Of a stretch of DNA of 49,917 nt, positions 1 to 49,917 are shown one piece after another. Below the pieces are notes generated by a model. It worked only from the letters and a program-made list of their open reading frames with translations, made no database searches and was not told the DNA's origin. The stretch lies in assembly GCA_020072805.1 (NCBI GenBank), contig JAIQGC010000069.1, positions 1 through 49,917 on the forward strand. Direction: 5' to 3'. The DNA comes from Terriglobia bacterium (GTDB lineage: Bacteria > Acidobacteriota > Terriglobia > Acidiferrales > UBA7541). The translations under genes and the position numbers were made by a program. The number at the start of each line of letters is the position of its first letter. Position 1 is the first letter of the stretch.

Positions 1-374
<374 letters not shown>

Positions 375-462
375 CGATTTGCGCGGAGCTTCCGGTTTCC
401 CCCGGGAACTCCGCCGTGAACTGAACAGCGGGAAGTGATGTTTCGCAGTCGGGTTCTCAGCC

Positions 463-495
463 GTTCCGGAAAAGCCCCGCAAGGGGCGCCGGAAC
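463..495 (+). promoter_or_regulatory. Two-tier hairpin in the rpoB-rpoC spacer
   Basis: A 7-bp outer stem (463-469 with 489-495) encloses a 4-bp GC stem (475-478 with 483-486) with a GCAA loop. There is no T-run after it, so it is not a standard terminator. It lies about 40 bases before the rpoC start, so it could be an RNA-processing or translation-control element in the rpoBC message. The role is inference; only the pairing is seen. Confidence 0.4.
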
Positions 496-535
496 GCAGC
501 CCGCGGCCGCAAGGCTCCGGGAGGGAGGAAACACC

Positions 536-4744
<4,209 letters not shown>

Positions 4745-4773
4745 CCGCGTTCCAGTTGGCTCCGGATGTTATC

Positions 4774-4822
4774 GAGCGGCATTTCACGTCCGATGAGGGA
4801 CGGGGAATGCCGCTCTTTCTTT
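4774..4822 (+). terminator. Rho-independent terminator after rpoC
   Basis: A perfect 10-bp inverted repeat (4774-4783, GAGCGGCATT, with 4806-4815, AATGCCGCTC) encloses a second 5-bp stem (CGTCC/GGACG) and is followed by TTTCTTT. It lies 30 bases after the rpoC stop and ends the rpoBC operon. Confidence 0.85.
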
Positions 4823-4886
4823 CCGCGGGCGAATTTCCTGTCCTTCGGCACGGGGTATCCTTCGGACACCTTTCGCGCTGATTCCT

Positions 4887-4915
4887 TTGTTCTAGCCGCG
4901 CCGCCTCGTTAAACT
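4887..4915 (+). promoter_or_regulatory. Sigma-70-type promoter for the hybrid kinase
   Basis: TTGTTC at 4887-4892 and TAAACT at 4910-4915 are separated by exactly 17 bases. The element lies between the rpoC terminator and the kinase gene, where a new promoter is needed. Expected transcription start is near 4922. Confidence 0.5.
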
Positions 4916-4982
4916 GGAAAATAAGCCCTTCTATGCGCCTTTGTTCTTTTCGGAAAGGTGGTTATCGGCAAGCGAAAATCGC

Positions 4983-7616
4983 ATGTCCCTCCACGATACA
5001 CTGCCGCCCCCTGATTCCCGCCCTCACGGCGCTTCCCGCGGCGGCGTCTTCAAAATATTTGAACAATTTGACCGCCGCCAGCACTTGCTCTGGCGCTCGG
5101 CTTTTTTCCTTCTGCTGGCTCTGGCCCTCGGTTTGACCTGGTCTGCCTGGCAGACCAGCCTCTTTGCCACCTTTCCGGCCAGGGCCATTCCGCTTCTCGT
5201 GGTCCTGCTGGTGGTTGTTCTGGGCCTCTATCTTTGGAAAAAAACGGAGGAGATCACCAGCCTGCGCCGTCTTTTGCGCGAACTGCAGACCCGCGACTCC
5301 CTGCGCCCCAGCGGCAAACAACTCGATTATCTCTACGAAATCATCACCCGCTCCCAGCAGAGCTACCGCGAATTGATCGACTCCTTCGACGAAATACTCA
5401 TCGCCCTTACCCCGGAGGGCCAGATTCGCGCCGCCAACCGCAGTTTTATCGAACTGATTGGCAAGCCCTTCCAGCAAGTCATTGGCAAGCCCTTTCTGGA
5501 TTTGCTGGACGCCGCCGAGGCGGAAGGCGTGCGGATGAATGCCCAGGTTCTGCCGCAATTTCTGGCCCGGCGCCACTGGTCGGGCGCCGTCATGGTCCGC
5601 GTAAAAGGCAAACCGGAGAGGAAATTCTACGACTGCGTCGCCCATGCCATGATTCGCGGCGACAAGGTGCAGGGCATCACCATTCTCGCGCGGGACATTA
5701 CCTCGCTCCGCGAAAACGAAGCTCGCTTCACCGAGCTGTTCACTACCCTGCAGGAAGGCATCTACATCTCCACTCCCGGGGATCTCCTGCTCGACGCCAA
5801 TCCCGCTCTTGTTTCCATGCTCGGCTATGAGTCCCGGGAAGCTCTCCTGGCTCGCCCCTTCTCTGAACTCTTCGCCGACCCCTCGGAACAGAAGGAACTC
5901 CAGCGCGAAGCGGGAGAGAATCGGGCGTTGCGCGGCCGGGAAATCACCTTGCGCCGCCGCGACGGCACTCCGCTGACCTGCCTCAATACGGTCACCGCCG
6001 TCCGCGACGCTTCCGGCGCCGTCGTCCGCTATCAGGGCGCGGTGATGGATATTTCCGAACGCCGCGCAATCGAGCGCAAGCTGCACAAGGAACAGGAATT
6101 CGCCCGCCGCCTCATGGAAAGTTTTCCCGACCTCATCCTGGTTCTCAACACCAGCGGCCAATACACCTTCGTCAGTCCGCGTATTCACGAAGTCCTCGGA
6201 TACGACCCGGAGGAAGTTGAGCGGGTCGGCATGGGAAATTACACCCATGAAGAGGATCGCCACAAACAAACCAGCCTGCTCCAGGAAATTATGGCCGGCA
6301 GGCAGAAGTTTGGCTCCTTCGAATTACGTGTCCGCCATAAGTCCGGTGAATGGCGCCTCATGCGCTGCCATGTCAGCCCGCTTGTGGATGAGTCCGGAAA
6401 TATCGAAGGCGTCGTCATCTCCGCCCGCGACATCACCCAGCTCAAGCGCCTCGAGGACCAACTGGTGCAGTCCGAACGGCTCGCCGCCATGGGCCAGATG
6501 CTCGCCGGCGTCGCCCACGAACTCAACAATCCGCTCACCGCTATCCTCGGCATCACCGAGCTCCTCCGCGACCAGCCCGAAACATCAGAAAACGCCAAGC
6601 GCCAGCTCGAACTTTCCTACCGCCAGGCCCGCCGCGCCGCCCGCATCGTGCAGAATCTTCTCGATTTCTCCCGCCCCGCCGCTCCCCAGAAAAAGCCCCT
6701 GGACGTCAGCGCCCTGGTCGAGCGCGCCGTGCAGCTTCAGGAGCACTCTCTACGCCGCAACAACATCTCCCTGCAATTCACGCCCACTCCGGGCCTGCCC
6801 CTGGTTCTGGGAGATGCCAATCAGCTGATCCAGATCCTCCTCAACCTGGTGACCAACGCCGAACAGGCCATCCGCGAGGTCCGCGATTCCGGCCGCATCG
6901 AAATCGATCTCCGCAGCGTTGGGGACAACGTGACCATCCGCATCCGCGATGACGGGCCGGGCATTAAGCCCGATGTACTCCCCAAGATTTTCGATCCTTT
7001 TTACACCACCAAGCGGCCCGGCGGCGGCACGGGCCTGGGCCTGAGCATCTCCCAGGCCATCATTCGCGAGCACCACGGCAGGATTGAAGCCGCTGCCCAC
7101 CCGAAAGGCGGCACGGTCTTCACCGTTTTACTGCCCGCGCTGCCCGAATCTCAGGCGACCCCTTCGCCCCTCGATACTGCCGTCATCAGCTCCGCGGGCC
7201 TGCGCCAGATGGCCAATATTCTCAAGGACCGCTCCCTCCTGGTTCTCGATGATGAGGAAAGCATTCGCATGCTGTTACAGGAGGGATTGACGGCTCAGGG
7301 CCTTCGCGTGGACTGCACCGCCACCGGCGAGGAGGCTCTGGCCCTGGCCCGCAAGAACGTCTATGAAGTTCTACTTTGCGATCTCAATCTGGACGGCGGG
7401 AAAGCCAACGGCAGGAAATTCGCCCGGCAGATTTGCGAACTCCAGGCCCGCAAACCCTTCGTGGTCTTCATGACCGGGGATCTGATCTCTCCCCCGCCCG
7501 TCGGCTCGGCCGCCGAGCGTGAATTTCACCTGCAAAAACCCTTTCGCATCTCCCAGGTGCTCTCGATTCTCGCCGAAGCCTTCATCGCCGCGGAGCAGTC
7601 CGGCCAGGGTAAATAG
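4983..7616 (+). CDS. Membrane-bound hybrid sensor histidine kinase with three PAS domains and a C-terminal receiver
   Basis: The 877-residue protein has two hydrophobic segments near the N-terminus (about 35-57 and 66-88) with little between them, so it is a membrane-anchored sensor without a large periplasmic domain. Three PAS domains follow (starting near YRELIDSF, RFTELFTT and LMESFPDL), then a HisKA domain with the phosphoacceptor H512 in VAHELNNP. An HATPase_c domain has the N-box (NLVTNAEQAI), G1 (RDDGPGIKP) and G2 (GTGLGLSISQ). A C-terminal receiver has acidic residues in LDDEES, phosphoacceptor D800 in LCDLNLDGG and the conserved lysine in QKPF. No separate response regulator or output domain is adjacent, so the output partner is unknown. 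The ATG at 4983 was chosen; an in-frame TTG at 4941 is an alternative, and neither has a convincing ribosome site. Confidence 0.92.
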   Translation: MSLHDTLPPPDSRPHGASRGGVFKIFEQFDRRQHLLWRSAFFLLLALALGLTWSAWQTSLFATFPARAIPLLVVLLVVVLGLYLWKKTEEITSLRRLLRELQTRDSLRPSGKQLDYLYEIITRSQQSYRELIDSFDEILIALTPEGQIRAANRSFIELIGKPFQQVIGKPFLDLLDAAEAEGVRMNAQVLPQFLARRHWSGAVMVRVKGKPERKFYDCVAHAMIRGDKVQGITILARDITSLRENEARFTELFTTLQEGIYISTPGDLLLDANPALVSMLGYESREALLARPFSELFADPSEQKELQREAGENRALRGREITLRRRDGTPLTCLNTVTAVRDASGAVVRYQGAVMDISERRAIERKLHKEQEFARRLMESFPDLILVLNTSGQYTFVSPRIHEVLGYDPEEVERVGMGNYTHEEDRHKQTSLLQEIMAGRQKFGSFELRVRHKSGEWRLMRCHVSPLVDESGNIEGVVISARDITQLKRLEDQLVQSERLAAMGQMLAGVAHELNNPLTAILGITELLRDQPETSENAKRQLELSYRQARRAARIVQNLLDFSRPAAPQKKPLDVSALVERAVQLQEHSLRRNNISLQFTPTPGLPLVLGDANQLIQILLNLVTNAEQAIREVRDSGRIEIDLRSVGDNVTIRIRDDGPGIKPDVLPKIFDPFYTTKRPGGGTGLGLSISQAIIREHHGRIEAAAHPKGGTVFTVLLPALPESQATPSPLDTAVISSAGLRQMANILKDRSLLVLDDEESIRMLLQEGLTAQGLRVDCTATGEEALALARKNVYEVLLCDLNLDGGKANGRKFARQICELQARKPFVVFMTGDLISPPPVGSAAEREFHLQKPFRISQVLSILAEAFIAAEQSGQGK

Positions 7617-7629
7617 TTCTCCTCTGCTT

Positions 7630-8604
7630 TCAGTCCACCCCGAAATCCCACACGTAGAGGTTCATCCCCTCCGGCAGGATCTCCGCCAGCACGTACTCGC
7701 CGGGCGCGAGATTCTGGCTCAGCGTAAAGCGAAAGACGTTCGGCGCGATCTGCCAGCGTTGCAGCGAGATGGTCGTGCGCGTGGCTTCCATCTCCTGGCC
7801 GAAGAAGCTGCGCAGCGACTCCACCCGCCGCTTGTCGCCCTTGACGCTCGCCTGGATCAGCTCCACTTCCGGTCCCGATTCCCCCGGCCGGCTGCTCTTG
7901 CGCACCCCCGAAGGCTTCTCCGAATCCGGTGGCGCCTCCCGCAGGTAGAACTCCAGCTGGCCATGCGCAAAGCGCTGCTTGGCCCGCACTCCCGGTATTT
8001 CCAGATTATGCTTGCTGGGAACGATCGGAATCGGCACCAGCACCTGCTTCAAAAGCTGACCCTTGTCCGTGCGCACCTGCGTTCCCACCTGCTCCAGCGC
8101 AGTCACCGCCTTGCCCGCCACCGCGAACATTCCCTCTCCGGGAGGCAGAAAGACGCCCGGGGCCACCTGCAGGCTCGCGTCAATGTCCAGGGCGATCTCC
8201 ACCTGGCTGGCCTCTTCCTCCCGGTGGACCTTCTGCAACAGCGACTTGTCCTCCTTGTTTCTCTCTTCTTCGGTCCGGGCCGTGGCCTCCCAGTCCACCA
8301 GTTCCGCGGGCAATTCCTCCCAGGCATGGCGCTCCAGACTGTAGTAGCGCACGCGGTCGCCTTTTCTTTCGTAGCTGCGCACCAGATGAACACATCCGTC
8401 TTTCAGGCTGAGTTTCGTGCCCCGAAGAGGGGCTTCAGGAACAATGGCCGGCTGCGACTTGTCTTTTTCGCCGGAGGGCGCAGCCGCGGCAGGTTCCTGC
8501 GCCGCCCGCGGGGCTGCCTGCCCGGAACCACTCAGGCCCAGGAGCAGCCCGCCCAGGAGGATGCGCCGAATTCGTGTGTTGACGGCCATTTCATTCAATC
8601 GCAA
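7630..8604 (-). CDS. Secreted hypothetical protein
   Basis: The 324-residue protein has an N-terminal signal peptide (RRILLGGLLLGLSGSGQA) followed by an Ala/Pro-rich linker and a predicted beta-rich body with acidic and lysine-rich stretches. I do not recognise a named family. The final part (NVFRFTLSQNLAPGEYVLAEILPEGMNLYVWDFGVD) resembles the carbohydrate-binding-like ends of many acidobacterial secreted hypotheticals, in which an 'APGEYVL' strand precedes a conserved 'DFGVD' end. The start is taken as TTG at 8604 because GGAGAAG lies six bases upstream; an ATG at 8589 would lose that ribosome site but keep the signal peptide. It is convergent with the hybrid kinase, with 13 bases between stops. 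Confidence 0.75.
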   Translation of the reverse strand: MRLNEMAVNTRIRRILLGGLLLGLSGSGQAAPRAAQEPAAAAPSGEKDKSQPAIVPEAPLRGTKLSLKDGCVHLVRSYERKGDRVRYYSLERHAWEELPAELVDWEATARTEEERNKEDKSLLQKVHREEEASQVEIALDIDASLQVAPGVFLPPGEGMFAVAGKAVTALEQVGTQVRTDKGQLLKQVLVPIPIVPSKHNLEIPGVRAKQRFAHGQLEFYLREAPPDSEKPSGVRKSSRPGESGPEVELIQASVKGDKRRVESLRSFFGQEMEATRTTISLQRWQIAPNVFRFTLSQNLAPGEYVLAEILPEGMNLYVWDFGVD

Positions 8605-8785
8605 AGACGCTTCTCCGTTTTAAGATGCCTGCCGCCAGCATAGCGCTGCTCCCCCGAAGCGGCAATCGGAGTCCGGTAGCTAATGTAAGATGTTTATTTA
8701 CAATAAGATAAGAGCATGCGAAGAGGTTGGTTCCGAAAGCGATAGCGCAAGCTGCGTCGCTCAGGGGAAAAATCTCGGCTTCATG

Positions 8786-8816
8786 AAAAACGGGCTCCGG
8801 GAAATCCCGAAGCCCG
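8786..8816 (-). terminator. Rho-independent terminator, leftward
   Basis: CGGGCT (8791-8796) pairs with AGCCCG (8811-8816), with an inner stem CGGGA/TCCCG and an AA loop. On the minus strand the hairpin is followed by TTTTT (8790-8786). It lies just downstream of the small protein gene at 8845-9063 and supports that gene being real and transcribed leftward. Confidence 0.8.
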
Positions 8817-8844
8817 CCTCAATTCCTGCGTTGAAAATTCCGCC

Positions 8845-9063
8845 TCAGTGCGTGCACTTGGGGAAGAGCGTCACCAGCACCATCAGGTCGCTCAACGTGA
8901 ACAGCCACTGATCGGCCTGCTTGCCCGCCGCTTCCGCGGCTCGGTCGAGGAATCCCAGGTGGCGGCTGCGCGCGAAATTGTGCAGGTGGTCCAGGCAGAT
9001 GCCCGTCAGTCCGACCACTTCCGCATCCGTGAAGATCTTCTGGCTTGATTTCACCGTGACCAC
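8845..9063 (-). CDS. Small conserved-looking hypothetical protein (72 aa)
   Basis: The protein is predicted to be helical: a short N-terminus VTVKSSQKIFTDAEV, an amphipathic helix with ICLDHLHNFARSRHLGFL, an Ala-rich helix, and a hydrophobic end LSDLMVLVTLFPKCTH. The open frame could extend to 9153, but that extension reads as low-complexity non-coding text. The GTG at 9063 is preceded by GAGAGG at a six-base spacing and is the best start. A strong intrinsic terminator lies 29 bases downstream on the same strand, which argues that this is a real monocistronic gene. I do not recognise the family. The hydrophobic C-terminus could be a weak membrane or packing helix. Confidence 0.6.
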   Translation of the reverse strand: MVTVKSSQKIFTDAEVVGLTGICLDHLHNFARSRHLGFLDRAAEAAGKQADQWLFTLSDLMVLVTLFPKCTH

Positions 9064-9282
9064 GTTCAGCCTCTCAGTCTCTGCGCCGCTTCCTGGCCTC
9101 TCGCTCGGTTCGATACAGCATCGAGCGTAAACGTTGCATCCTTTTCCCTGCAATAGTCATACCGTTCCACTGAGCAAAACGGATCGCATAGTACTTCCGG
9201 CCTAACACCCACATCCCGCAAGTGTTATCGGCAAATAAGCAAAACACTTTGATTTGAATTTTCTGAGAAAGGAGTGTTCCAA

Positions 9283-9816
9283 CTATGCAAAATGTTTCAG
9301 TTTTTGAAATTTTTCTACTGTTTCCTGAATCTGCTTGGCGTGCCGCACTTCGTGATTGCCCACCAATCGAAACCACTCGTAAAAATTCAGGCTGCCCAAA
9401 AACGGATGTTTCCAGCGATACCCGCTGTAGTCCCGCCCGCTGGTCTCCTCCAGGAATACCAGAGTACGCTCGCGGATTGCCTGCAATTGCGTCAGCGCTG
9501 CTTCCTTTTCCGACACCTGCGCCGGGTCCAGCGGAATCGGGCTTTCCACGCGCCGTACTCGCATCGTCACCAGCCAGAGCGGCCGATGCAGTCGCGCCAG
9601 CAAGGAGACCGCCTGCGGCGGCTCCTGGATAATGCGATCCGCTCCTCCCAGTATGACCCGCTCGACCATGGTCAGATGGGCGAAGACTTCCGCAGCCGAC
9701 CAGCTTCCCGGCGCCGGACTGGCTTTCCACTGTTCACCGCTGACGGCGTCCGCCGCCCGCAGCAATTTTTCGCGGGTAATTCTCAGGTGCTCGCGAATGG
9801 AATTGAGAGAAGGCAT
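9283..9816 (-). CDS. DinB-like / DUF664-type four-helix metalloprotein
   Basis: The 177-residue protein matches the DinB/YfiT-like four-helix-bundle superfamily. The first helix is IREHLRITREKLLRAAD, followed by the typical WKASPAPGSWSAAEVFAHL segment with metal-ligand histidine H47, and the C-terminal helix GNHEVRHAKQI supplies the HxxxH pair (H155, H159). In this superfamily the three histidines bind a divalent metal; several members are bacillithiol- or mycothiol-dependent transferases or hydrolases, but the substrate here is unknown. An upstream extension to 9963 is possible in frame but overlaps gatA; the ATG at 9816 fits family length and has GGAGAA upstream. It lies 26 bases after the gatA stop and is probably co-transcribed with it. 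Confidence 0.85.
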   Translation of the reverse strand: MPSLNSIREHLRITREKLLRAADAVSGEQWKASPAPGSWSAAEVFAHLTMVERVILGGADRIIQEPPQAVSLLARLHRPLWLVTMRVRRVESPIPLDPAQVSEKEAALTQLQAIRERTLVFLEETSGRDYSGYRWKHPFLGSLNFYEWFRLVGNHEVRHAKQIQETVEKFQKLKHFA

Positions 9817-9842
9817 GGAGGAGGGAATTCTCCTGGCGGGAT

Positions 9843-11282
9843 CTAGACCGTCGCGCCGCCGTTTTGCTCGAAGGCCTGCGCCAATTGCAGCACGCGTGCT
9901 TCGCCAAAAGCCGGCCCAAAAAGTTGCAGCCCCACGGGAAGCTTGCCGTCGATTTTCCCGCACGGCACGGAAATCCCCGGAACTCCCGCCAGGGATCCCG
10001 TAACTGTATATATATCAGCAAGATACATCTGGAGCGGGTCGGCCGTGCGTTCCCCCAATTTGAAGGGTGGCACAGGGGAAGTCGGCGTCAGAATCGCGTC
10101 CACCTTGGTAAACGCCTCGCGGAAATCCCGCGCGATCAGCGCGCGCACCTTCTGCCCCTTGAGGTAGTAGGCGTCGTAATAGCCCGCCGAGAGCACGTAG
10201 GTTCCCAGCACAATCCGCCGTTTCACTTCCGCGCCGAAGCCCGCGCCGCGCGTCTTGCGGTACATCCCCACCAGGGAGTCTCCGTCGACGCGCAGGCCGT
10301 AGCGCACGCCGTCGAAGCGCGCCAGGTTCGAGCTGGCTTCCGCCGTGGCGATGATGTAGTAGGTGGCGATGGCGTAGTCGGTGTGCGGCATGCGCAGCTC
10401 CACCAGTTCGCAACCCAGCTTTCGGTAGATCTCGATCCCCGCCTCGATCTTCTTGCGCACTCCCTCGTCCATTCCCGGCGCGAAATACTCCTTGGGAATG
10501 CCCAGGCGCAGCCCCTTCACGGGTTTGTCCATCTCCGCCAAATAATCCGGCACGGCATCGGTGGTCGAAGTGGAATCGCGCGGGTCGCGCCCGGCAATGG
10601 CCTGCAGCACGCGCGCCACGTCGCCCACGCTTGTGGCGAAGGGGCCGATGCGGTCGAGCGAGGAGGCAAAGGCAATCAGCCCGTAGCGCGAAACCCGTCC
10701 GTAGCTGCCCATCATCGCCGGTATCCCGCAAAACGCCCCCGGTTGGCGTATCGACCCGCCCGTATCCGTCCCCAGCGACGCCACCGCCAGCCCCGCGGCC
10801 ACCACCGCCGCCGAGCCGCCGCTCGACCCTCCTGGCACGCGGTCCAGCGCCACCGGATTCTTCACCGGCCCGTAGGCCGAGTTTTCGTTCGAGCTGCCCA
10901 TGGCAAACTCGTCGCAATTGGTCTTGCCCAGGATGACCGCCCCGGCCGCTTCCAGCCGCTCGATCGCCGTGGCGTCGTAGGCCGGAACGTAGGGCTCCAG
11001 AATCTTCGACCCGCAGGTGGTCTTCGTTCCCCGCGTGCTGATGACGTCCTTGACGGCCACGGGCACGCCCGCCAGCGGCGGCAGCGGTTTTCCGGCGGCC
11101 ACCAGCGCGTCCACGCGCTCCGCCTGAGCCTGCGCGCGCTCCGGTGAGAGCGCCAGATACGCGTTCAACTCCGGATTGCGCGCTTCGATCCGCTTATAAA
11201 ATTCCGCGGTCAGCTCCCGCGCCGAAATCTTCTTCGCCGTGAGGGCCTCGCGTACGCCGTTAATTGTCCAGTTCGTCGCCAC
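9843..11282 (-). CDS. gatA: Aspartyl/glutamyl-tRNA amidotransferase subunit A
   Basis: GatA hydrolyses glutamine and delivers ammonia to misacylated Glu-tRNA(Gln)/Asp-tRNA(Asn) as part of GatCAB. The amidase-signature triad is complete: K78 in VAVKDV, cis-Ser S153 in GGSSGGSAA, and S177 in TDTGGSIRQ. Length (479 aa) is normal. One oddity is the segment before GRVSRYG, which reads CGIPAMMGSYG where most family members have CGVVGLKPTYG. The start is GTG at 11282 (MATNWTI); the ribosome site is weak. It follows gatC in the same direction with 65 bases between; gatB is not in this window, which is common when the subunits are split. Confidence 0.96.
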   Translation of the reverse strand: MATNWTINGVREALTAKKISARELTAEFYKRIEARNPELNAYLALSPERAQAQAERVDALVAAGKPLPPLAGVPVAVKDVISTRGTKTTCGSKILEPYVPAYDATAIERLEAAGAVILGKTNCDEFAMGSSNENSAYGPVKNPVALDRVPGGSSGGSAAVVAAGLAVASLGTDTGGSIRQPGAFCGIPAMMGSYGRVSRYGLIAFASSLDRIGPFATSVGDVARVLQAIAGRDPRDSTSTTDAVPDYLAEMDKPVKGLRLGIPKEYFAPGMDEGVRKKIEAGIEIYRKLGCELVELRMPHTDYAIATYYIIATAEASSNLARFDGVRYGLRVDGDSLVGMYRKTRGAGFGAEVKRRIVLGTYVLSAGYYDAYYLKGQKVRALIARDFREAFTKVDAILTPTSPVPPFKLGERTADPLQMYLADIYTVTGSLAGVPGISVPCGKIDGKLPVGLQLFGPAFGEARVLQLAQAFEQNGGATV

Positions 11283-11347
11283 CTGAGTATCCGTTTCCTT
11301 CTTTCTTCTATCTCCGTGCCTCTGTGCCTCTGCGGCAAATCCTCTGC

Positions 11348-11650
11348 CTATTTTTCGATCACCCTGGGCACGCGGAAGTAAGGAGCCTCCGGGTCGGGGG
11401 CGTACTTCAGCACTGTCGCGGCCACGTCGCTCACCACCACGGTATCCTCGCGCACCGTGGCGTCCGCCGCCTGGTCGCTCGAGAGCACCTGGGTCATGGG
11501 CTCGACTGTCGTCGTATCCAGCTCATTCAGCTTGCCCACGTATTCGAGGATGTCGTCCATCTGCGCCCGGTAGGTCTCGATCTCCGCTTCGCTCAGCTCC
11601 AGATAGGCCAGTTCGGCCACCCGCAGCACTTCTTCCCGGCTGATCTTCAT
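11348..11650 (-). CDS. gatC: Aspartyl/glutamyl-tRNA amidotransferase subunit C
   Basis: GatC is the small linker subunit that wraps around GatA and GatB. The 100-residue protein shows the family pattern: I-x-REEVLRVAELAYLELSE at the N-terminus, a central helix ILEYVGKLNELDT, then TTVEPMTQVL, and the C-terminal PEAPYFRVPRVIEK that inserts between partners. Start ATG at 11650 with GGGAGCAGGA immediately upstream. It is the first gene of the gatC-gatA-dinB-like unit. Confidence 0.95.
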   Translation of the reverse strand: MKISREEVLRVAELAYLELSEAEIETYRAQMDDILEYVGKLNELDTTTVEPMTQVLSSDQAADATVREDTVVVSDVAATVLKYAPDPEAPYFRVPRVIEK

Positions 11651-11771
11651 TCCTGCTCCCTGTCACATGCCGCACAAAACAGAAGGAGATTCTAGCACAG
11701 GCCCGGCGCGGCGCTCCGTAGTGCCAGGCTTGCCGCGCTGGCCCGGATTTCTCACAAGACTCCCGCAGTAG

Positions 11772-11791
11772 GGGCGGAGCTTACTCCGCCC
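11772..11791. repeat. GC-rich intergenic palindrome (copy 1)
   Basis: An 8-bp perfect inverted repeat, GGGCGGAG and CTCCGCCC with a CTTA loop, is preceded by 'GCAGTAG'. It lies in the 300-base spacer between gatC and the next gene. There is no T-run. Text of this type (gtaGGGGCGGAGCTTactccgccc) resembles a scattered extragenic palindrome; a partial match appears inside clpC at about 29018-29033. Confidence 0.5.
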
Positions 11792-11880
11792 GCTGCACCA
11801 GCAACCCGATTGCCCGTCCAGCCGCAAGCGTCACACTGTGGTTTTTTCTCTCGCCAAGAAAACTCCCCCGACTTCTGTAG

Positions 11881-11900
11881 CCGCCCTCTTTAGAGGGCGG
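11881..11900. repeat. GC-rich intergenic palindrome (copy 2)
   Basis: CCGCCCTCT pairs with AGAGGGCGG over 9 bp with a TT loop, preceded by 'TGTAG'. Same style as the palindrome about 100 bases away. On the plus strand it is followed by CCTTTT, but no plus-strand gene ends here, so I treat it as a repeat and not a terminator. Confidence 0.5.
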
Positions 11901-11952
11901 GCCTTTTCCCCCCGGCCGCGCAGACCTGCCCTTCCTCGTGAGAAATGCCGCG

Positions 11953-14016
11953 CTAGGGCTTGGTTTCCGGTTTGGAAGGAGAGGCTGGCGAGAGCTTCAG
12001 CAGCAGCCCCGTGGCGGTCTTGCGCACGTATTCCGATTCGTCTTTTTCCGCCGCCGTCGCGATCACTTCGCGCACTTCGGGAAACTGCGCGTGCATCTTC
12101 GCCAGGTTGGAGAGAATCCCCGCGCGCACCTTGTCGTCGCTTTCCGCCGCAAAAGCCTTGGTTTGCGCATCCACCGACGCCCGGCTGGGCTGCCGGAATC
12201 CCAGAGCAAACGCTGCTTCCCGGCGCACCACCGGCTCGGCATCTGTGGCCAGCGCAGTCAGCAGCAGCGGGTCCACCTCCGGCAACTTGAGCGCGCGCAT
12301 GCCGTCGAGCGCCGCCGCGCGCACGCCGGGCGTGGCGCTGGCCAGGCACTGCTTCAGGAAGGGAAGCGCGCTGGGGGAAGCCGTATTGCCCAGCGCCTGC
12401 AAGACATGCTGGATTTTTTCATCCGAAGCCCCCGGCTCGCTCCCCAGTTGCAGCAGGGAGTTCACCAGTTCTTCCGAGCGTTTGGGCTCCTTCTGCGCCA
12501 GGTTCCGGGCCATGCTGCCCATCGCCAGCAGCGCTCCCCCGGATGCATTGGGATTCTTCGCCGTAGCCGCCACCTCGCGCATGGCCTTTTCCGCCTCTTC
12601 CGTGGGATGCGGCACGGTTCCCAGCGTGGCGATCAGCTCCGGCAGGGCCTTGTCGTCCGACGTTCGCGACCGTATGGCGTGTATCAGCGCGCTCTGCGCT
12701 TCCGGATTCCCCACCGCGCCCAATGCGGCGGAGAGCACGCGATAGGTCGCGCTGGTGACGGGCGCTTCGCCCAGCGCCTTGCCCAATTCCGCGCAATCTT
12801 CCGGATGCAGATATATCAGCGCCTTGAATTTCAGATAGAGGGGCAGTTCGTCCGCCTCCTGCTTCTCGCTTTCCTGGGACTCGGAGGGCAGCGCGGCAAG
12901 CTGCGCCAAAAGATCCTTCAGCGTGGCTTCGCCCAGTTCCGTGCTCTGGATGTTGGCTTCGATTTCGGCGCGCGACCTGGGGCTATAGAGTGCCAGCGCC
13001 GGCGAGGTTTTCCTGATCCTATCCGCAAGCTGGAAAAGAATATCGAGTTCCTCCGCCAGCATGCTCTGGCGCGCTTCGCGCCGCAGGCTCAGCAGGGTTT
13101 CCGCATGAGCAACTTTCTTGCCCTGAATCTCGGTCTCCTGCGATTCCGTCCCTTGCAGCGAAGCCACCTCGCCGTTGACCGCATCGAAATGGACGGAGAA
13201 GTTCATCTTCGGCGTCAACACCTTCTTGGCATTCTCTCTTCCCGGCATCTCCGGTTCGGCGGCTTTTTCCTTTTCCGGCAGATAGCGCAGCTTGCTCTTG
13301 TGCAGTTCGATCCCGCCGCCTGTTTCGCTTCCCGCTTCCTTCTGGATGATGCGGTAGTGCGCCAGATAGAACCCGTTGCGGTCCTCTTCGCGGATCGTCC
13401 AGGACTGTCGGTTGGACGCATGCGCATCCGGAAGGACCACTTGCAGCACGGCGAGGAGGGTCAAAGTGAAATCCTGCGAAAATTTGCTCGCTCCCTCCTG
13501 CATGCGCAGCGCCGCAGGCCGGCCTTGCGGCGTCAGCTCCACCAGGAAGCCCCGTTTTAGCTCGCGCATGACCTCGCCGGCCTGCGCCTCCTGCAATTGG
13601 CCGTTGACGATCAATTGCACCGCCGGGTCTTGAAACACGATGAAAAGTTCCACCTGGCCTCCCGCTACGCGTAGAGTCGTCGCGCGCAGCAATCCCTGGA
13701 GGCTGGCGTTCAGTGCGTAGGCCAGGTTCGAGGAGGGAGGGGCGGATTGCTGTCCCTGGAACAGCACCCGCAAATCCGCATTGGCCCGCGATACGTAGGC
13801 GATCCGGTACGTGACGCTCGCCCCCGGTACGAAGCGGTAGACTGGAACCGGCGGCGCGGATTGGCCGGCCGCTCCCAGCGATACGCTGGCAAGAAAGGCG
13901 GCTGCAGCAAGCACCGCGCGGAGCAGTCGCGCTGCGTTGAACGACGGCCTTTCCCGATTCCTGCTTGCGCGGGCGCGAATTCTCCTCAAAAACTTCCGGC
14001 TTCCGCCTCCCATCAT
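11953..14016 (-). CDS. Secreted vitellogenin-N/LLTP-like protein with HEAT-type helical domain
   Basis: After a signal sequence (RLLRAVLAAAAFLASVSLGAAGQS) comes a beta-rich domain, about residues 55-320. It begins PVYRFVPGASVTYRIAY and includes LVELTPQGRPAAL, DFTLTLLAVLQVVLPD, QSWTIREED and the strand-rich MNFSVHFDAVNGEVASLQG. This order resembles the N-sheet barrel of large lipid transfer proteins (vitellogenin, apoB, MTP). The C-terminal half, about 350-670, is a superhelix of short HEAT-like pairs, as in the lipovitellin helical domain. Known members of that superfamily shuttle lipids; a lipid or hydrophobic cargo role here is inference. The gene is 48 bases downstream of a secreted beta-rich protein. 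The start is uncertain: the ATGs at 14016 and 14013 both sit in the loop of a 15-bp hairpin, and a TTG at 13989 is the next candidate. Confidence 0.8.
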   Translation of the reverse strand: MMGGGSRKFLRRIRARASRNRERPSFNAARLLRAVLAAAAFLASVSLGAAGQSAPPVPVYRFVPGASVTYRIAYVSRANADLRVLFQGQQSAPPSSNLAYALNASLQGLLRATTLRVAGGQVELFIVFQDPAVQLIVNGQLQEAQAGEVMRELKRGFLVELTPQGRPAALRMQEGASKFSQDFTLTLLAVLQVVLPDAHASNRQSWTIREEDRNGFYLAHYRIIQKEAGSETGGGIELHKSKLRYLPEKEKAAEPEMPGRENAKKVLTPKMNFSVHFDAVNGEVASLQGTESQETEIQGKKVAHAETLLSLRREARQSMLAEELDILFQLADRIRKTSPALALYSPRSRAEIEANIQSTELGEATLKDLLAQLAALPSESQESEKQEADELPLYLKFKALIYLHPEDCAELGKALGEAPVTSATYRVLSAALGAVGNPEAQSALIHAIRSRTSDDKALPELIATLGTVPHPTEEAEKAMREVAATAKNPNASGGALLAMGSMARNLAQKEPKRSEELVNSLLQLGSEPGASDEKIQHVLQALGNTASPSALPFLKQCLASATPGVRAAALDGMRALKLPEVDPLLLTALATDAEPVVRREAAFALGFRQPSRASVDAQTKAFAAESDDKVRAGILSNLAKMHAQFPEVREVIATAAEKDESEYVRKTATGLLLKLSPASPSKPETKP

Positions 14017-14032
14017 AGGAGGCGGAAGCCGG
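13996..14032 (-). terminator. 15-bp perfect hairpin with T-run between the two LLTP-pair genes
   Basis: 13996-14010 and 14018-14032 are perfect reverse complements (15 bp, GC-rich), with the seven-base loop TATGATG on the minus strand. The minus strand continues AAGTTTTTGAGG. This has the form of an intrinsic terminator for the upstream gene ending at 14065. The loop also holds the two ATG codons that open the next reading frame, so it may partly terminate, or control initiation, instead of simply ending the message. Confidence 0.65.
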
Positions 14033-14064
14033 TTGTGTCGATTGCGTATTTGCCCGCTGACGCG

Positions 14065-15801
14065 CTACCAGGGCAACTGGGTCGTGTTCTTGACGTCAAA
14101 GAGCACGCTGTTGTACTGCAACCCGTCCCAGGACCAGAGATTGGCGTCCCATTCGCTGTTGCAGATGTCCGGCCAGGGGTCGAGGCATGGGTAGTAGACT
14201 TTGGCGAAAACATACATATTCCCGCCCAGCATGTTCAGGTTGCTGTCCGCATACAGTTCTTCCTGGATGAAGAAATTATGGTTCCAGCCCAGTCCGGCCG
14301 TGCCGTGCAGGGTCATGTCCCAGTTGATCAGCGTGAGATTCACTCCCACCCCGGCTTCGGCCACCACCACGCTCAAGGAAGCCTGCGCGTACACGCTGGA
14401 ATGAACAAACGGCCCTCCGGAGATGGATACGTTGGTGGGAAAGAGAGCGATCGAGTACTGGAAGCCCACGCTGCCTTTCGTTCCGATGGTGGCGTCAATA
14501 TTGAACGGGCCGACGGGTATGGGGATGCTGACGCTGAAATCCACGTCCTTGGAGATGTGGTCGTCAATGCCCCACTGCGCGGTGGCCGTCTTGTTCAGGC
14601 TGAAGATATCCAGGCCCAGAGCGTAGATGCCCAGTCCGGCCGAGACGGTATTCTTGGGACCGTCGCCGCCAATTTCCCCGGTGATCCGCAGCAGTTCGCC
14701 GCCGATGCCGAAGACCGTACCGCCGGCTTTCCCTTCCGCCGTCACCTTGAAGGTGCTCGCGTTATTTTGGAAGTTGTTCACAAAGGCCGGTGCGCAGGCC
14801 TTTCCGGTCAGGCTGATGCTGCCGTTCACATAGGCTTCAAATGTGCTCGGATCCCCCACTTCCCAATTCCAGTTCTGGGAATCGTTGATGGACTTGCACT
14901 GGCCCATCAATACCGGCGCCGTCGCCACCCCCGGCCTCGTTGGAGTGGGCAGCTTCAGGGAAACGGTCGCCGCGATCCTGTCGATTGTTTGCGTATCAAT
15001 CACCATTCCGTCGCGCATGATTCCGCGGACATTGGCCGCCGCGAGCTTCTGGTTGACGTCCTCGAGCGTTACTTCGCGGGCCGCGACCGCAGGCATATTG
15101 GGGTTCGGCGGTTTTACGGCCGCGTTGGGGGCCGGGACGGAGCCGGCCGGCTTCACCGCCGGCTCGATTATGGCCCGGTTGGCGATGGGCGCGTGGTTCA
15201 GCGTCGTGGCTTCGGGTTTCAACTGAACGGCCTGCGGCGTGGACAAATTCCGGTAGCTATTCAGTGCCAGCAGGTTCGGCCGGCGCGCCAGCGCGGAGGG
15301 CCGGGGCGCCAGTTGAATCTGCCGCTGAATCAATCCGTGGTCGAGCGGAATTTCATGCAGCTTGGTCTTTGCGCCGCGCGGAGTGGTGTGCAGCGAATGG
15401 CCATGCTCGCTGAGCCATTTTTCGTAGTTGTTCAGCTCGCTGTAGTATTGCTGCGCCGTGGGCTTCTTGCCGTTGGGCAGGGTGATGATGGCCGTGGGCG
15501 CGATGGGCTTGTCCGTCTTGGGGTCCTTCATTTCGAAAGCCTTGAATGCAATGGCCGCCCGGCTCTGCGTCTGAAACAGGTTGGGGCGGATCACCATCTT
15601 TTCCGGCGCGACCCGGATCAGATTTCCGGCGAGAACTCCTTTGCTGAGTTGCTTTCTTTCCCGGGGTTGCGCGCCAGGCTCTCTGTTCTGCGCCGACGCC
15701 GGGCTTGCGAATATGGCCGCAAGAATCATGGCGGCAACCAGCCCGGCCATACTTCCTGCTCTCGCATGAACCATTCGAGAAGCAAAATACCTTTCTCTCA
15801 T
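14065..15801 (-). CDS. Secreted beta-rich protein, partner of the vitellogenin-N-like protein
   Basis: The 578-residue protein begins with a signal peptide (AGLVAAMILAAIFASPASAQ). An N-terminal linker rich in Pro/Ala/Asn (about 30-250) follows, then a C-terminal half dominated by alternating beta-strand segments: STFEAYVNGSISL, TFKVTAEGKAGGTVFGIGG, VGFQYSIALFPTNVSISG, QASLSVVVAEAGVGVNLTLIN. The end, YVFAKVYYPCLDPWP then LWSWDGLQYNSVLF, contains Cys and aromatic residues and a WDG turn. I do not recognise a named domain. The strand pattern is compatible with a lipid-binding open sheet or a barrel, which is inference. Start ATG at 15801 is chosen because GAGGTG lies seven bases upstream; earlier in-frame ATGs lack this. 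It leads a two-gene leftward unit. Confidence 0.72.
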   Translation of the reverse strand: MRERYFASRMVHARAGSMAGLVAAMILAAIFASPASAQNREPGAQPRERKQLSKGVLAGNLIRVAPEKMVIRPNLFQTQSRAAIAFKAFEMKDPKTDKPIAPTAIITLPNGKKPTAQQYYSELNNYEKWLSEHGHSLHTTPRGAKTKLHEIPLDHGLIQRQIQLAPRPSALARRPNLLALNSYRNLSTPQAVQLKPEATTLNHAPIANRAIIEPAVKPAGSVPAPNAAVKPPNPNMPAVAAREVTLEDVNQKLAAANVRGIMRDGMVIDTQTIDRIAATVSLKLPTPTRPGVATAPVLMGQCKSINDSQNWNWEVGDPSTFEAYVNGSISLTGKACAPAFVNNFQNNASTFKVTAEGKAGGTVFGIGGELLRITGEIGGDGPKNTVSAGLGIYALGLDIFSLNKTATAQWGIDDHISKDVDFSVSIPIPVGPFNIDATIGTKGSVGFQYSIALFPTNVSISGGPFVHSSVYAQASLSVVVAEAGVGVNLTLINWDMTLHGTAGLGWNHNFFIQEELYADSNLNMLGGNMYVFAKVYYPCLDPWPDICNSEWDANLWSWDGLQYNSVLFDVKNTTQLPW

Positions 15802-15901
15802 TGCGGTGCACCTCATCTCGTGTGGGGATAGCCGGTGGGCATGCCGAGTTTTCATGTGTCGTCAGGCATCTCCGGCTTGCTGCCTTGCTTTGATGAGGGC
15901 C

Positions 15902-15930
15902 AGCGTAGCAAGGGCCCGCCGGGGGAACAA
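15902..15930 (-). promoter_or_regulatory. Putative promoter for the LLTP-like pair
   Basis: On the minus strand, TTGTTC (15930-15925) and TACGCT (15907-15902) are separated by 17 bases, about 100 bases before the ATG at 15801. Confidence 0.35.
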
Positions 15931-15974
15931 GGATACGGCTTCTTCGATTTGCTTTGTTGGGTACTCCCAGGGGG

Positions 15975-17240
15975 CTAGGCGGTTTTGCGAGGGTACTTGG
16001 TGGCGATGTAGTTGTCCACCAGGGATTGGAACGCGGCGGCCAGTTCGTCGTAAGTGCCTTCGAGGGTGACGTCTTTCTGGCCATCAATATAGACGGGGCA
16101 GCGCGGGGCTTCGCCGGTGCCGGGGAGGCTGATGCCGATGTTGGCGGCTTTGGATTCGCCGGGGCCGTTGACGATGCAGCCCATCACCGCGAGGGTCATG
16201 GTCTCGACGCCGTCGTACTGCGTTTTCCAGAGGGGCATGCTGTCGCGGATGTAACCCTGAATGCGCTCGGCGAGTTCCTGAAACGTGGTGCTGGTGGTGC
16301 GGCCGCAGCCGGGGCAGGCGGTCACGCTGGGCGAGAAGGAGCGCAGACCCAGCGATTGCAGGAGTTCGCAGGCGGCATAGACTTCTTCGCGGCGGTCGCC
16401 GCCGGGGCGCGGCGTGAGCGAAATGCGAATCGTGTCGCCGATGCCTTCGTGCAGGAGCACGCCGAGCGATGCGGCGGACCAGACGAGTCCTTTGGTGCCC
16501 ATGCCCGCTTCGGTGAGGCCAAGGTGCAGGGGCTGCTCGGTCTTGGCGGAAAGATCGCGATAAACGGTGATGAGGTCGCGGGGGCGCGAGGTCTTGCAGG
16601 AGATGATGATCTGGTCGTGACGCAGGCCGCATTCGAGAGCCAGTTCGGTGGATTCGAGCGCGGAGAGCACCATGCAATCGTTGATGATCTCTTCGGATTC
16701 CTTGCCGAGGTTCTTGTCCGTGTTTTCCTGCATCTTGCGCATGACCAACTCCTGATTGAGCGAGCCGCCGTTGACGCCGATGCGCACGGACTTGTTGTTG
16801 TCGCGGGCGACTTTGCAGATGGTGGCGAACTGCTCGTCGCGGCGCTGACCGGCGCCGACGTTGCCGGGATTGATGCGGTATTTGTCGAGAGCCTTGGCGC
16901 ATTCGGGGTATTTGGTGAGCAGGACGTGGCCGTTGTAATGGAAGTCGCCGATGATGGGCGCGGTGCAGCCGGCGTCGAGCAGGCGCTTTTTGATGATGGG
17001 GACGGCTTCGGCGGCTTCCGGGACGTTGACGGTCCAGCGCACGATTTCCGAGCCGGCTTCGGCCAATTCCATCGTTTGCTTGAATGTGGTTTCGACGTCG
17101 ACTGTGTCCGTGTTGGTCATGGACTGGACGACGATGGGCGCGCCGCCGCCCACCTGGATGTGGCCGACCTTCACGCCATAGGTATTGCGGCGGGGGTGGC
17201 GGGCGCCGGTGGTGTCAAAGCCTTTGATCTGGTTGAGCAT
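15975..17240 (-). CDS. ispG: 4-hydroxy-3-methylbut-2-enyl diphosphate synthase (GcpE)
   Basis: IspG converts 2-C-methyl-D-erythritol 2,4-cyclodiphosphate to HMBPP, the penultimate step of the non-mevalonate isoprenoid pathway, in the cytosol. The 421-residue protein has the N-terminal TIM-barrel motifs ([33 protein letters not shown]). The C-terminal [4Fe-4S] ligands are C309 and C312 in TACPGCGRT and C355 in [10 protein letters not shown], with the conserved glutamate E362. Length fits the two-domain bacterial form. The start ATG at 17240 is standard for the family ([18 protein letters not shown]). A weak TAGAAT lies a few bases upstream, so the leader may be very short. It is transcribed divergently from nothing nearby; the next gene upstream also runs leftward. 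Confidence 0.97.
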
Positions 17241-17327
17241 GCCTATTCAATTCTAGCGTGAATCGGAGAAACTGCGAAATCGCGTGCGCTTTGGGTAGCT
17301 GGCTAAAGGAGTGTTGTTGATGAAATC

Positions 17328-17822
17328 TTATTCTAGGCTTCCGAAACTGCCGGTAACAGTCTGCTTTACCATCGCTGTTTTAATTATTGGAGCTTTCGGC
17401 ATGGTTGATTTGGGCGGCGCTTGGCTCGCCGCCAGAGCTTGGACAAGCTGCATAAAGATAACTGTATTCCGCGCTGCGCCAGTTAGCTCAAAACGAACTG
17501 GACCAGAGAACTTGAAATCCGTAAATTGGAAATTGCCTCCGCCGTATCTCAGTACTGCACCGTTGAATACACAGCGAACGCATTCGCTCCCATCGACGCC
17601 AAAAGCGCCGCCAGGAATCGCTAAGCCGAAATCTGTGAAGTGGGAAGATATGGGTGGAACTGTTGGGACACCACTACCTCCGATTATGAGTGGTGCTTGT
17701 GTTGGTGGTGCTTGCGACGGGGGTGCTTGTGCCAGAATAAATGCTTGGCTCCCCGAAAACAAAAAGAACGAAGTCAGCACGCCTAACGCAAACGACGCGA
17801 ATGCAATCGTGACTTTGGACAT
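17328..17822 (-). CDS. Secreted or membrane-anchored hypothetical protein, lower GC
   Basis: The 164-residue protein has an N-terminal hydrophobic segment (FASFALGVLTSFFLF) followed by a Pro/Gln/Ala repeat (APPSQAPPTQAP). A small strand-rich domain follows: ECVRCVFNGAVLRYGGGNFQF then FKFSGPVRFELTGAARNTVIF. The two nearby cysteines could pair. The 'FELTGAARNT' strand-turn resembles small hypothetical proteins seen in other soil bacteria, but I know no function. The GGAGGTGCT ribosome site directly before ATG 17822 is the best in this part of the window. Base composition is clearly less GC-rich than the neighbours, which suggests recent acquisition. An overlapping plus-strand frame (17311-17949) lacks a good ribosome site and was rejected. 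Confidence 0.68.
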   Translation of the reverse strand: MSKVTIAFASFALGVLTSFFLFSGSQAFILAQAPPSQAPPTQAPLIIGGSGVPTVPPISSHFTDFGLAIPGGAFGVDGSECVRCVFNGAVLRYGGGNFQFTDFKFSGPVRFELTGAARNTVIFMQLVQALAASQAPPKSTMPKAPIIKTAMVKQTVTGSFGSLE

Positions 17823-17963
17823 AGCACCTCCGGAAATCTCAGGGGGAAATTATACAGTATGGTTATACCACTACGGTAACCTATCGGACAGACCTAAAAT
17901 TTTAGCAACTCCTCTACTTTTTGCGGGCTTCCGTTTTCCGCGGAGATAGCTTGTCCTGGATGC

Positions 17964-17976
17964 GGGGGGGGGGGGG
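17964..17976. repeat. 13-base poly-G tract
   Basis: Thirteen consecutive Gs lie in the 211-base spacer between the HD-domain gene and the lower-GC hypothetical. It is the longest homopolymer in the window. It is outside both coding regions, upstream of neither start by less than 140 bases, so phase variation of translation is unlikely. Confidence 0.9.
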
Positions 17977-18033
17977 CAACACAGCGATAGCCCACTACCG
18001 CGCTTCCTAATGATTACCTCCGGGGCCGGACCC

Positions 18034-18618
18034 TCAGACGATTGAGCCGCGCAAGCCGAGGGCGTCGGCGTGTTCGCGCATGGCGGCGATGCAGAAGGAG
18101 ATGTGGTCGTCGAGGGGGATGGCGAGTTCGGCGGCGCCCTTCTGGATGTCGTCGCGGCTGACGTTGCGGGCGAAGGCTTTGTCCTTCATGCGTTTTTTGA
18201 CGGAGGAGGTTTCGAGGTCGAGGATGCTTTTGGAGGGGCGGACGTAGGAGCAGGCGGTGAGGAAGCCGGCGAGTTCGTCGCAGGCGAAGAGGGTGTGATC
18301 GAGGAGAGATTGTCTTGTCACACCGGTGTAATCGGCGTGGGAGAGGATGGCTTGGGCCATTTCCTCGGGGCAGCCGCGGGCGCGGAGGATTTTGACTCCT
18401 TCGGCGGGGTGCTCCTGGCCGGGGGAGTGGGCGTCGTTGGGCCATTTTTCGTAGTCGAAGTCGTGCAGGAGGGCGGTCACGCCCCAAAGTTCTTCATCGG
18501 CGCCGTTTTTGCGGGCGTAGGCGCGGACGCAGGCTTCGACGGCGAGGGCGTGCTTGCGCAGGCTTTCCGATTGGGTGTACTCGCACAGCAGAGTCCAGGC
18601 TTCTTCTCGTGTGAGCAT
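18034..18618 (-). CDS. HD-domain protein (putative phosphohydrolase)
   Basis: The 194-residue protein carries the HD superfamily metal-site pattern: H23 in RKHALAVE, the HD pair H52-D53 in TALLHDFDYE, H94 in ILSHADY, and a later aspartate D114 in FACDELAG. Members hydrolyse phosphate esters or anhydrides, often of nucleotides; substrates cannot be read from this sequence. The form with 'LLHDFDYEKWP...HPAEGVKIL' and 'ACDELAGFL' is a recognisable stand-alone HD family found in many bacteria, sometimes labelled hydrolase. Start ATG at 18618 (MLTREEAW) with GGAGAAA about ten bases upstream. No partner gene is adjacent. Confidence 0.85.
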   Translation of the reverse strand: MLTREEAWTLLCEYTQSESLRKHALAVEACVRAYARKNGADEELWGVTALLHDFDYEKWPNDAHSPGQEHPAEGVKILRARGCPEEMAQAILSHADYTGVTRQSLLDHTLFACDELAGFLTACSYVRPSKSILDLETSSVKKRMKDKAFARNVSRDDIQKGAAELAIPLDDHISFCIAAMREHADALGLRGSIV

Positions 18619-19108
18619 TGGGGAAGTTTCTCCGGAAGATAGTCTAGCTGAAATGGGAAGTTGGCGGCGGAAAAGTGGAAGGTGACGGATGACGTGACTG
18701 GTGACTGGTGCAAACAGCAGGACGCATGGCGATTGCAGGGCTGTGAGGAAGTAAAGCAGGTTGCTGAAAGAGGTCTCGCGCTGTCATCTCCGGCAAGGCA
18801 AAGGGGTCTGCTGGTTGGTGAAAAACCAAGAGAAAAGCAGATTCCTCGTCGCCTGCGGCTCCTCGGAATGACAGAAATGGAATTTTTCAGCAACCTGAAT
18901 AGGGCAGTGACGGCAAGGGGACGCGGAAAGCGGGATCGGGGATTGAAGAAGTTCGGGAGGAAGGATTGTGGTGAGAACTTTGGCAGCCCCAAGGGCTGGT
19001 GGAAAAACGGGGAGGGGAAGCGAAGGGCTGTACGGGAGTACAGCGAAGAGGCGGCGTAAAAAAATGGCGGAAGAAAATGCGGCGTAAAAAAAATCTGAAA
19101 AAAGTCTT
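18619..19108. other. Gene-free spacer with degenerate repeat text
   Basis: About 490 bases with no convincing gene. It contains tandem-like GTGACTGGTGACTGG text near 18692 and a short palindromic piece ATTCC...GGAAT at 18841-18869 followed by GACAGAAATGG. It also has A-rich runs (AAAAAAATGGCGG, AAAAAAAATCTG) near the 3' end. The open frames here are composition artefacts. The 'CGGAATGACA' text recurs at 20104-20112, which suggests dispersed intergenic repeats. Confidence 0.5.
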
Positions 19109-19138
19109 GACACTTCATGGGGGTTCGCGCGATAGTTC
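19109..19138 (+). promoter_or_regulatory. Promoter for the zinc-ribbon XRE regulator
   Basis: A perfect -35 TTGACA, preceded by an A-rich run (AAAAAAAATCTGAAAAAAGTC), is followed 18 bases later by GATAGT. This rules out the upstream ATG at 19117, which would lie inside the promoter, and supports the GTG start at 19228. Confidence 0.6.
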
Positions 19139-19227
19139 GCTTGCGCCAGTTTCAGTCTTCCCCCGGACCACAAGTCCGTCCCGACGTCCCCCTATCCGCA
19201 CGCCGGAAAAGTCAGCGAGGAGCACTG

Positions 19228-19959
19228 GTGTCGGCACAAAACGAAACGATAAACACACTCGAACTGGATCGCGAAGTCATACGCTGTAAGACCTGCGGCC
19301 TTGTGCAGTACCGCACGCGCACCGGGAATTGCCGGCGCTGCGTGCGGGCTCTGCCCCAACGCCTCGAGTTCATGATTCCCACACCGCCACCGGTGGAGGA
19401 AACGAACGCCGAGGAAACTTCGGAAAAGTGGGCGAACCAGGAGACGGTCGAGAACATTGGCCAGCGTATCCGGCAGTTGCGCGAATCGCGCGGGATGACG
19501 CAGAGCCAGTTGCAGTCTCGTTCGAAGGTTTCCCGCTCGTATCTCTCGCGGATCGAGAGCGGGCAAATGACGCCCTCGCTCGGCACGCTGGAGAAGATTT
19601 CGGAAGCGCTGGGAGTGGGACTGAACCGCTTCTTCGTGCCGGAATCGGACGGGGAGGCGCTGCTGGAGGATCCCTTCATCCAGGGGCTGCGGCCGTTCCT
19701 GCGGCAACTGGACTGGGAACAGTGGCAATCGATCCTCAAGCGCCTGCAGGCGATCAGCGACCATGTTTCCACGGGGCCGATTAATTTGCGCCCTATCGGG
19801 AACCCGGCGCGGCTGGCGTCCGCCGGGCAAAACGAGGCGCACGGGAACGGACTTAGACCCGTCACCAATGCAATCGCGGCACGGATGCAGGATTCGGCGC
19901 AGGGGGGATACTTGCGCCGTCCAACTGCGCCGGTATTTCAGCGGCCGTTCGGGCGTTAG
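19228..19959 (+). CDS. Zinc-ribbon plus XRE-family HTH transcriptional regulator
   Basis: The 243-residue protein has an N-terminal zinc ribbon (C20, C23, C35, C38 in RCKTCG and NCRRCVR). A Pro/Glu linker follows, then a canonical XRE/lambda-repressor helix-turn-helix (about 77-137): GQRIRQLRESRGMTQSQLQ, then SRSYLSRIESGQMTPS and LEKISEALGV. The C-terminus continues with an aromatic/acidic helix (LRPFLRQLDWEQWQSILKRL) and a disordered Ala/Gly/Arg tail. No cupin or peptidase domain is present, so the effector is unknown; the extra zinc ribbon could bind metal or a partner. The GTG start has AGGAG five bases upstream. A strong promoter and terminator bracket the gene, so it is monocistronic. 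Confidence 0.85.
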   Translation: MSAQNETINTLELDREVIRCKTCGLVQYRTRTGNCRRCVRALPQRLEFMIPTPPPVEETNAEETSEKWANQETVENIGQRIRQLRESRGMTQSQLQSRSKVSRSYLSRIESGQMTPSLGTLEKISEALGVGLNRFFVPESDGEALLEDPFIQGLRPFLRQLDWEQWQSILKRLQAISDHVSTGPINLRPIGNPARLASAGQNEAHGNGLRPVTNAIAARMQDSAQGGYLRRPTAPVFQRPFGR

Positions 19960-19993
19960 AAGTTTTTCGCAAGTAGGGGAAAATGGGTTTTCG

Positions 19994-20035
19994 GCGGTGC
20001 GAGTGCCTTCCACGGGCGCTCGCACCGCTTTTTTT
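19994..20035 (+). terminator. Rho-independent terminator after the XRE regulator
   Basis: GCGGTGCGAG (19994-20003) pairs perfectly with CTCGCACCGC (20019-20028), followed by TTTTTTT. It lies 34 bases after the stop codon. Confidence 0.92.
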
Positions 20036-20160
20036 GTTATGAAAACAGAAGATCGAAGAGAGGTTCCTCCACTTCGGGGCGGCAAGAACGGCCGCCCCTC
20101 CGGTCGGAATGACAAACTTATTCTTGGGGATGGCCGGGGAAAGGATTTCCGGCGGTGGAG

Positions 20161-20901
20161 TTATTCGCGAACGATGGAAGCCTTGGCGGAGGGAACTTCC
20201 ACCTGCATGAGGCGGTGGTTGCCGTCCACGTAGACGAAAACCTCGAGGTCGGCGGTGGCGATACGCAAGCCGGCAAAGGACTGTCCGTTCAGGGTGCGCG
20301 GGCCGATGCTTTCCACCTTGAGCGAACCGGGAGTGACGTCCTGGGGAATGAGCACGGGGAAAGTCTGCACGCCGCCCGCGGGCCAGTTATAGAGGCGGGC
20401 GAGAATGCCGTACTGATGGAAGAGGTTGTTGTCCAGGACCACGATTTTGGGAGTTTCGAAATTCATCTCCTGCTGGAAAGGCTCCGAGCCCTCCATCTCC
20501 AGGGTGATTTTAGCGACGCCGCTTTCAAATACGATGTGCGCGCCGGTCTTTTTTCCGCCCTCCATGGACCATTCGTAGGCCTGGGGAATGCCGTCGGGGC
20601 GGAGGCGCAAGGTGGAGAGGACGCGGACGCGCGCGCCGTCCTGCCCCAGGATGTCGGCTTTTCCGCGGGCAATCCAGGATTCGCCCGCCGGGGCGATTTC
20701 GAATTCTTCGCTGCCCACGGCCTTCCCGTCGACCAGAATCTTGAGTTTGCCCTTGTCTGCGGCGAACAGGGAGCCGGCGGCGGGGGCGCTTTTGGTCTTC
20801 TGGGCGCCGTGCATGCCGGCGGCGAGGAGGAAGAGCGCAGCCAGGCAGAGGCCGACGGCAGCGGCAATTTTCGAAAGAGGGTGAAGCGGGCGATTGGTCA
20901 T
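20161..20901 (-). CDS. Secreted hypothetical protein, last gene of the ECF-sigma unit
   Basis: The 246-residue protein has a signal peptide or anchor (KIAAAVGLCLAALFLLAAGMHGA) and then a mostly beta body: KLKILVDGKAVGSEEFEI, ARVRVLSTLRLRPDGIPQAYEW, HIVFESGVAKITLEM. A C-terminal part follows: NLFHQYGILARLYNWPAGGVQTFPVLIPQ. This layout (repeated strands recording a parameter, then a 'LFHQYGILARLYN' helix) resembles outer-membrane-associated DUF3108-like beta sandwiches, but I am not certain. Start ATG at 20901 has GGGAGAG eight bases upstream. It follows aroK by 28 bases on the same strand and may share its message. Confidence 0.75.
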   Translation of the reverse strand: MTNRPLHPLSKIAAAVGLCLAALFLLAAGMHGAQKTKSAPAAGSLFAADKGKLKILVDGKAVGSEEFEIAPAGESWIARGKADILGQDGARVRVLSTLRLRPDGIPQAYEWSMEGGKKTGAHIVFESGVAKITLEMEGSEPFQQEMNFETPKIVVLDNNLFHQYGILARLYNWPAGGVQTFPVLIPQDVTPGSLKVESIGPRTLNGQSFAGLRIATADLEVFVYVDGNHRLMQVEVPSAKASIVRE

Positions 20902-20929
20902 TGGTGGAACTCTCCCTTGGCGCAAATTT

Positions 20930-21520
20930 CTAGGATGGCCGGCGGCCGACGATCAGATTTTCAGGATCGCCGGGGGTGACGATTCCCAGGTCCAGAATTC
21001 CGGCCACCACGGCGGATGTTTCGCCGGAACTATCCACGCGATAGGCGGCCTGCTGGTAGGACGGCAAGCGCTGCTGGTAAAGAGCGCGAAAGCTGGATTC
21101 ATCGCGAAAAAGAGGGCGGCCGGTCATGGTCAGGCAGCGATTCAGAAGGGTTTCCAGAGGGCAATCCAGCCAGATGACGGGAATGTCCGCGGCGCGGAGG
21201 AGTTCGACATTGGCGGGCTGGGCATAGGTGCCGCCGCCGAGAGCCAGGACGGTGGGCTCATTGCGTTCGGCCACGCGGCCGATGACCAGCTTCAATTGCT
21301 CGTGTTCGAGCTGGCGGAAGGCGGGTTCGCCGAATTTTTCGAAAATTTGCGGGATGGTGAGGCCGGCGGCTTCTTCGATGCGCTCGTCGAGATCGGTAAA
21401 GCGCCAGGCGAGCTGGCGGGAGAGCGCCGTGCCCACGGTGGATTTTCCCGAGCCCATGAAACCGGCCAGGCAGAGGATGGGCGCATGAATGGCGGGGCCA
21501 TGCGGTGTTTTGATCGGCAT
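20930..21520 (-). CDS. aroK: Shikimate kinase
   Basis: The 196-residue protein phosphorylates shikimate in aromatic amino acid synthesis. The P-loop GFMGSGKST (about 20-28) and the substrate-binding acidic pair in FTDLDERIEE (D43, D45) are present. The family glycine triplet is at ALGGGTY, and a lid region around TGRPLFRDESSFRALYQQR matches the usual RPLL-type arginine segment. Start ATG at 21520 (MPIKTPHG) gives a normal length; a longer frame to 21574 overlaps the upstream gene and was not used. It sits unusually inside what looks like an ECF sigma operon, with 22 bases to the DUF4097-like gene upstream and 28 to the secreted gene downstream. Confidence 0.93.
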   Translation of the reverse strand: MPIKTPHGPAIHAPILCLAGFMGSGKSTVGTALSRQLAWRFTDLDERIEEAAGLTIPQIFEKFGEPAFRQLEHEQLKLVIGRVAERNEPTVLALGGGTYAQPANVELLRAADIPVIWLDCPLETLLNRCLTMTGRPLFRDESSFRALYQQRLPSYQQAAYRVDSSGETSAVVAGILDLGIVTPGDPENLIVGRRPS

Positions 21521-21542
21521 TCCGTCTCGCTGCGCGAAGAGT

Positions 21543-22457
21543 CTAATCGCGCTTACGAATGCGGATTGTACCACTGAACGTGGAGAGATTGACCTGGGCC
21601 AGGCCGGCGTTGACGCTGCCAGTGAGGCTATGGGCGAACCGGGTGGAAAGATGTTTCAGGCCGTGGGAATCGGGCTTGAGGAAATCGGCGGCCTGATTGT
21701 CCACGGTGCCGCTGGTAGTGATGGCGCGCAGGTCGAAGGAGTCGCTGCCGGAAAAACGGACTTCCACCAGGCCCATGCCGCTCTTGAGGGTATAGATGCC
21801 GGTGCGCAGAAAATCGCCGTCGTAGAGGAGATTTCCGGAAGTGGAGGAGGCGCTGAGGCTGCTGAGCTGGGGCTGCAAGAACTGGGCGCTGCCGCTGACC
21901 GAGGTGAAATTCACCTTGCCGGCGCACTGCATGCAGAGGAGCGAACCGCCCATGGTCTTGACGATGATGTAGCCGGAGACTTCCTTGAGGTGCACATCAC
22001 CGGCCCTGGATTCCAGAGTCATATCGCCATAGACCTGTTCGATGTAGATGGTGCCCATGTTGGTGGTGTGGATTTCGAGATCGGTCTCTTCGGGGACGGT
22101 GATTTCAAAGCTGGTTTCGCTGTCTCCGGGGCGGGAGGGCTTTTCGGCGAGGGTGGTGGTGAGGGCGATGCGGCTGTCGGCCTGCTCCATTTCGACGGCC
22201 ACGCGGTCGGAGACGCGGTTGGCCTTGATGACCACTTCGGCGTTCTTCCAGGATTTCACTTCTACGCGGCCATTGGCGGCGTTCTGAATGGTGACGACGG
22301 GTCGGCGGGTAACCGTGAAGTGCCGCTCCATGCGCAGGGACTGGCCGGGGGTCTGCTCGCCGGATTGTCCCGCGGGGAGAGCGGGGCTGCCGGAGAGAAG
22401 GCAGAGAGAAAGCCAGGCCATGGGAATGGACATCGAGAGTTTCGTTTGGGTGCGCAT
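21543..22457 (-). CDS. Secreted DUF4097-type beta-helix protein
   Basis: The 304-residue protein has a signal peptide (SMSIPMAWLSLCLLSGSPALPAG) followed by strand-repeat text typical of DUF4097/adhesin-like right-handed helices: NAANGRVEVKSW, NMGTIYIEQVYGDMTLES, GDVHLKEVSGYIIVKTMGGSL, VNFTSVSGSAQF, ITTSGTVDNQAADF, LSTFSGTIRIRK. Each turn repeats a 'G-x-V/I' step. Function is unknown; such genes often lie beside ECF sigma/anti-sigma pairs, as here. The ATG at 22457 is one base after the anti-sigma stop (TAACATG), so translation is probably coupled. Confidence 0.85.
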   Translation of the reverse strand: MRTQTKLSMSIPMAWLSLCLLSGSPALPAGQSGEQTPGQSLRMERHFTVTRRPVVTIQNAANGRVEVKSWKNAEVVIKANRVSDRVAVEMEQADSRIALTTTLAEKPSRPGDSETSFEITVPEETDLEIHTTNMGTIYIEQVYGDMTLESRAGDVHLKEVSGYIIVKTMGGSLLCMQCAGKVNFTSVSGSAQFLQPQLSSLSASSTSGNLLYDGDFLRTGIYTLKSGMGLVEVRFSGSDSFDLRAITTSGTVDNQAADFLKPDSHGLKHLSTRFAHSLTGSVNAGLAQVNLSTFSGTIRIRKRD

Positions 22458-22458
22458 G

Positions 22459-23088
22459 TTAGTTTTCCCCCACTTGTGTATCCATCATTGCGGCGAGAAT
22501 TTCGGCTTTCTGTTGGTAGGCACCGCTCAGGTATTCGTGCGCCACTTCGTCCTGGGGCTCCTGTTGAACCCGGCGCTCACAGTCGGCGATGAAATTGTCG
22601 ACGACCTGGAGATTGGCGCGCAGCGACTGATTCACCGGCGAGGTGGCCGTATGGGCCACGGTCTCGACATGGGCCACTTCGCGGGCCAGCACGGCGGCGG
22701 TTTCCGCATAGGCGGCGGTATTCGCGGCGGGCTGTTTCTCCGGGGGCCAGCCGACGATGGCCGCGGCTGCCAGGACGGCAACGGCGAATCCCAATTGCAG
22801 GGCATGGAGGCGGAAGAAGGCCGCCAGGGAGCCGGTCCAGGCCGGTTTGGCGTCCGTCGGCACGGTGCGGATAATTTTCTCGGCTTCGAGCTGGGCGCGC
22901 AGGGCGATCCACAACCGCTGGGGAGGCTCCACCTCCGCCGGCAGTTCCCGAGCCGCTTCGGTCATGGCTGCGAAATCCGCGACGAGATCCTTGCAGGCTG
23001 CGCATACCGCCAGATGGTCCCGCTGGGCATCTCCGAGCAGGTCTAGCCCCTGCTGCTCGATGAACCGTTCCAATTCAGTGCACTTCAT
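22459..23088 (-). CDS. Membrane-bound zinc-finger anti-sigma factor
   Basis: The 209-residue protein has the N-terminal ZAS signature HxxxCxxC (H25, C29, C32 in HLAVCAACKDL). An acidic/Pro linker follows, then one transmembrane segment (about 92-114, LQLGFAVAVLAAAAIVGW), and an extracytoplasmic domain that is mostly helical (FIADCERRVQQEPQDEVAHEYLSGAYQQKAEI). ZAS proteins bind the cognate ECF sigma factor and release it on a signal. The gene follows the sigma gene by 49 bases and precedes the DUF4097-type gene by one base, a standard arrangement. Start ATG at 23088 has GGAGCAGC upstream. Confidence 0.9.
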   Translation of the reverse strand: MKCTELERFIEQQGLDLLGDAQRDHLAVCAACKDLVADFAAMTEAARELPAEVEPPQRLWIALRAQLEAEKIIRTVPTDAKPAWTGSLAAFFRLHALQLGFAVAVLAAAAIVGWPPEKQPAANTAAYAETAAVLAREVAHVETVAHTATSPVNQSLRANLQVVDNFIADCERRVQQEPQDEVAHEYLSGAYQQKAEILAAMMDTQVGEN

Positions 23089-23137
23089 CTTGCTGCTCCG
23101 CGGGCGGGCGCTGGGTGGCCCTTCCGCTTCTTAAACT

Positions 23138-23800
23138 CTATTCACTTCTTTCCGTTACCGCTTTTGCCGCCGGATGGTCCTGATGCTCCTGACGGGCCTG
23201 CCGTGCCTGGCTCCTCAACTCTTCCTGCAAATGCTCGCGAAGACGGGTGCGGGCCTTGTGCAACTGCGACTTGGAATTGCCCACCGAACATCCCATGATC
23301 CCCGCAATTTCGTTGTGCTCGTAGCCCTGAATGTCATGCAGCACGAACACCGTTCGGTACCCCGGCGGAAGTTGCTCGATGGAACGCTCGATGTTTACGC
23401 GGTCCACCGCGCCGCTCAAGCGCAGATCCGGCGCTCCCACGTCCCGTTTCGGGCCGCTGTTCTCGTCGTCCGGGTCCAGCGTCTCTTCCAGGGAAACCGC
23501 GGGAAGAGTTTTCTTTCTCAGCCGCATCAAAACCACGTTGACGGTCATCCGATGCAGCCAGGTAGAAAACGCCGATTCGCCGCGAAACGTGCCGATCTTC
23601 CGGAAGAGCTGGAGAAACGCCTCCTGGGCCAGATCCTCCGCGTCGGCCGGATTGGCGACCATGCGCAGACAAAGCGCATAGACCCTGCGGCTATGCAGGC
23701 CGTAGAGATGCTCAAAAGCGGCGGCATCGCCCTTTTGTGCCAGGCGTATGGCGTCCGCTTCTGTCAGCGGCTTGGTCTCGGCTGGTCGGTTTCGGGCCAA
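23138..23800 (-). CDS. ECF-type RNA polymerase sigma factor
   Basis: The 220-residue protein is an extracytoplasmic-function sigma-70. Region 2 runs from AAAFEHLYGLHSRRVYALCLRMVANPADAEDLAQEAFLQLFRKI to SAFSTWLHRMTVNVVLMRLRK. Region 4 has SIEQLPPGYRTVFVLHDIQGYEHNEIAGIMGCSVGNSKSQLHKARTRLRE. There is no region 3, as expected. The C-terminal tail (Gln/His/Arg-rich) is short. The start is a TTG at 23800, with GGATAGGA close upstream; no in-frame ATG precedes region 2 except at 23962, where upstream text is not family-like. It heads the unit with its anti-sigma factor. Confidence 0.92.
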   Translation of the reverse strand: MARNRPAETKPLTEADAIRLAQKGDAAAFEHLYGLHSRRVYALCLRMVANPADAEDLAQEAFLQLFRKIGTFRGESAFSTWLHRMTVNVVLMRLRKKTLPAVSLEETLDPDDENSGPKRDVGAPDLRLSGAVDRVNIERSIEQLPPGYRTVFVLHDIQGYEHNEIAGIMGCSVGNSKSQLHKARTRLREHLQEELRSQARQARQEHQDHPAAKAVTERSE

Positions 23801-23975
23801 TGGTCCTATCCCGGCGCATCCATGTCGTCCGATGCGCCGCACACCCTCCGGAGTTGTCCCGAAGTGAGGGCTTGTTTCCTGGCAGGCAAGGCCCGCATCT
23901 TGCGCGGATGCCCGCTCTCTTCCCGGGCCAGGGGCACAAAGCTCCGTGTTCCCCGCTCGCAAGGAGGGGAATGCC

Positions 23976-24701
23976 CTATTTTCGCGCGATTGGAGCGGAA
24001 GGTCTATGCGGGATTTTGCCGCCGTTGTTTCTTGGGGGCGCCGCCAGCGCCGGGAGTTTGAATGCCTGCCGCTCGAAGCTGGCCAGCTCTTCCTCCGGGA
24101 GAACGCGCAAAAACGATTTGAGGACCACCACGGATTCGCGGAAGCAGCTGTTCAAGTCGTAATGAAGTTCTTCCAGGGTCCACCAGGTGTCCGCCGGGGA
24201 CAGGGCCGTTCTCTCGGATAACCTGCTGGCGGAGAGGGCGTAGTCCTGCTCGGCAGCCTCGGTCATTTCGATCAGGGTGCGAATCTTGTGCAGGAATTGC
24301 GAGCGCTGGGTTAGCAGCACCAGAGAGAGCAATTCGCTTATGCGCGCCGACTGCTGGCAGCGCTCTCCGCGGAAATTATCGGGATTTAGCGGATCGGTGT
24401 GCGGGAGCGTCCCGTAATGGCGGGCATGGGCATCGAGTGCCCGCAGCATGGCCACCAGGGGATGGGCCAGCATGCAGCTAAGGGCTCCGCTGACGGCCAC
24501 GGCCTGGCGGGCCTGCTCGAGCCGCCCCTTGCGCAGAAGGAGAAAGGCTTCATCCAGCATGACGCTGAACATGGCGTAGGCATTCTGGATATTGCCCTCG
24601 AGATTCTGGAACACCCGGGCCTTGGACTCGGGGAGCCAGGCGCGCCAATCACCTTGTACGGAGGAGGATTGCGAAGATTGCGGGTGTGTACCTGATTTCA
24701 T
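23976..24701 (-). CDS. Hypothetical helical protein upstream of the ECF sigma gene
   Basis: The 241-residue protein is predicted to be almost entirely helical. After a polar, low-complexity start (SGTHPQSSQSSSVQG) come segments such as WRAWLPESKARVFQNLEGNIQNAYAMFSVMLDEAFLLLRKGRLEQARQAVAVSGALSCMLAHPLVAMLRALD. Near the end is [34 protein letters not shown]. There is no signal peptide and no recognised catalytic motif. A helical-repeat or four-helix regulator fold is a guess. Start ATG at 24701 (MKSGTHPQ) is chosen over 24758 because the longer form would encode the promoter region. It ends 175 bases before the sigma start. Confidence 0.7.
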   Translation of the reverse strand: MKSGTHPQSSQSSSVQGDWRAWLPESKARVFQNLEGNIQNAYAMFSVMLDEAFLLLRKGRLEQARQAVAVSGALSCMLAHPLVAMLRALDAHARHYGTLPHTDPLNPDNFRGERCQQSARISELLSLVLLTQRSQFLHKIRTLIEMTEAAEQDYALSASRLSERTALSPADTWWTLEELHYDLNSCFRESVVVLKSFLRVLPEEELASFERQAFKLPALAAPPRNNGGKIPHRPSAPIARK

Positions 24702-24727
24702 ATGAGAGTCCCGGTACAGATGGGCGC

Positions 24728-24758
24728 AGTATAACAGAAAAGGGAGAGTCTTAAGCAA
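24728..24758 (-). promoter_or_regulatory. Putative promoter for the leftward helical hypothetical
   Basis: On the minus strand, TATACT (24733-24728) is preceded by TTGCTT (24758-24753) at 19 bases. The -10 is strong and the spacing is long. It lies about 25 bases before the ATG at 24701. Confidence 0.45.
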
Positions 24759-25016
24759 GGCCGTAGTTGGGGGTGGCGGAATGCATCTTCTTTATTATCA
24801 TGTATGTGCGATAGATAGATGATGAAATTGTAATTGCCCTAACTTCCCCCGGCATTTCAGCCAAACAGGCGTTTGGTGCCGTTCCTGCCCTCCTCCAGGA
24901 ACGATTTTGTTGTGCAGGCAAGCTTTCCCACTTCTCTGCGCTGGCCGGTTCGCGCCCTATGAAATTGCCGCGCCCGCCGCTATACTGCAATTCCAGATTG
25001 GGAGGGGACGAAACCA

Positions 25017-26567
25017 TTGGAATTCGAGCCGATTGACCAGTTTCAGCAGCGCCAGAAGAAGCTGGAAGAGATTCGCGCGCTGGGCTTTGCGGCCTATCCC
25101 CACGAATTCCGCAGCACGGATGGGCCGGGGGCGCTGGTGGCCGCCTACCAGGAAACCCCGGCGGCGGAGCTGGAAGCGGCACGGCGCAATGTGCGCGTGG
25201 CCGGGCGGATTGTCTCCTACCGGCTGATGGGCAAGGCGGGCTTTGCGCACCTGCAGAGTTGCGGCCAGCGCATACAGATTTACGTGAAACTGGACGTGGC
25301 GGGGGAACGGGCGTTCAAACTGTTTCAACTGCTGGATCTGGGCGACCACATTGGCGTTGCCGGACACCTCTTCCGCACCAAGACCAACGAACTCTCCATC
25401 TGGGTCGAGGAGCTTTTCTTTTTGAGCAAAGCGCTTCTGCCGCTGCCGGAGAAGTGGCACGGACTTTCCGACGTGGAGATCCGCTACCGCCAGCGGTATC
25501 TGGATCTGGTGGCCAACGAGAAATCGCGGCAGGTTTTTCTGGCGCGGGCGCGCATCACCCAGGAGCTGCGGCGCTTCTTCGACGCGCGCGGCTACGTCGA
25601 AGTGGAAACGCCGATGATGCATCCCCTCGCGGGAGGCGCGGCGGCGCGGCCGTTCATCACGCACCACAACACGCTGGACATGGACCTCTATCTGCGCATC
25701 GCGCCGGAGCTGTACTTGAAACGGCTGGTGGTGGGCGGGCTGGACCGGGTGTATGAGATCAACCGCAACTTCCGCAACGAGGGCATCTCGACGCAGCACA
25801 ATCCCGAATTCACCATGCTGGAATTCTACGAGGCCTACAGCAACTATCTCGACCTCATGGACCTGAACGAACAGCTCTTCGCGCTTTTGGCAAGAACAAT
25901 CACCGGCTCGACGACGGTGAGTTACGGCGAGCACCAGCTGGATTTTTCGAAAATGATCCGGCTGACCATGCGCGAAGCCATCTGCAAATACTGGCCCGCT
26001 GAGGCGGGCCCCGCGCCGGCGCCGGCCGAACTGGCCGCTCCCGGGGGGCCGCGCGCGATTGCTCAGCGTTATAACGAATGGGCGGGGCGCGCCGGCAAGG
26101 AGCGCGCGTTCCGGAAGGGCACTCCCTCGGACGGGGAATGGACCGGGCTGCTCTTTGAGGCGTTTGCCGAAGAGCATCTGATTCAGCCCACCATTATTTA
26201 TGACTTTCCCACGGAGATTTCGCCGCTCTCGAAGCAGAAACCGGAGGATCCGGCGCTTACGGAGCGTTTTGAAATTTTTATCGCGGGCATGGAGATCGCC
26301 AACGGCTTTTCCGAACTCAATGATCCGGCCGAGCAGGAGCGCCGTTTTCTGGAGCAGATCGCCCAGGGCGGGGAAGAAGCCCCCAAGCAAGTGGATGTGG
26401 ATTATATTCGCGCGCTCTGCCATGGGCTTCCGCCGACGGCCGGCGAGGGAGTGGGGATCGACCGGGTGACCATGCTGCTGACCGACTCGCATTCCATCCG
26501 CGACGTGATTCTGTTTCCGCTGCTGCGTCCGGAATCGCCGGCGTCCTCGCCGGACGAGAAAGCCTGA
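25017..26567 (+). CDS. lysS: Lysyl-tRNA synthetase, class II
   Basis: The 516-residue enzyme charges tRNA(Lys). The N-terminal OB-fold binds the anticodon (VAGRIVSYRLMGKAGFAHLQ). Class II motif 1 is around RRFFDARGYVEVETPMMHP, motif 2 is FRNEGISTQHNPEFTMLEFYEAY, and motif 3 is GEGVGIDRVTMLLT. Lysine-binding region EYGGPEIS-like text appears as SFSEL-type 'NGFSELNDPAEQERRF'. Length and order are normal. The start is TTG at 25017 after a strong GGGAGGGGACG. A TATACT box at 24981-24986 fits a -10 element, but I see no convincing -35. It precedes a LolC/E-type permease by 12 bases. Confidence 0.97.
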   Translation: MEFEPIDQFQQRQKKLEEIRALGFAAYPHEFRSTDGPGALVAAYQETPAAELEAARRNVRVAGRIVSYRLMGKAGFAHLQSCGQRIQIYVKLDVAGERAFKLFQLLDLGDHIGVAGHLFRTKTNELSIWVEELFFLSKALLPLPEKWHGLSDVEIRYRQRYLDLVANEKSRQVFLARARITQELRRFFDARGYVEVETPMMHPLAGGAAARPFITHHNTLDMDLYLRIAPELYLKRLVVGGLDRVYEINRNFRNEGISTQHNPEFTMLEFYEAYSNYLDLMDLNEQLFALLARTITGSTTVSYGEHQLDFSKMIRLTMREAICKYWPAEAGPAPAPAELAAPGGPRAIAQRYNEWAGRAGKERAFRKGTPSDGEWTGLLFEAFAEEHLIQPTIIYDFPTEISPLSKQKPEDPALTERFEIFIAGMEIANGFSELNDPAEQERRFLEQIAQGGEEAPKQVDVDYIRALCHGLPPTAGEGVGIDRVTMLLTDSHSIRDVILFPLLRPESPASSPDEKA

Positions 26568-26579
26568 CGGGCGGGGCGC

Positions 26580-27806
26580 ATGCGCTTCGAATGGTTCGTC
26601 GCGCGGCGGTATCTGCGGTCACCTTACCGTCCGGCGGTGCTGCGGCTGGTGACGGCGTTTTCGGTGCTGGGAGTAGGCGCGGGCGTGGCTACGCTGGTGG
26701 TGGCGCTGGCCATGAACACCGGCTTCCGCGAAACCATTCAAGACCGCCTGCTGGGCGTCACCGCGCACGTCTCGCTTACGCGCCCCGGCGCCGGGGGCAT
26801 GCAGGACTATGAGTCCCTCGCGCAGCGATTGGCCGCCATCCCCGGCGTTCGCTCGGTCACTCCCGCGGTTTACCAGACTGTGCTGCTTTCCTTCGGAGGG
26901 CAGGCGCGCGGCGTGGTGGTTAAAGGAGTAGACCCGGCACGGGAGCGGCGCTTCGATGAAGCCCTGCAACGTGTTGTAGCGGGGAAGCTTGATTTTGCGC
27001 CCGATTCCGACGGGATCGAAGCGATTTTGATGGGAAAACTGCTGGCCGACGAATGGAAGGTCAAGCCCGGCGATTATGTAACGCTGCTGAGCCCGCAGGG
27101 GCGACTCACGCCGTTTGGGATGATGCCGCGCACGCGGCGATTCCGGGTGGCCGGAATTTTCGAATCGGGCTTTTTCGATTACGACGAAAATTGGTGCTTC
27201 CTCACGCTGCCCGCGGCGCAGAATCTGGCCGGTTCGGGCGACACGGTCAACGTGATTGAACTGCGCCTGGCCAGCCCCGACCTGGCTCCCGACATAGCGC
27301 GGCAGGCGGCTTCCGCCGCGGGCGCAGGCTATGCCGCGACCACCTGGATGGATGAGAACCAGGCGCTGTTTCGCGCGCTGCACCTGGAAAAACTGGTGAC
27401 GTCTATTTTCATCGGATTGATTACTTTTGTGGCGGGCCTCAACATTCTGGTGGTTCTCTCGATGACCGTCACCGACAAGGCCCGCGACATCGCCGTGCTC
27501 ATGGCCATGGGCACGCGCCCCGCGCAGATTCGCCGCATTTTTCTGCTGCAGGGAATCGCCATCGGCGCCAGCGGAACGCTGGCCGGACTACTGCTGGGAT
27601 ACGCCATTGCCTGGACCGCGGGCGCTTACCATTTGATCCCCATTGACCCGCAAGTCTATGCCGTGGCCTACGTTCCCTTTCACCCGGTCTTGGCCGACGG
27701 ATTGGGAATCGCCCTGGCGGCGATGGGAATATCCACGGCGGCGACGCTGATACCGGCGCGGGCGGCCTCGAAACTGCTCCCGGTGGAAATCTTGCGTTAT
27801 GAGTAG
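26580..27806 (+). CDS. LolC/LolE-type lipoprotein-release ABC permease
   Basis: The 408-residue protein has the classic FtsX/MacB layout: an N-terminal cytoplasmic helix MRFEWFVARRYLRS and a transmembrane helix (about 23-46, VTAFSVLGVGAGVATLVVALAM). A large periplasmic domain (about 55-265) includes LLGVTAHVSLTRPG and FGMMPRTRRFRVAGIFESGFFDYDE. Three C-terminal transmembrane helices follow (about 270-300, 318-345, 370-395), the first with the RDIAVLMAMG coupling motif. LolCDE extracts mature lipoproteins from the inner membrane. Only one permease is present, so it may act as a homodimer. The ATPase gene is 356 bases downstream on the same strand. Start ATG 26580 follows GACGGGCGGGGCGC. Confidence 0.9.
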   Translation: MRFEWFVARRYLRSPYRPAVLRLVTAFSVLGVGAGVATLVVALAMNTGFRETIQDRLLGVTAHVSLTRPGAGGMQDYESLAQRLAAIPGVRSVTPAVYQTVLLSFGGQARGVVVKGVDPARERRFDEALQRVVAGKLDFAPDSDGIEAILMGKLLADEWKVKPGDYVTLLSPQGRLTPFGMMPRTRRFRVAGIFESGFFDYDENWCFLTLPAAQNLAGSGDTVNVIELRLASPDLAPDIARQAASAAGAGYAATTWMDENQALFRALHLEKLVTSIFIGLITFVAGLNILVVLSMTVTDKARDIAVLMAMGTRPAQIRRIFLLQGIAIGASGTLAGLLLGYAIAWTAGAYHLIPIDPQVYAVAYVPFHPVLADGLGIALAAMGISTAATLIPARAASKLLPVEILRYE

Positions 27807-28162
27807 TTTGCAAGGGAGAGAAAAGCGAAGAAAGATTCCGGAATGGTGCAGTGGTTGCAGGTTATGCAGGTATGGATTGGGCGGGTCATCCAAATCAATG
27901 GTACGAAATGTGCCGAATGCGGATTATTCGCCTAACTAATTGAATTAAAAGCAATTAAAAGTGGTTCAAGTTGAAACAGTTTCTGTCAACAGAGTATGAA
28001 CTGGGGGATTGGCTGGATGTAGGAAATAAATTATCTTTCGGGGAAAATTTGTGGCACTGCGCTTCGGCACTGTTGAGGGGGAGCAGGCATCTAAGATAAG
28101 GAAGAGGAAAACCGGGCCGGGAGAAGTAAGGCGAGGGCGAGCGGGCGGAAAAAGCGGAGAGT
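27807..28162 (+). promoter_or_regulatory. 356-base lower-GC spacer between permease and ATPase, with a putative promoter
   Basis: No gene is seen. The middle (about 27920-28050) is AT-rich in an otherwise GC-rich region. TTGAAA at 27971-27976 and TATGAA at 27995-28000 are 18 bases apart and could drive lolD and clpC. The rest holds no recognisable motif. Confidence 0.35.
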
Positions 28163-28942
28163 ATGGAAAGAGCGAATGCCAATTCGGCGGGTTCTGAGTT
28201 GCGCGGCGCGGGAGCAGGCGCGCGGGTGGTGCTGGAGGCGCGGGACCTGCGCAAGAGTTACGGCCGCGGCGTACAAGCGTTGCAAATTCTCAGCGGAGTG
28301 AATCTTTCGTTGCGCGAAGGGGAGATGGTGGCGATCGTGGCGCCCTCGGGAGCAGGGAAGAGCACGCTGCTGCATCTGCTAGCCGCGCTAGACACGCCGT
28401 CAAACGGTGCAGTATACTTTGGGGCGAAAGCGATCGAAACAAATGATGAGGCGGCGCTGGCCGCGTTGCGCAATCGCGCCATTGGTTTTGTCTGGCAGAG
28501 GCATCAATTGCTGCCCGATTTTACGGCGGCGGAGAATGTGGCCATGCCGCTGTTGGTGCGCGGCGAAAAGTTTGCTTCGGCGCTCGACCGGGCGCTGGGG
28601 CTGCTCGAGGAAGTGGGGCTGGCGCAGCGCGCGAGCCATCGGGCAGGTGAGCTTTCCGGCGGGGAACAGCAGCGCGTAGCGATAGCCCGGGCGCTCGTCA
28701 CCGGACCATCGGTGCTGCTGGCGGATGAACCCACCGGAGACCTGGACGAGCAGAATGCTTGGGCCGTGTTCGAACTTCTGGAACGATTGCACCGCACGCA
28801 CCGCCTGACGTCGCTTCTGGCGACGCATAATCTGGCGATTGCGGCGCGCTGCGACCGGGTTCTGGGGCTGGAACATGGCGTTCTGCGGACTCGCCCGGCT
28901 GCGGCCTGGGCGATGGGGACCCCCGAGGGAGAAGCGAGCTAA
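28163..28942 (+). CDS. LolD-type ABC transporter ATP-binding protein
   Basis: The 259-residue ATPase has Walker [10 protein letters not shown] (about 60-68), Q-loop [10 protein letters not shown] with the LolD-like [11 protein letters not shown] after it, signature LSGGEQQR (164-171), Walker [13 protein letters not shown] (184 onward) and switch H222. '[13 protein letters not shown]' is typical for LolD and MacB-like ATPases, so it is assigned to the lipoprotein-release permease upstream. The N-terminus has an extra Ala/Gly-rich stretch before [15 protein letters not shown]. clpC starts two bases after the stop, so the two are likely co-transcribed. Confidence 0.88.
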
Positions 28943-28944
28943 TC

Positions 28945-31311
28945 GTGTTTGAACGATATACCGAGAAGGCGCGACGCGTCATATTCTTTGCCCGGTACGA
29001 AGCCAGCCAGGCGCCGATAAGGGGCGGGGCTTGCATGCTACAGGGCCAGAAGCCTTTCGGTCGCTTCCAGCAGGCGCTCCATACGGAACGGCTTGGGATT
29101 TCCACATCAGTCGAAGTGCCGCTCAGCGCGGAATGCAAGCGCATCCTGAACATGGCCGCGGAAGAGGCCGAACGCCTGGGGCATAAGCACGTGGGCACCG
29201 AGCATCTGCTGCTGGGCATTCTGCGCGAGGAGAAGTGTTTCGGCGCGGAAATTCTGATGGAGCGCGGTCTGCGGCTCACCGCCCTGCGCGAAGAGATGGC
29301 GCGCACCTCCGGCGAGAAGACCGCCGCGGCGCGTCCCAAGGAGACTTCCCTGCTGGCGGAGTTCAGCCGCGATCTGACGCAGGCGGCCGGGGAAGGTACT
29401 CTCGATCCCCTGGTGGGACGGGAAAAGGAAGTGGAGCGGGTCATCCAGATTCTCTGCCGGCGCACCAAAAATAATCCCGTATTGATTGGCGAGCCCGGCG
29501 TGGGCAAAACGGCCATCGTGGAAGGACTGGCGCAGCGTATTGCCGACAGCGACGTGCCTTCGTTCCTGGCGGACAAGAAGATTCTGGCACTGGATCTTTC
29601 GCTGATCGTGGCCGGCACGAAGTACCGCGGGCAGTTCGAGGAGCGGCTGAAGACGATCATGAAGGAACTGATGGAGAACCAGAACTCCATCGTATTTATT
29701 GATGAGCTGCACACGCTGGTGGGAGCCGGTTCGGCGGAAGGTTCCCTGGACGCCGCGAATATTCTCAAGCCGGCGCTTTCGCGCGGGGAAATCCAGTGCA
29801 TCGGGGCCACCACGCCGGGGGAGTACCGCAAATCGGTGGAAAAGGACCGTTCGCTGGAGCGCCGCTTCCAGGCCGTCAAAGTGCCCGCGCCCAATGAGGA
29901 TGAGGCCATCCAGGTGCTCAACGGGGTGCGCGAGCGCTACGAAAAATTCCACGCGGTGACCTATACCGACGAGGCTCTGCGCTACGCCGTCTATCTCTCC
30001 AACCGCTATATTCCCGACCGTTTTCTTCCGGACAAGGCCATCGACCTGATCGATGAAGCCGGCGCGCGGGTGAAGCTGCGCCAGGCGTCTGTGCCGGACG
30101 AAGTCGCCGAAGTGCCGAAGCGGGTGAAGTTCATCACGCACCGCATGGAAGCGGCCATCGCCAACCACGAATTCGAAAAGGCGCGGTTCTATTCGGAAGA
30201 AGAGCGCAAGGAGAAGGAAAACCTGCGCGCGCTGCGCGAACGCTTCAAGCTGGATGACGCTTCGACCGGAATCGTCACGCGGGAAGACATCGAGGAAGTG
30301 GTCTCACGCTGGACCGGCGTGGCGGTCACGTCCATCAAGGAAGACGAACAGCAGAAGCTGCTGCGCATGGAAGTCGAACTGCACAAGCGGGTCATCAGCC
30401 AGGACAAGGCCATTACCGCGCTGGCCCGGGCCATTCGCCGCAGCCGCGCCGGGCTGAAGTCGCCGCAGCGCCCGGTGGGCTGCTTCCTGTTCCTGGGCCC
30501 CACGGGCGTGGGCAAGACGGAAGTGGCCCGGCGCCTGGCCGAATTTCTATTCGGCACGGAGAAATCGCTGGTGCGCTTCGACATGTCCGAATTCATGGAA
30601 AAGCATTCGGTTTCCAAGCTCATCGGCGCCCCTCCGGGCTATGTGGGCTACGAAGAAGGCGGGCAGATGACCGAGCGGGTGCGCCGTTCGCCCTATTCGG
30701 TGATCCTGCTGGACGAAATTGAAAAGGCCCATCCGGACGTCTTTAACATCCTGCTGCAGGTGTTCGAGGACGGGCAGCTATCGGACGGTTTGGGAAATAC
30801 AGTGGACTTTCGCAATACGATCATTATTATGACTTCCAACCTTGGGGCGCGGCATTTGCAGAAGCGCTCCTCGATCGGGTTCCAGTCCGGCGCGGAAGAT
30901 GCCGGGCAGAAGAGCCTGGACGATCTGGTCATGAACGAAGTGAAGCGCGCGTTCAATCCGGAGTTTCTGAACCGGCTGGACGAGGTGATCCTCTTCAATC
31001 CGCTCGCGGACGAGGATTTGCTGCGCATCATTGATCTGCTGGTTGGGCAGATGAATGATACACTCATCCACCGGCAGGTTCAGATCAGCCTGGCGCCGGA
31101 AGCGCGGCAGTGGATTCTGGAGAAGACTTGTGCGGACCGCAACTATGGAGCGCGTCCGCTCCGCCGGGCCCTGCAGAAGTATGTCGAAGACCCGCTCTCT
31201 GAGTCTCTGATTCAGGGAGGTATTCAGCGGCCTGCTACGTTGCTGGTGTACGTGGCGGGAGAGGGCTTGGCCTTCCGTCCTCTGGTTGAGGCAACCCCGG
31301 TCATCCACTAG
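28945..31311 (+). CDS. clpC: ATP-dependent Clp protease ATP-binding subunit ClpC, with altered N-domain
   Basis: The 788-residue AAA+ unfoldase has two ATPase modules with Walker A at GEPGVGKT (near 182) and GPTGVGKT (near 518), the ClpB/C arginine-rich middle region, and a C-terminal small domain ending [15 protein letters not shown]. It would unfold substrates for ClpP. The N-terminus begins normally ([22 protein letters not shown]). The next 29 residues (23-51) are not Clp_N-like and replace about 55 residues that normally follow; normal sequence resumes at [15 protein letters not shown]. Hence one Clp_N repeat is broken, in frame. See the finding on this. GTG start at 28945. Confidence 0.95.
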
Positions 31312-31388
31312 AGAATCTGAACACGCACGACCGGTCCAGACCGGGACCGGCAGGAGATAGGCAAATTGCGTTTGGGGATGCGCCTGTG

Positions 31389-34300
31389 ATGCTCTCACGG
31401 GCTGCTGGCAGAAAATACTGTTCGTTTTCCGGGGCGCTGCGCGCTCCCCTGCTGCTTTTGTGGCTGCTTGCTGTTCCCGCCGCCTGGGCGCAGACCTCCT
31501 CTCCGAATCCTTCCACGCCGTATTCCCCCTCGACAGAATCCTCCTCGAAGCACAGGCCCAACCCCAACTCCCGCTTCGCCAAGGCCGCGGCCCATGCGCT
31601 GCACGCCCCGGCCGGGCGCAGGGATCTGGGCGAGGCGCTGGAGCAGCCCGTGGCGCAGGAGCAGAGGCCCGCTGCCGCGGGAGAACCGGCTGCGCAGGCG
31701 GCTCTGGTGATTGACCGCGTGGACTTTGTGGGCAACCGCCGGGTGCGCACGGATACGCTCAAGGCGCGCATCTTCACGCGCGAAGGGGACGCCTACAGCG
31801 AGGAGACGCTTAAGAGGGATTTCCAGGCGTTGTGGAATACGCAGTTTTTTGACGACGTGAAGCTGCGCGTGGAAGTCAGCCCCAAGCGTCCCAATGCGCG
31901 GATTATTATTTTTGACGTGCAGGAGCGGCCGGTGATTCGCCGCATCCGCTACGACGGGATTCATTCCGTGAGCGAATCGGACATTCTCGACCGCTTCAAG
32001 GAAAAAAAGGTCGGGCTCACTGTGGAAAGCCAGTTCGATCCCACGCGCATCAAGAAAGCCGAAGTGGTGCTGCGCGACCTGCTGGCCGAGCACGGCCGGC
32101 AGTTTGCCAAGGTCAAGCCGCAATACGAAAAGATCACCGCCAGCAATGCAGTCATCCTGGTGTTCAAGGTGGACGAAGGCCCCAAGGTGAAGGTGGGGAG
32201 AATCCGCTTCACCGGCAATCACGCTTTCAGCGACCGCAAGCTCATCCGCGCCATGCGCCATTCCCGCCCCTATGCCATCCCCCTGTACTTCGCCAACCTC
32301 AACGCCTTTTCGAAAACGTTTGACCGCCAGAAGCTCAATGAGGATCTGGAGGTCGGGGTCCGCGGGATGTATCAGGACAGCGGCTATTTCAAGGTGACGG
32401 TTAAGGACCCCATCCTGGAAAACGTGGAAATCGTGCGCGAGGGCATTCCCGTGCCGCTGCTTCCCTTCGTCAGCCGGAAGCAAGGCAAGGCCGTGAACAT
32501 CACCATTCCCATCGATGAGGGTTCGCGCTACGTCATGGGGAAGCTGAATATCGTTCCCGCCGATCCGGATAAGCCCCTGTCGCTCAAGGTGGAACCGCTG
32601 AAGTCCATCTTTCCCTTAAAGACGGGCGACCTTTTCGCCGTGGGAAAGATCCGCAAGGCGCTCGAAGAGTACCGCAAGGTGTACGGGAATTACGGCTTCA
32701 TCGATTTCACGGCGGAGCCGGATTCGGACGTGGACGAGGACAACAAACGGATTAACCTCACGCTGCGCTTCAACGAAGAGAAGCAGTTTTATGTGCGGCG
32801 CATCGAATTCAGCGGCAACACCACCACCCGCGACAAGGTCATCCGCCGCGAAGTGCTGGTGGACGAAGGGCAGCTCTTCAACCAGCGCGCCTGGGAAATG
32901 AGCATCTTGCGGCTGAACCAGCTGGATTACTTCGAGCAGATCAAGCCGGAAAACGCGGAAATCGCGCGCAACACCAAGGACGGCACGGTTGATATCACCC
33001 TCAAGGTAAAGGAAAAGGGCAAGCAGTCCATCGGACTGCAGGGCGGATTCAGCGGGCTGGCCGGCAGCTTCGTGGGGCTCACCTACCAGACCAACAATTT
33101 TCTGGGTTTGGGCGAGACGCTGACGTTTTCCTCGGAATTCGGCGACCGCCAGCGCAATTTCATGTTCGGCTTCACCGAACCTTATCTTTTCGACCGCCCC
33201 ATCTCCACCGGCTTCACCATTTTCAGCAGCCGTTACAGTTTTAACCAGGCGCAGCAGGCGGCGCAGATGTATAACCAGCAGATCAGCGCCAACCCGCAGC
33301 TGATCCAGAACTACAATCAGAACAGCACCGGGTTCACCGTATTTGCCAGCTATCCCATCCGGCGTTTCTCCTTTACGCGCATCGGACTGACCTATTCGCT
33401 GAGCAAGACCAACATCACGGCCTTCAGCGACGCTTCCAAGCTTCTTTTCGAGACGGTGCAGTTCCGCAGCCTGGCCGGCCCCAGCGCCACGAATGGAATT
33501 CTTTCGAGCAATCTCACTCCGACCATCTCCTATAACACGGTCAACCATCCCATCAATCCGACCGGGGGCAAGAGCTTTTCCTATTCGCTCAGCATGCAGG
33601 GCGGAGTGCTGGGCGGCAACGTGAACGCCATCACCAACGTCTTCGAACATAAGCATTTCTTCGCCGTGCACAAGCACCGCAACGTCTTTGGCTATCGTGT
33701 GCAGACGGCCTTCACCACGAGCTTCGGCGGCCTGGAACTGCCTCCCAACGTGCGCTTCTACATGGGCGGAGAAGACACCGTGCGCGGTTTCGATATCCGC
33801 ACCATCTCTCCGGTGGCCTTCATCCCCATCAAGACTTCCGTCGGTTTCTCCTTCCCGGATATTCACCACCTGGATGCCAACGGAAATCCGATCATGACCT
33901 CGCGGTCCATCCCCGCGCTCACTTACCAGATGACTTTTCCGGGAGGAGACCTGCAGGGCCTGGGCAACATCGAATACCGCATTCCCATCGTGGGCCCGGT
34001 GACCATGGCTTTCTTTCTGGACGGAGGCACGACCGGGATCATCAAGCGCAACGGCCTGCAGCTCAATCCCGTTGGTTTACAGGACCTCCAGACCACATTT
34101 CCGGGGGCCAGTCTCGGGGGCCAGTTGCCGCTGGGTTCGCGCACCAATTTCCATCTGCGCAGTTCCGCCGGAGTCGAATTTGTCGTGCAGTTGCCCATTG
34201 TGCAGGCGCCTTTCCGCATCTATTACGCTTACAATGTCAGCCGCTTGCGGCAGCAGATTATCGGCCCGAACAATTACATCGAGCCCTCCTCCAAGGATAG

Positions 34301-34445
34301 TTTGATCAACGAACTTTCTTCCTATCCGGGCGTTTACGACAATCTTTTCAAGCCGTTTTTGGATGCTTATCCCAGCAGCCGCTCGAATCTCAATTTCTTC
34401 GAACCCACGCACACGTTCCGCTTTACCGTGAGCCGGACGTTCTGA
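31389..34445 (+). CDS. bamA: Outer-membrane protein assembly factor BamA
   Basis: The 1018-residue protein inserts beta-barrel proteins into the outer membrane. It has a signal peptide (LLLLWLLAVPAAWA), a short disordered Ser/Pro-rich stretch, and five POTRA domains (about 100-500, starting ALVIDRVDFVGNRRV; the last at QFYVRRIEFSGNTTTRDKVIRR). The C-terminal Omp85 barrel contains the invariant VRGFD motif in GGEDTVRGFDIRTIS, and the protein ends in Phe (FTVSRTF), the outer-membrane signature. Start is ATG at 31389; GTG at 31386 is adjacent. It leads bamA-lipoprotein-skp, the expected BAM/chaperone context with a large lipoprotein inserted between. Confidence 0.96.
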   Translation: MLSRAAGRKYCSFSGALRAPLLLLWLLAVPAAWAQTSSPNPSTPYSPSTESSSKHRPNPNSRFAKAAAHALHAPAGRRDLGEALEQPVAQEQRPAAAGEPAAQAALVIDRVDFVGNRRVRTDTLKARIFTREGDAYSEETLKRDFQALWNTQFFDDVKLRVEVSPKRPNARIIIFDVQERPVIRRIRYDGIHSVSESDILDRFKEKKVGLTVESQFDPTRIKKAEVVLRDLLAEHGRQFAKVKPQYEKITASNAVILVFKVDEGPKVKVGRIRFTGNHAFSDRKLIRAMRHSRPYAIPLYFANLNAFSKTFDRQKLNEDLEVGVRGMYQDSGYFKVTVKDPILENVEIVREGIPVPLLPFVSRKQGKAVNITIPIDEGSRYVMGKLNIVPADPDKPLSLKVEPLKSIFPLKTGDLFAVGKIRKALEEYRKVYGNYGFIDFTAEPDSDVDEDNKRINLTLRFNEEKQFYVRRIEFSGNTTTRDKVIRREVLVDEGQLFNQRAWEMSILRLNQLDYFEQIKPENAEIARNTKDGTVDITLKVKEKGKQSIGLQGGFSGLAGSFVGLTYQTNNFLGLGETLTFSSEFGDRQRNFMFGFTEPYLFDRPISTGFTIFSSRYSFNQAQQAAQMYNQQISANPQLIQNYNQNSTGFTVFASYPIRRFSFTRIGLTYSLSKTNITAFSDASKLLFETVQFRSLAGPSATNGILSSNLTPTISYNTVNHPINPTGGKSFSYSLSMQGGVLGGNVNAITNVFEHKHFFAVHKHRNVFGYRVQTAFTTSFGGLELPPNVRFYMGGEDTVRGFDIRTISPVAFIPIKTSVGFSFPDIHHLDANGNPIMTSRSIPALTYQMTFPGGDLQGLGNIEYRIPIVGPVTMAFFLDGGTTGIIKRNGLQLNPVGLQDLQTTFPGASLGGQLPLGSRTNFHLRSSAGVEFVVQLPIVQAPFRIYYAYNVSRLRQQIIGPNNYIEPSSKDSLINELSSYPGVYDNLFKPFLDAYPSSRSNLNFFEPTHTFRFTVSRTF

Positions 34446-34561
34446 TGAGTTTCGAAAAGGAAGCGCAGGGGATGAGGACAGGAAAGAATACGATGAAGGG
34501 TTCCACAAATAGCGCGCATGAGCGTGCCGCGGGATGCGGCGCGGCGCGGGAGGTTAGTCGA

Positions 34562-37500
34562 ATGAAGTTGCGATTCATTGCAAAGCCCCTTGTGGCGGCC
34601 GTGCTTGCCGCGGGGTTGCTCTTCTCCGGCTGCGGAGGCGGCTCCGGTGCCGCCACCAAGGTCACCGTGAGCATGTCTCCGGGCAACGGCAGCACCGTCA
34701 ACCTGTTCGTCAACCAGACCTACCAGTTCACCGCGCAGGCCGTCGGCTCGACGGACCAGTCGGTGACCTTCGCGCTTTCCTATATCCTTGCGAGCAATGC
34801 CAGCGCCACGCCCGCTCCCACGCCCACGCCCTGCGTTACCGCCCCCACTCCTTCGACCAACCCCAATTGCGGCACTCTCAGCGCCATCACCACCACTTCC
34901 ACCACCACCACTTCCGGCACGACTACCGTTACCAATACCTGGTATAGCGTCACCTACACGGCCCCGGCCCTTGTTTCCAGTCCCGCGGTGATCATCTACC
35001 TGACCGCCACGGCTACCGCGGACACCACGGCCACGGCCAAGGCCACCGTCAATATTGATTCCGGCATCCGCGTGACCGTCACTCCTTCCACGGCCACCAT
35101 CGGCACCGGAGAAACTTTTCCCTTCACCGCCACTCTTACAAACGATTCCACCAACAGCGTCACCTGGTCGCTGCAGCAGGCCGGTCAGGTCACCACGACC
35201 GCCGGTTCGATTGCCGCCAACGGCGTGTACACCGCTCCGGCCGCCGTTCCGACCACTCCGACGGTCACCATCGTGGCTACTTCCGTCAAGGATCCCACGC
35301 GGCAGGGAACTGCCACGGTCACCATCGTGAACGCCGTGCCCGCCACTTTCTCCGGCATCGCTCCGGCCATTGGCGCTACTCCCGTCGTGGCGCCCCAGGG
35401 AGCGCTCTTTCACGATATTTATCTACTCGCGGGCAATCTTCGTTCCACCAGCACGGTGCAGATTACCGACGCTACGAATACCTCCGTGCCCGTATTGAAT
35501 GGGCAGCTCAAGATCATTAATACATCCCTCGCTCGGCTGCGCCTGAATTCCGCAAACCTGCAGACCGCCCAGATTTTGACCATTTCCGTCTTGAGCGCCA
35601 CTCCTCCAGTCAATCCTGTGTTAAGCCAGGTCAGCGTTGTTCCCGTACGTCCCGCGCTCATTGCTTCCCTGCCGGACAGCGTCACGATTGGCACGAACAA
35701 CAATTCATCAGTGCAATTCAACGGTGGTTATTTTGGTCCGTCCGGCTCCGTAGTTTCGGCGCTGCTTAACGGATCCGGTACTCCTCAGACCATCACCACG
35801 GCCACCAGTACGCCGCGCCAGTTGTACATGACCCCCGCCGCCGGCAGCTTGGGTGCGGATGGGCCGGGGTTGTACCAGACTTCCGTGCTGAACGGTGCCG
35901 CGACGCCATCGCTGGTGGTCACGAACATTGCCGCGCAGCCGGACCCGGGCGTTACTCCGCCCTCGTTCCTGGGCACTTGCGTGTTGTGCGTGACCACCGC
36001 GCCCGTGGCCATTGCTGAGGACACGACGACAGGCACCGCGGTGGTGGTGAATTCCGGTGACAATTCGATCGAGCGCATCACGATTGGGCAAGGATTGCTG
36101 ACCCCGGTGGATACCCTGCCCGTTCCCATGGGAGGGACGTACTCACCCACGAGTGTTGCCGTGGATGAAAGCCAGCACATCGCGGCGGTTGCCGCCGTGG
36201 ACCCGGCCAACCCGGCGGCGAATGCGCGCGTGTTGAAAATATTCGATCTCGCTACCGCGCCGGTTACCACGCTAACACTCGTAGCGGACCGAACGCTTGG
36301 TTGGAAGGGCACTATTGATCTGACCGCAGCCACCACGGCGAACCCCGTGGCCGTGGCGCTCGATCCGGATCGCAAGCTGGGTCTGGTGGCATTCGCGTCC
36401 ACCAGCATCGGCCTCATTTTCAATACCGATCCACTGGCTACGCCCGCCTGTCTGACAGATCTGGGCACCTCACCTTATTGCGTCATCGGCGCCGTGAACA
36501 TCTCCACCGGAGCCAATCCGCAAATTGCCTTCCATCCGCGGCTGCACTGGGCTTTCGTCACGCCCGGCGGGGCGGGGCAGATGTCCGTTGTGGACATGGC
36601 CGAGCCGCGAACCAACGTGGGCATTTCCGCCATCAAGCGCGTTTCCAGTCTGGTTACCGTCACCACCTCCGCGAACCACAACATTGATCCGGCGAACCTT
36701 CCCACCGTGCTGATCTCCGGTTTGACGGACGTATCCGGTATTCCATCGTTTAACGGCACCTTCACCGTTACTGCGGTTCTGGATGCCACCACATTTACGT
36801 ATGCGCAGGTGGAGCCCGACGCCACCAGCTCGGGGGGTACCGTGAGCTATTCGCGGCCCCTGATGACCTTCTCGATTTCGCCCAGTATTCGCGGGATCGC
36901 CATCAATCCGCAGACGGACCGCGCGGTGCTCACCGACGGAAATAACAATTTTGCGAGCTTCGTCAGCATGCTGGACCAGACCACGACAGGACTGAGTCTG
37001 CACCCGGCCACCGGAGCGGCCTACCAGCCGTTTACCAACGTGGCCGTGGTGGTCAAGCCGGGTCCGTTGGGAACAAACAGCAATGACCTGATCACGCTGA
37101 TCAATCCAGGAACGCCGGGGGTGTTTACCGCGCCGCCGACGCAGCTTGCCGAAATTATAACCGGCGGCACCGGCTCCGTCGCCGTCGTGGTGGATCCGCC
37201 CACCAACCAGGCGCTGGTGGTCAACACCACCAGCAATAACGTCAGCCTGATCGCCCTGGGCGGCTCAATGAAGTTGCCGCAAATCTCGCGCATCGAAATT
37301 GTGGACCCAACCCGTAAGATTTTCTCGCAGGGTACCTTTTATGATCCGGCCGCTGCGGCTGCCCCTGCTCTCTCCGTGAAGATTTTTGGTGCGGGTCTAG
37401 GCGGTACTCCCACGGTCCGGCTCGATGGCGTTGGGTTGACCCCCGTGGCCGCGGTTAGCAGCAGGGAGATTGACATAAGCATCCCCGCTTCGTTCCTGAC

Positions 37501-38575
37501 ATCTCCGCGCCGCTATGCCCTCGATGTCGTTCAGAGCGGGGCCTATTCCAACGCCGCCGATTTCAGCGTTGTGGCGGCCGTCAACATCGCCGGAACCGGC
37601 TGCCTCACTCCGCAGCCGACGGGCGTGGCGATTGACGACGTCCGCGATCTGGCCATTGTCTCCAACATCGGCTGCAACAACGTTTCCGTCATTAACCTAA
37701 GTACCGGACAGATTGCCGGCACCGTGCCCGTGGGCACGGCGCCCGCCGGAGTGGCTACGATTCCCCGGCTGGGCTACGCGGTCGTCGCCAATAGCGATCT
37801 CAACCTCACCGACGGCTCTTCGCTGGGCACCGGCAGCGTCAGCATCGTGAACCTGGCCACCAATGCCATTATCAGCGGCGGTTCGGTCAACGTGGGCACT
37901 GCGCCCACGGGCGTGGCCATCAACCAGGACAGCGGCAAAGCCTACATCGTCAACACGCTTTCCAACACCATGAGCGTGATTGACCTGACCGCCACCACTC
38001 CCGCAGCCCTTAACGTCGGCGTGGACCAGCGGCCCATCTCCATCGCGGTGGATCCCGAGCGCAACGTGGCCCTGGTCGGCGCCATCCAGCAATCGGGCAG
38101 TTCCTCACAGGGCGTTCTGGATGTCATGGACATCTCCGGAGCGACTCCCACGACCAAGAGCCGCATCAGCGCGTTTACCAGCATGCCCGCGGGAATCGCC
38201 TTCGATCCGTCCGATTCCGCCACACCGGGCAATAACCTCTTCTACGCTGTTTCCAGTCTTAGCAATGCGCTGATCATGGCCAATCCGGATACCGGAGGAG
38301 CGCAGTCGGTGCGCATCGGCGTCAATCCCACTTCGGTGGCCTACAACTTCCAGACTGGGACGCTGATCACGCGCAACACCATGAGCAATACTCTGTCGTT
38401 CGTGGATATGCAGTCGCTGCGCACCCGCGCCGTCATCAGTCTGGGTGCTCCGCAGGTCAATGCCACCAGCGTCGTCCTCCCGCAATATGCCGTGGCCATT
38501 CATCCGCGCACGAACCTGGCAGTGGTGACCGATGCGGCCGGCGGGCGCGTCCTGCTTCTTCCCATGCCGCGGTAG
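34562..38575 (+). CDS. Large secreted lipoprotein with Ig-like and beta-propeller repeats
   Basis: The 1337-residue protein has a lipoprotein signal with the lipobox LLFSGC (Cys about residue 23). Bacterial Ig-like text follows (VTVTPSTATIGTGETFPFTATL). Then come repeated YVTN/NHL-type propeller blades, for example TGVAIDDVRDLAIVSNIGCNNVSVINLSTG, VPVGTAPAGVATIP and TGVAINQDSGKAYIVNTLSNTMSVIDL. A TIG-like domain lies around LSVKIFGAGLGGTPTVRLDG. A separate module (about 685-766, HNIDPANLPTVLISGLTDVSG then SFNGTFTVTAVLDATTFTYAQ) interrupts a blade. The ATG at 34562 is preceded by GGGAGG. Function is unknown; its position between bamA and skp is notable. Likely exposed at the cell surface. Confidence 0.85.
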   Translation: MKLRFIAKPLVAAVLAAGLLFSGCGGGSGAATKVTVSMSPGNGSTVNLFVNQTYQFTAQAVGSTDQSVTFALSYILASNASATPAPTPTPCVTAPTPSTNPNCGTLSAITTTSTTTTSGTTTVTNTWYSVTYTAPALVSSPAVIIYLTATATADTTATAKATVNIDSGIRVTVTPSTATIGTGETFPFTATLTNDSTNSVTWSLQQAGQVTTTAGSIAANGVYTAPAAVPTTPTVTIVATSVKDPTRQGTATVTIVNAVPATFSGIAPAIGATPVVAPQGALFHDIYLLAGNLRSTSTVQITDATNTSVPVLNGQLKIINTSLARLRLNSANLQTAQILTISVLSATPPVNPVLSQVSVVPVRPALIASLPDSVTIGTNNNSSVQFNGGYFGPSGSVVSALLNGSGTPQTITTATSTPRQLYMTPAAGSLGADGPGLYQTSVLNGAATPSLVVTNIAAQPDPGVTPPSFLGTCVLCVTTAPVAIAEDTTTGTAVVVNSGDNSIERITIGQGLLTPVDTLPVPMGGTYSPTSVAVDESQHIAAVAAVDPANPAANARVLKIFDLATAPVTTLTLVADRTLGWKGTIDLTAATTANPVAVALDPDRKLGLVAFASTSIGLIFNTDPLATPACLTDLGTSPYCVIGAVNISTGANPQIAFHPRLHWAFVTPGGAGQMSVVDMAEPRTNVGISAIKRVSSLVTVTTSANHNIDPANLPTVLISGLTDVSGIPSFNGTFTVTAVLDATTFTYAQVEPDATSSGGTVSYSRPLMTFSISPSIRGIAINPQTDRAVLTDGNNNFASFVSMLDQTTTGLSLHPATGAAYQPFTNVAVVVKPGPLGTNSNDLITLINPGTPGVFTAPPTQLAEIITGGTGSVAVVVDPPTNQALVVNTTSNNVSLIALGGSMKLPQISRIEIVDPTRKIFSQGTFYDPAAAAAPALSVKIFGAGLGGTPTVRLDGVGLTPVAAVSSREIDISIPASFLTSPRRYALDVVQSGAYSNAADFSVVAAVNIAGTGCLTPQPTGVAIDDVRDLAIVSNIGCNNVSVINLSTGQIAGTVPVGTAPAGVATIPRLGYAVVANSDLNLTDGSSLGTGSVSIVNLATNAIISGGSVNVGTAPTGVAINQDSGKAYIVNTLSNTMSVIDLTATTPAALNVGVDQRPISIAVDPERNVALVGAIQQSGSSSQGVLDVMDISGATPTTKSRISAFTSMPAGIAFDPSDSATPGNNLFYAVSSLSNALIMANPDTGGAQSVRIGVNPTSVAYNFQTGTLITRNTMSNTLSFVDMQSLRTRAVISLGAPQVNATSVVLPQYAVAIHPRTNLAVVTDAAGGRVLLLPMPR

Positions 38576-38630
38576 GCGGGCCGGGGAAGCGCAGGAGGGG
38601 GCGGAAGGCCCAGCCGCACGGTGTTTGCCA

Positions 38631-38660
38631 TTGCTCTGGGAAACGCCGCTCGGCTATACT
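38631..38660 (+). promoter_or_regulatory. Promoter for the Skp-like gene
   Basis: TTGCTC (38631-38636) and TATACT (38655-38660) are 18 bases apart, about 90 bases before the Skp start and after the lipoprotein stop. So Skp has its own promoter. Confidence 0.55.
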
Positions 38661-38746
38661 TCCGGGTTCGCGCACCGGGCCGGTTCGCAGTTGGTAGCAA
38701 GAATTTTCCGCCAAGAAGAATTTGGCAAATACAGAAGGAGAGAAAC

Positions 38747-39388
38747 GTGAGAATGAATACCATGATTCGTTGGGCTGTCCTGGCCGCGTTGTGCGCTTTC
38801 GGCACCGCCGCCATGGCGCAGGGAACCGCCGCGCCTGCTGCTGCGGCTTCCAAGATTGGCGTCATCAACGTCCGGCAGGCCATCGGCAACACCTCCGAAG
38901 GCAAGCTGGCTTCCGCCGAACTGCAATCCAAGTACGCGCCCCGGCAGAACGAGCTGGAAACCCTGAACAAGCAGGTGAATGAACTGCAGCAGCGTCTGGC
39001 CGCCGGTGAGCGCACGCTGAGCGACGAGGAAAAGGCCCGGCTGCGCCAGCAAGGACAGCGCCTGGCGCAGCAGCTTGAACGCAAGCAGAACGAGCTGCAG
39101 GAAGACGCCAACGCCGATCAGGGCGACGTCATCCAGCGCATCGGCCGCAAGATGATGGACGTGCTCGACCGCTACGCGCGGGAAAACGGCTACGTGGCCA
39201 TCTTCGTCAACGATCCGTCTTCGCAGACCAATCCGCTGCTCTATTCGGCCGCGCAGATTGACATCACCGCGGACATCGTCCGCCTGTATGACCAGGCCTA
39301 TCCCGTCAAGAGCGGCTCGGCCGCTCCGGCAGCCGCTCCGAAACCGGCCGCTCCGAAACCGGCTGCGCAGAAGCCGCCTCAGCAGTAA
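38747..39388 (+). CDS. Periplasmic OmpH/Skp-family chaperone
   Basis: The 213-residue protein has a signal peptide (MIRWAVLAALCAFGTAAMAQ) and the Skp pattern: a short strand KIGVINVRQAIGNTSEGK. A long coiled-coil arm follows (about 55-140: LETLNKQVNELQQRLAAGERTLSDEEKARLRQQGQRLAQQLERKQNELQE). Then come strands (YVAIFVNDPSSQTNPLLYSAAQIDITADIV) and an Ala/Pro/Lys tail. Skp trimers carry outer-membrane proteins across the periplasm to BamA, whose gene lies upstream. GTG at 38747 is chosen because AAGGAG is six bases upstream; ATG at 38753 is the alternative. It ends at a strong terminator. Confidence 0.9.
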   Translation: MRMNTMIRWAVLAALCAFGTAAMAQGTAAPAAAASKIGVINVRQAIGNTSEGKLASAELQSKYAPRQNELETLNKQVNELQQRLAAGERTLSDEEKARLRQQGQRLAQQLERKQNELQEDANADQGDVIQRIGRKMMDVLDRYARENGYVAIFVNDPSSQTNPLLYSAAQIDITADIVRLYDQAYPVKSGSAAPAAAPKPAAPKPAAQKPPQQ

Positions 39389-39407
39389 GCGCGGCACTAC
39401 AGATACG

Positions 39408-39447
39408 AAACGGCCTCCCTGAAATTCCGGGGAGGCCGTTTTTTTTG
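39408..39447 (+). terminator. Rho-independent terminator after the Skp-like gene
   Basis: ACGGCCTCCC (39410-39419) pairs perfectly with GGGAGGCCGT (39430-39439), flanked by AA and followed by a TTTTTTTT run. It lies about 20 bases after the stop. Confidence 0.93.
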
Positions 39448-39647
39448 TGCCGATGCTTTGTGCGGGGAAAGCCGGGAAGGGAATTAACGCGTCTGATTTC
39501 CCTTTAGCGCCACTTCGTCGTCGCCCTGGTTAACGTCTCGCGCACAGGGCGATGGACATTCCTGGAGGGGCCGCGCGAACCGCCGTATTCTCTCTGGGAA
39601 GCCACAACGGGACGCCAGGAAGACACGCGTTTTCAGGAGGAAGAATC

Positions 39648-40193
39648 ATGAAGAAGCAAGCCTTTGCGCTCGCCCTGCTCGTCCTTGTCGGGGGCTCGTT
39701 TGCCGCTTCCCAGCAGATCCGTCCGCAGGCGGGAGCTTTGCCCGACCGCGCCGCAGCCCTGCGCGCAACCGAGGAAGCCTCCGCGCAGCTCATCGAACTT
39801 GAGAAGATTCATGCGAGGACCGTCGCCCTGAATGCGGAACTGGCTAAACTGTACGAAACACTGAGCAAGAAGGCCGCCGAGGTCGGCAAGCGCGCGGACG
39901 CCGCGCGGGCCGCCAAGGGAGGCGTGGGTGTCGGCGGTGCCGGGATGGGCTCTTCAGGTGGGAGCAGTCCTGCTCCCGGCGGCTCGGCGATTGGCGCCGC
40001 GGCGGGCGGCTCCGCGCAGGACGAGCTATTGAAAGCGACCAAGGAGATGCAGGAAACGCAAATGAGCTTCAATCTCCAATACTTGCAACTGCAGAGCCAG
40101 ATGCAGAATGAGAACCGCTCCTACACCGCCATCAGCAATATCCTGAAGACCAAACACGACACGGTGAAGAATTCCATCGGCAACATTCGCTGA
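39648..40193 (+). CDS. Secreted coiled-coil protein with a Gly-rich centre
   Basis: The 181-residue protein has a signal peptide (KQAFALALLVLVGGSFAAS). An N-terminal coiled-coil half follows (about 25-85, AAALRATEEASAQLIELEKIHARTVALNAELAKLYETLSKKAAEV), then a Gly/Ser/Ala-rich linker (about 90-125). The C-terminal coil is very regular: LLKATKEMQETQMSFNLQYLQLQSQMQNENRSYTAISNILKTKHDTVKNSIGNIR. The end, with LQLQSQMQNENR and ISNILKTKHDTVKNSI, is strongly patterned and probably conserved. I do not recognise the family; a filament, needle-like or periplasmic structural role is possible. ATG at 39648 has AGGAGGAAG upstream. It lies after the Skp terminator and is convergent with the next gene. Confidence 0.8.
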   Translation: MKKQAFALALLVLVGGSFAASQQIRPQAGALPDRAAALRATEEASAQLIELEKIHARTVALNAELAKLYETLSKKAAEVGKRADAARAAKGGVGVGGAGMGSSGGSSPAPGGSAIGAAAGGSAQDELLKATKEMQETQMSFNLQYLQLQSQMQNENRSYTAISNILKTKHDTVKNSIGNIR

Positions 40194-40238
40194 CCGTGGC
40201 GTGGTTTGCGGGGCAGAGGTGGTCCACTCCAGGCATCC

Positions 40239-42656
40239 TCAAAACCACAGAGGGGTCTTCTTTGTCCATTCGCTCGCGGGGTAGCGCCGGTGAAGAAGCT
40301 GGAAGGCCGCTTTGGAGGTGGTTCCCGTGCCCTTGTCCTCGCACCCGAAGCGCGTGGCCTTCACCACACGGTGCAAGGCTTCCGGTACGCGGGCGTCTTC
40401 GGGATGGCTCTTGGCGAAGGCGATGGCCTGTTCTCCGAGCCAGACCGGCGCCGCGGGAAGCTTGGTAATTGCCGACCATTCCTGCGTTGCGCTGGTTCGC
40501 TCGGCGGCGGTCAGAAATGGCGGCTGCATTGTTTTTGTTCCGGCATAGAGTTCTCCCACCGGCCCTTTTAGCCCCGTGAACATGGTGTAGTAGCTGCTGT
40601 CGCCGGAGTAGAAGTAGTCGCTGTCACTGGGGTAAAAGTAGCCGCGAGGCTCCGCCGTTGCAAACGAACACCACCAGTTGTCGCGCAGGTTGTCGATTTG
40701 GCCGAGTGGAGTCGAGCGGCCGAAGCCTACCTCGACGTAGGGGTGCAGACCCGGATTGCGCAGGATGAAAAAGACGGCGGCAAAGCGCCGCGCTTCGCCG
40801 GGCTGGGCTTCGTTGAAGGCTTTCAGACCTTCGGCGAGTTCGGGAGCAAACTGAGCAACGGTCTTGGTCAAACGCAGGCCATTCTCTTCTTCTCCGAGCA
40901 GCACGGCGCGGACCCAAGCGGCCAGGGCGATGCGCTTTCGGAGATTGTCCGGCAGCGTGGGGCTCTCGGCGGCTTCGGCGAGCAGTTGCGTGGGAAGCCC
41001 TTCGGTGATGGCCAGCGCGGCGTCGGCGTCCAGAAGTTGCGGCGGCTCATTGGCCTCCTGGCATTCTTGTTGCGCGGCTTTGCTCTGCCCCGTACAGTCT
41101 TTTTCACCGGCAGGGGTGATGTCTTCTCCTTCGGAAACGATGGCCGCCGTCCTGCGGGGGGCAAAGCGCAGAAACTCCTGAAAATTCACGGCCAGCTTCA
41201 TGCGCAGCGCCAGCACCTGGTTTCGCGCCGAGGTGTTCAGCTGCGCGTCCGGCAATTGGAGTAGCTTGTCCGCCGCCTGCCGCGCTTCCTCTTCCTTTCC
41301 GCTCGCTGCCAGCAGCCGCGCCTGATGATACGCGGCGGTGAGGTACGCGCTGGAGCCAGCGGGCACTTCTCCCGCGGCGCGGATCAGTTCCGCAGACTCC
41401 GCATCGGTTGCTTTCGCTTTGCTCAGGGCGGCCACCAGCCAGGCCACTCCGTGCGTTTCGTTCCATTTCGCGAGCGCATGCTTGAACGAGTCTGCGCCGC
41501 GCCCCTGAAATGTCAGGATCCAGTCGGTCATTCCGCCCTGCTTGCGCAGATTGGCCAGTTCCTCCCGCAGGCGAACACGTTCTGGGGATTTGGAGTCATC
41601 CTCCGCCGAGAAATCCTCTCCCAGCGCGCGGTCCAGCAGCCATGTGTAGTCAATGAGGTCCTGGCGCAGCCCTGCCGGGCTGCTTCCCTTTTCCAGCGCC
41701 TGCGAGAGCAGCGCCAGACGCTGTCCGGGGTTCGCGCGAAATTCGACAAAGCCGCGCAAGCGCAGGATGGCGGGACGCAGCTTTTCCATGGCGGGGTCGG
41801 CTTCGAGCCGCTTCAGCCGCTCGCCGGCTTCCGCAAGCATCGCCATACGGGTCGCTTTGTTTTCCGTGCTTACCGTCGCCTGGCGAATCCGGCAGCGCAC
41901 CGCCACCAGAGCGGCGATGGTTTTCCAGGGCGAAGCTGGGTCCTCGGCAATTTTCAAGAATCTCTGTTCGGCGTCATCCCAGTCCTTCGAGTAAAAATGG
42001 GCGGCGGCGATCTGGTAGGCGCGGTCGGCCCGGATTATTCCCGGAAGCGCTTCCTCCGCCTCCCGCGGGAATACCCGCTCCTTTTTGGGGTCTTCCCAAT
42101 TGCAGTTTTCAAAAACCTGTTCCTGCACTTCGGTCCAACTCCGTACCGCGGCGCTCTCCTTCCCGAATTTCTGCACACGTGCCGCAAGCGTCTGCGTTGC
42201 GGTCAGAAATGCGTCGTCCATGCAGTTGGTGAAGTCCAGATACGCAAAGCTCCGCCGGCCCTGCTTCTTTTCTTCCGGGTTCTTCGGTCCCTTCACTTTT
42301 TCAACCGCTTCCTGCCATTTCTGCTGCGGGTCTTTTTTGCCCGAGTTCCGCATCCACTCTTCATTGGGGTCCGCCTGCGCTCCCCACGCAGAGAGCAATT
42401 GCTGCTGTTCCTTCGCGGAAAAGGGAGCTCCCGAAAGATTGCGGTAGGCCACCGCCAGATACATCCGCGCGTAGCCCGGCTGCAGGATGCCCAGTTCTCC
42501 GCGAGCGTACAGTTTCAGCGGCTGGTCCGGATGCAGCCTCTGCACAAAGACGGGCGCCGCAAAAAACGGCCCGCAGGCCATCGCTGCCGGCTCCGGAAAC
42601 ATCAGCGCCAGAATCAGCGTCGCCGCAAAAATTCCTCGTCCTATCTTTCGTGCCAT
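40239..42656 (-). CDS. Large secreted helical-repeat hypothetical protein
   Basis: The 805-residue protein has a signal peptide (GIFAATLILALMFPEPAAMA) directly followed by CGPFFAAPVFVQRLHPDQPL. It is then mostly helical for about 700 residues with TPR-like pairs (for example AYQIAAAHFYSKDWDDAEQRFLKIAED and YLTAAYHQARLLAASGKEEEARQAADKLLQL). The C-terminal portion has aromatic-rich turns (YFYPSDSDYFYSGDSSYYTMF). I recognise no enzyme motif. The ATG at 42656 has GAGGAGG seven bases upstream. Its start overlaps the end of the upstream DUF3142-like gene by 16 bases, so the two are translationally coupled and probably functionally linked. Confidence 0.8.
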   Translation of the reverse strand: MARKIGRGIFAATLILALMFPEPAAMACGPFFAAPVFVQRLHPDQPLKLYARGELGILQPGYARMYLAVAYRNLSGAPFSAKEQQQLLSAWGAQADPNEEWMRNSGKKDPQQKWQEAVEKVKGPKNPEEKKQGRRSFAYLDFTNCMDDAFLTATQTLAARVQKFGKESAAVRSWTEVQEQVFENCNWEDPKKERVFPREAEEALPGIIRADRAYQIAAAHFYSKDWDDAEQRFLKIAEDPASPWKTIAALVAVRCRIRQATVSTENKATRMAMLAEAGERLKRLEADPAMEKLRPAILRLRGFVEFRANPGQRLALLSQALEKGSSPAGLRQDLIDYTWLLDRALGEDFSAEDDSKSPERVRLREELANLRKQGGMTDWILTFQGRGADSFKHALAKWNETHGVAWLVAALSKAKATDAESAELIRAAGEVPAGSSAYLTAAYHQARLLAASGKEEEARQAADKLLQLPDAQLNTSARNQVLALRMKLAVNFQEFLRFAPRRTAAIVSEGEDITPAGEKDCTGQSKAAQQECQEANEPPQLLDADAALAITEGLPTQLLAEAAESPTLPDNLRKRIALAAWVRAVLLGEEENGLRLTKTVAQFAPELAEGLKAFNEAQPGEARRFAAVFFILRNPGLHPYVEVGFGRSTPLGQIDNLRDNWWCSFATAEPRGYFYPSDSDYFYSGDSSYYTMFTGLKGPVGELYAGTKTMQPPFLTAAERTSATQEWSAITKLPAAPVWLGEQAIAFAKSHPEDARVPEALHRVVKATRFGCEDKGTGTTSKAAFQLLHRRYPASEWTKKTPLWF

Positions 42657-43504
42657 TGTCCGGCCTCCTCGATCCATTTCTTCGCTTCCGTCTTCGTCCA
42701 CGGCCGCGGATGAAACAGGTAAACCCGTTTTTCCGCCTGCCCCGGCACTTCGTCCGTGGAAAGCCCGGCGCTGCCCCGGCAGGCCGCAACTGTAAATTCT
42801 TCGCCGCGCCCCAGAATCCGCGCCACTTCTCCCGTTTCCCCGCCCATGCGGAAGAGCATGGGCACCGCTTCGTCAATTGTTCCGGCGGGGAGTTGCGCCA
42901 GCCAGGCGTCCCCCAGGCACCAGGAGGCCAGCGCGGTGATGCTCAAGGGCTGCTCCTGGCGCAGACGAGCACGCACATCGCGCAGCAGTTCGGCGTAAAA
43001 TGCGCGTTCGCTTTGCGTAGCATCGAAATCAATCTGCACCGCGCGCACTCCTTCGATGTTTTGCAGTTGAGAGATTTCCTCGGCCACGCGCCGCCGCTGC
43101 GCTTCCGTGTAGGGCAGGGAACTCTCCGCTGAATTGCTCCCCACCTGCTGCACCGCGCCCGCTCCCTGCGCCCGCAGCGTCTCGATGCGCGCCACGGCGA
43201 TCAGCGCCGTTCCCGGAGAGACGCGCAGCGGCTGCCGCCTCGGCTGCACGCGCACATCGTGCTCCGCCTCCTGACCGTTTTTCTCCCGGGGTTCACGCAG
43301 GTAGATCGTCTCTGCCAGGAAGGCCACCCCGGCCTCCCCGGGCGTGAGATAGCGGAAGTCCTCGGGCCGCTCCCAGGCCCACAGAATCACGTTGGGCAAG
43401 CCCCCAGCCCGGTCATCGTCAGGAAACTTTTTTCCGGCAAGCAGGGCTCCAGCGGCGCAGAAAAGCGCAAAGACCGCCGCCAGGAGTATTATTTTTCGCC
43501 GCAT
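42641..43504 (-). CDS. DUF3142-like secreted protein, coupled to the helical-repeat protein
   Basis: The 287-residue protein has a signal or anchor segment (KIILLAAVFALFCAAGALLA). The core reads VILWAWERPEDFRYL, then PGEAGVAFLAETIYLREP, RRQPLRVSPGTALIAVARIET and AVQIDFDATQSERAFYAELLRDVRARL, then LSITALASWCLGDAWLAQL. This order matches my memory of DUF3142, and the 'VQIDFDA ... YAELL ... LSITALASW' steps look like strands of a TIM-barrel glycosidase-like fold. That is inference. Start ATG 43504 has GAGAGAGCGAG upstream. Its stop lies inside the next gene's start region, giving a tight two-gene unit. Confidence 0.78.
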   Translation of the reverse strand: MRRKIILLAAVFALFCAAGALLAGKKFPDDDRAGGLPNVILWAWERPEDFRYLTPGEAGVAFLAETIYLREPREKNGQEAEHDVRVQPRRQPLRVSPGTALIAVARIETLRAQGAGAVQQVGSNSAESSLPYTEAQRRRVAEEISQLQNIEGVRAVQIDFDATQSERAFYAELLRDVRARLRQEQPLSITALASWCLGDAWLAQLPAGTIDEAVPMLFRMGGETGEVARILGRGEEFTVAACRGSAGLSTDEVPGQAEKRVYLFHPRPWTKTEAKKWIEEAGQWHER

Positions 43505-43632
43505 CTCGCTCTCTCGGGGGCAATTCCAGGGCCGCACCGCTCCCACTGTAAGTCGCTCAATTTACACCCCTTAATCATCGCTTGATTGCGTCCATGCAGA
43601 CACAGCGTGTGCCTCCGCCCGCACCCCTGCTC

Positions 43633-43661
43633 TTGCTTTTGCAAGGTTGCAGGTCTATACT
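43633..43661 (+). promoter_or_regulatory. Promoter for the rimP-nusA-infB operon
   Basis: TTGCTT (43633-43638) and TATACT (43656-43661) are 17 bases apart, which is ideal spacing. It points rightward into rimP, with about 100 bases of leader before the start. Confidence 0.65.
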
Positions 43662-43693
43662 TAATCTTGCTCTGAAGCTGGGTCGCACGATGG

Positions 43694-43717
43694 AGTGGGC
43701 GCGAGCCCACTTTTTTG
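43694..43717 (+). promoter_or_regulatory. Terminator-like hairpin in the rimP leader (candidate attenuator)
   Basis: AGTGGGC (43694-43700) pairs with GCCCACT (43705-43711), loop GCGA, and is followed by TTTTTT. It lies between the promoter at 43633-43661 and the rimP GTG, so it would stop transcription before the operon unless overcome. Hairpins of this kind are known in rimP/nusA leaders of some bacteria; NusA feedback is a fair inference. Confidence 0.6.
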
Positions 43718-43765
43718 TTGGCGGCGCGCCGCTTTGGACGGTGCGCAGGGTTGGGGTCTCTTTCG

Positions 43766-44275
43766 GTGAATGTGGAACGTATTCGCGAAGCCGCCGAGCG
43801 CGTCGCTCGCTCGGAAGGTCTGGAAGTCGTTGATGTCGAATGGAAAGTCGGCAAACAGCGCTTCCTTCGCGTATATATTGACCGCCCTTGGCCGCCTCCT
43901 GCGGCGCCGGAGGGCGCAGTGGTGGACGCATCCGCATCGGGCATCAGTCACGCGGATTGCGAGCAGGTGAGCAAGCAGTTGAGCGTCATCCTGGACGTGG
44001 AGGAGTTGATCACCGGGGCGGCGGGATACGTGCTCGAGGTCAGCTCTCCGGGACTGGACCGTCTGCTCAAGAAGCCCTCGGATTTCGAGCGCTTCGCGGG
44101 CCGGCTGGCCAAGATCACCACCGCCGAACCCGTGGGCAATGCCACTTTTTTCGAGGGCCGGCTGGCTGGCCTCGCGGACGGCAAGGTCCGCTTGCAGTTG
44201 CAGGGCAAGGAAGCGCGAACCATCGAGCTGCCGCTCGAGGGGATTCGCAAAGCGCAGTTGGTCGTGGAGTTCTAG
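43766..44275 (+). CDS. rimP: Ribosome maturation factor RimP
   Basis: The 169-residue protein helps 30S assembly. The N-terminal alpha/beta domain starts VERIREAAERVARSEGLEVVDVEWKVGKQRFLRVYIDRP, and the family motif GISHADCEQVSKQLSVILD follows, then the YVLEVSSPGLDRLLKKPSDFERFAG signature and the C-terminal Sm-like barrel. GTG at 43766 (or 43772) is the likely start; the longer frame to 43715 would pass through the leader hairpin. nusA begins nine bases after its stop. Confidence 0.94.
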   Translation: MNVERIREAAERVARSEGLEVVDVEWKVGKQRFLRVYIDRPWPPPAAPEGAVVDASASGISHADCEQVSKQLSVILDVEELITGAAGYVLEVSSPGLDRLLKKPSDFERFAGRLAKITTAEPVGNATFFEGRLAGLADGKVRLQLQGKEARTIELPLEGIRKAQLVVEF

Positions 44276-44284
44276 GAACGGTTT

Positions 44285-45715
44285 ATGGCGAGCCTGCTTT
44301 ATCAACAGATCGAGATGCTGAGCCGCGAGAAGCACATCGAACCCGATGTGGTCATCGCGGCCATTGAAGACGCCATGGTGGTGGCGGCGCGGAAGTATTA
44401 CAAAACCGAAGAGCCGCTGCGCGCCAAGCTGAATCAGGAAACCGGGCAGGTCGACGTGTTTGCGGTGCGCACGGTGGTCGAGGAAGTTACCGACCCCAAG
44501 GCCGAAATCGCCCTGGCCGACGCCCAGCGCGTGAATCCCTCCGCGGAAATCGGCACGGAAATCCTCACCGCCAAGCCCACCGACGTGCTGGGACGCATCG
44601 CCGCGCAAACCGCCAAGCAAGTGATCATGCAGAAGGTGCGCGAAGCCGAGCGCGACACGATTTTCAACGAGTATCACACGCGCGTCGGCGAACTGATCAC
44701 CTGCGTGGTCAAACGCAGCGAAGGCCCGGACCTGCTGGTGGACATGGGGCGCACCGAGGCGCGGCTGCCCAAGCGCGAGCAGTCCCGGCTGGAAACCTAC
44801 AATATCGGCGACCGCGTGCGCGTGGTCATCAAGCTGGTGGACCGCGCGGCCAAGGGGCCGCAGGTGATCGTTTCCCGCGCGGACTCGATGCTGGTGCAGC
44901 GCCTGTTTGAAATGGAAGTCCCGGAAATTTACGACGGCACGGTGCAGATCCGCGCCGCCGCGCGCGAGGCCGGCGAGCGCACCAAGATCGCCGTGGCCAG
45001 CCGCGACAAGGACGTGGACCCCGTGGGCGCCTGCGTGGGCATGAAGGGCATGCGCGTGCAGTCCATCATCCGCGAATTGCGCGGCGAAAAAATCGACATC
45101 ATTCCCTACAACGAGGAAACCGTCGCCTTTGCGCAGAAGGCGCTCAGCCCGGCCAAGGTTACCCGGGTGCAGATCGTGGACCCGGAGAACAAGAAGCTCG
45201 AAGTGATCGTCGAGGATTCGCAGCTCTCCCTGGCCATCGGCAAAAAGGGGCAGAACGTGCGCCTGGCCAGCAAGCTCATCGGCTGGGACATCGACATCAA
45301 GAGCGAGGAAGAGAAGCGCCGCGAGATCGAGGAGCAGATGACCGCGCTTACCGCGCCGGTCACTCCGCTGACGGTGCTCGCCGGCGTCGGTCCCAAGACC
45401 ATCGAGAAAATCGAAGCCGCGGGCATCACCAGCCTGGAAAAACTCGCGGGCATGACTCCCGAGCAGTTGATGGAGATTCCCGGCATCGGCGAAAAGATGG
45501 TGGACAAGATTTATCAGGCCGTGAATCTCTTCTACGAGACCGGCCCGGAAGCCGCCGCCGCGCAAGCCGCCCCCGAAGAAGCCGCCGCAGCGCCAGCCGC
45601 TTCCGAGGAAGCGGAAACAGCCGCGCCGGCCTCGGAAGAAACCGCTGTCGCACAACCTGCTTCCGAAGAAGCAGCCGCGCCCGGCGCAGAGAAATCCGCA
45701 GGGGAAGAGGCCTGA
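44285..45715 (+). CDS. nusA: Transcription termination/antitermination factor NusA
   Basis: The 476-residue protein binds RNA polymerase. Its N-terminal domain (MASLLYQQIEMLSREKHIEPDVVIAAIEDAM) is followed by an S1 domain (about 140-200) and two KH domains, with GACVGMKGMRVQSIIRELRGEKIDI and LAIGKKGQNVRLASKLIGW. A helix-hairpin-helix-like region (VGPKTIEKIEAAGITSLEKLAG) follows. The C-terminal Ala/Glu-rich tail is lineage-specific and probably disordered. ATG at 44285 has AGGAACGG upstream. It is the second gene of the operon. Confidence 0.97.
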   Translation: MASLLYQQIEMLSREKHIEPDVVIAAIEDAMVVAARKYYKTEEPLRAKLNQETGQVDVFAVRTVVEEVTDPKAEIALADAQRVNPSAEIGTEILTAKPTDVLGRIAAQTAKQVIMQKVREAERDTIFNEYHTRVGELITCVVKRSEGPDLLVDMGRTEARLPKREQSRLETYNIGDRVRVVIKLVDRAAKGPQVIVSRADSMLVQRLFEMEVPEIYDGTVQIRAAAREAGERTKIAVASRDKDVDPVGACVGMKGMRVQSIIRELRGEKIDIIPYNEETVAFAQKALSPAKVTRVQIVDPENKKLEVIVEDSQLSLAIGKKGQNVRLASKLIGWDIDIKSEEEKRREIEEQMTALTAPVTPLTVLAGVGPKTIEKIEAAGITSLEKLAGMTPEQLMEIPGIGEKMVDKIYQAVNLFYETGPEAAAAQAAPEEAAAAPAASEEAETAAPASEETAVAQPASEEAAAPGAEKSAGEEA

Positions 45716-45727
45716 TCTTAGGAGCGC

Positions 45728-48646
45728 ATGACCGACGCAAATCAAGTACGAATTAACGAGCTCGCCCGCGACCTGGAAGTCAAGGCCAAAGCGGTCATTG
45801 ATCTTCTGGCTGGCTTCGGCGTAACCGAGAAGAAGACCCACTCCAGTTCCATTCCGGTGGACGTCGCCGAAAAGGTCCGCAAGCATTTCCATTCGCTGGC
45901 CGATGCCGAAGCCGCCGCCGAAGCCAAGGCCAAAGCGGACAAGGATTCCAAGGAAGCCGCGGCCAAGGCCGCCCGCATGCGGCCCGCTGCCGCGGTGGCT
46001 CCGCCTGTTCCTGCTCCCTTGGCTGCGCCCGTGGCCGCGCCGGTCAAACCCGCTGCGCCCGAAGTGGTTGCCGCTCCTCCGGCTGCTCCCGTTGCCGCGC
46101 CCGTTGCGCCTTCGCCTGCCGCCGTTATTGCCAAGCCTCCGGTTGCGCCTCCTCCGGCTGCTGTTCCGGCGGCTGCCAAGCCTGTCGCTCCTCCCGTTGC
46201 CGCGGCTCCCGTGCGCCCGGCGCAAGCGCCGCCTGCTCCTGCTGTTCGTCCTCCTGCGGAACGCCCCGTTGCGGCTGCTCCAGGAAGACCCGGTGCACCC
46301 GCGGCCCGTCCCGCAGTGCCCGGTGCACGCCCCGGCGCTCCTCCGGCACGGCCGCCGCTTCCAACCGGCAATCGCCCGCCGCTTCCCACGGGCAATCGTC
46401 CCCCCATTACGCATGCGCCCGGCCCGCGCCGTGGCGAACCCATTGGCCAGCGTCCCGGTGGTCCGCGCCGCGGTGAACCTATCGGCCATCGTCCAGCGCA
46501 GCAGGGCGCCGGAGCTCCGCAAGGCCGACCGTTTTCTCCGCGTCCGGGCGGCGCGCCAGGCGCTCCGCAGGGCCGGCCCTTTGGCTCGCGGCCGGGCGCT
46601 CCGACATCGGGAACGCGTCCTGGTCCTCGTCAGCCGGGCCGTCCCGGCATGCTGCCGCCGATGATGGACAAGGCGCCGACCAAGGCCGAGCCGGGCAAGC
46701 CGCTCTATGCGCGCAAGCCCGCCGCGCGCCAGCGCCCCATTCACGACAAGCGCGAAGCCGAAGGAGAGCGCAAGCTCCATCCGGTGCGCTCGCGCATGGG
46801 CGCAGGCGACCGCCGCGGTGCCGTGGCCGTGGCCCCGGCGCCACCGGTGCCGCGCGAGCCGCGCGAAGTCACCCTCACCGAAGGCATCACCATTCGCGAT
46901 CTCGCGGAAAAGCTGGATGTGCGCGCCAAGGAACTGCTCAAGAATCTTCTCGACCGCGGCATTTTTGCCAGCATCAACCAGGCGCTGGATATCCCCACGG
47001 CCACCATTCTGGCGGAAGCCTTCAACGGCATCGTCAACGTGGTTTCCTTCGAAGAGGAAATGGTTCTGGAAGTCGCCAAGGAAGAAAAGCAGGAGAATCT
47101 CAAGCCGCGTCCCCCGGTGGTCACCGTCATGGGCCACGTGGACCACGGCAAAACCAGTTTGCTCGACGCCATCCGCTCCACGGAAGTAGCCGCGGGAGAA
47201 GCCGGCGGAATCACGCAGCATATCGGCGCTTACAAAGTGCAGGTGGGCGATCGCAGCGTGGTCTTCGTGGACACTCCCGGTCACGAGGCGTTCACGCGCA
47301 TGCGTTCGCGCGGCGCCAAGGTCACCGACATCGTGGTGCTGGTGGTTGCCGCCGATGATGGCGTCATGCCGCAGACGCGCGAAGCGCTGGACCATGCCCG
47401 CGCCGCCAATGTTCCCCTGATCGTCGCCATCAATAAAATCGACAAGCCCGAAGCGCAGCCCGAGCGCGTGAAGCGCCAGTTGAGCGACGCCGGCTTGATG
47501 CCCGCGGAGTGGGGCGGCGATACCGAATTCATCGAAGTCTCCGCCAAGCAGAAAAAGAATATCGAAAAACTGCTGGAGACCATCCTGCTCGTCGCCGATC
47601 TGCGCGAACTGCGCGCCAATCCCGACGCGCCCGCCAGCGGCACCGTGCTGGAATCGCGCGTGGACAAGGGCCGCGGCCCGGTGGCCACCATCCTGATCCA
47701 GAACGGCACGCTGAACACCGGCGATTTCTTCATCTGCGGCTCCGTCTTCGGAAAAGTTCGCGCCCTCTTCGACGATCATGGCCGTCCCGTCAAGCTGGCC
47801 GTTCCCTCGACGCCCGTCGAGGTGCTGGGCTTGCAGGGCATTCCCGAAGCCGGCGACAATTTTCAGGTCACCGAAGAAGCCAAGGCCCGCCACATCGTGG
47901 AATTCCGGCAGTCCAAGCAGCGCGACGCCGCGCTGGCGCGCACTTCCGGCGCGCGCATTACCCTGGACCAGCTGCACGAGCAGCTCAAGGCCGGCGAGGT
48001 CAAGGAACTGCCCATCGTCATCAAGGGCGACGTGCAGGGCTCCGTCGAAGTCCTCACCGAAATGCTGCCCAAGCTTTCCACCGACCAGGTCAAGCTCAAG
48101 ATCATTCACTCGAGCGTCGGCGCGGTCACCGAAAACGACGTGCTGCTGGCTTCCGCTTCTGGGGCCATCATCATCGCCTTCGGCATCCGCCCGGACCGCA
48201 AGGCCATTGAGCTGGCCCAGCAGGAAAAGGTGGAAATTCGCCCGCACACCATCATCTACGAAGTTTCCGACGAGCTGAAGAAAGCCATGGAAGGCATGCT
48301 CGAGCCGGTCTTCCAGGAAACGCATCTCGGGCGCGCCGAAGTCCGCAACGTGTTCAAGGTCAAGGGCGCGGGGACGGTGGCCGGCTGCCATGTGGTGGAC
48401 GGCATCCTCAAGCGCGACGCCCAGGTGCGCGTCTTGCGCGAGGGCGCGGTGATCTATACCTCCAAGCTCAATTCGCTCAAGCGCTTCAAGGATGACGCCA
48501 GCGAGGTGCGCACCGGCTTTGAGTGCGGCGCCGGCGTGGCCAATTTCAACGACATCAAGGTCGGCGACATCCTCGAATGTTTCCAGGTGCAAAAGTTCAG
48601 CGCGGCGGAAGCCGCCGGCCAGGGCGGCGCCGCGGGCCGTAAATAG
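45728..48646 (+). CDS. infB: Translation initiation factor IF-2
   Basis: The 972-residue GTPase brings initiator tRNA to the 30S subunit. A long Ala/Pro/Arg-rich disordered N-terminal region (about 60-370), built of repeated PAA, RPG and RRGEPIG-like units, precedes the core. The G1 motif GHVDHGKT is at about 469-476, G3 is DTPGH at 515, and G4 is NKID at about 569. Domains II-IV end with CFQVQKF. The initial IF2_N helix pair is at the start ([27 protein letters not shown]). ATG 45728 has AGGAGCGC upstream. Composition bias in the linker produces long spurious frames on the other strand. Confidence 0.98.
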
Positions 48647-48675
48647 GCGCGGAAAGCCCTGCTGCGGAGTCGCGG

Positions 48676-48957
48676 ATGCCCGTCGGCCTGCTCACTCTCG
48701 ATTTGCACATCCCCGAAGCGCAATCGCTGAAGGATAAACGGCAGGTTCTGCGCAGCCTGAAGGACCGCCTGCGCGGGCAGTTCAACGTAGCCGTGGCCGA
48801 GCTGGAGCATCAGGACGTCTGGCAGCGCTCCGTGGTCGGGGTGGTCACGATTTCGAACGAGGAGCAGCACGTGGAAAACACCCTGCAAAAAGTTCTCGCC
48901 GAAGCCGATCGCATCCTCGGGCCGGTGCTCGTGCAGCACGCACTGGAAATTATTTAA
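48676..48957 (+). CDS. DUF503/YlxP-like small protein
   Basis: The 93-residue protein matches the DUF503 family, which often sits between infB and rbfA. The pattern is GLLTLDLHIPEAQSLKDKRQVLRSLKDRLRGQFNVAVAELEHQDVWQRSVVGVVTIS, then a final helix. The role is not well established; ribosome-related or translation-linked by context. ATG at 48676 has GGAG upstream. It lies 29 bases after infB. Confidence 0.93.
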   Translation: MPVGLLTLDLHIPEAQSLKDKRQVLRSLKDRLRGQFNVAVAELEHQDVWQRSVVGVVTISNEEQHVENTLQKVLAEADRILGPVLVQHALEII

Positions 48958-48975
48958 GGCAAGGAAGAAACCGCA

Positions 48976-49347
48976 ATGACCGTTCCCGGACGCCGCCACG
49001 AACGCATCGGAGAGGAAATCCAGCACGAACTGTCGGCCATGGTGGCGGGCGATCTGAAGGATCCTCGCCTCGAAGTCGGCGTCATCGTTACTGAGGTCCG
49101 CATCACTCCCGACTTGAAGCACGTGCGCGCTTCCGTGGCCGTTTACGGCGAACCCAGCGAGCAGCACGCCGCCATCAAAGCTCTGGAACACGCCGAAGGC
49201 TACATCCGCCACGAACTGGTGGAGCGGCTGCACCTGCGCCGCGCCCCGGAAATTCATTTTATGCTGGACCGCTCCCATCAGTTCACCGAACGCGTGGAAA
49301 ATCTTCTCCGCGAAATCAAGAAGAAGGACGAGCCCTCCTCCTCCTGA
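48976..49347 (+). CDS. rbfA: Ribosome-binding factor A
   Basis: The 123-residue protein is needed for maturation of the 16S 5' end. It begins RRHERIGEEIQHELSAMVAGDLKDPRLEVGVIVTEVRITPDLKHVRASVAVYG, then the KH-type second half YIRHELVERLHLRRAPEIHFMLD. ATG at 48976 with AAGGAAG upstream. Its TGA overlaps the truB ATG by one base (TGATG), so they are translationally coupled. Confidence 0.96.
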   Translation: MTVPGRRHERIGEEIQHELSAMVAGDLKDPRLEVGVIVTEVRITPDLKHVRASVAVYGEPSEQHAAIKALEHAEGYIRHELVERLHLRRAPEIHFMLDRSHQFTERVENLLREIKKKDEPSSS

Positions 49348-49917
49348 TGGCCCGCCAGCCGCAGCCCGCTCCCTTCGACGGCGCCCTCGTGGTGGACAAG
49401 CCCCGGGGAAAAACTTCGCACGACGTCGTGGATGCCGTCCGCCGGCTGGCCGGCTTCCGCCAGATCGGCCACCTCGGCACGCTCGATCCCCTGGCCACTG
49501 GCGTCCTGGTCCTGCTCCTGGGCAAGGCCACCCGCCTCGTTCGTTTTTATTCCGGCCGCCGCAAGCGTTACACCGCCGGCATCCGTTTCGGTTTTTCCAC
49601 GGACACCTACGACGCCGAAGGCCAGCCGCAGGGCCCGGACAATCCTCCGCAACTCGATCCCGTCCTTCTGGAACAATTGGCCGCCGGGCGCATTGGCCGC
49701 TTCGAGCAGATGCCTCCGGTTTTTTCCGCCAAGAAAATTCACGGCCGCCCGGCGCATGAACTCGCGCGAAAGAACAAGCCCGTGAACCTCGAACCAGTCG
49801 AGGTGGAAGTCTATGAATTCCGCCTGACCGGCATCGAAGGATCGGTGGCGCGGTTCGTCGTGGAGTGCGGCTCGGGGACCTACATCCGATCGCTGGCGCA
49901 CGATATGGGCAAGCGGC
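49347..49917 (+). CDS. truB: tRNA pseudouridine-55 synthase TruB (5' part, truncated by the window)
   Basis: TruB makes pseudouridine 55 in tRNA. The visible 190 residues show GALVVDKPRGKTSHDVVDAVRR and the catalytic aspartate D47 in GHLGTLDPLATGVL. The GRFEQMPPVFSAKKIHGRPAHELAR motif and the CGSGTYIRSLAHDMG motif are also present. The gene runs past the window edge. The start overlaps the rbfA stop by one base. It is the last visible gene of the operon. Confidence 0.97.
   Translation, partial: MARQPQPAPFDGALVVDKPRGKTSHDVVDAVRRLAGFRQIGHLGTLDPLATGVLVLLLGKATRLVRFYSGRRKRYTAGIRFGFSTDTYDAEGQPQGPDNPPQLDPVLLEQLAAGRIGRFEQMPPVFSAKKIHGRPAHELARKNKPVNLEPVEVEVYEFRLTGIEGSVARFVVECGSGTYIRSLAHDMGKR

Follow-up and report, generated by a model that had tools for sequence, protein, structure and literature searches.

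A two-gene bacterial relative of the animal LLTPs, predicted to be exported

The stretch of Terriglobia bacterium DNA analyzed here (the window, 49,917 nucleotides) contains two adjacent genes, P1 and P2, whose products probably constitute a two-part bacterial large lipid transfer protein (LLTP) that is exported and serves as a lipid carrier in the cell envelope. P1 is an LLTP homologue over both its N-terminal beta-barrel and its helical arch, as had been proposed from its apparent architecture; that original prediction is supported by sequence, fold and conserved pairing, and the result exceeds it. Animal lipoproteins are made and carried by microsomal triglyceride transfer protein (MTP), apoB and vitellogenin, and to our knowledge these proteins have been described from animals only. 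Our findings suggest that their lipid-handling fold also occurs outside animals, split in two. No report of a bacterial LLTP was found among the open-access full-text papers searched, a weak negative. The features of the locus are collected in Table 1.

Table 1. Features of the P1–P2 locus, in window coordinates
Feature	Position	Strand	Basis
Two-gene block between gatC and ispG, missing in congeners	11651..15974		congener comparison
P1: exported LLTP-like subunit, N-barrel and helical arch, 687 aa	11953..14016	-	PF01347, Foldseek, profile matches
P1 signal region, residues about 28-51	13864..13935	-	by eye: basic stretch then LLRAVLAAAAFLASVSLGAAG; model helix 28-45
P1 N-terminal domain, a beta-barrel around a helix, residues 61-318	13063..13836	-	model; apoB fold match; N-domain-only profile
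P1 N-barrel signature: helix, then W...E.D..G.Y...Y, residues 178-221	13354..13485	-	lipovitellin alignment
P1 helical superhelix, residues 321-675	11992..13056	-	model; PF01347 match of residues 346-527
P2: exported partner of P1, rich in beta structure, 596 aa	14065..15855	-	ORF; conserved P1 neighbour
P2 signal region, residues about 35-56	15688..15753	-	by eye: MAGLVAAMILAAIFASPASAQ
P2 small conserved N-terminal domain, residues 95-160	15376..15573	-	alignment; pLDDT 83-90
P2 lipid-sheet-like domain, residues 320-596, predicted	14068..14898	-	Foldseek; MTP alignment; amphipathicity

The Pfam family PF01347 (Vitellogenin_N) matches P1 with 64.2 bits against a gathering cut-off of 24. The top single Pfam match of P1 is HEAT_2 (71.3 bits), and canonical HEAT repeats, shared with bacterial HEAT-repeat proteins (PF13646), are present in its C-terminal third. 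It could be argued from this that P1 is an ordinary exported HEAT scaffold with an unrelated beta-domain and that the repeats give rise to the vitellogenin match as a side effect, but several results make this very improbable. Bacterial HEAT-repeat proteins are without the N-barrel, and none of 10 generic HEAT proteins from the same phylum, used as a control, reaches the PF01347 cut-off. P1 residues 346–527 exceed it (30.3 bits) without a HEAT_2 match over its own cut-off, and the PF01347 match is co-linear across residues 346–527 and 528–687. Among 41 P1 relatives, 29 match PF01347 at E 0.01, and in 12 of the 41 the N-domain taken by itself hits this family (best 7.8e-9). A profile built from these 41 bacterial relatives and run against PDB chains matches lipovitellin (E 2.4e-27, chain 2–511) and MTP (E 6.7e-20, residues 4–551) almost from end to end. 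When the profile is confined to the N-domain, without the HEAT repeats, lipovitellin is the sole significant match (6.9e-7; the next is at 1.1). The wider set of 41 is needed for this result, as an N-domain profile from 13 sequences finds nothing significant in the PDB. In the N-domain profile alignment, the P1 signature helix and W...E.D..G.Y...Y are aligned with lipovitellin NIVRGILNLFQ...FELQETGVEGICQTTYVV.

As modelled by AlphaFold2 (mean pLDDT 83.9), P1 has a strand at residues 66–81, within VPGASVTYRIAY, followed by further strands, a helix at 178–191, a strand at 205–212 (SWTIREED), strands up to residue 318 and helices from 321 to 675, with the helical superhelix starting directly past the barrel. 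The N-sheet order of strands and helix and the HEAT-like second half that the original prediction had read from the sequence are both present in this model, and the motifs it quoted prove to be conserved features of the family: in the alignment of relatives, these include the W, E, D, G and Y around WTIREEDRNGFYLAHY. The signal sequence claimed for P1 is also recognized by eye as a Sec-type signal region, and one is seen by eye in P2 as well. A Foldseek search with the P1 model returns LLTPs as all of its best 11 matches (E 1.3e-17 to 1.4e-10), among them MTP at 1.3e-17 and lipovitellin at 1.4e-15; the first non-LLTP follows at 6.6e-6. The identity of MTP to P1 in this structural match is about 13%. 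VIA-align superimposes P1 61–680 on lipovitellin 17–633 (559 residues aligned) and P1 59–443 on the apoB beta-barrel 9bd8 (Z 16.9, 316 aligned, rmsd 6.5). Solenoids fill the VIA-align table, with alphaRep among the scoring chains, as might be expected of a HEAT scaffold, but the coverage of rows other than LLTPs is essentially limited to the helical part of P1. The generic HEAT explanation is rejected on the ten same-phylum HEAT proteins and the N-domain-only tests, a conclusion that holds unless the N-domain alignment is wrong.

Relatives of P1 are found across several bacterial phyla, with deep branches. The P1–P2 pair is kept at 14/14 close loci and at about 44 of 50 distant loci from several phyla, and occurs in three arrangements; a P2 match is absent from all 27 of the generic-HEAT loci that served as control. 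Conservation of the pair, which had been put forward as a check on the original prediction, thus extends over a range wider than Acidobacteriota. Three signals, namely the N-domain profile, the Foldseek result and the pairing across loci, each stand far above their own controls and amount to more than chance. Distances among P1 and P2 sequences co-vary (Spearman 0.42 versus a permutation maximum of 0.33), which reflects co-inheritance only and is no proof of contact. Two genomes hold P2-like genes without P1. Among the P1 relatives examined, none has P1 and P2 fused into one bacterial protein; long P1 open frames (e.g. at L077) were considered as fusions and rejected, as the frames merely overlap. 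No plasmid-borne copies of the pair were found in PLSDB.

The P2 ORF lies on the same strand as P1, 48 bases away. Its product had been described as secreted and beta-rich with a WDG turn, and this description stands, the WDG being a conserved W.G motif near the C-terminus in the alignment. The coordinates need revision: the ORF reaches 15855, and the 15801 start proposed earlier is an internal Met of this longer frame. The true start is probably downstream of 15855, possibly at 15801. The P2 model is of moderate confidence (pTM 0.43, C-domain pLDDT about 75) and consists mostly of long beta strands, 13 of them at residues 323–593, which are amphipathic (mean even–odd hydropathy gap of 2.41 versus 1.16 ± 0.25 in shuffles). 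The best Foldseek match of the C-terminal sheet is MTP (E 3.3e-5, probability 1.00), with lipovitellin at 2.5e-3, and structural alignment places P2 326–592 on MTP 614–880. The C-sheet (604–717) and A-sheet (722–886) of MTP build its lipid cavity (PMC10907164). The P1 chain stops past the helical arch and is without these lipid-binding sheets; because P2 aligns to the C/A-sheet region, P1 and P2 match complementary LLTP parts. Profiles of PDB chains and Pfam give no sequence link between P2 and LLTP lipid-binding or other families, and the proposed relationship to MTP is one of fold. We predict, with moderate confidence, that P2 resembles the C/A-sheet half missing from P1, which would make it a more specific partner than the generic beta-rich protein first envisaged.

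The amphipathic strands of P2 would also suit an outer-membrane beta-barrel with P1 as its periplasmic adaptor, and in VIA-align the OmpT, autotransporter and TonB-receptor barrels (Z 8–9) are tied with MTP. This arrangement is nevertheless improbable, as the same Foldseek search that finds MTP lists outer-membrane barrels only at E above 0.05, barrels match mostly just part of the P2 domain, a C-terminal aromatic beta-signal is not consistent across P2 and, at three loci (L042, L046 and L063), a C-terminal extension of about 300 aa adds a further domain behind the sheet domain. These extensions, as extra modules of P2's own in some genomes, could instead be taken with the obligate pairing and the separate chains to mean that P1 serves as an MTP-like loader or chaperone and that P2 is its client, a lipid-loaded amphipathic beta protein secreted as a particle, on the model of MTP action toward apoB or vitellogenin. 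We regard such a client as unlikely: a particle protein would be expected to be larger than P2 and, because P2 matches the part absent from P1 (MTP 614–880), the missing half is the better fit.

The bipartite LLTP model builds on the homology of P1 over both domains and on genes that travel together across phyla. We infer a heterodimer in which P1 would contribute the N-terminal beta-barrel and a horseshoe-shaped helical arch and P2, from the adjacent gene, would contribute two lipid-binding beta-sheets, the counterparts of the MTP C- and A-sheets, which in animals belong to a single chain with the barrel and arch. Once exported to the periplasm or beyond, P1 and P2 would fold jointly round a hydrophobic cavity holding lipid or other greasy cargo, and this cargo may be moved between the inner and outer membranes or out of the cell. 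No gene indicating a particular lipid and no PDI-like gene was seen beside the pair.

With the MTP large subunit (MTTP; PDB 6i7s, 8eoj), the pair shares the N-barrel, the helical arch and, should the predicted P2 fold hold, the C/A lipid sheets, a similar overall domain set without the extra domains of vitellogenin. MTP is one chain kept in the ER with PDI, whereas the bacterial version consists of two genes with exported products, and P2 has an additional small N-terminal domain. Vitellogenin/lipovitellin (PDB 1lsh, 9enr) is the top sequence match of the P1 profile, including the N-sheet signature, but the bacterial proteins are much smaller, neither a phosvitin nor a von Willebrand D part was detected in the pair, and the Cys of the animal signature (G.C...Y) is Tyr in P1, whose N-domain sequence is devoid of Cys. 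The apoB-100 N-terminal beta/alpha1 region (PDB 9bd1, 9bd8) shares its fold with P1 57–682, and with the barrel alone, but the very long lipid-particle belt of apoB-100 is absent from the bacterial pair.

A two-piece bacterial LLTP would root the family outside animals and would represent a new type of soluble carrier for inter-membrane lipid traffic in the envelope; being small, it would also allow the barrel, the arch and the lipid sheets to be produced and tested separately. We tentatively suggest that bacteria hold an old, diverse and laterally spread two-subunit LLTP and that the animal single-chain MTP/vitellogenin/apoB line arose when such a P1–P2 pair fused, in which case LLTPs would not be an animal invention. 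LLTPs are otherwise described from animals (PMC3337244), and on that ground one might suspect that the genes came recently from an animal or represent eukaryotic contamination. Either is extremely improbable, as the contig also bears gatA, gatC, ispG, infB and an Omp85/BamA gene, the codon composition of the pair is like that of neighbouring genes, and the relatives in several bacterial phyla form deep branches with two separate genes. The GC content gives no sign that the pair is foreign. In two congeners, with neither P1 nor P2 between them, ispG and gatC are spaced about 90 bases apart.

The two genes of the pair, which we call P1 (LLTP-like, with an N-terminal beta-barrel and a helical arch) and P2 (its exported beta-rich partner), are separated by 48 bases, and by eye each begins with a Sec-type signal region. 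P1 was found in none of 35 sampled congeners. In two congeners about 90 bases separate ispG from gatC with neither P1 nor P2 between them, in two others the interval is filled by other DNA, and in a fifth the fetched stretch is without gatC. Set against these congeners, the pair is a two-gene block between housekeeping genes, either gained in the window's lineage or lost in relatives. Farther away in the window, position downstream of BamA suggests that the 1376 aa protein is TamB-like.

Features of the window around the P1–P2 gene pair
Feature	Position	Strand	Length	Remarks
gatC-gatA	9843–11650			on one side of the pair
P1 gene	11953–14016	minus	687 aa	
P2 gene	14065–15855	minus	596 aa	
ispG	15975–17240			on the other side of the pair
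Small protein	17328–17822		164 aa	adjoins ispG; signal-like N-terminus; no Pfam match
MacB/FtsX permease	within 26580–38572			LolC/E-like
ClpC-type AAA protein	within 26580–38572			
Omp85/BamA	within 26580–38572			five POTRA domains
Large protein	within 26580–38572		1376 aa	immediately 3' of BamA; no Pfam match

P1 is a homologue of the large lipid transfer proteins (LLTPs). For the P1 model, built from a 14-sequence alignment (pLDDT 83.9), the best 11 Foldseek matches are all LLTPs (MTP, lipovitellin, apoB, honey bee vitellogenin and the apoB barrel; E-values 1.3e-17 to 1.4e-10), and the best non-LLTP match lies at 6.6e-6. The fold thus supports the vitellogenin/MTP-like architecture of the original prediction. 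VIA-align superposes P1 61–680 on lipovitellin 17–633 (Z 17.8, 559 residues, rmsd 8.6) and P1 59–443 on the apoB barrel (Z 16.9, 316 aligned, rmsd 6.5); solenoids give equal or higher Z over essentially the helical part only.

The Pfam Vitellogenin_N profile (PF01347) matches P1 at 64.2 bits (residues 349–638 on profile 279–589; cut-off 24 bits), and in 14 control genomes this search gave no match. P1 was cut into pieces because HEAT repeats could mimic this match. Residues 346–527 score 30.3 bits at the co-linear position, with no HEAT_2 match above cut-off, and ten generic HEAT proteins of the same phylum, including proteins with 346 bits of HEAT_2, reach at most 22.5 bits with Vitellogenin_N; these two results speak against a mere HEAT artefact. 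The last 160 residues of P1 align with the end of the profile. A wider family was collected for N-domain analysis, and its 41-sequence profile, compared with all PDB sequences, finds lipovitellin at 2.4e-27 (profile 38–532 to chain 2–511) and MTP at 6.7e-20 (15–559 to 4–551). The N-domain profile alone finds only lipovitellin (6.9e-7; runner-up at 1.1), aligning the bacterial signature N..R..L...Q..LP...W...E.D..G.Y...Y with lipovitellin NIVRGILNLFQ...FELQETGVEGICQTTYVV, the exact site of the helix and strand motif quoted in the original prediction. Isolated N-domains match PF01347 in 12 of the 41 proteins (best 7.8e-9).

P2 is assigned to no sequence family in Pfam or PDB profile searches, and its model is weaker than that of P1 (pLDDT 58 overall, ~75 for residues 320–596; pTM 0.43). 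The best Foldseek matches are MTP (3.3e-5, probability 1.00) and lipovitellin (2.5e-3), and model residues 326–592 superpose on MTP 614–880 (Z 8.7, 233 aligned, rmsd 8.1); as a caution, the VIA-align scores of outer-membrane barrels equal that of MTP. Hydropathy alternates strongly along the P2 strands (2.41 versus 1.16 ± 0.25 in shuffles) as expected of sheets with one greasy face, and a membrane barrel would also fit; the P1 barrel strands, unlike those of P2, have no such strong alternation. MTP consists of a barrel (22–297), a helical domain (298–603) and a C-terminal sheet domain (604–894) responsible for lipid binding and transfer (PMC3337244), in which the C-sheet (604–717) and A-sheet (722–886) surround the lipid cavity (PMC10907164). 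Since P2 falls on MTP 614–880 and the MTP sheets lie at 604–886, the matches of P1 and P2 complement each other within a single protein, and the P2 model looks like the LLTP half absent from P1. Whereas MTP holds barrel, helical domain and lipid sheets in one protein, the bacterial counterparts would be split over two.

From the P1 homology, the pairing and the predicted P2 fold we infer that a split LLTP is the most likely arrangement. P1 and P2 would each be exported on their own and then form a single LLTP-like body, P1 contributing the barrel and arch and P2 the lipid sheets, with cargo held in the cavity between them. This body may either move back and forth between the membranes or be secreted. 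Phospholipid would be a natural first guess for the cargo, because MTP is regarded as having started out as a phospholipid transfer protein (PMC3337244).

The P1–P2 pairing is conserved. One scan of the genome collection gave 13 P1 relatives, from Acidobacteriota, Cyanobacteria, Planctomycetota, Pseudomonadota/Deltaproteobacteria and Silvanigrellales, and P2 adjoins P1 in all of them (14/14 with the window), so that the neighbourhood conservation raised in the original prediction holds across several phyla. Adjacency is direct in 11 of the 13; at locus L042 the pairing is seen via the P2 C-terminus at a contig end, and at L048 via a further fragment of the same gene elsewhere in that assembly. 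P2 usually precedes P1 on the same strand; the genes lie tail to tail in Holophagaceae (L049–L052), and P1 comes before P2 at L053. Among 50 P1 genes of wider surveys, 39 have a P2 match within ~1.5 kb, using an iteratively built profile derived partly from the loci then counted. Longer flanks, examined at loci outside the profile's sequences, revealed five further clear P2 neighbours and two weak ones, leaving four P1 genes without P2, two of these on short contigs. The profile matched nothing in 27 generic-HEAT loci. P2-like genes in two other genomes of one phylum (L124:7607–9592 and L125:5827–7845) have no P1 within 16–17 kb of surrounding DNA, and P2 may be independent of P1 in some genomes.

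To our knowledge, LLTPs have been described from animals only, and we found no account of a bacterial LLTP in the open-access full texts searched, which is weak evidence that none exists. Pfam alone would label P1, and its annotation is therefore findable; the novelty lies in the proposed split design and in the predicted identity of P2.

In surveys that count the seed genome of each phylum, P1 occurs in 15/199 genomes of Planctomycetota (the phylum of L047), 1/244 of cyanobacteria, 1/198 of the phylum of L046 and 3/297 of the window's own phylum. The phylum holding L053 has it in 28 of 58 genomes, often in several copies, with several paralogues per genome. One genome from the phylum of L047, G553, carries about seven P1-type genes, each on its own contig (L069, L079, L085, L086, L088, L089 and L090), most adjoining a recognisable or weak P2-like gene. 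The tree of the 41 P1 proteins, in which several forks are weak, has planctomycete, Silvanigrellales-phylum and mixed groups; the mixed clade unites Acidobacteriota, Cyanobacteria, Planctomycetota and Pseudomonadota, a pattern such as lateral transfer would give.

Variants of both proteins occur elsewhere. Three P2 genes (L046:3573–6332, L042:3–974 and L063:65–1267) encode an additional C-terminal domain (~300 aa) in which YRNRLYVFHRG-like units recur and which may be a beta-propeller. The P1 gene at L045:7914–9999 is interrupted by a frameshift in that assembly, and the lipobox-like ISGC in its N-terminal part hints that certain P1 proteins may be lipoproteins. A gene judged LolA-like by eye (L063:2609–3289) adjoins a P1 piece on the opposite strand, probably by chance.
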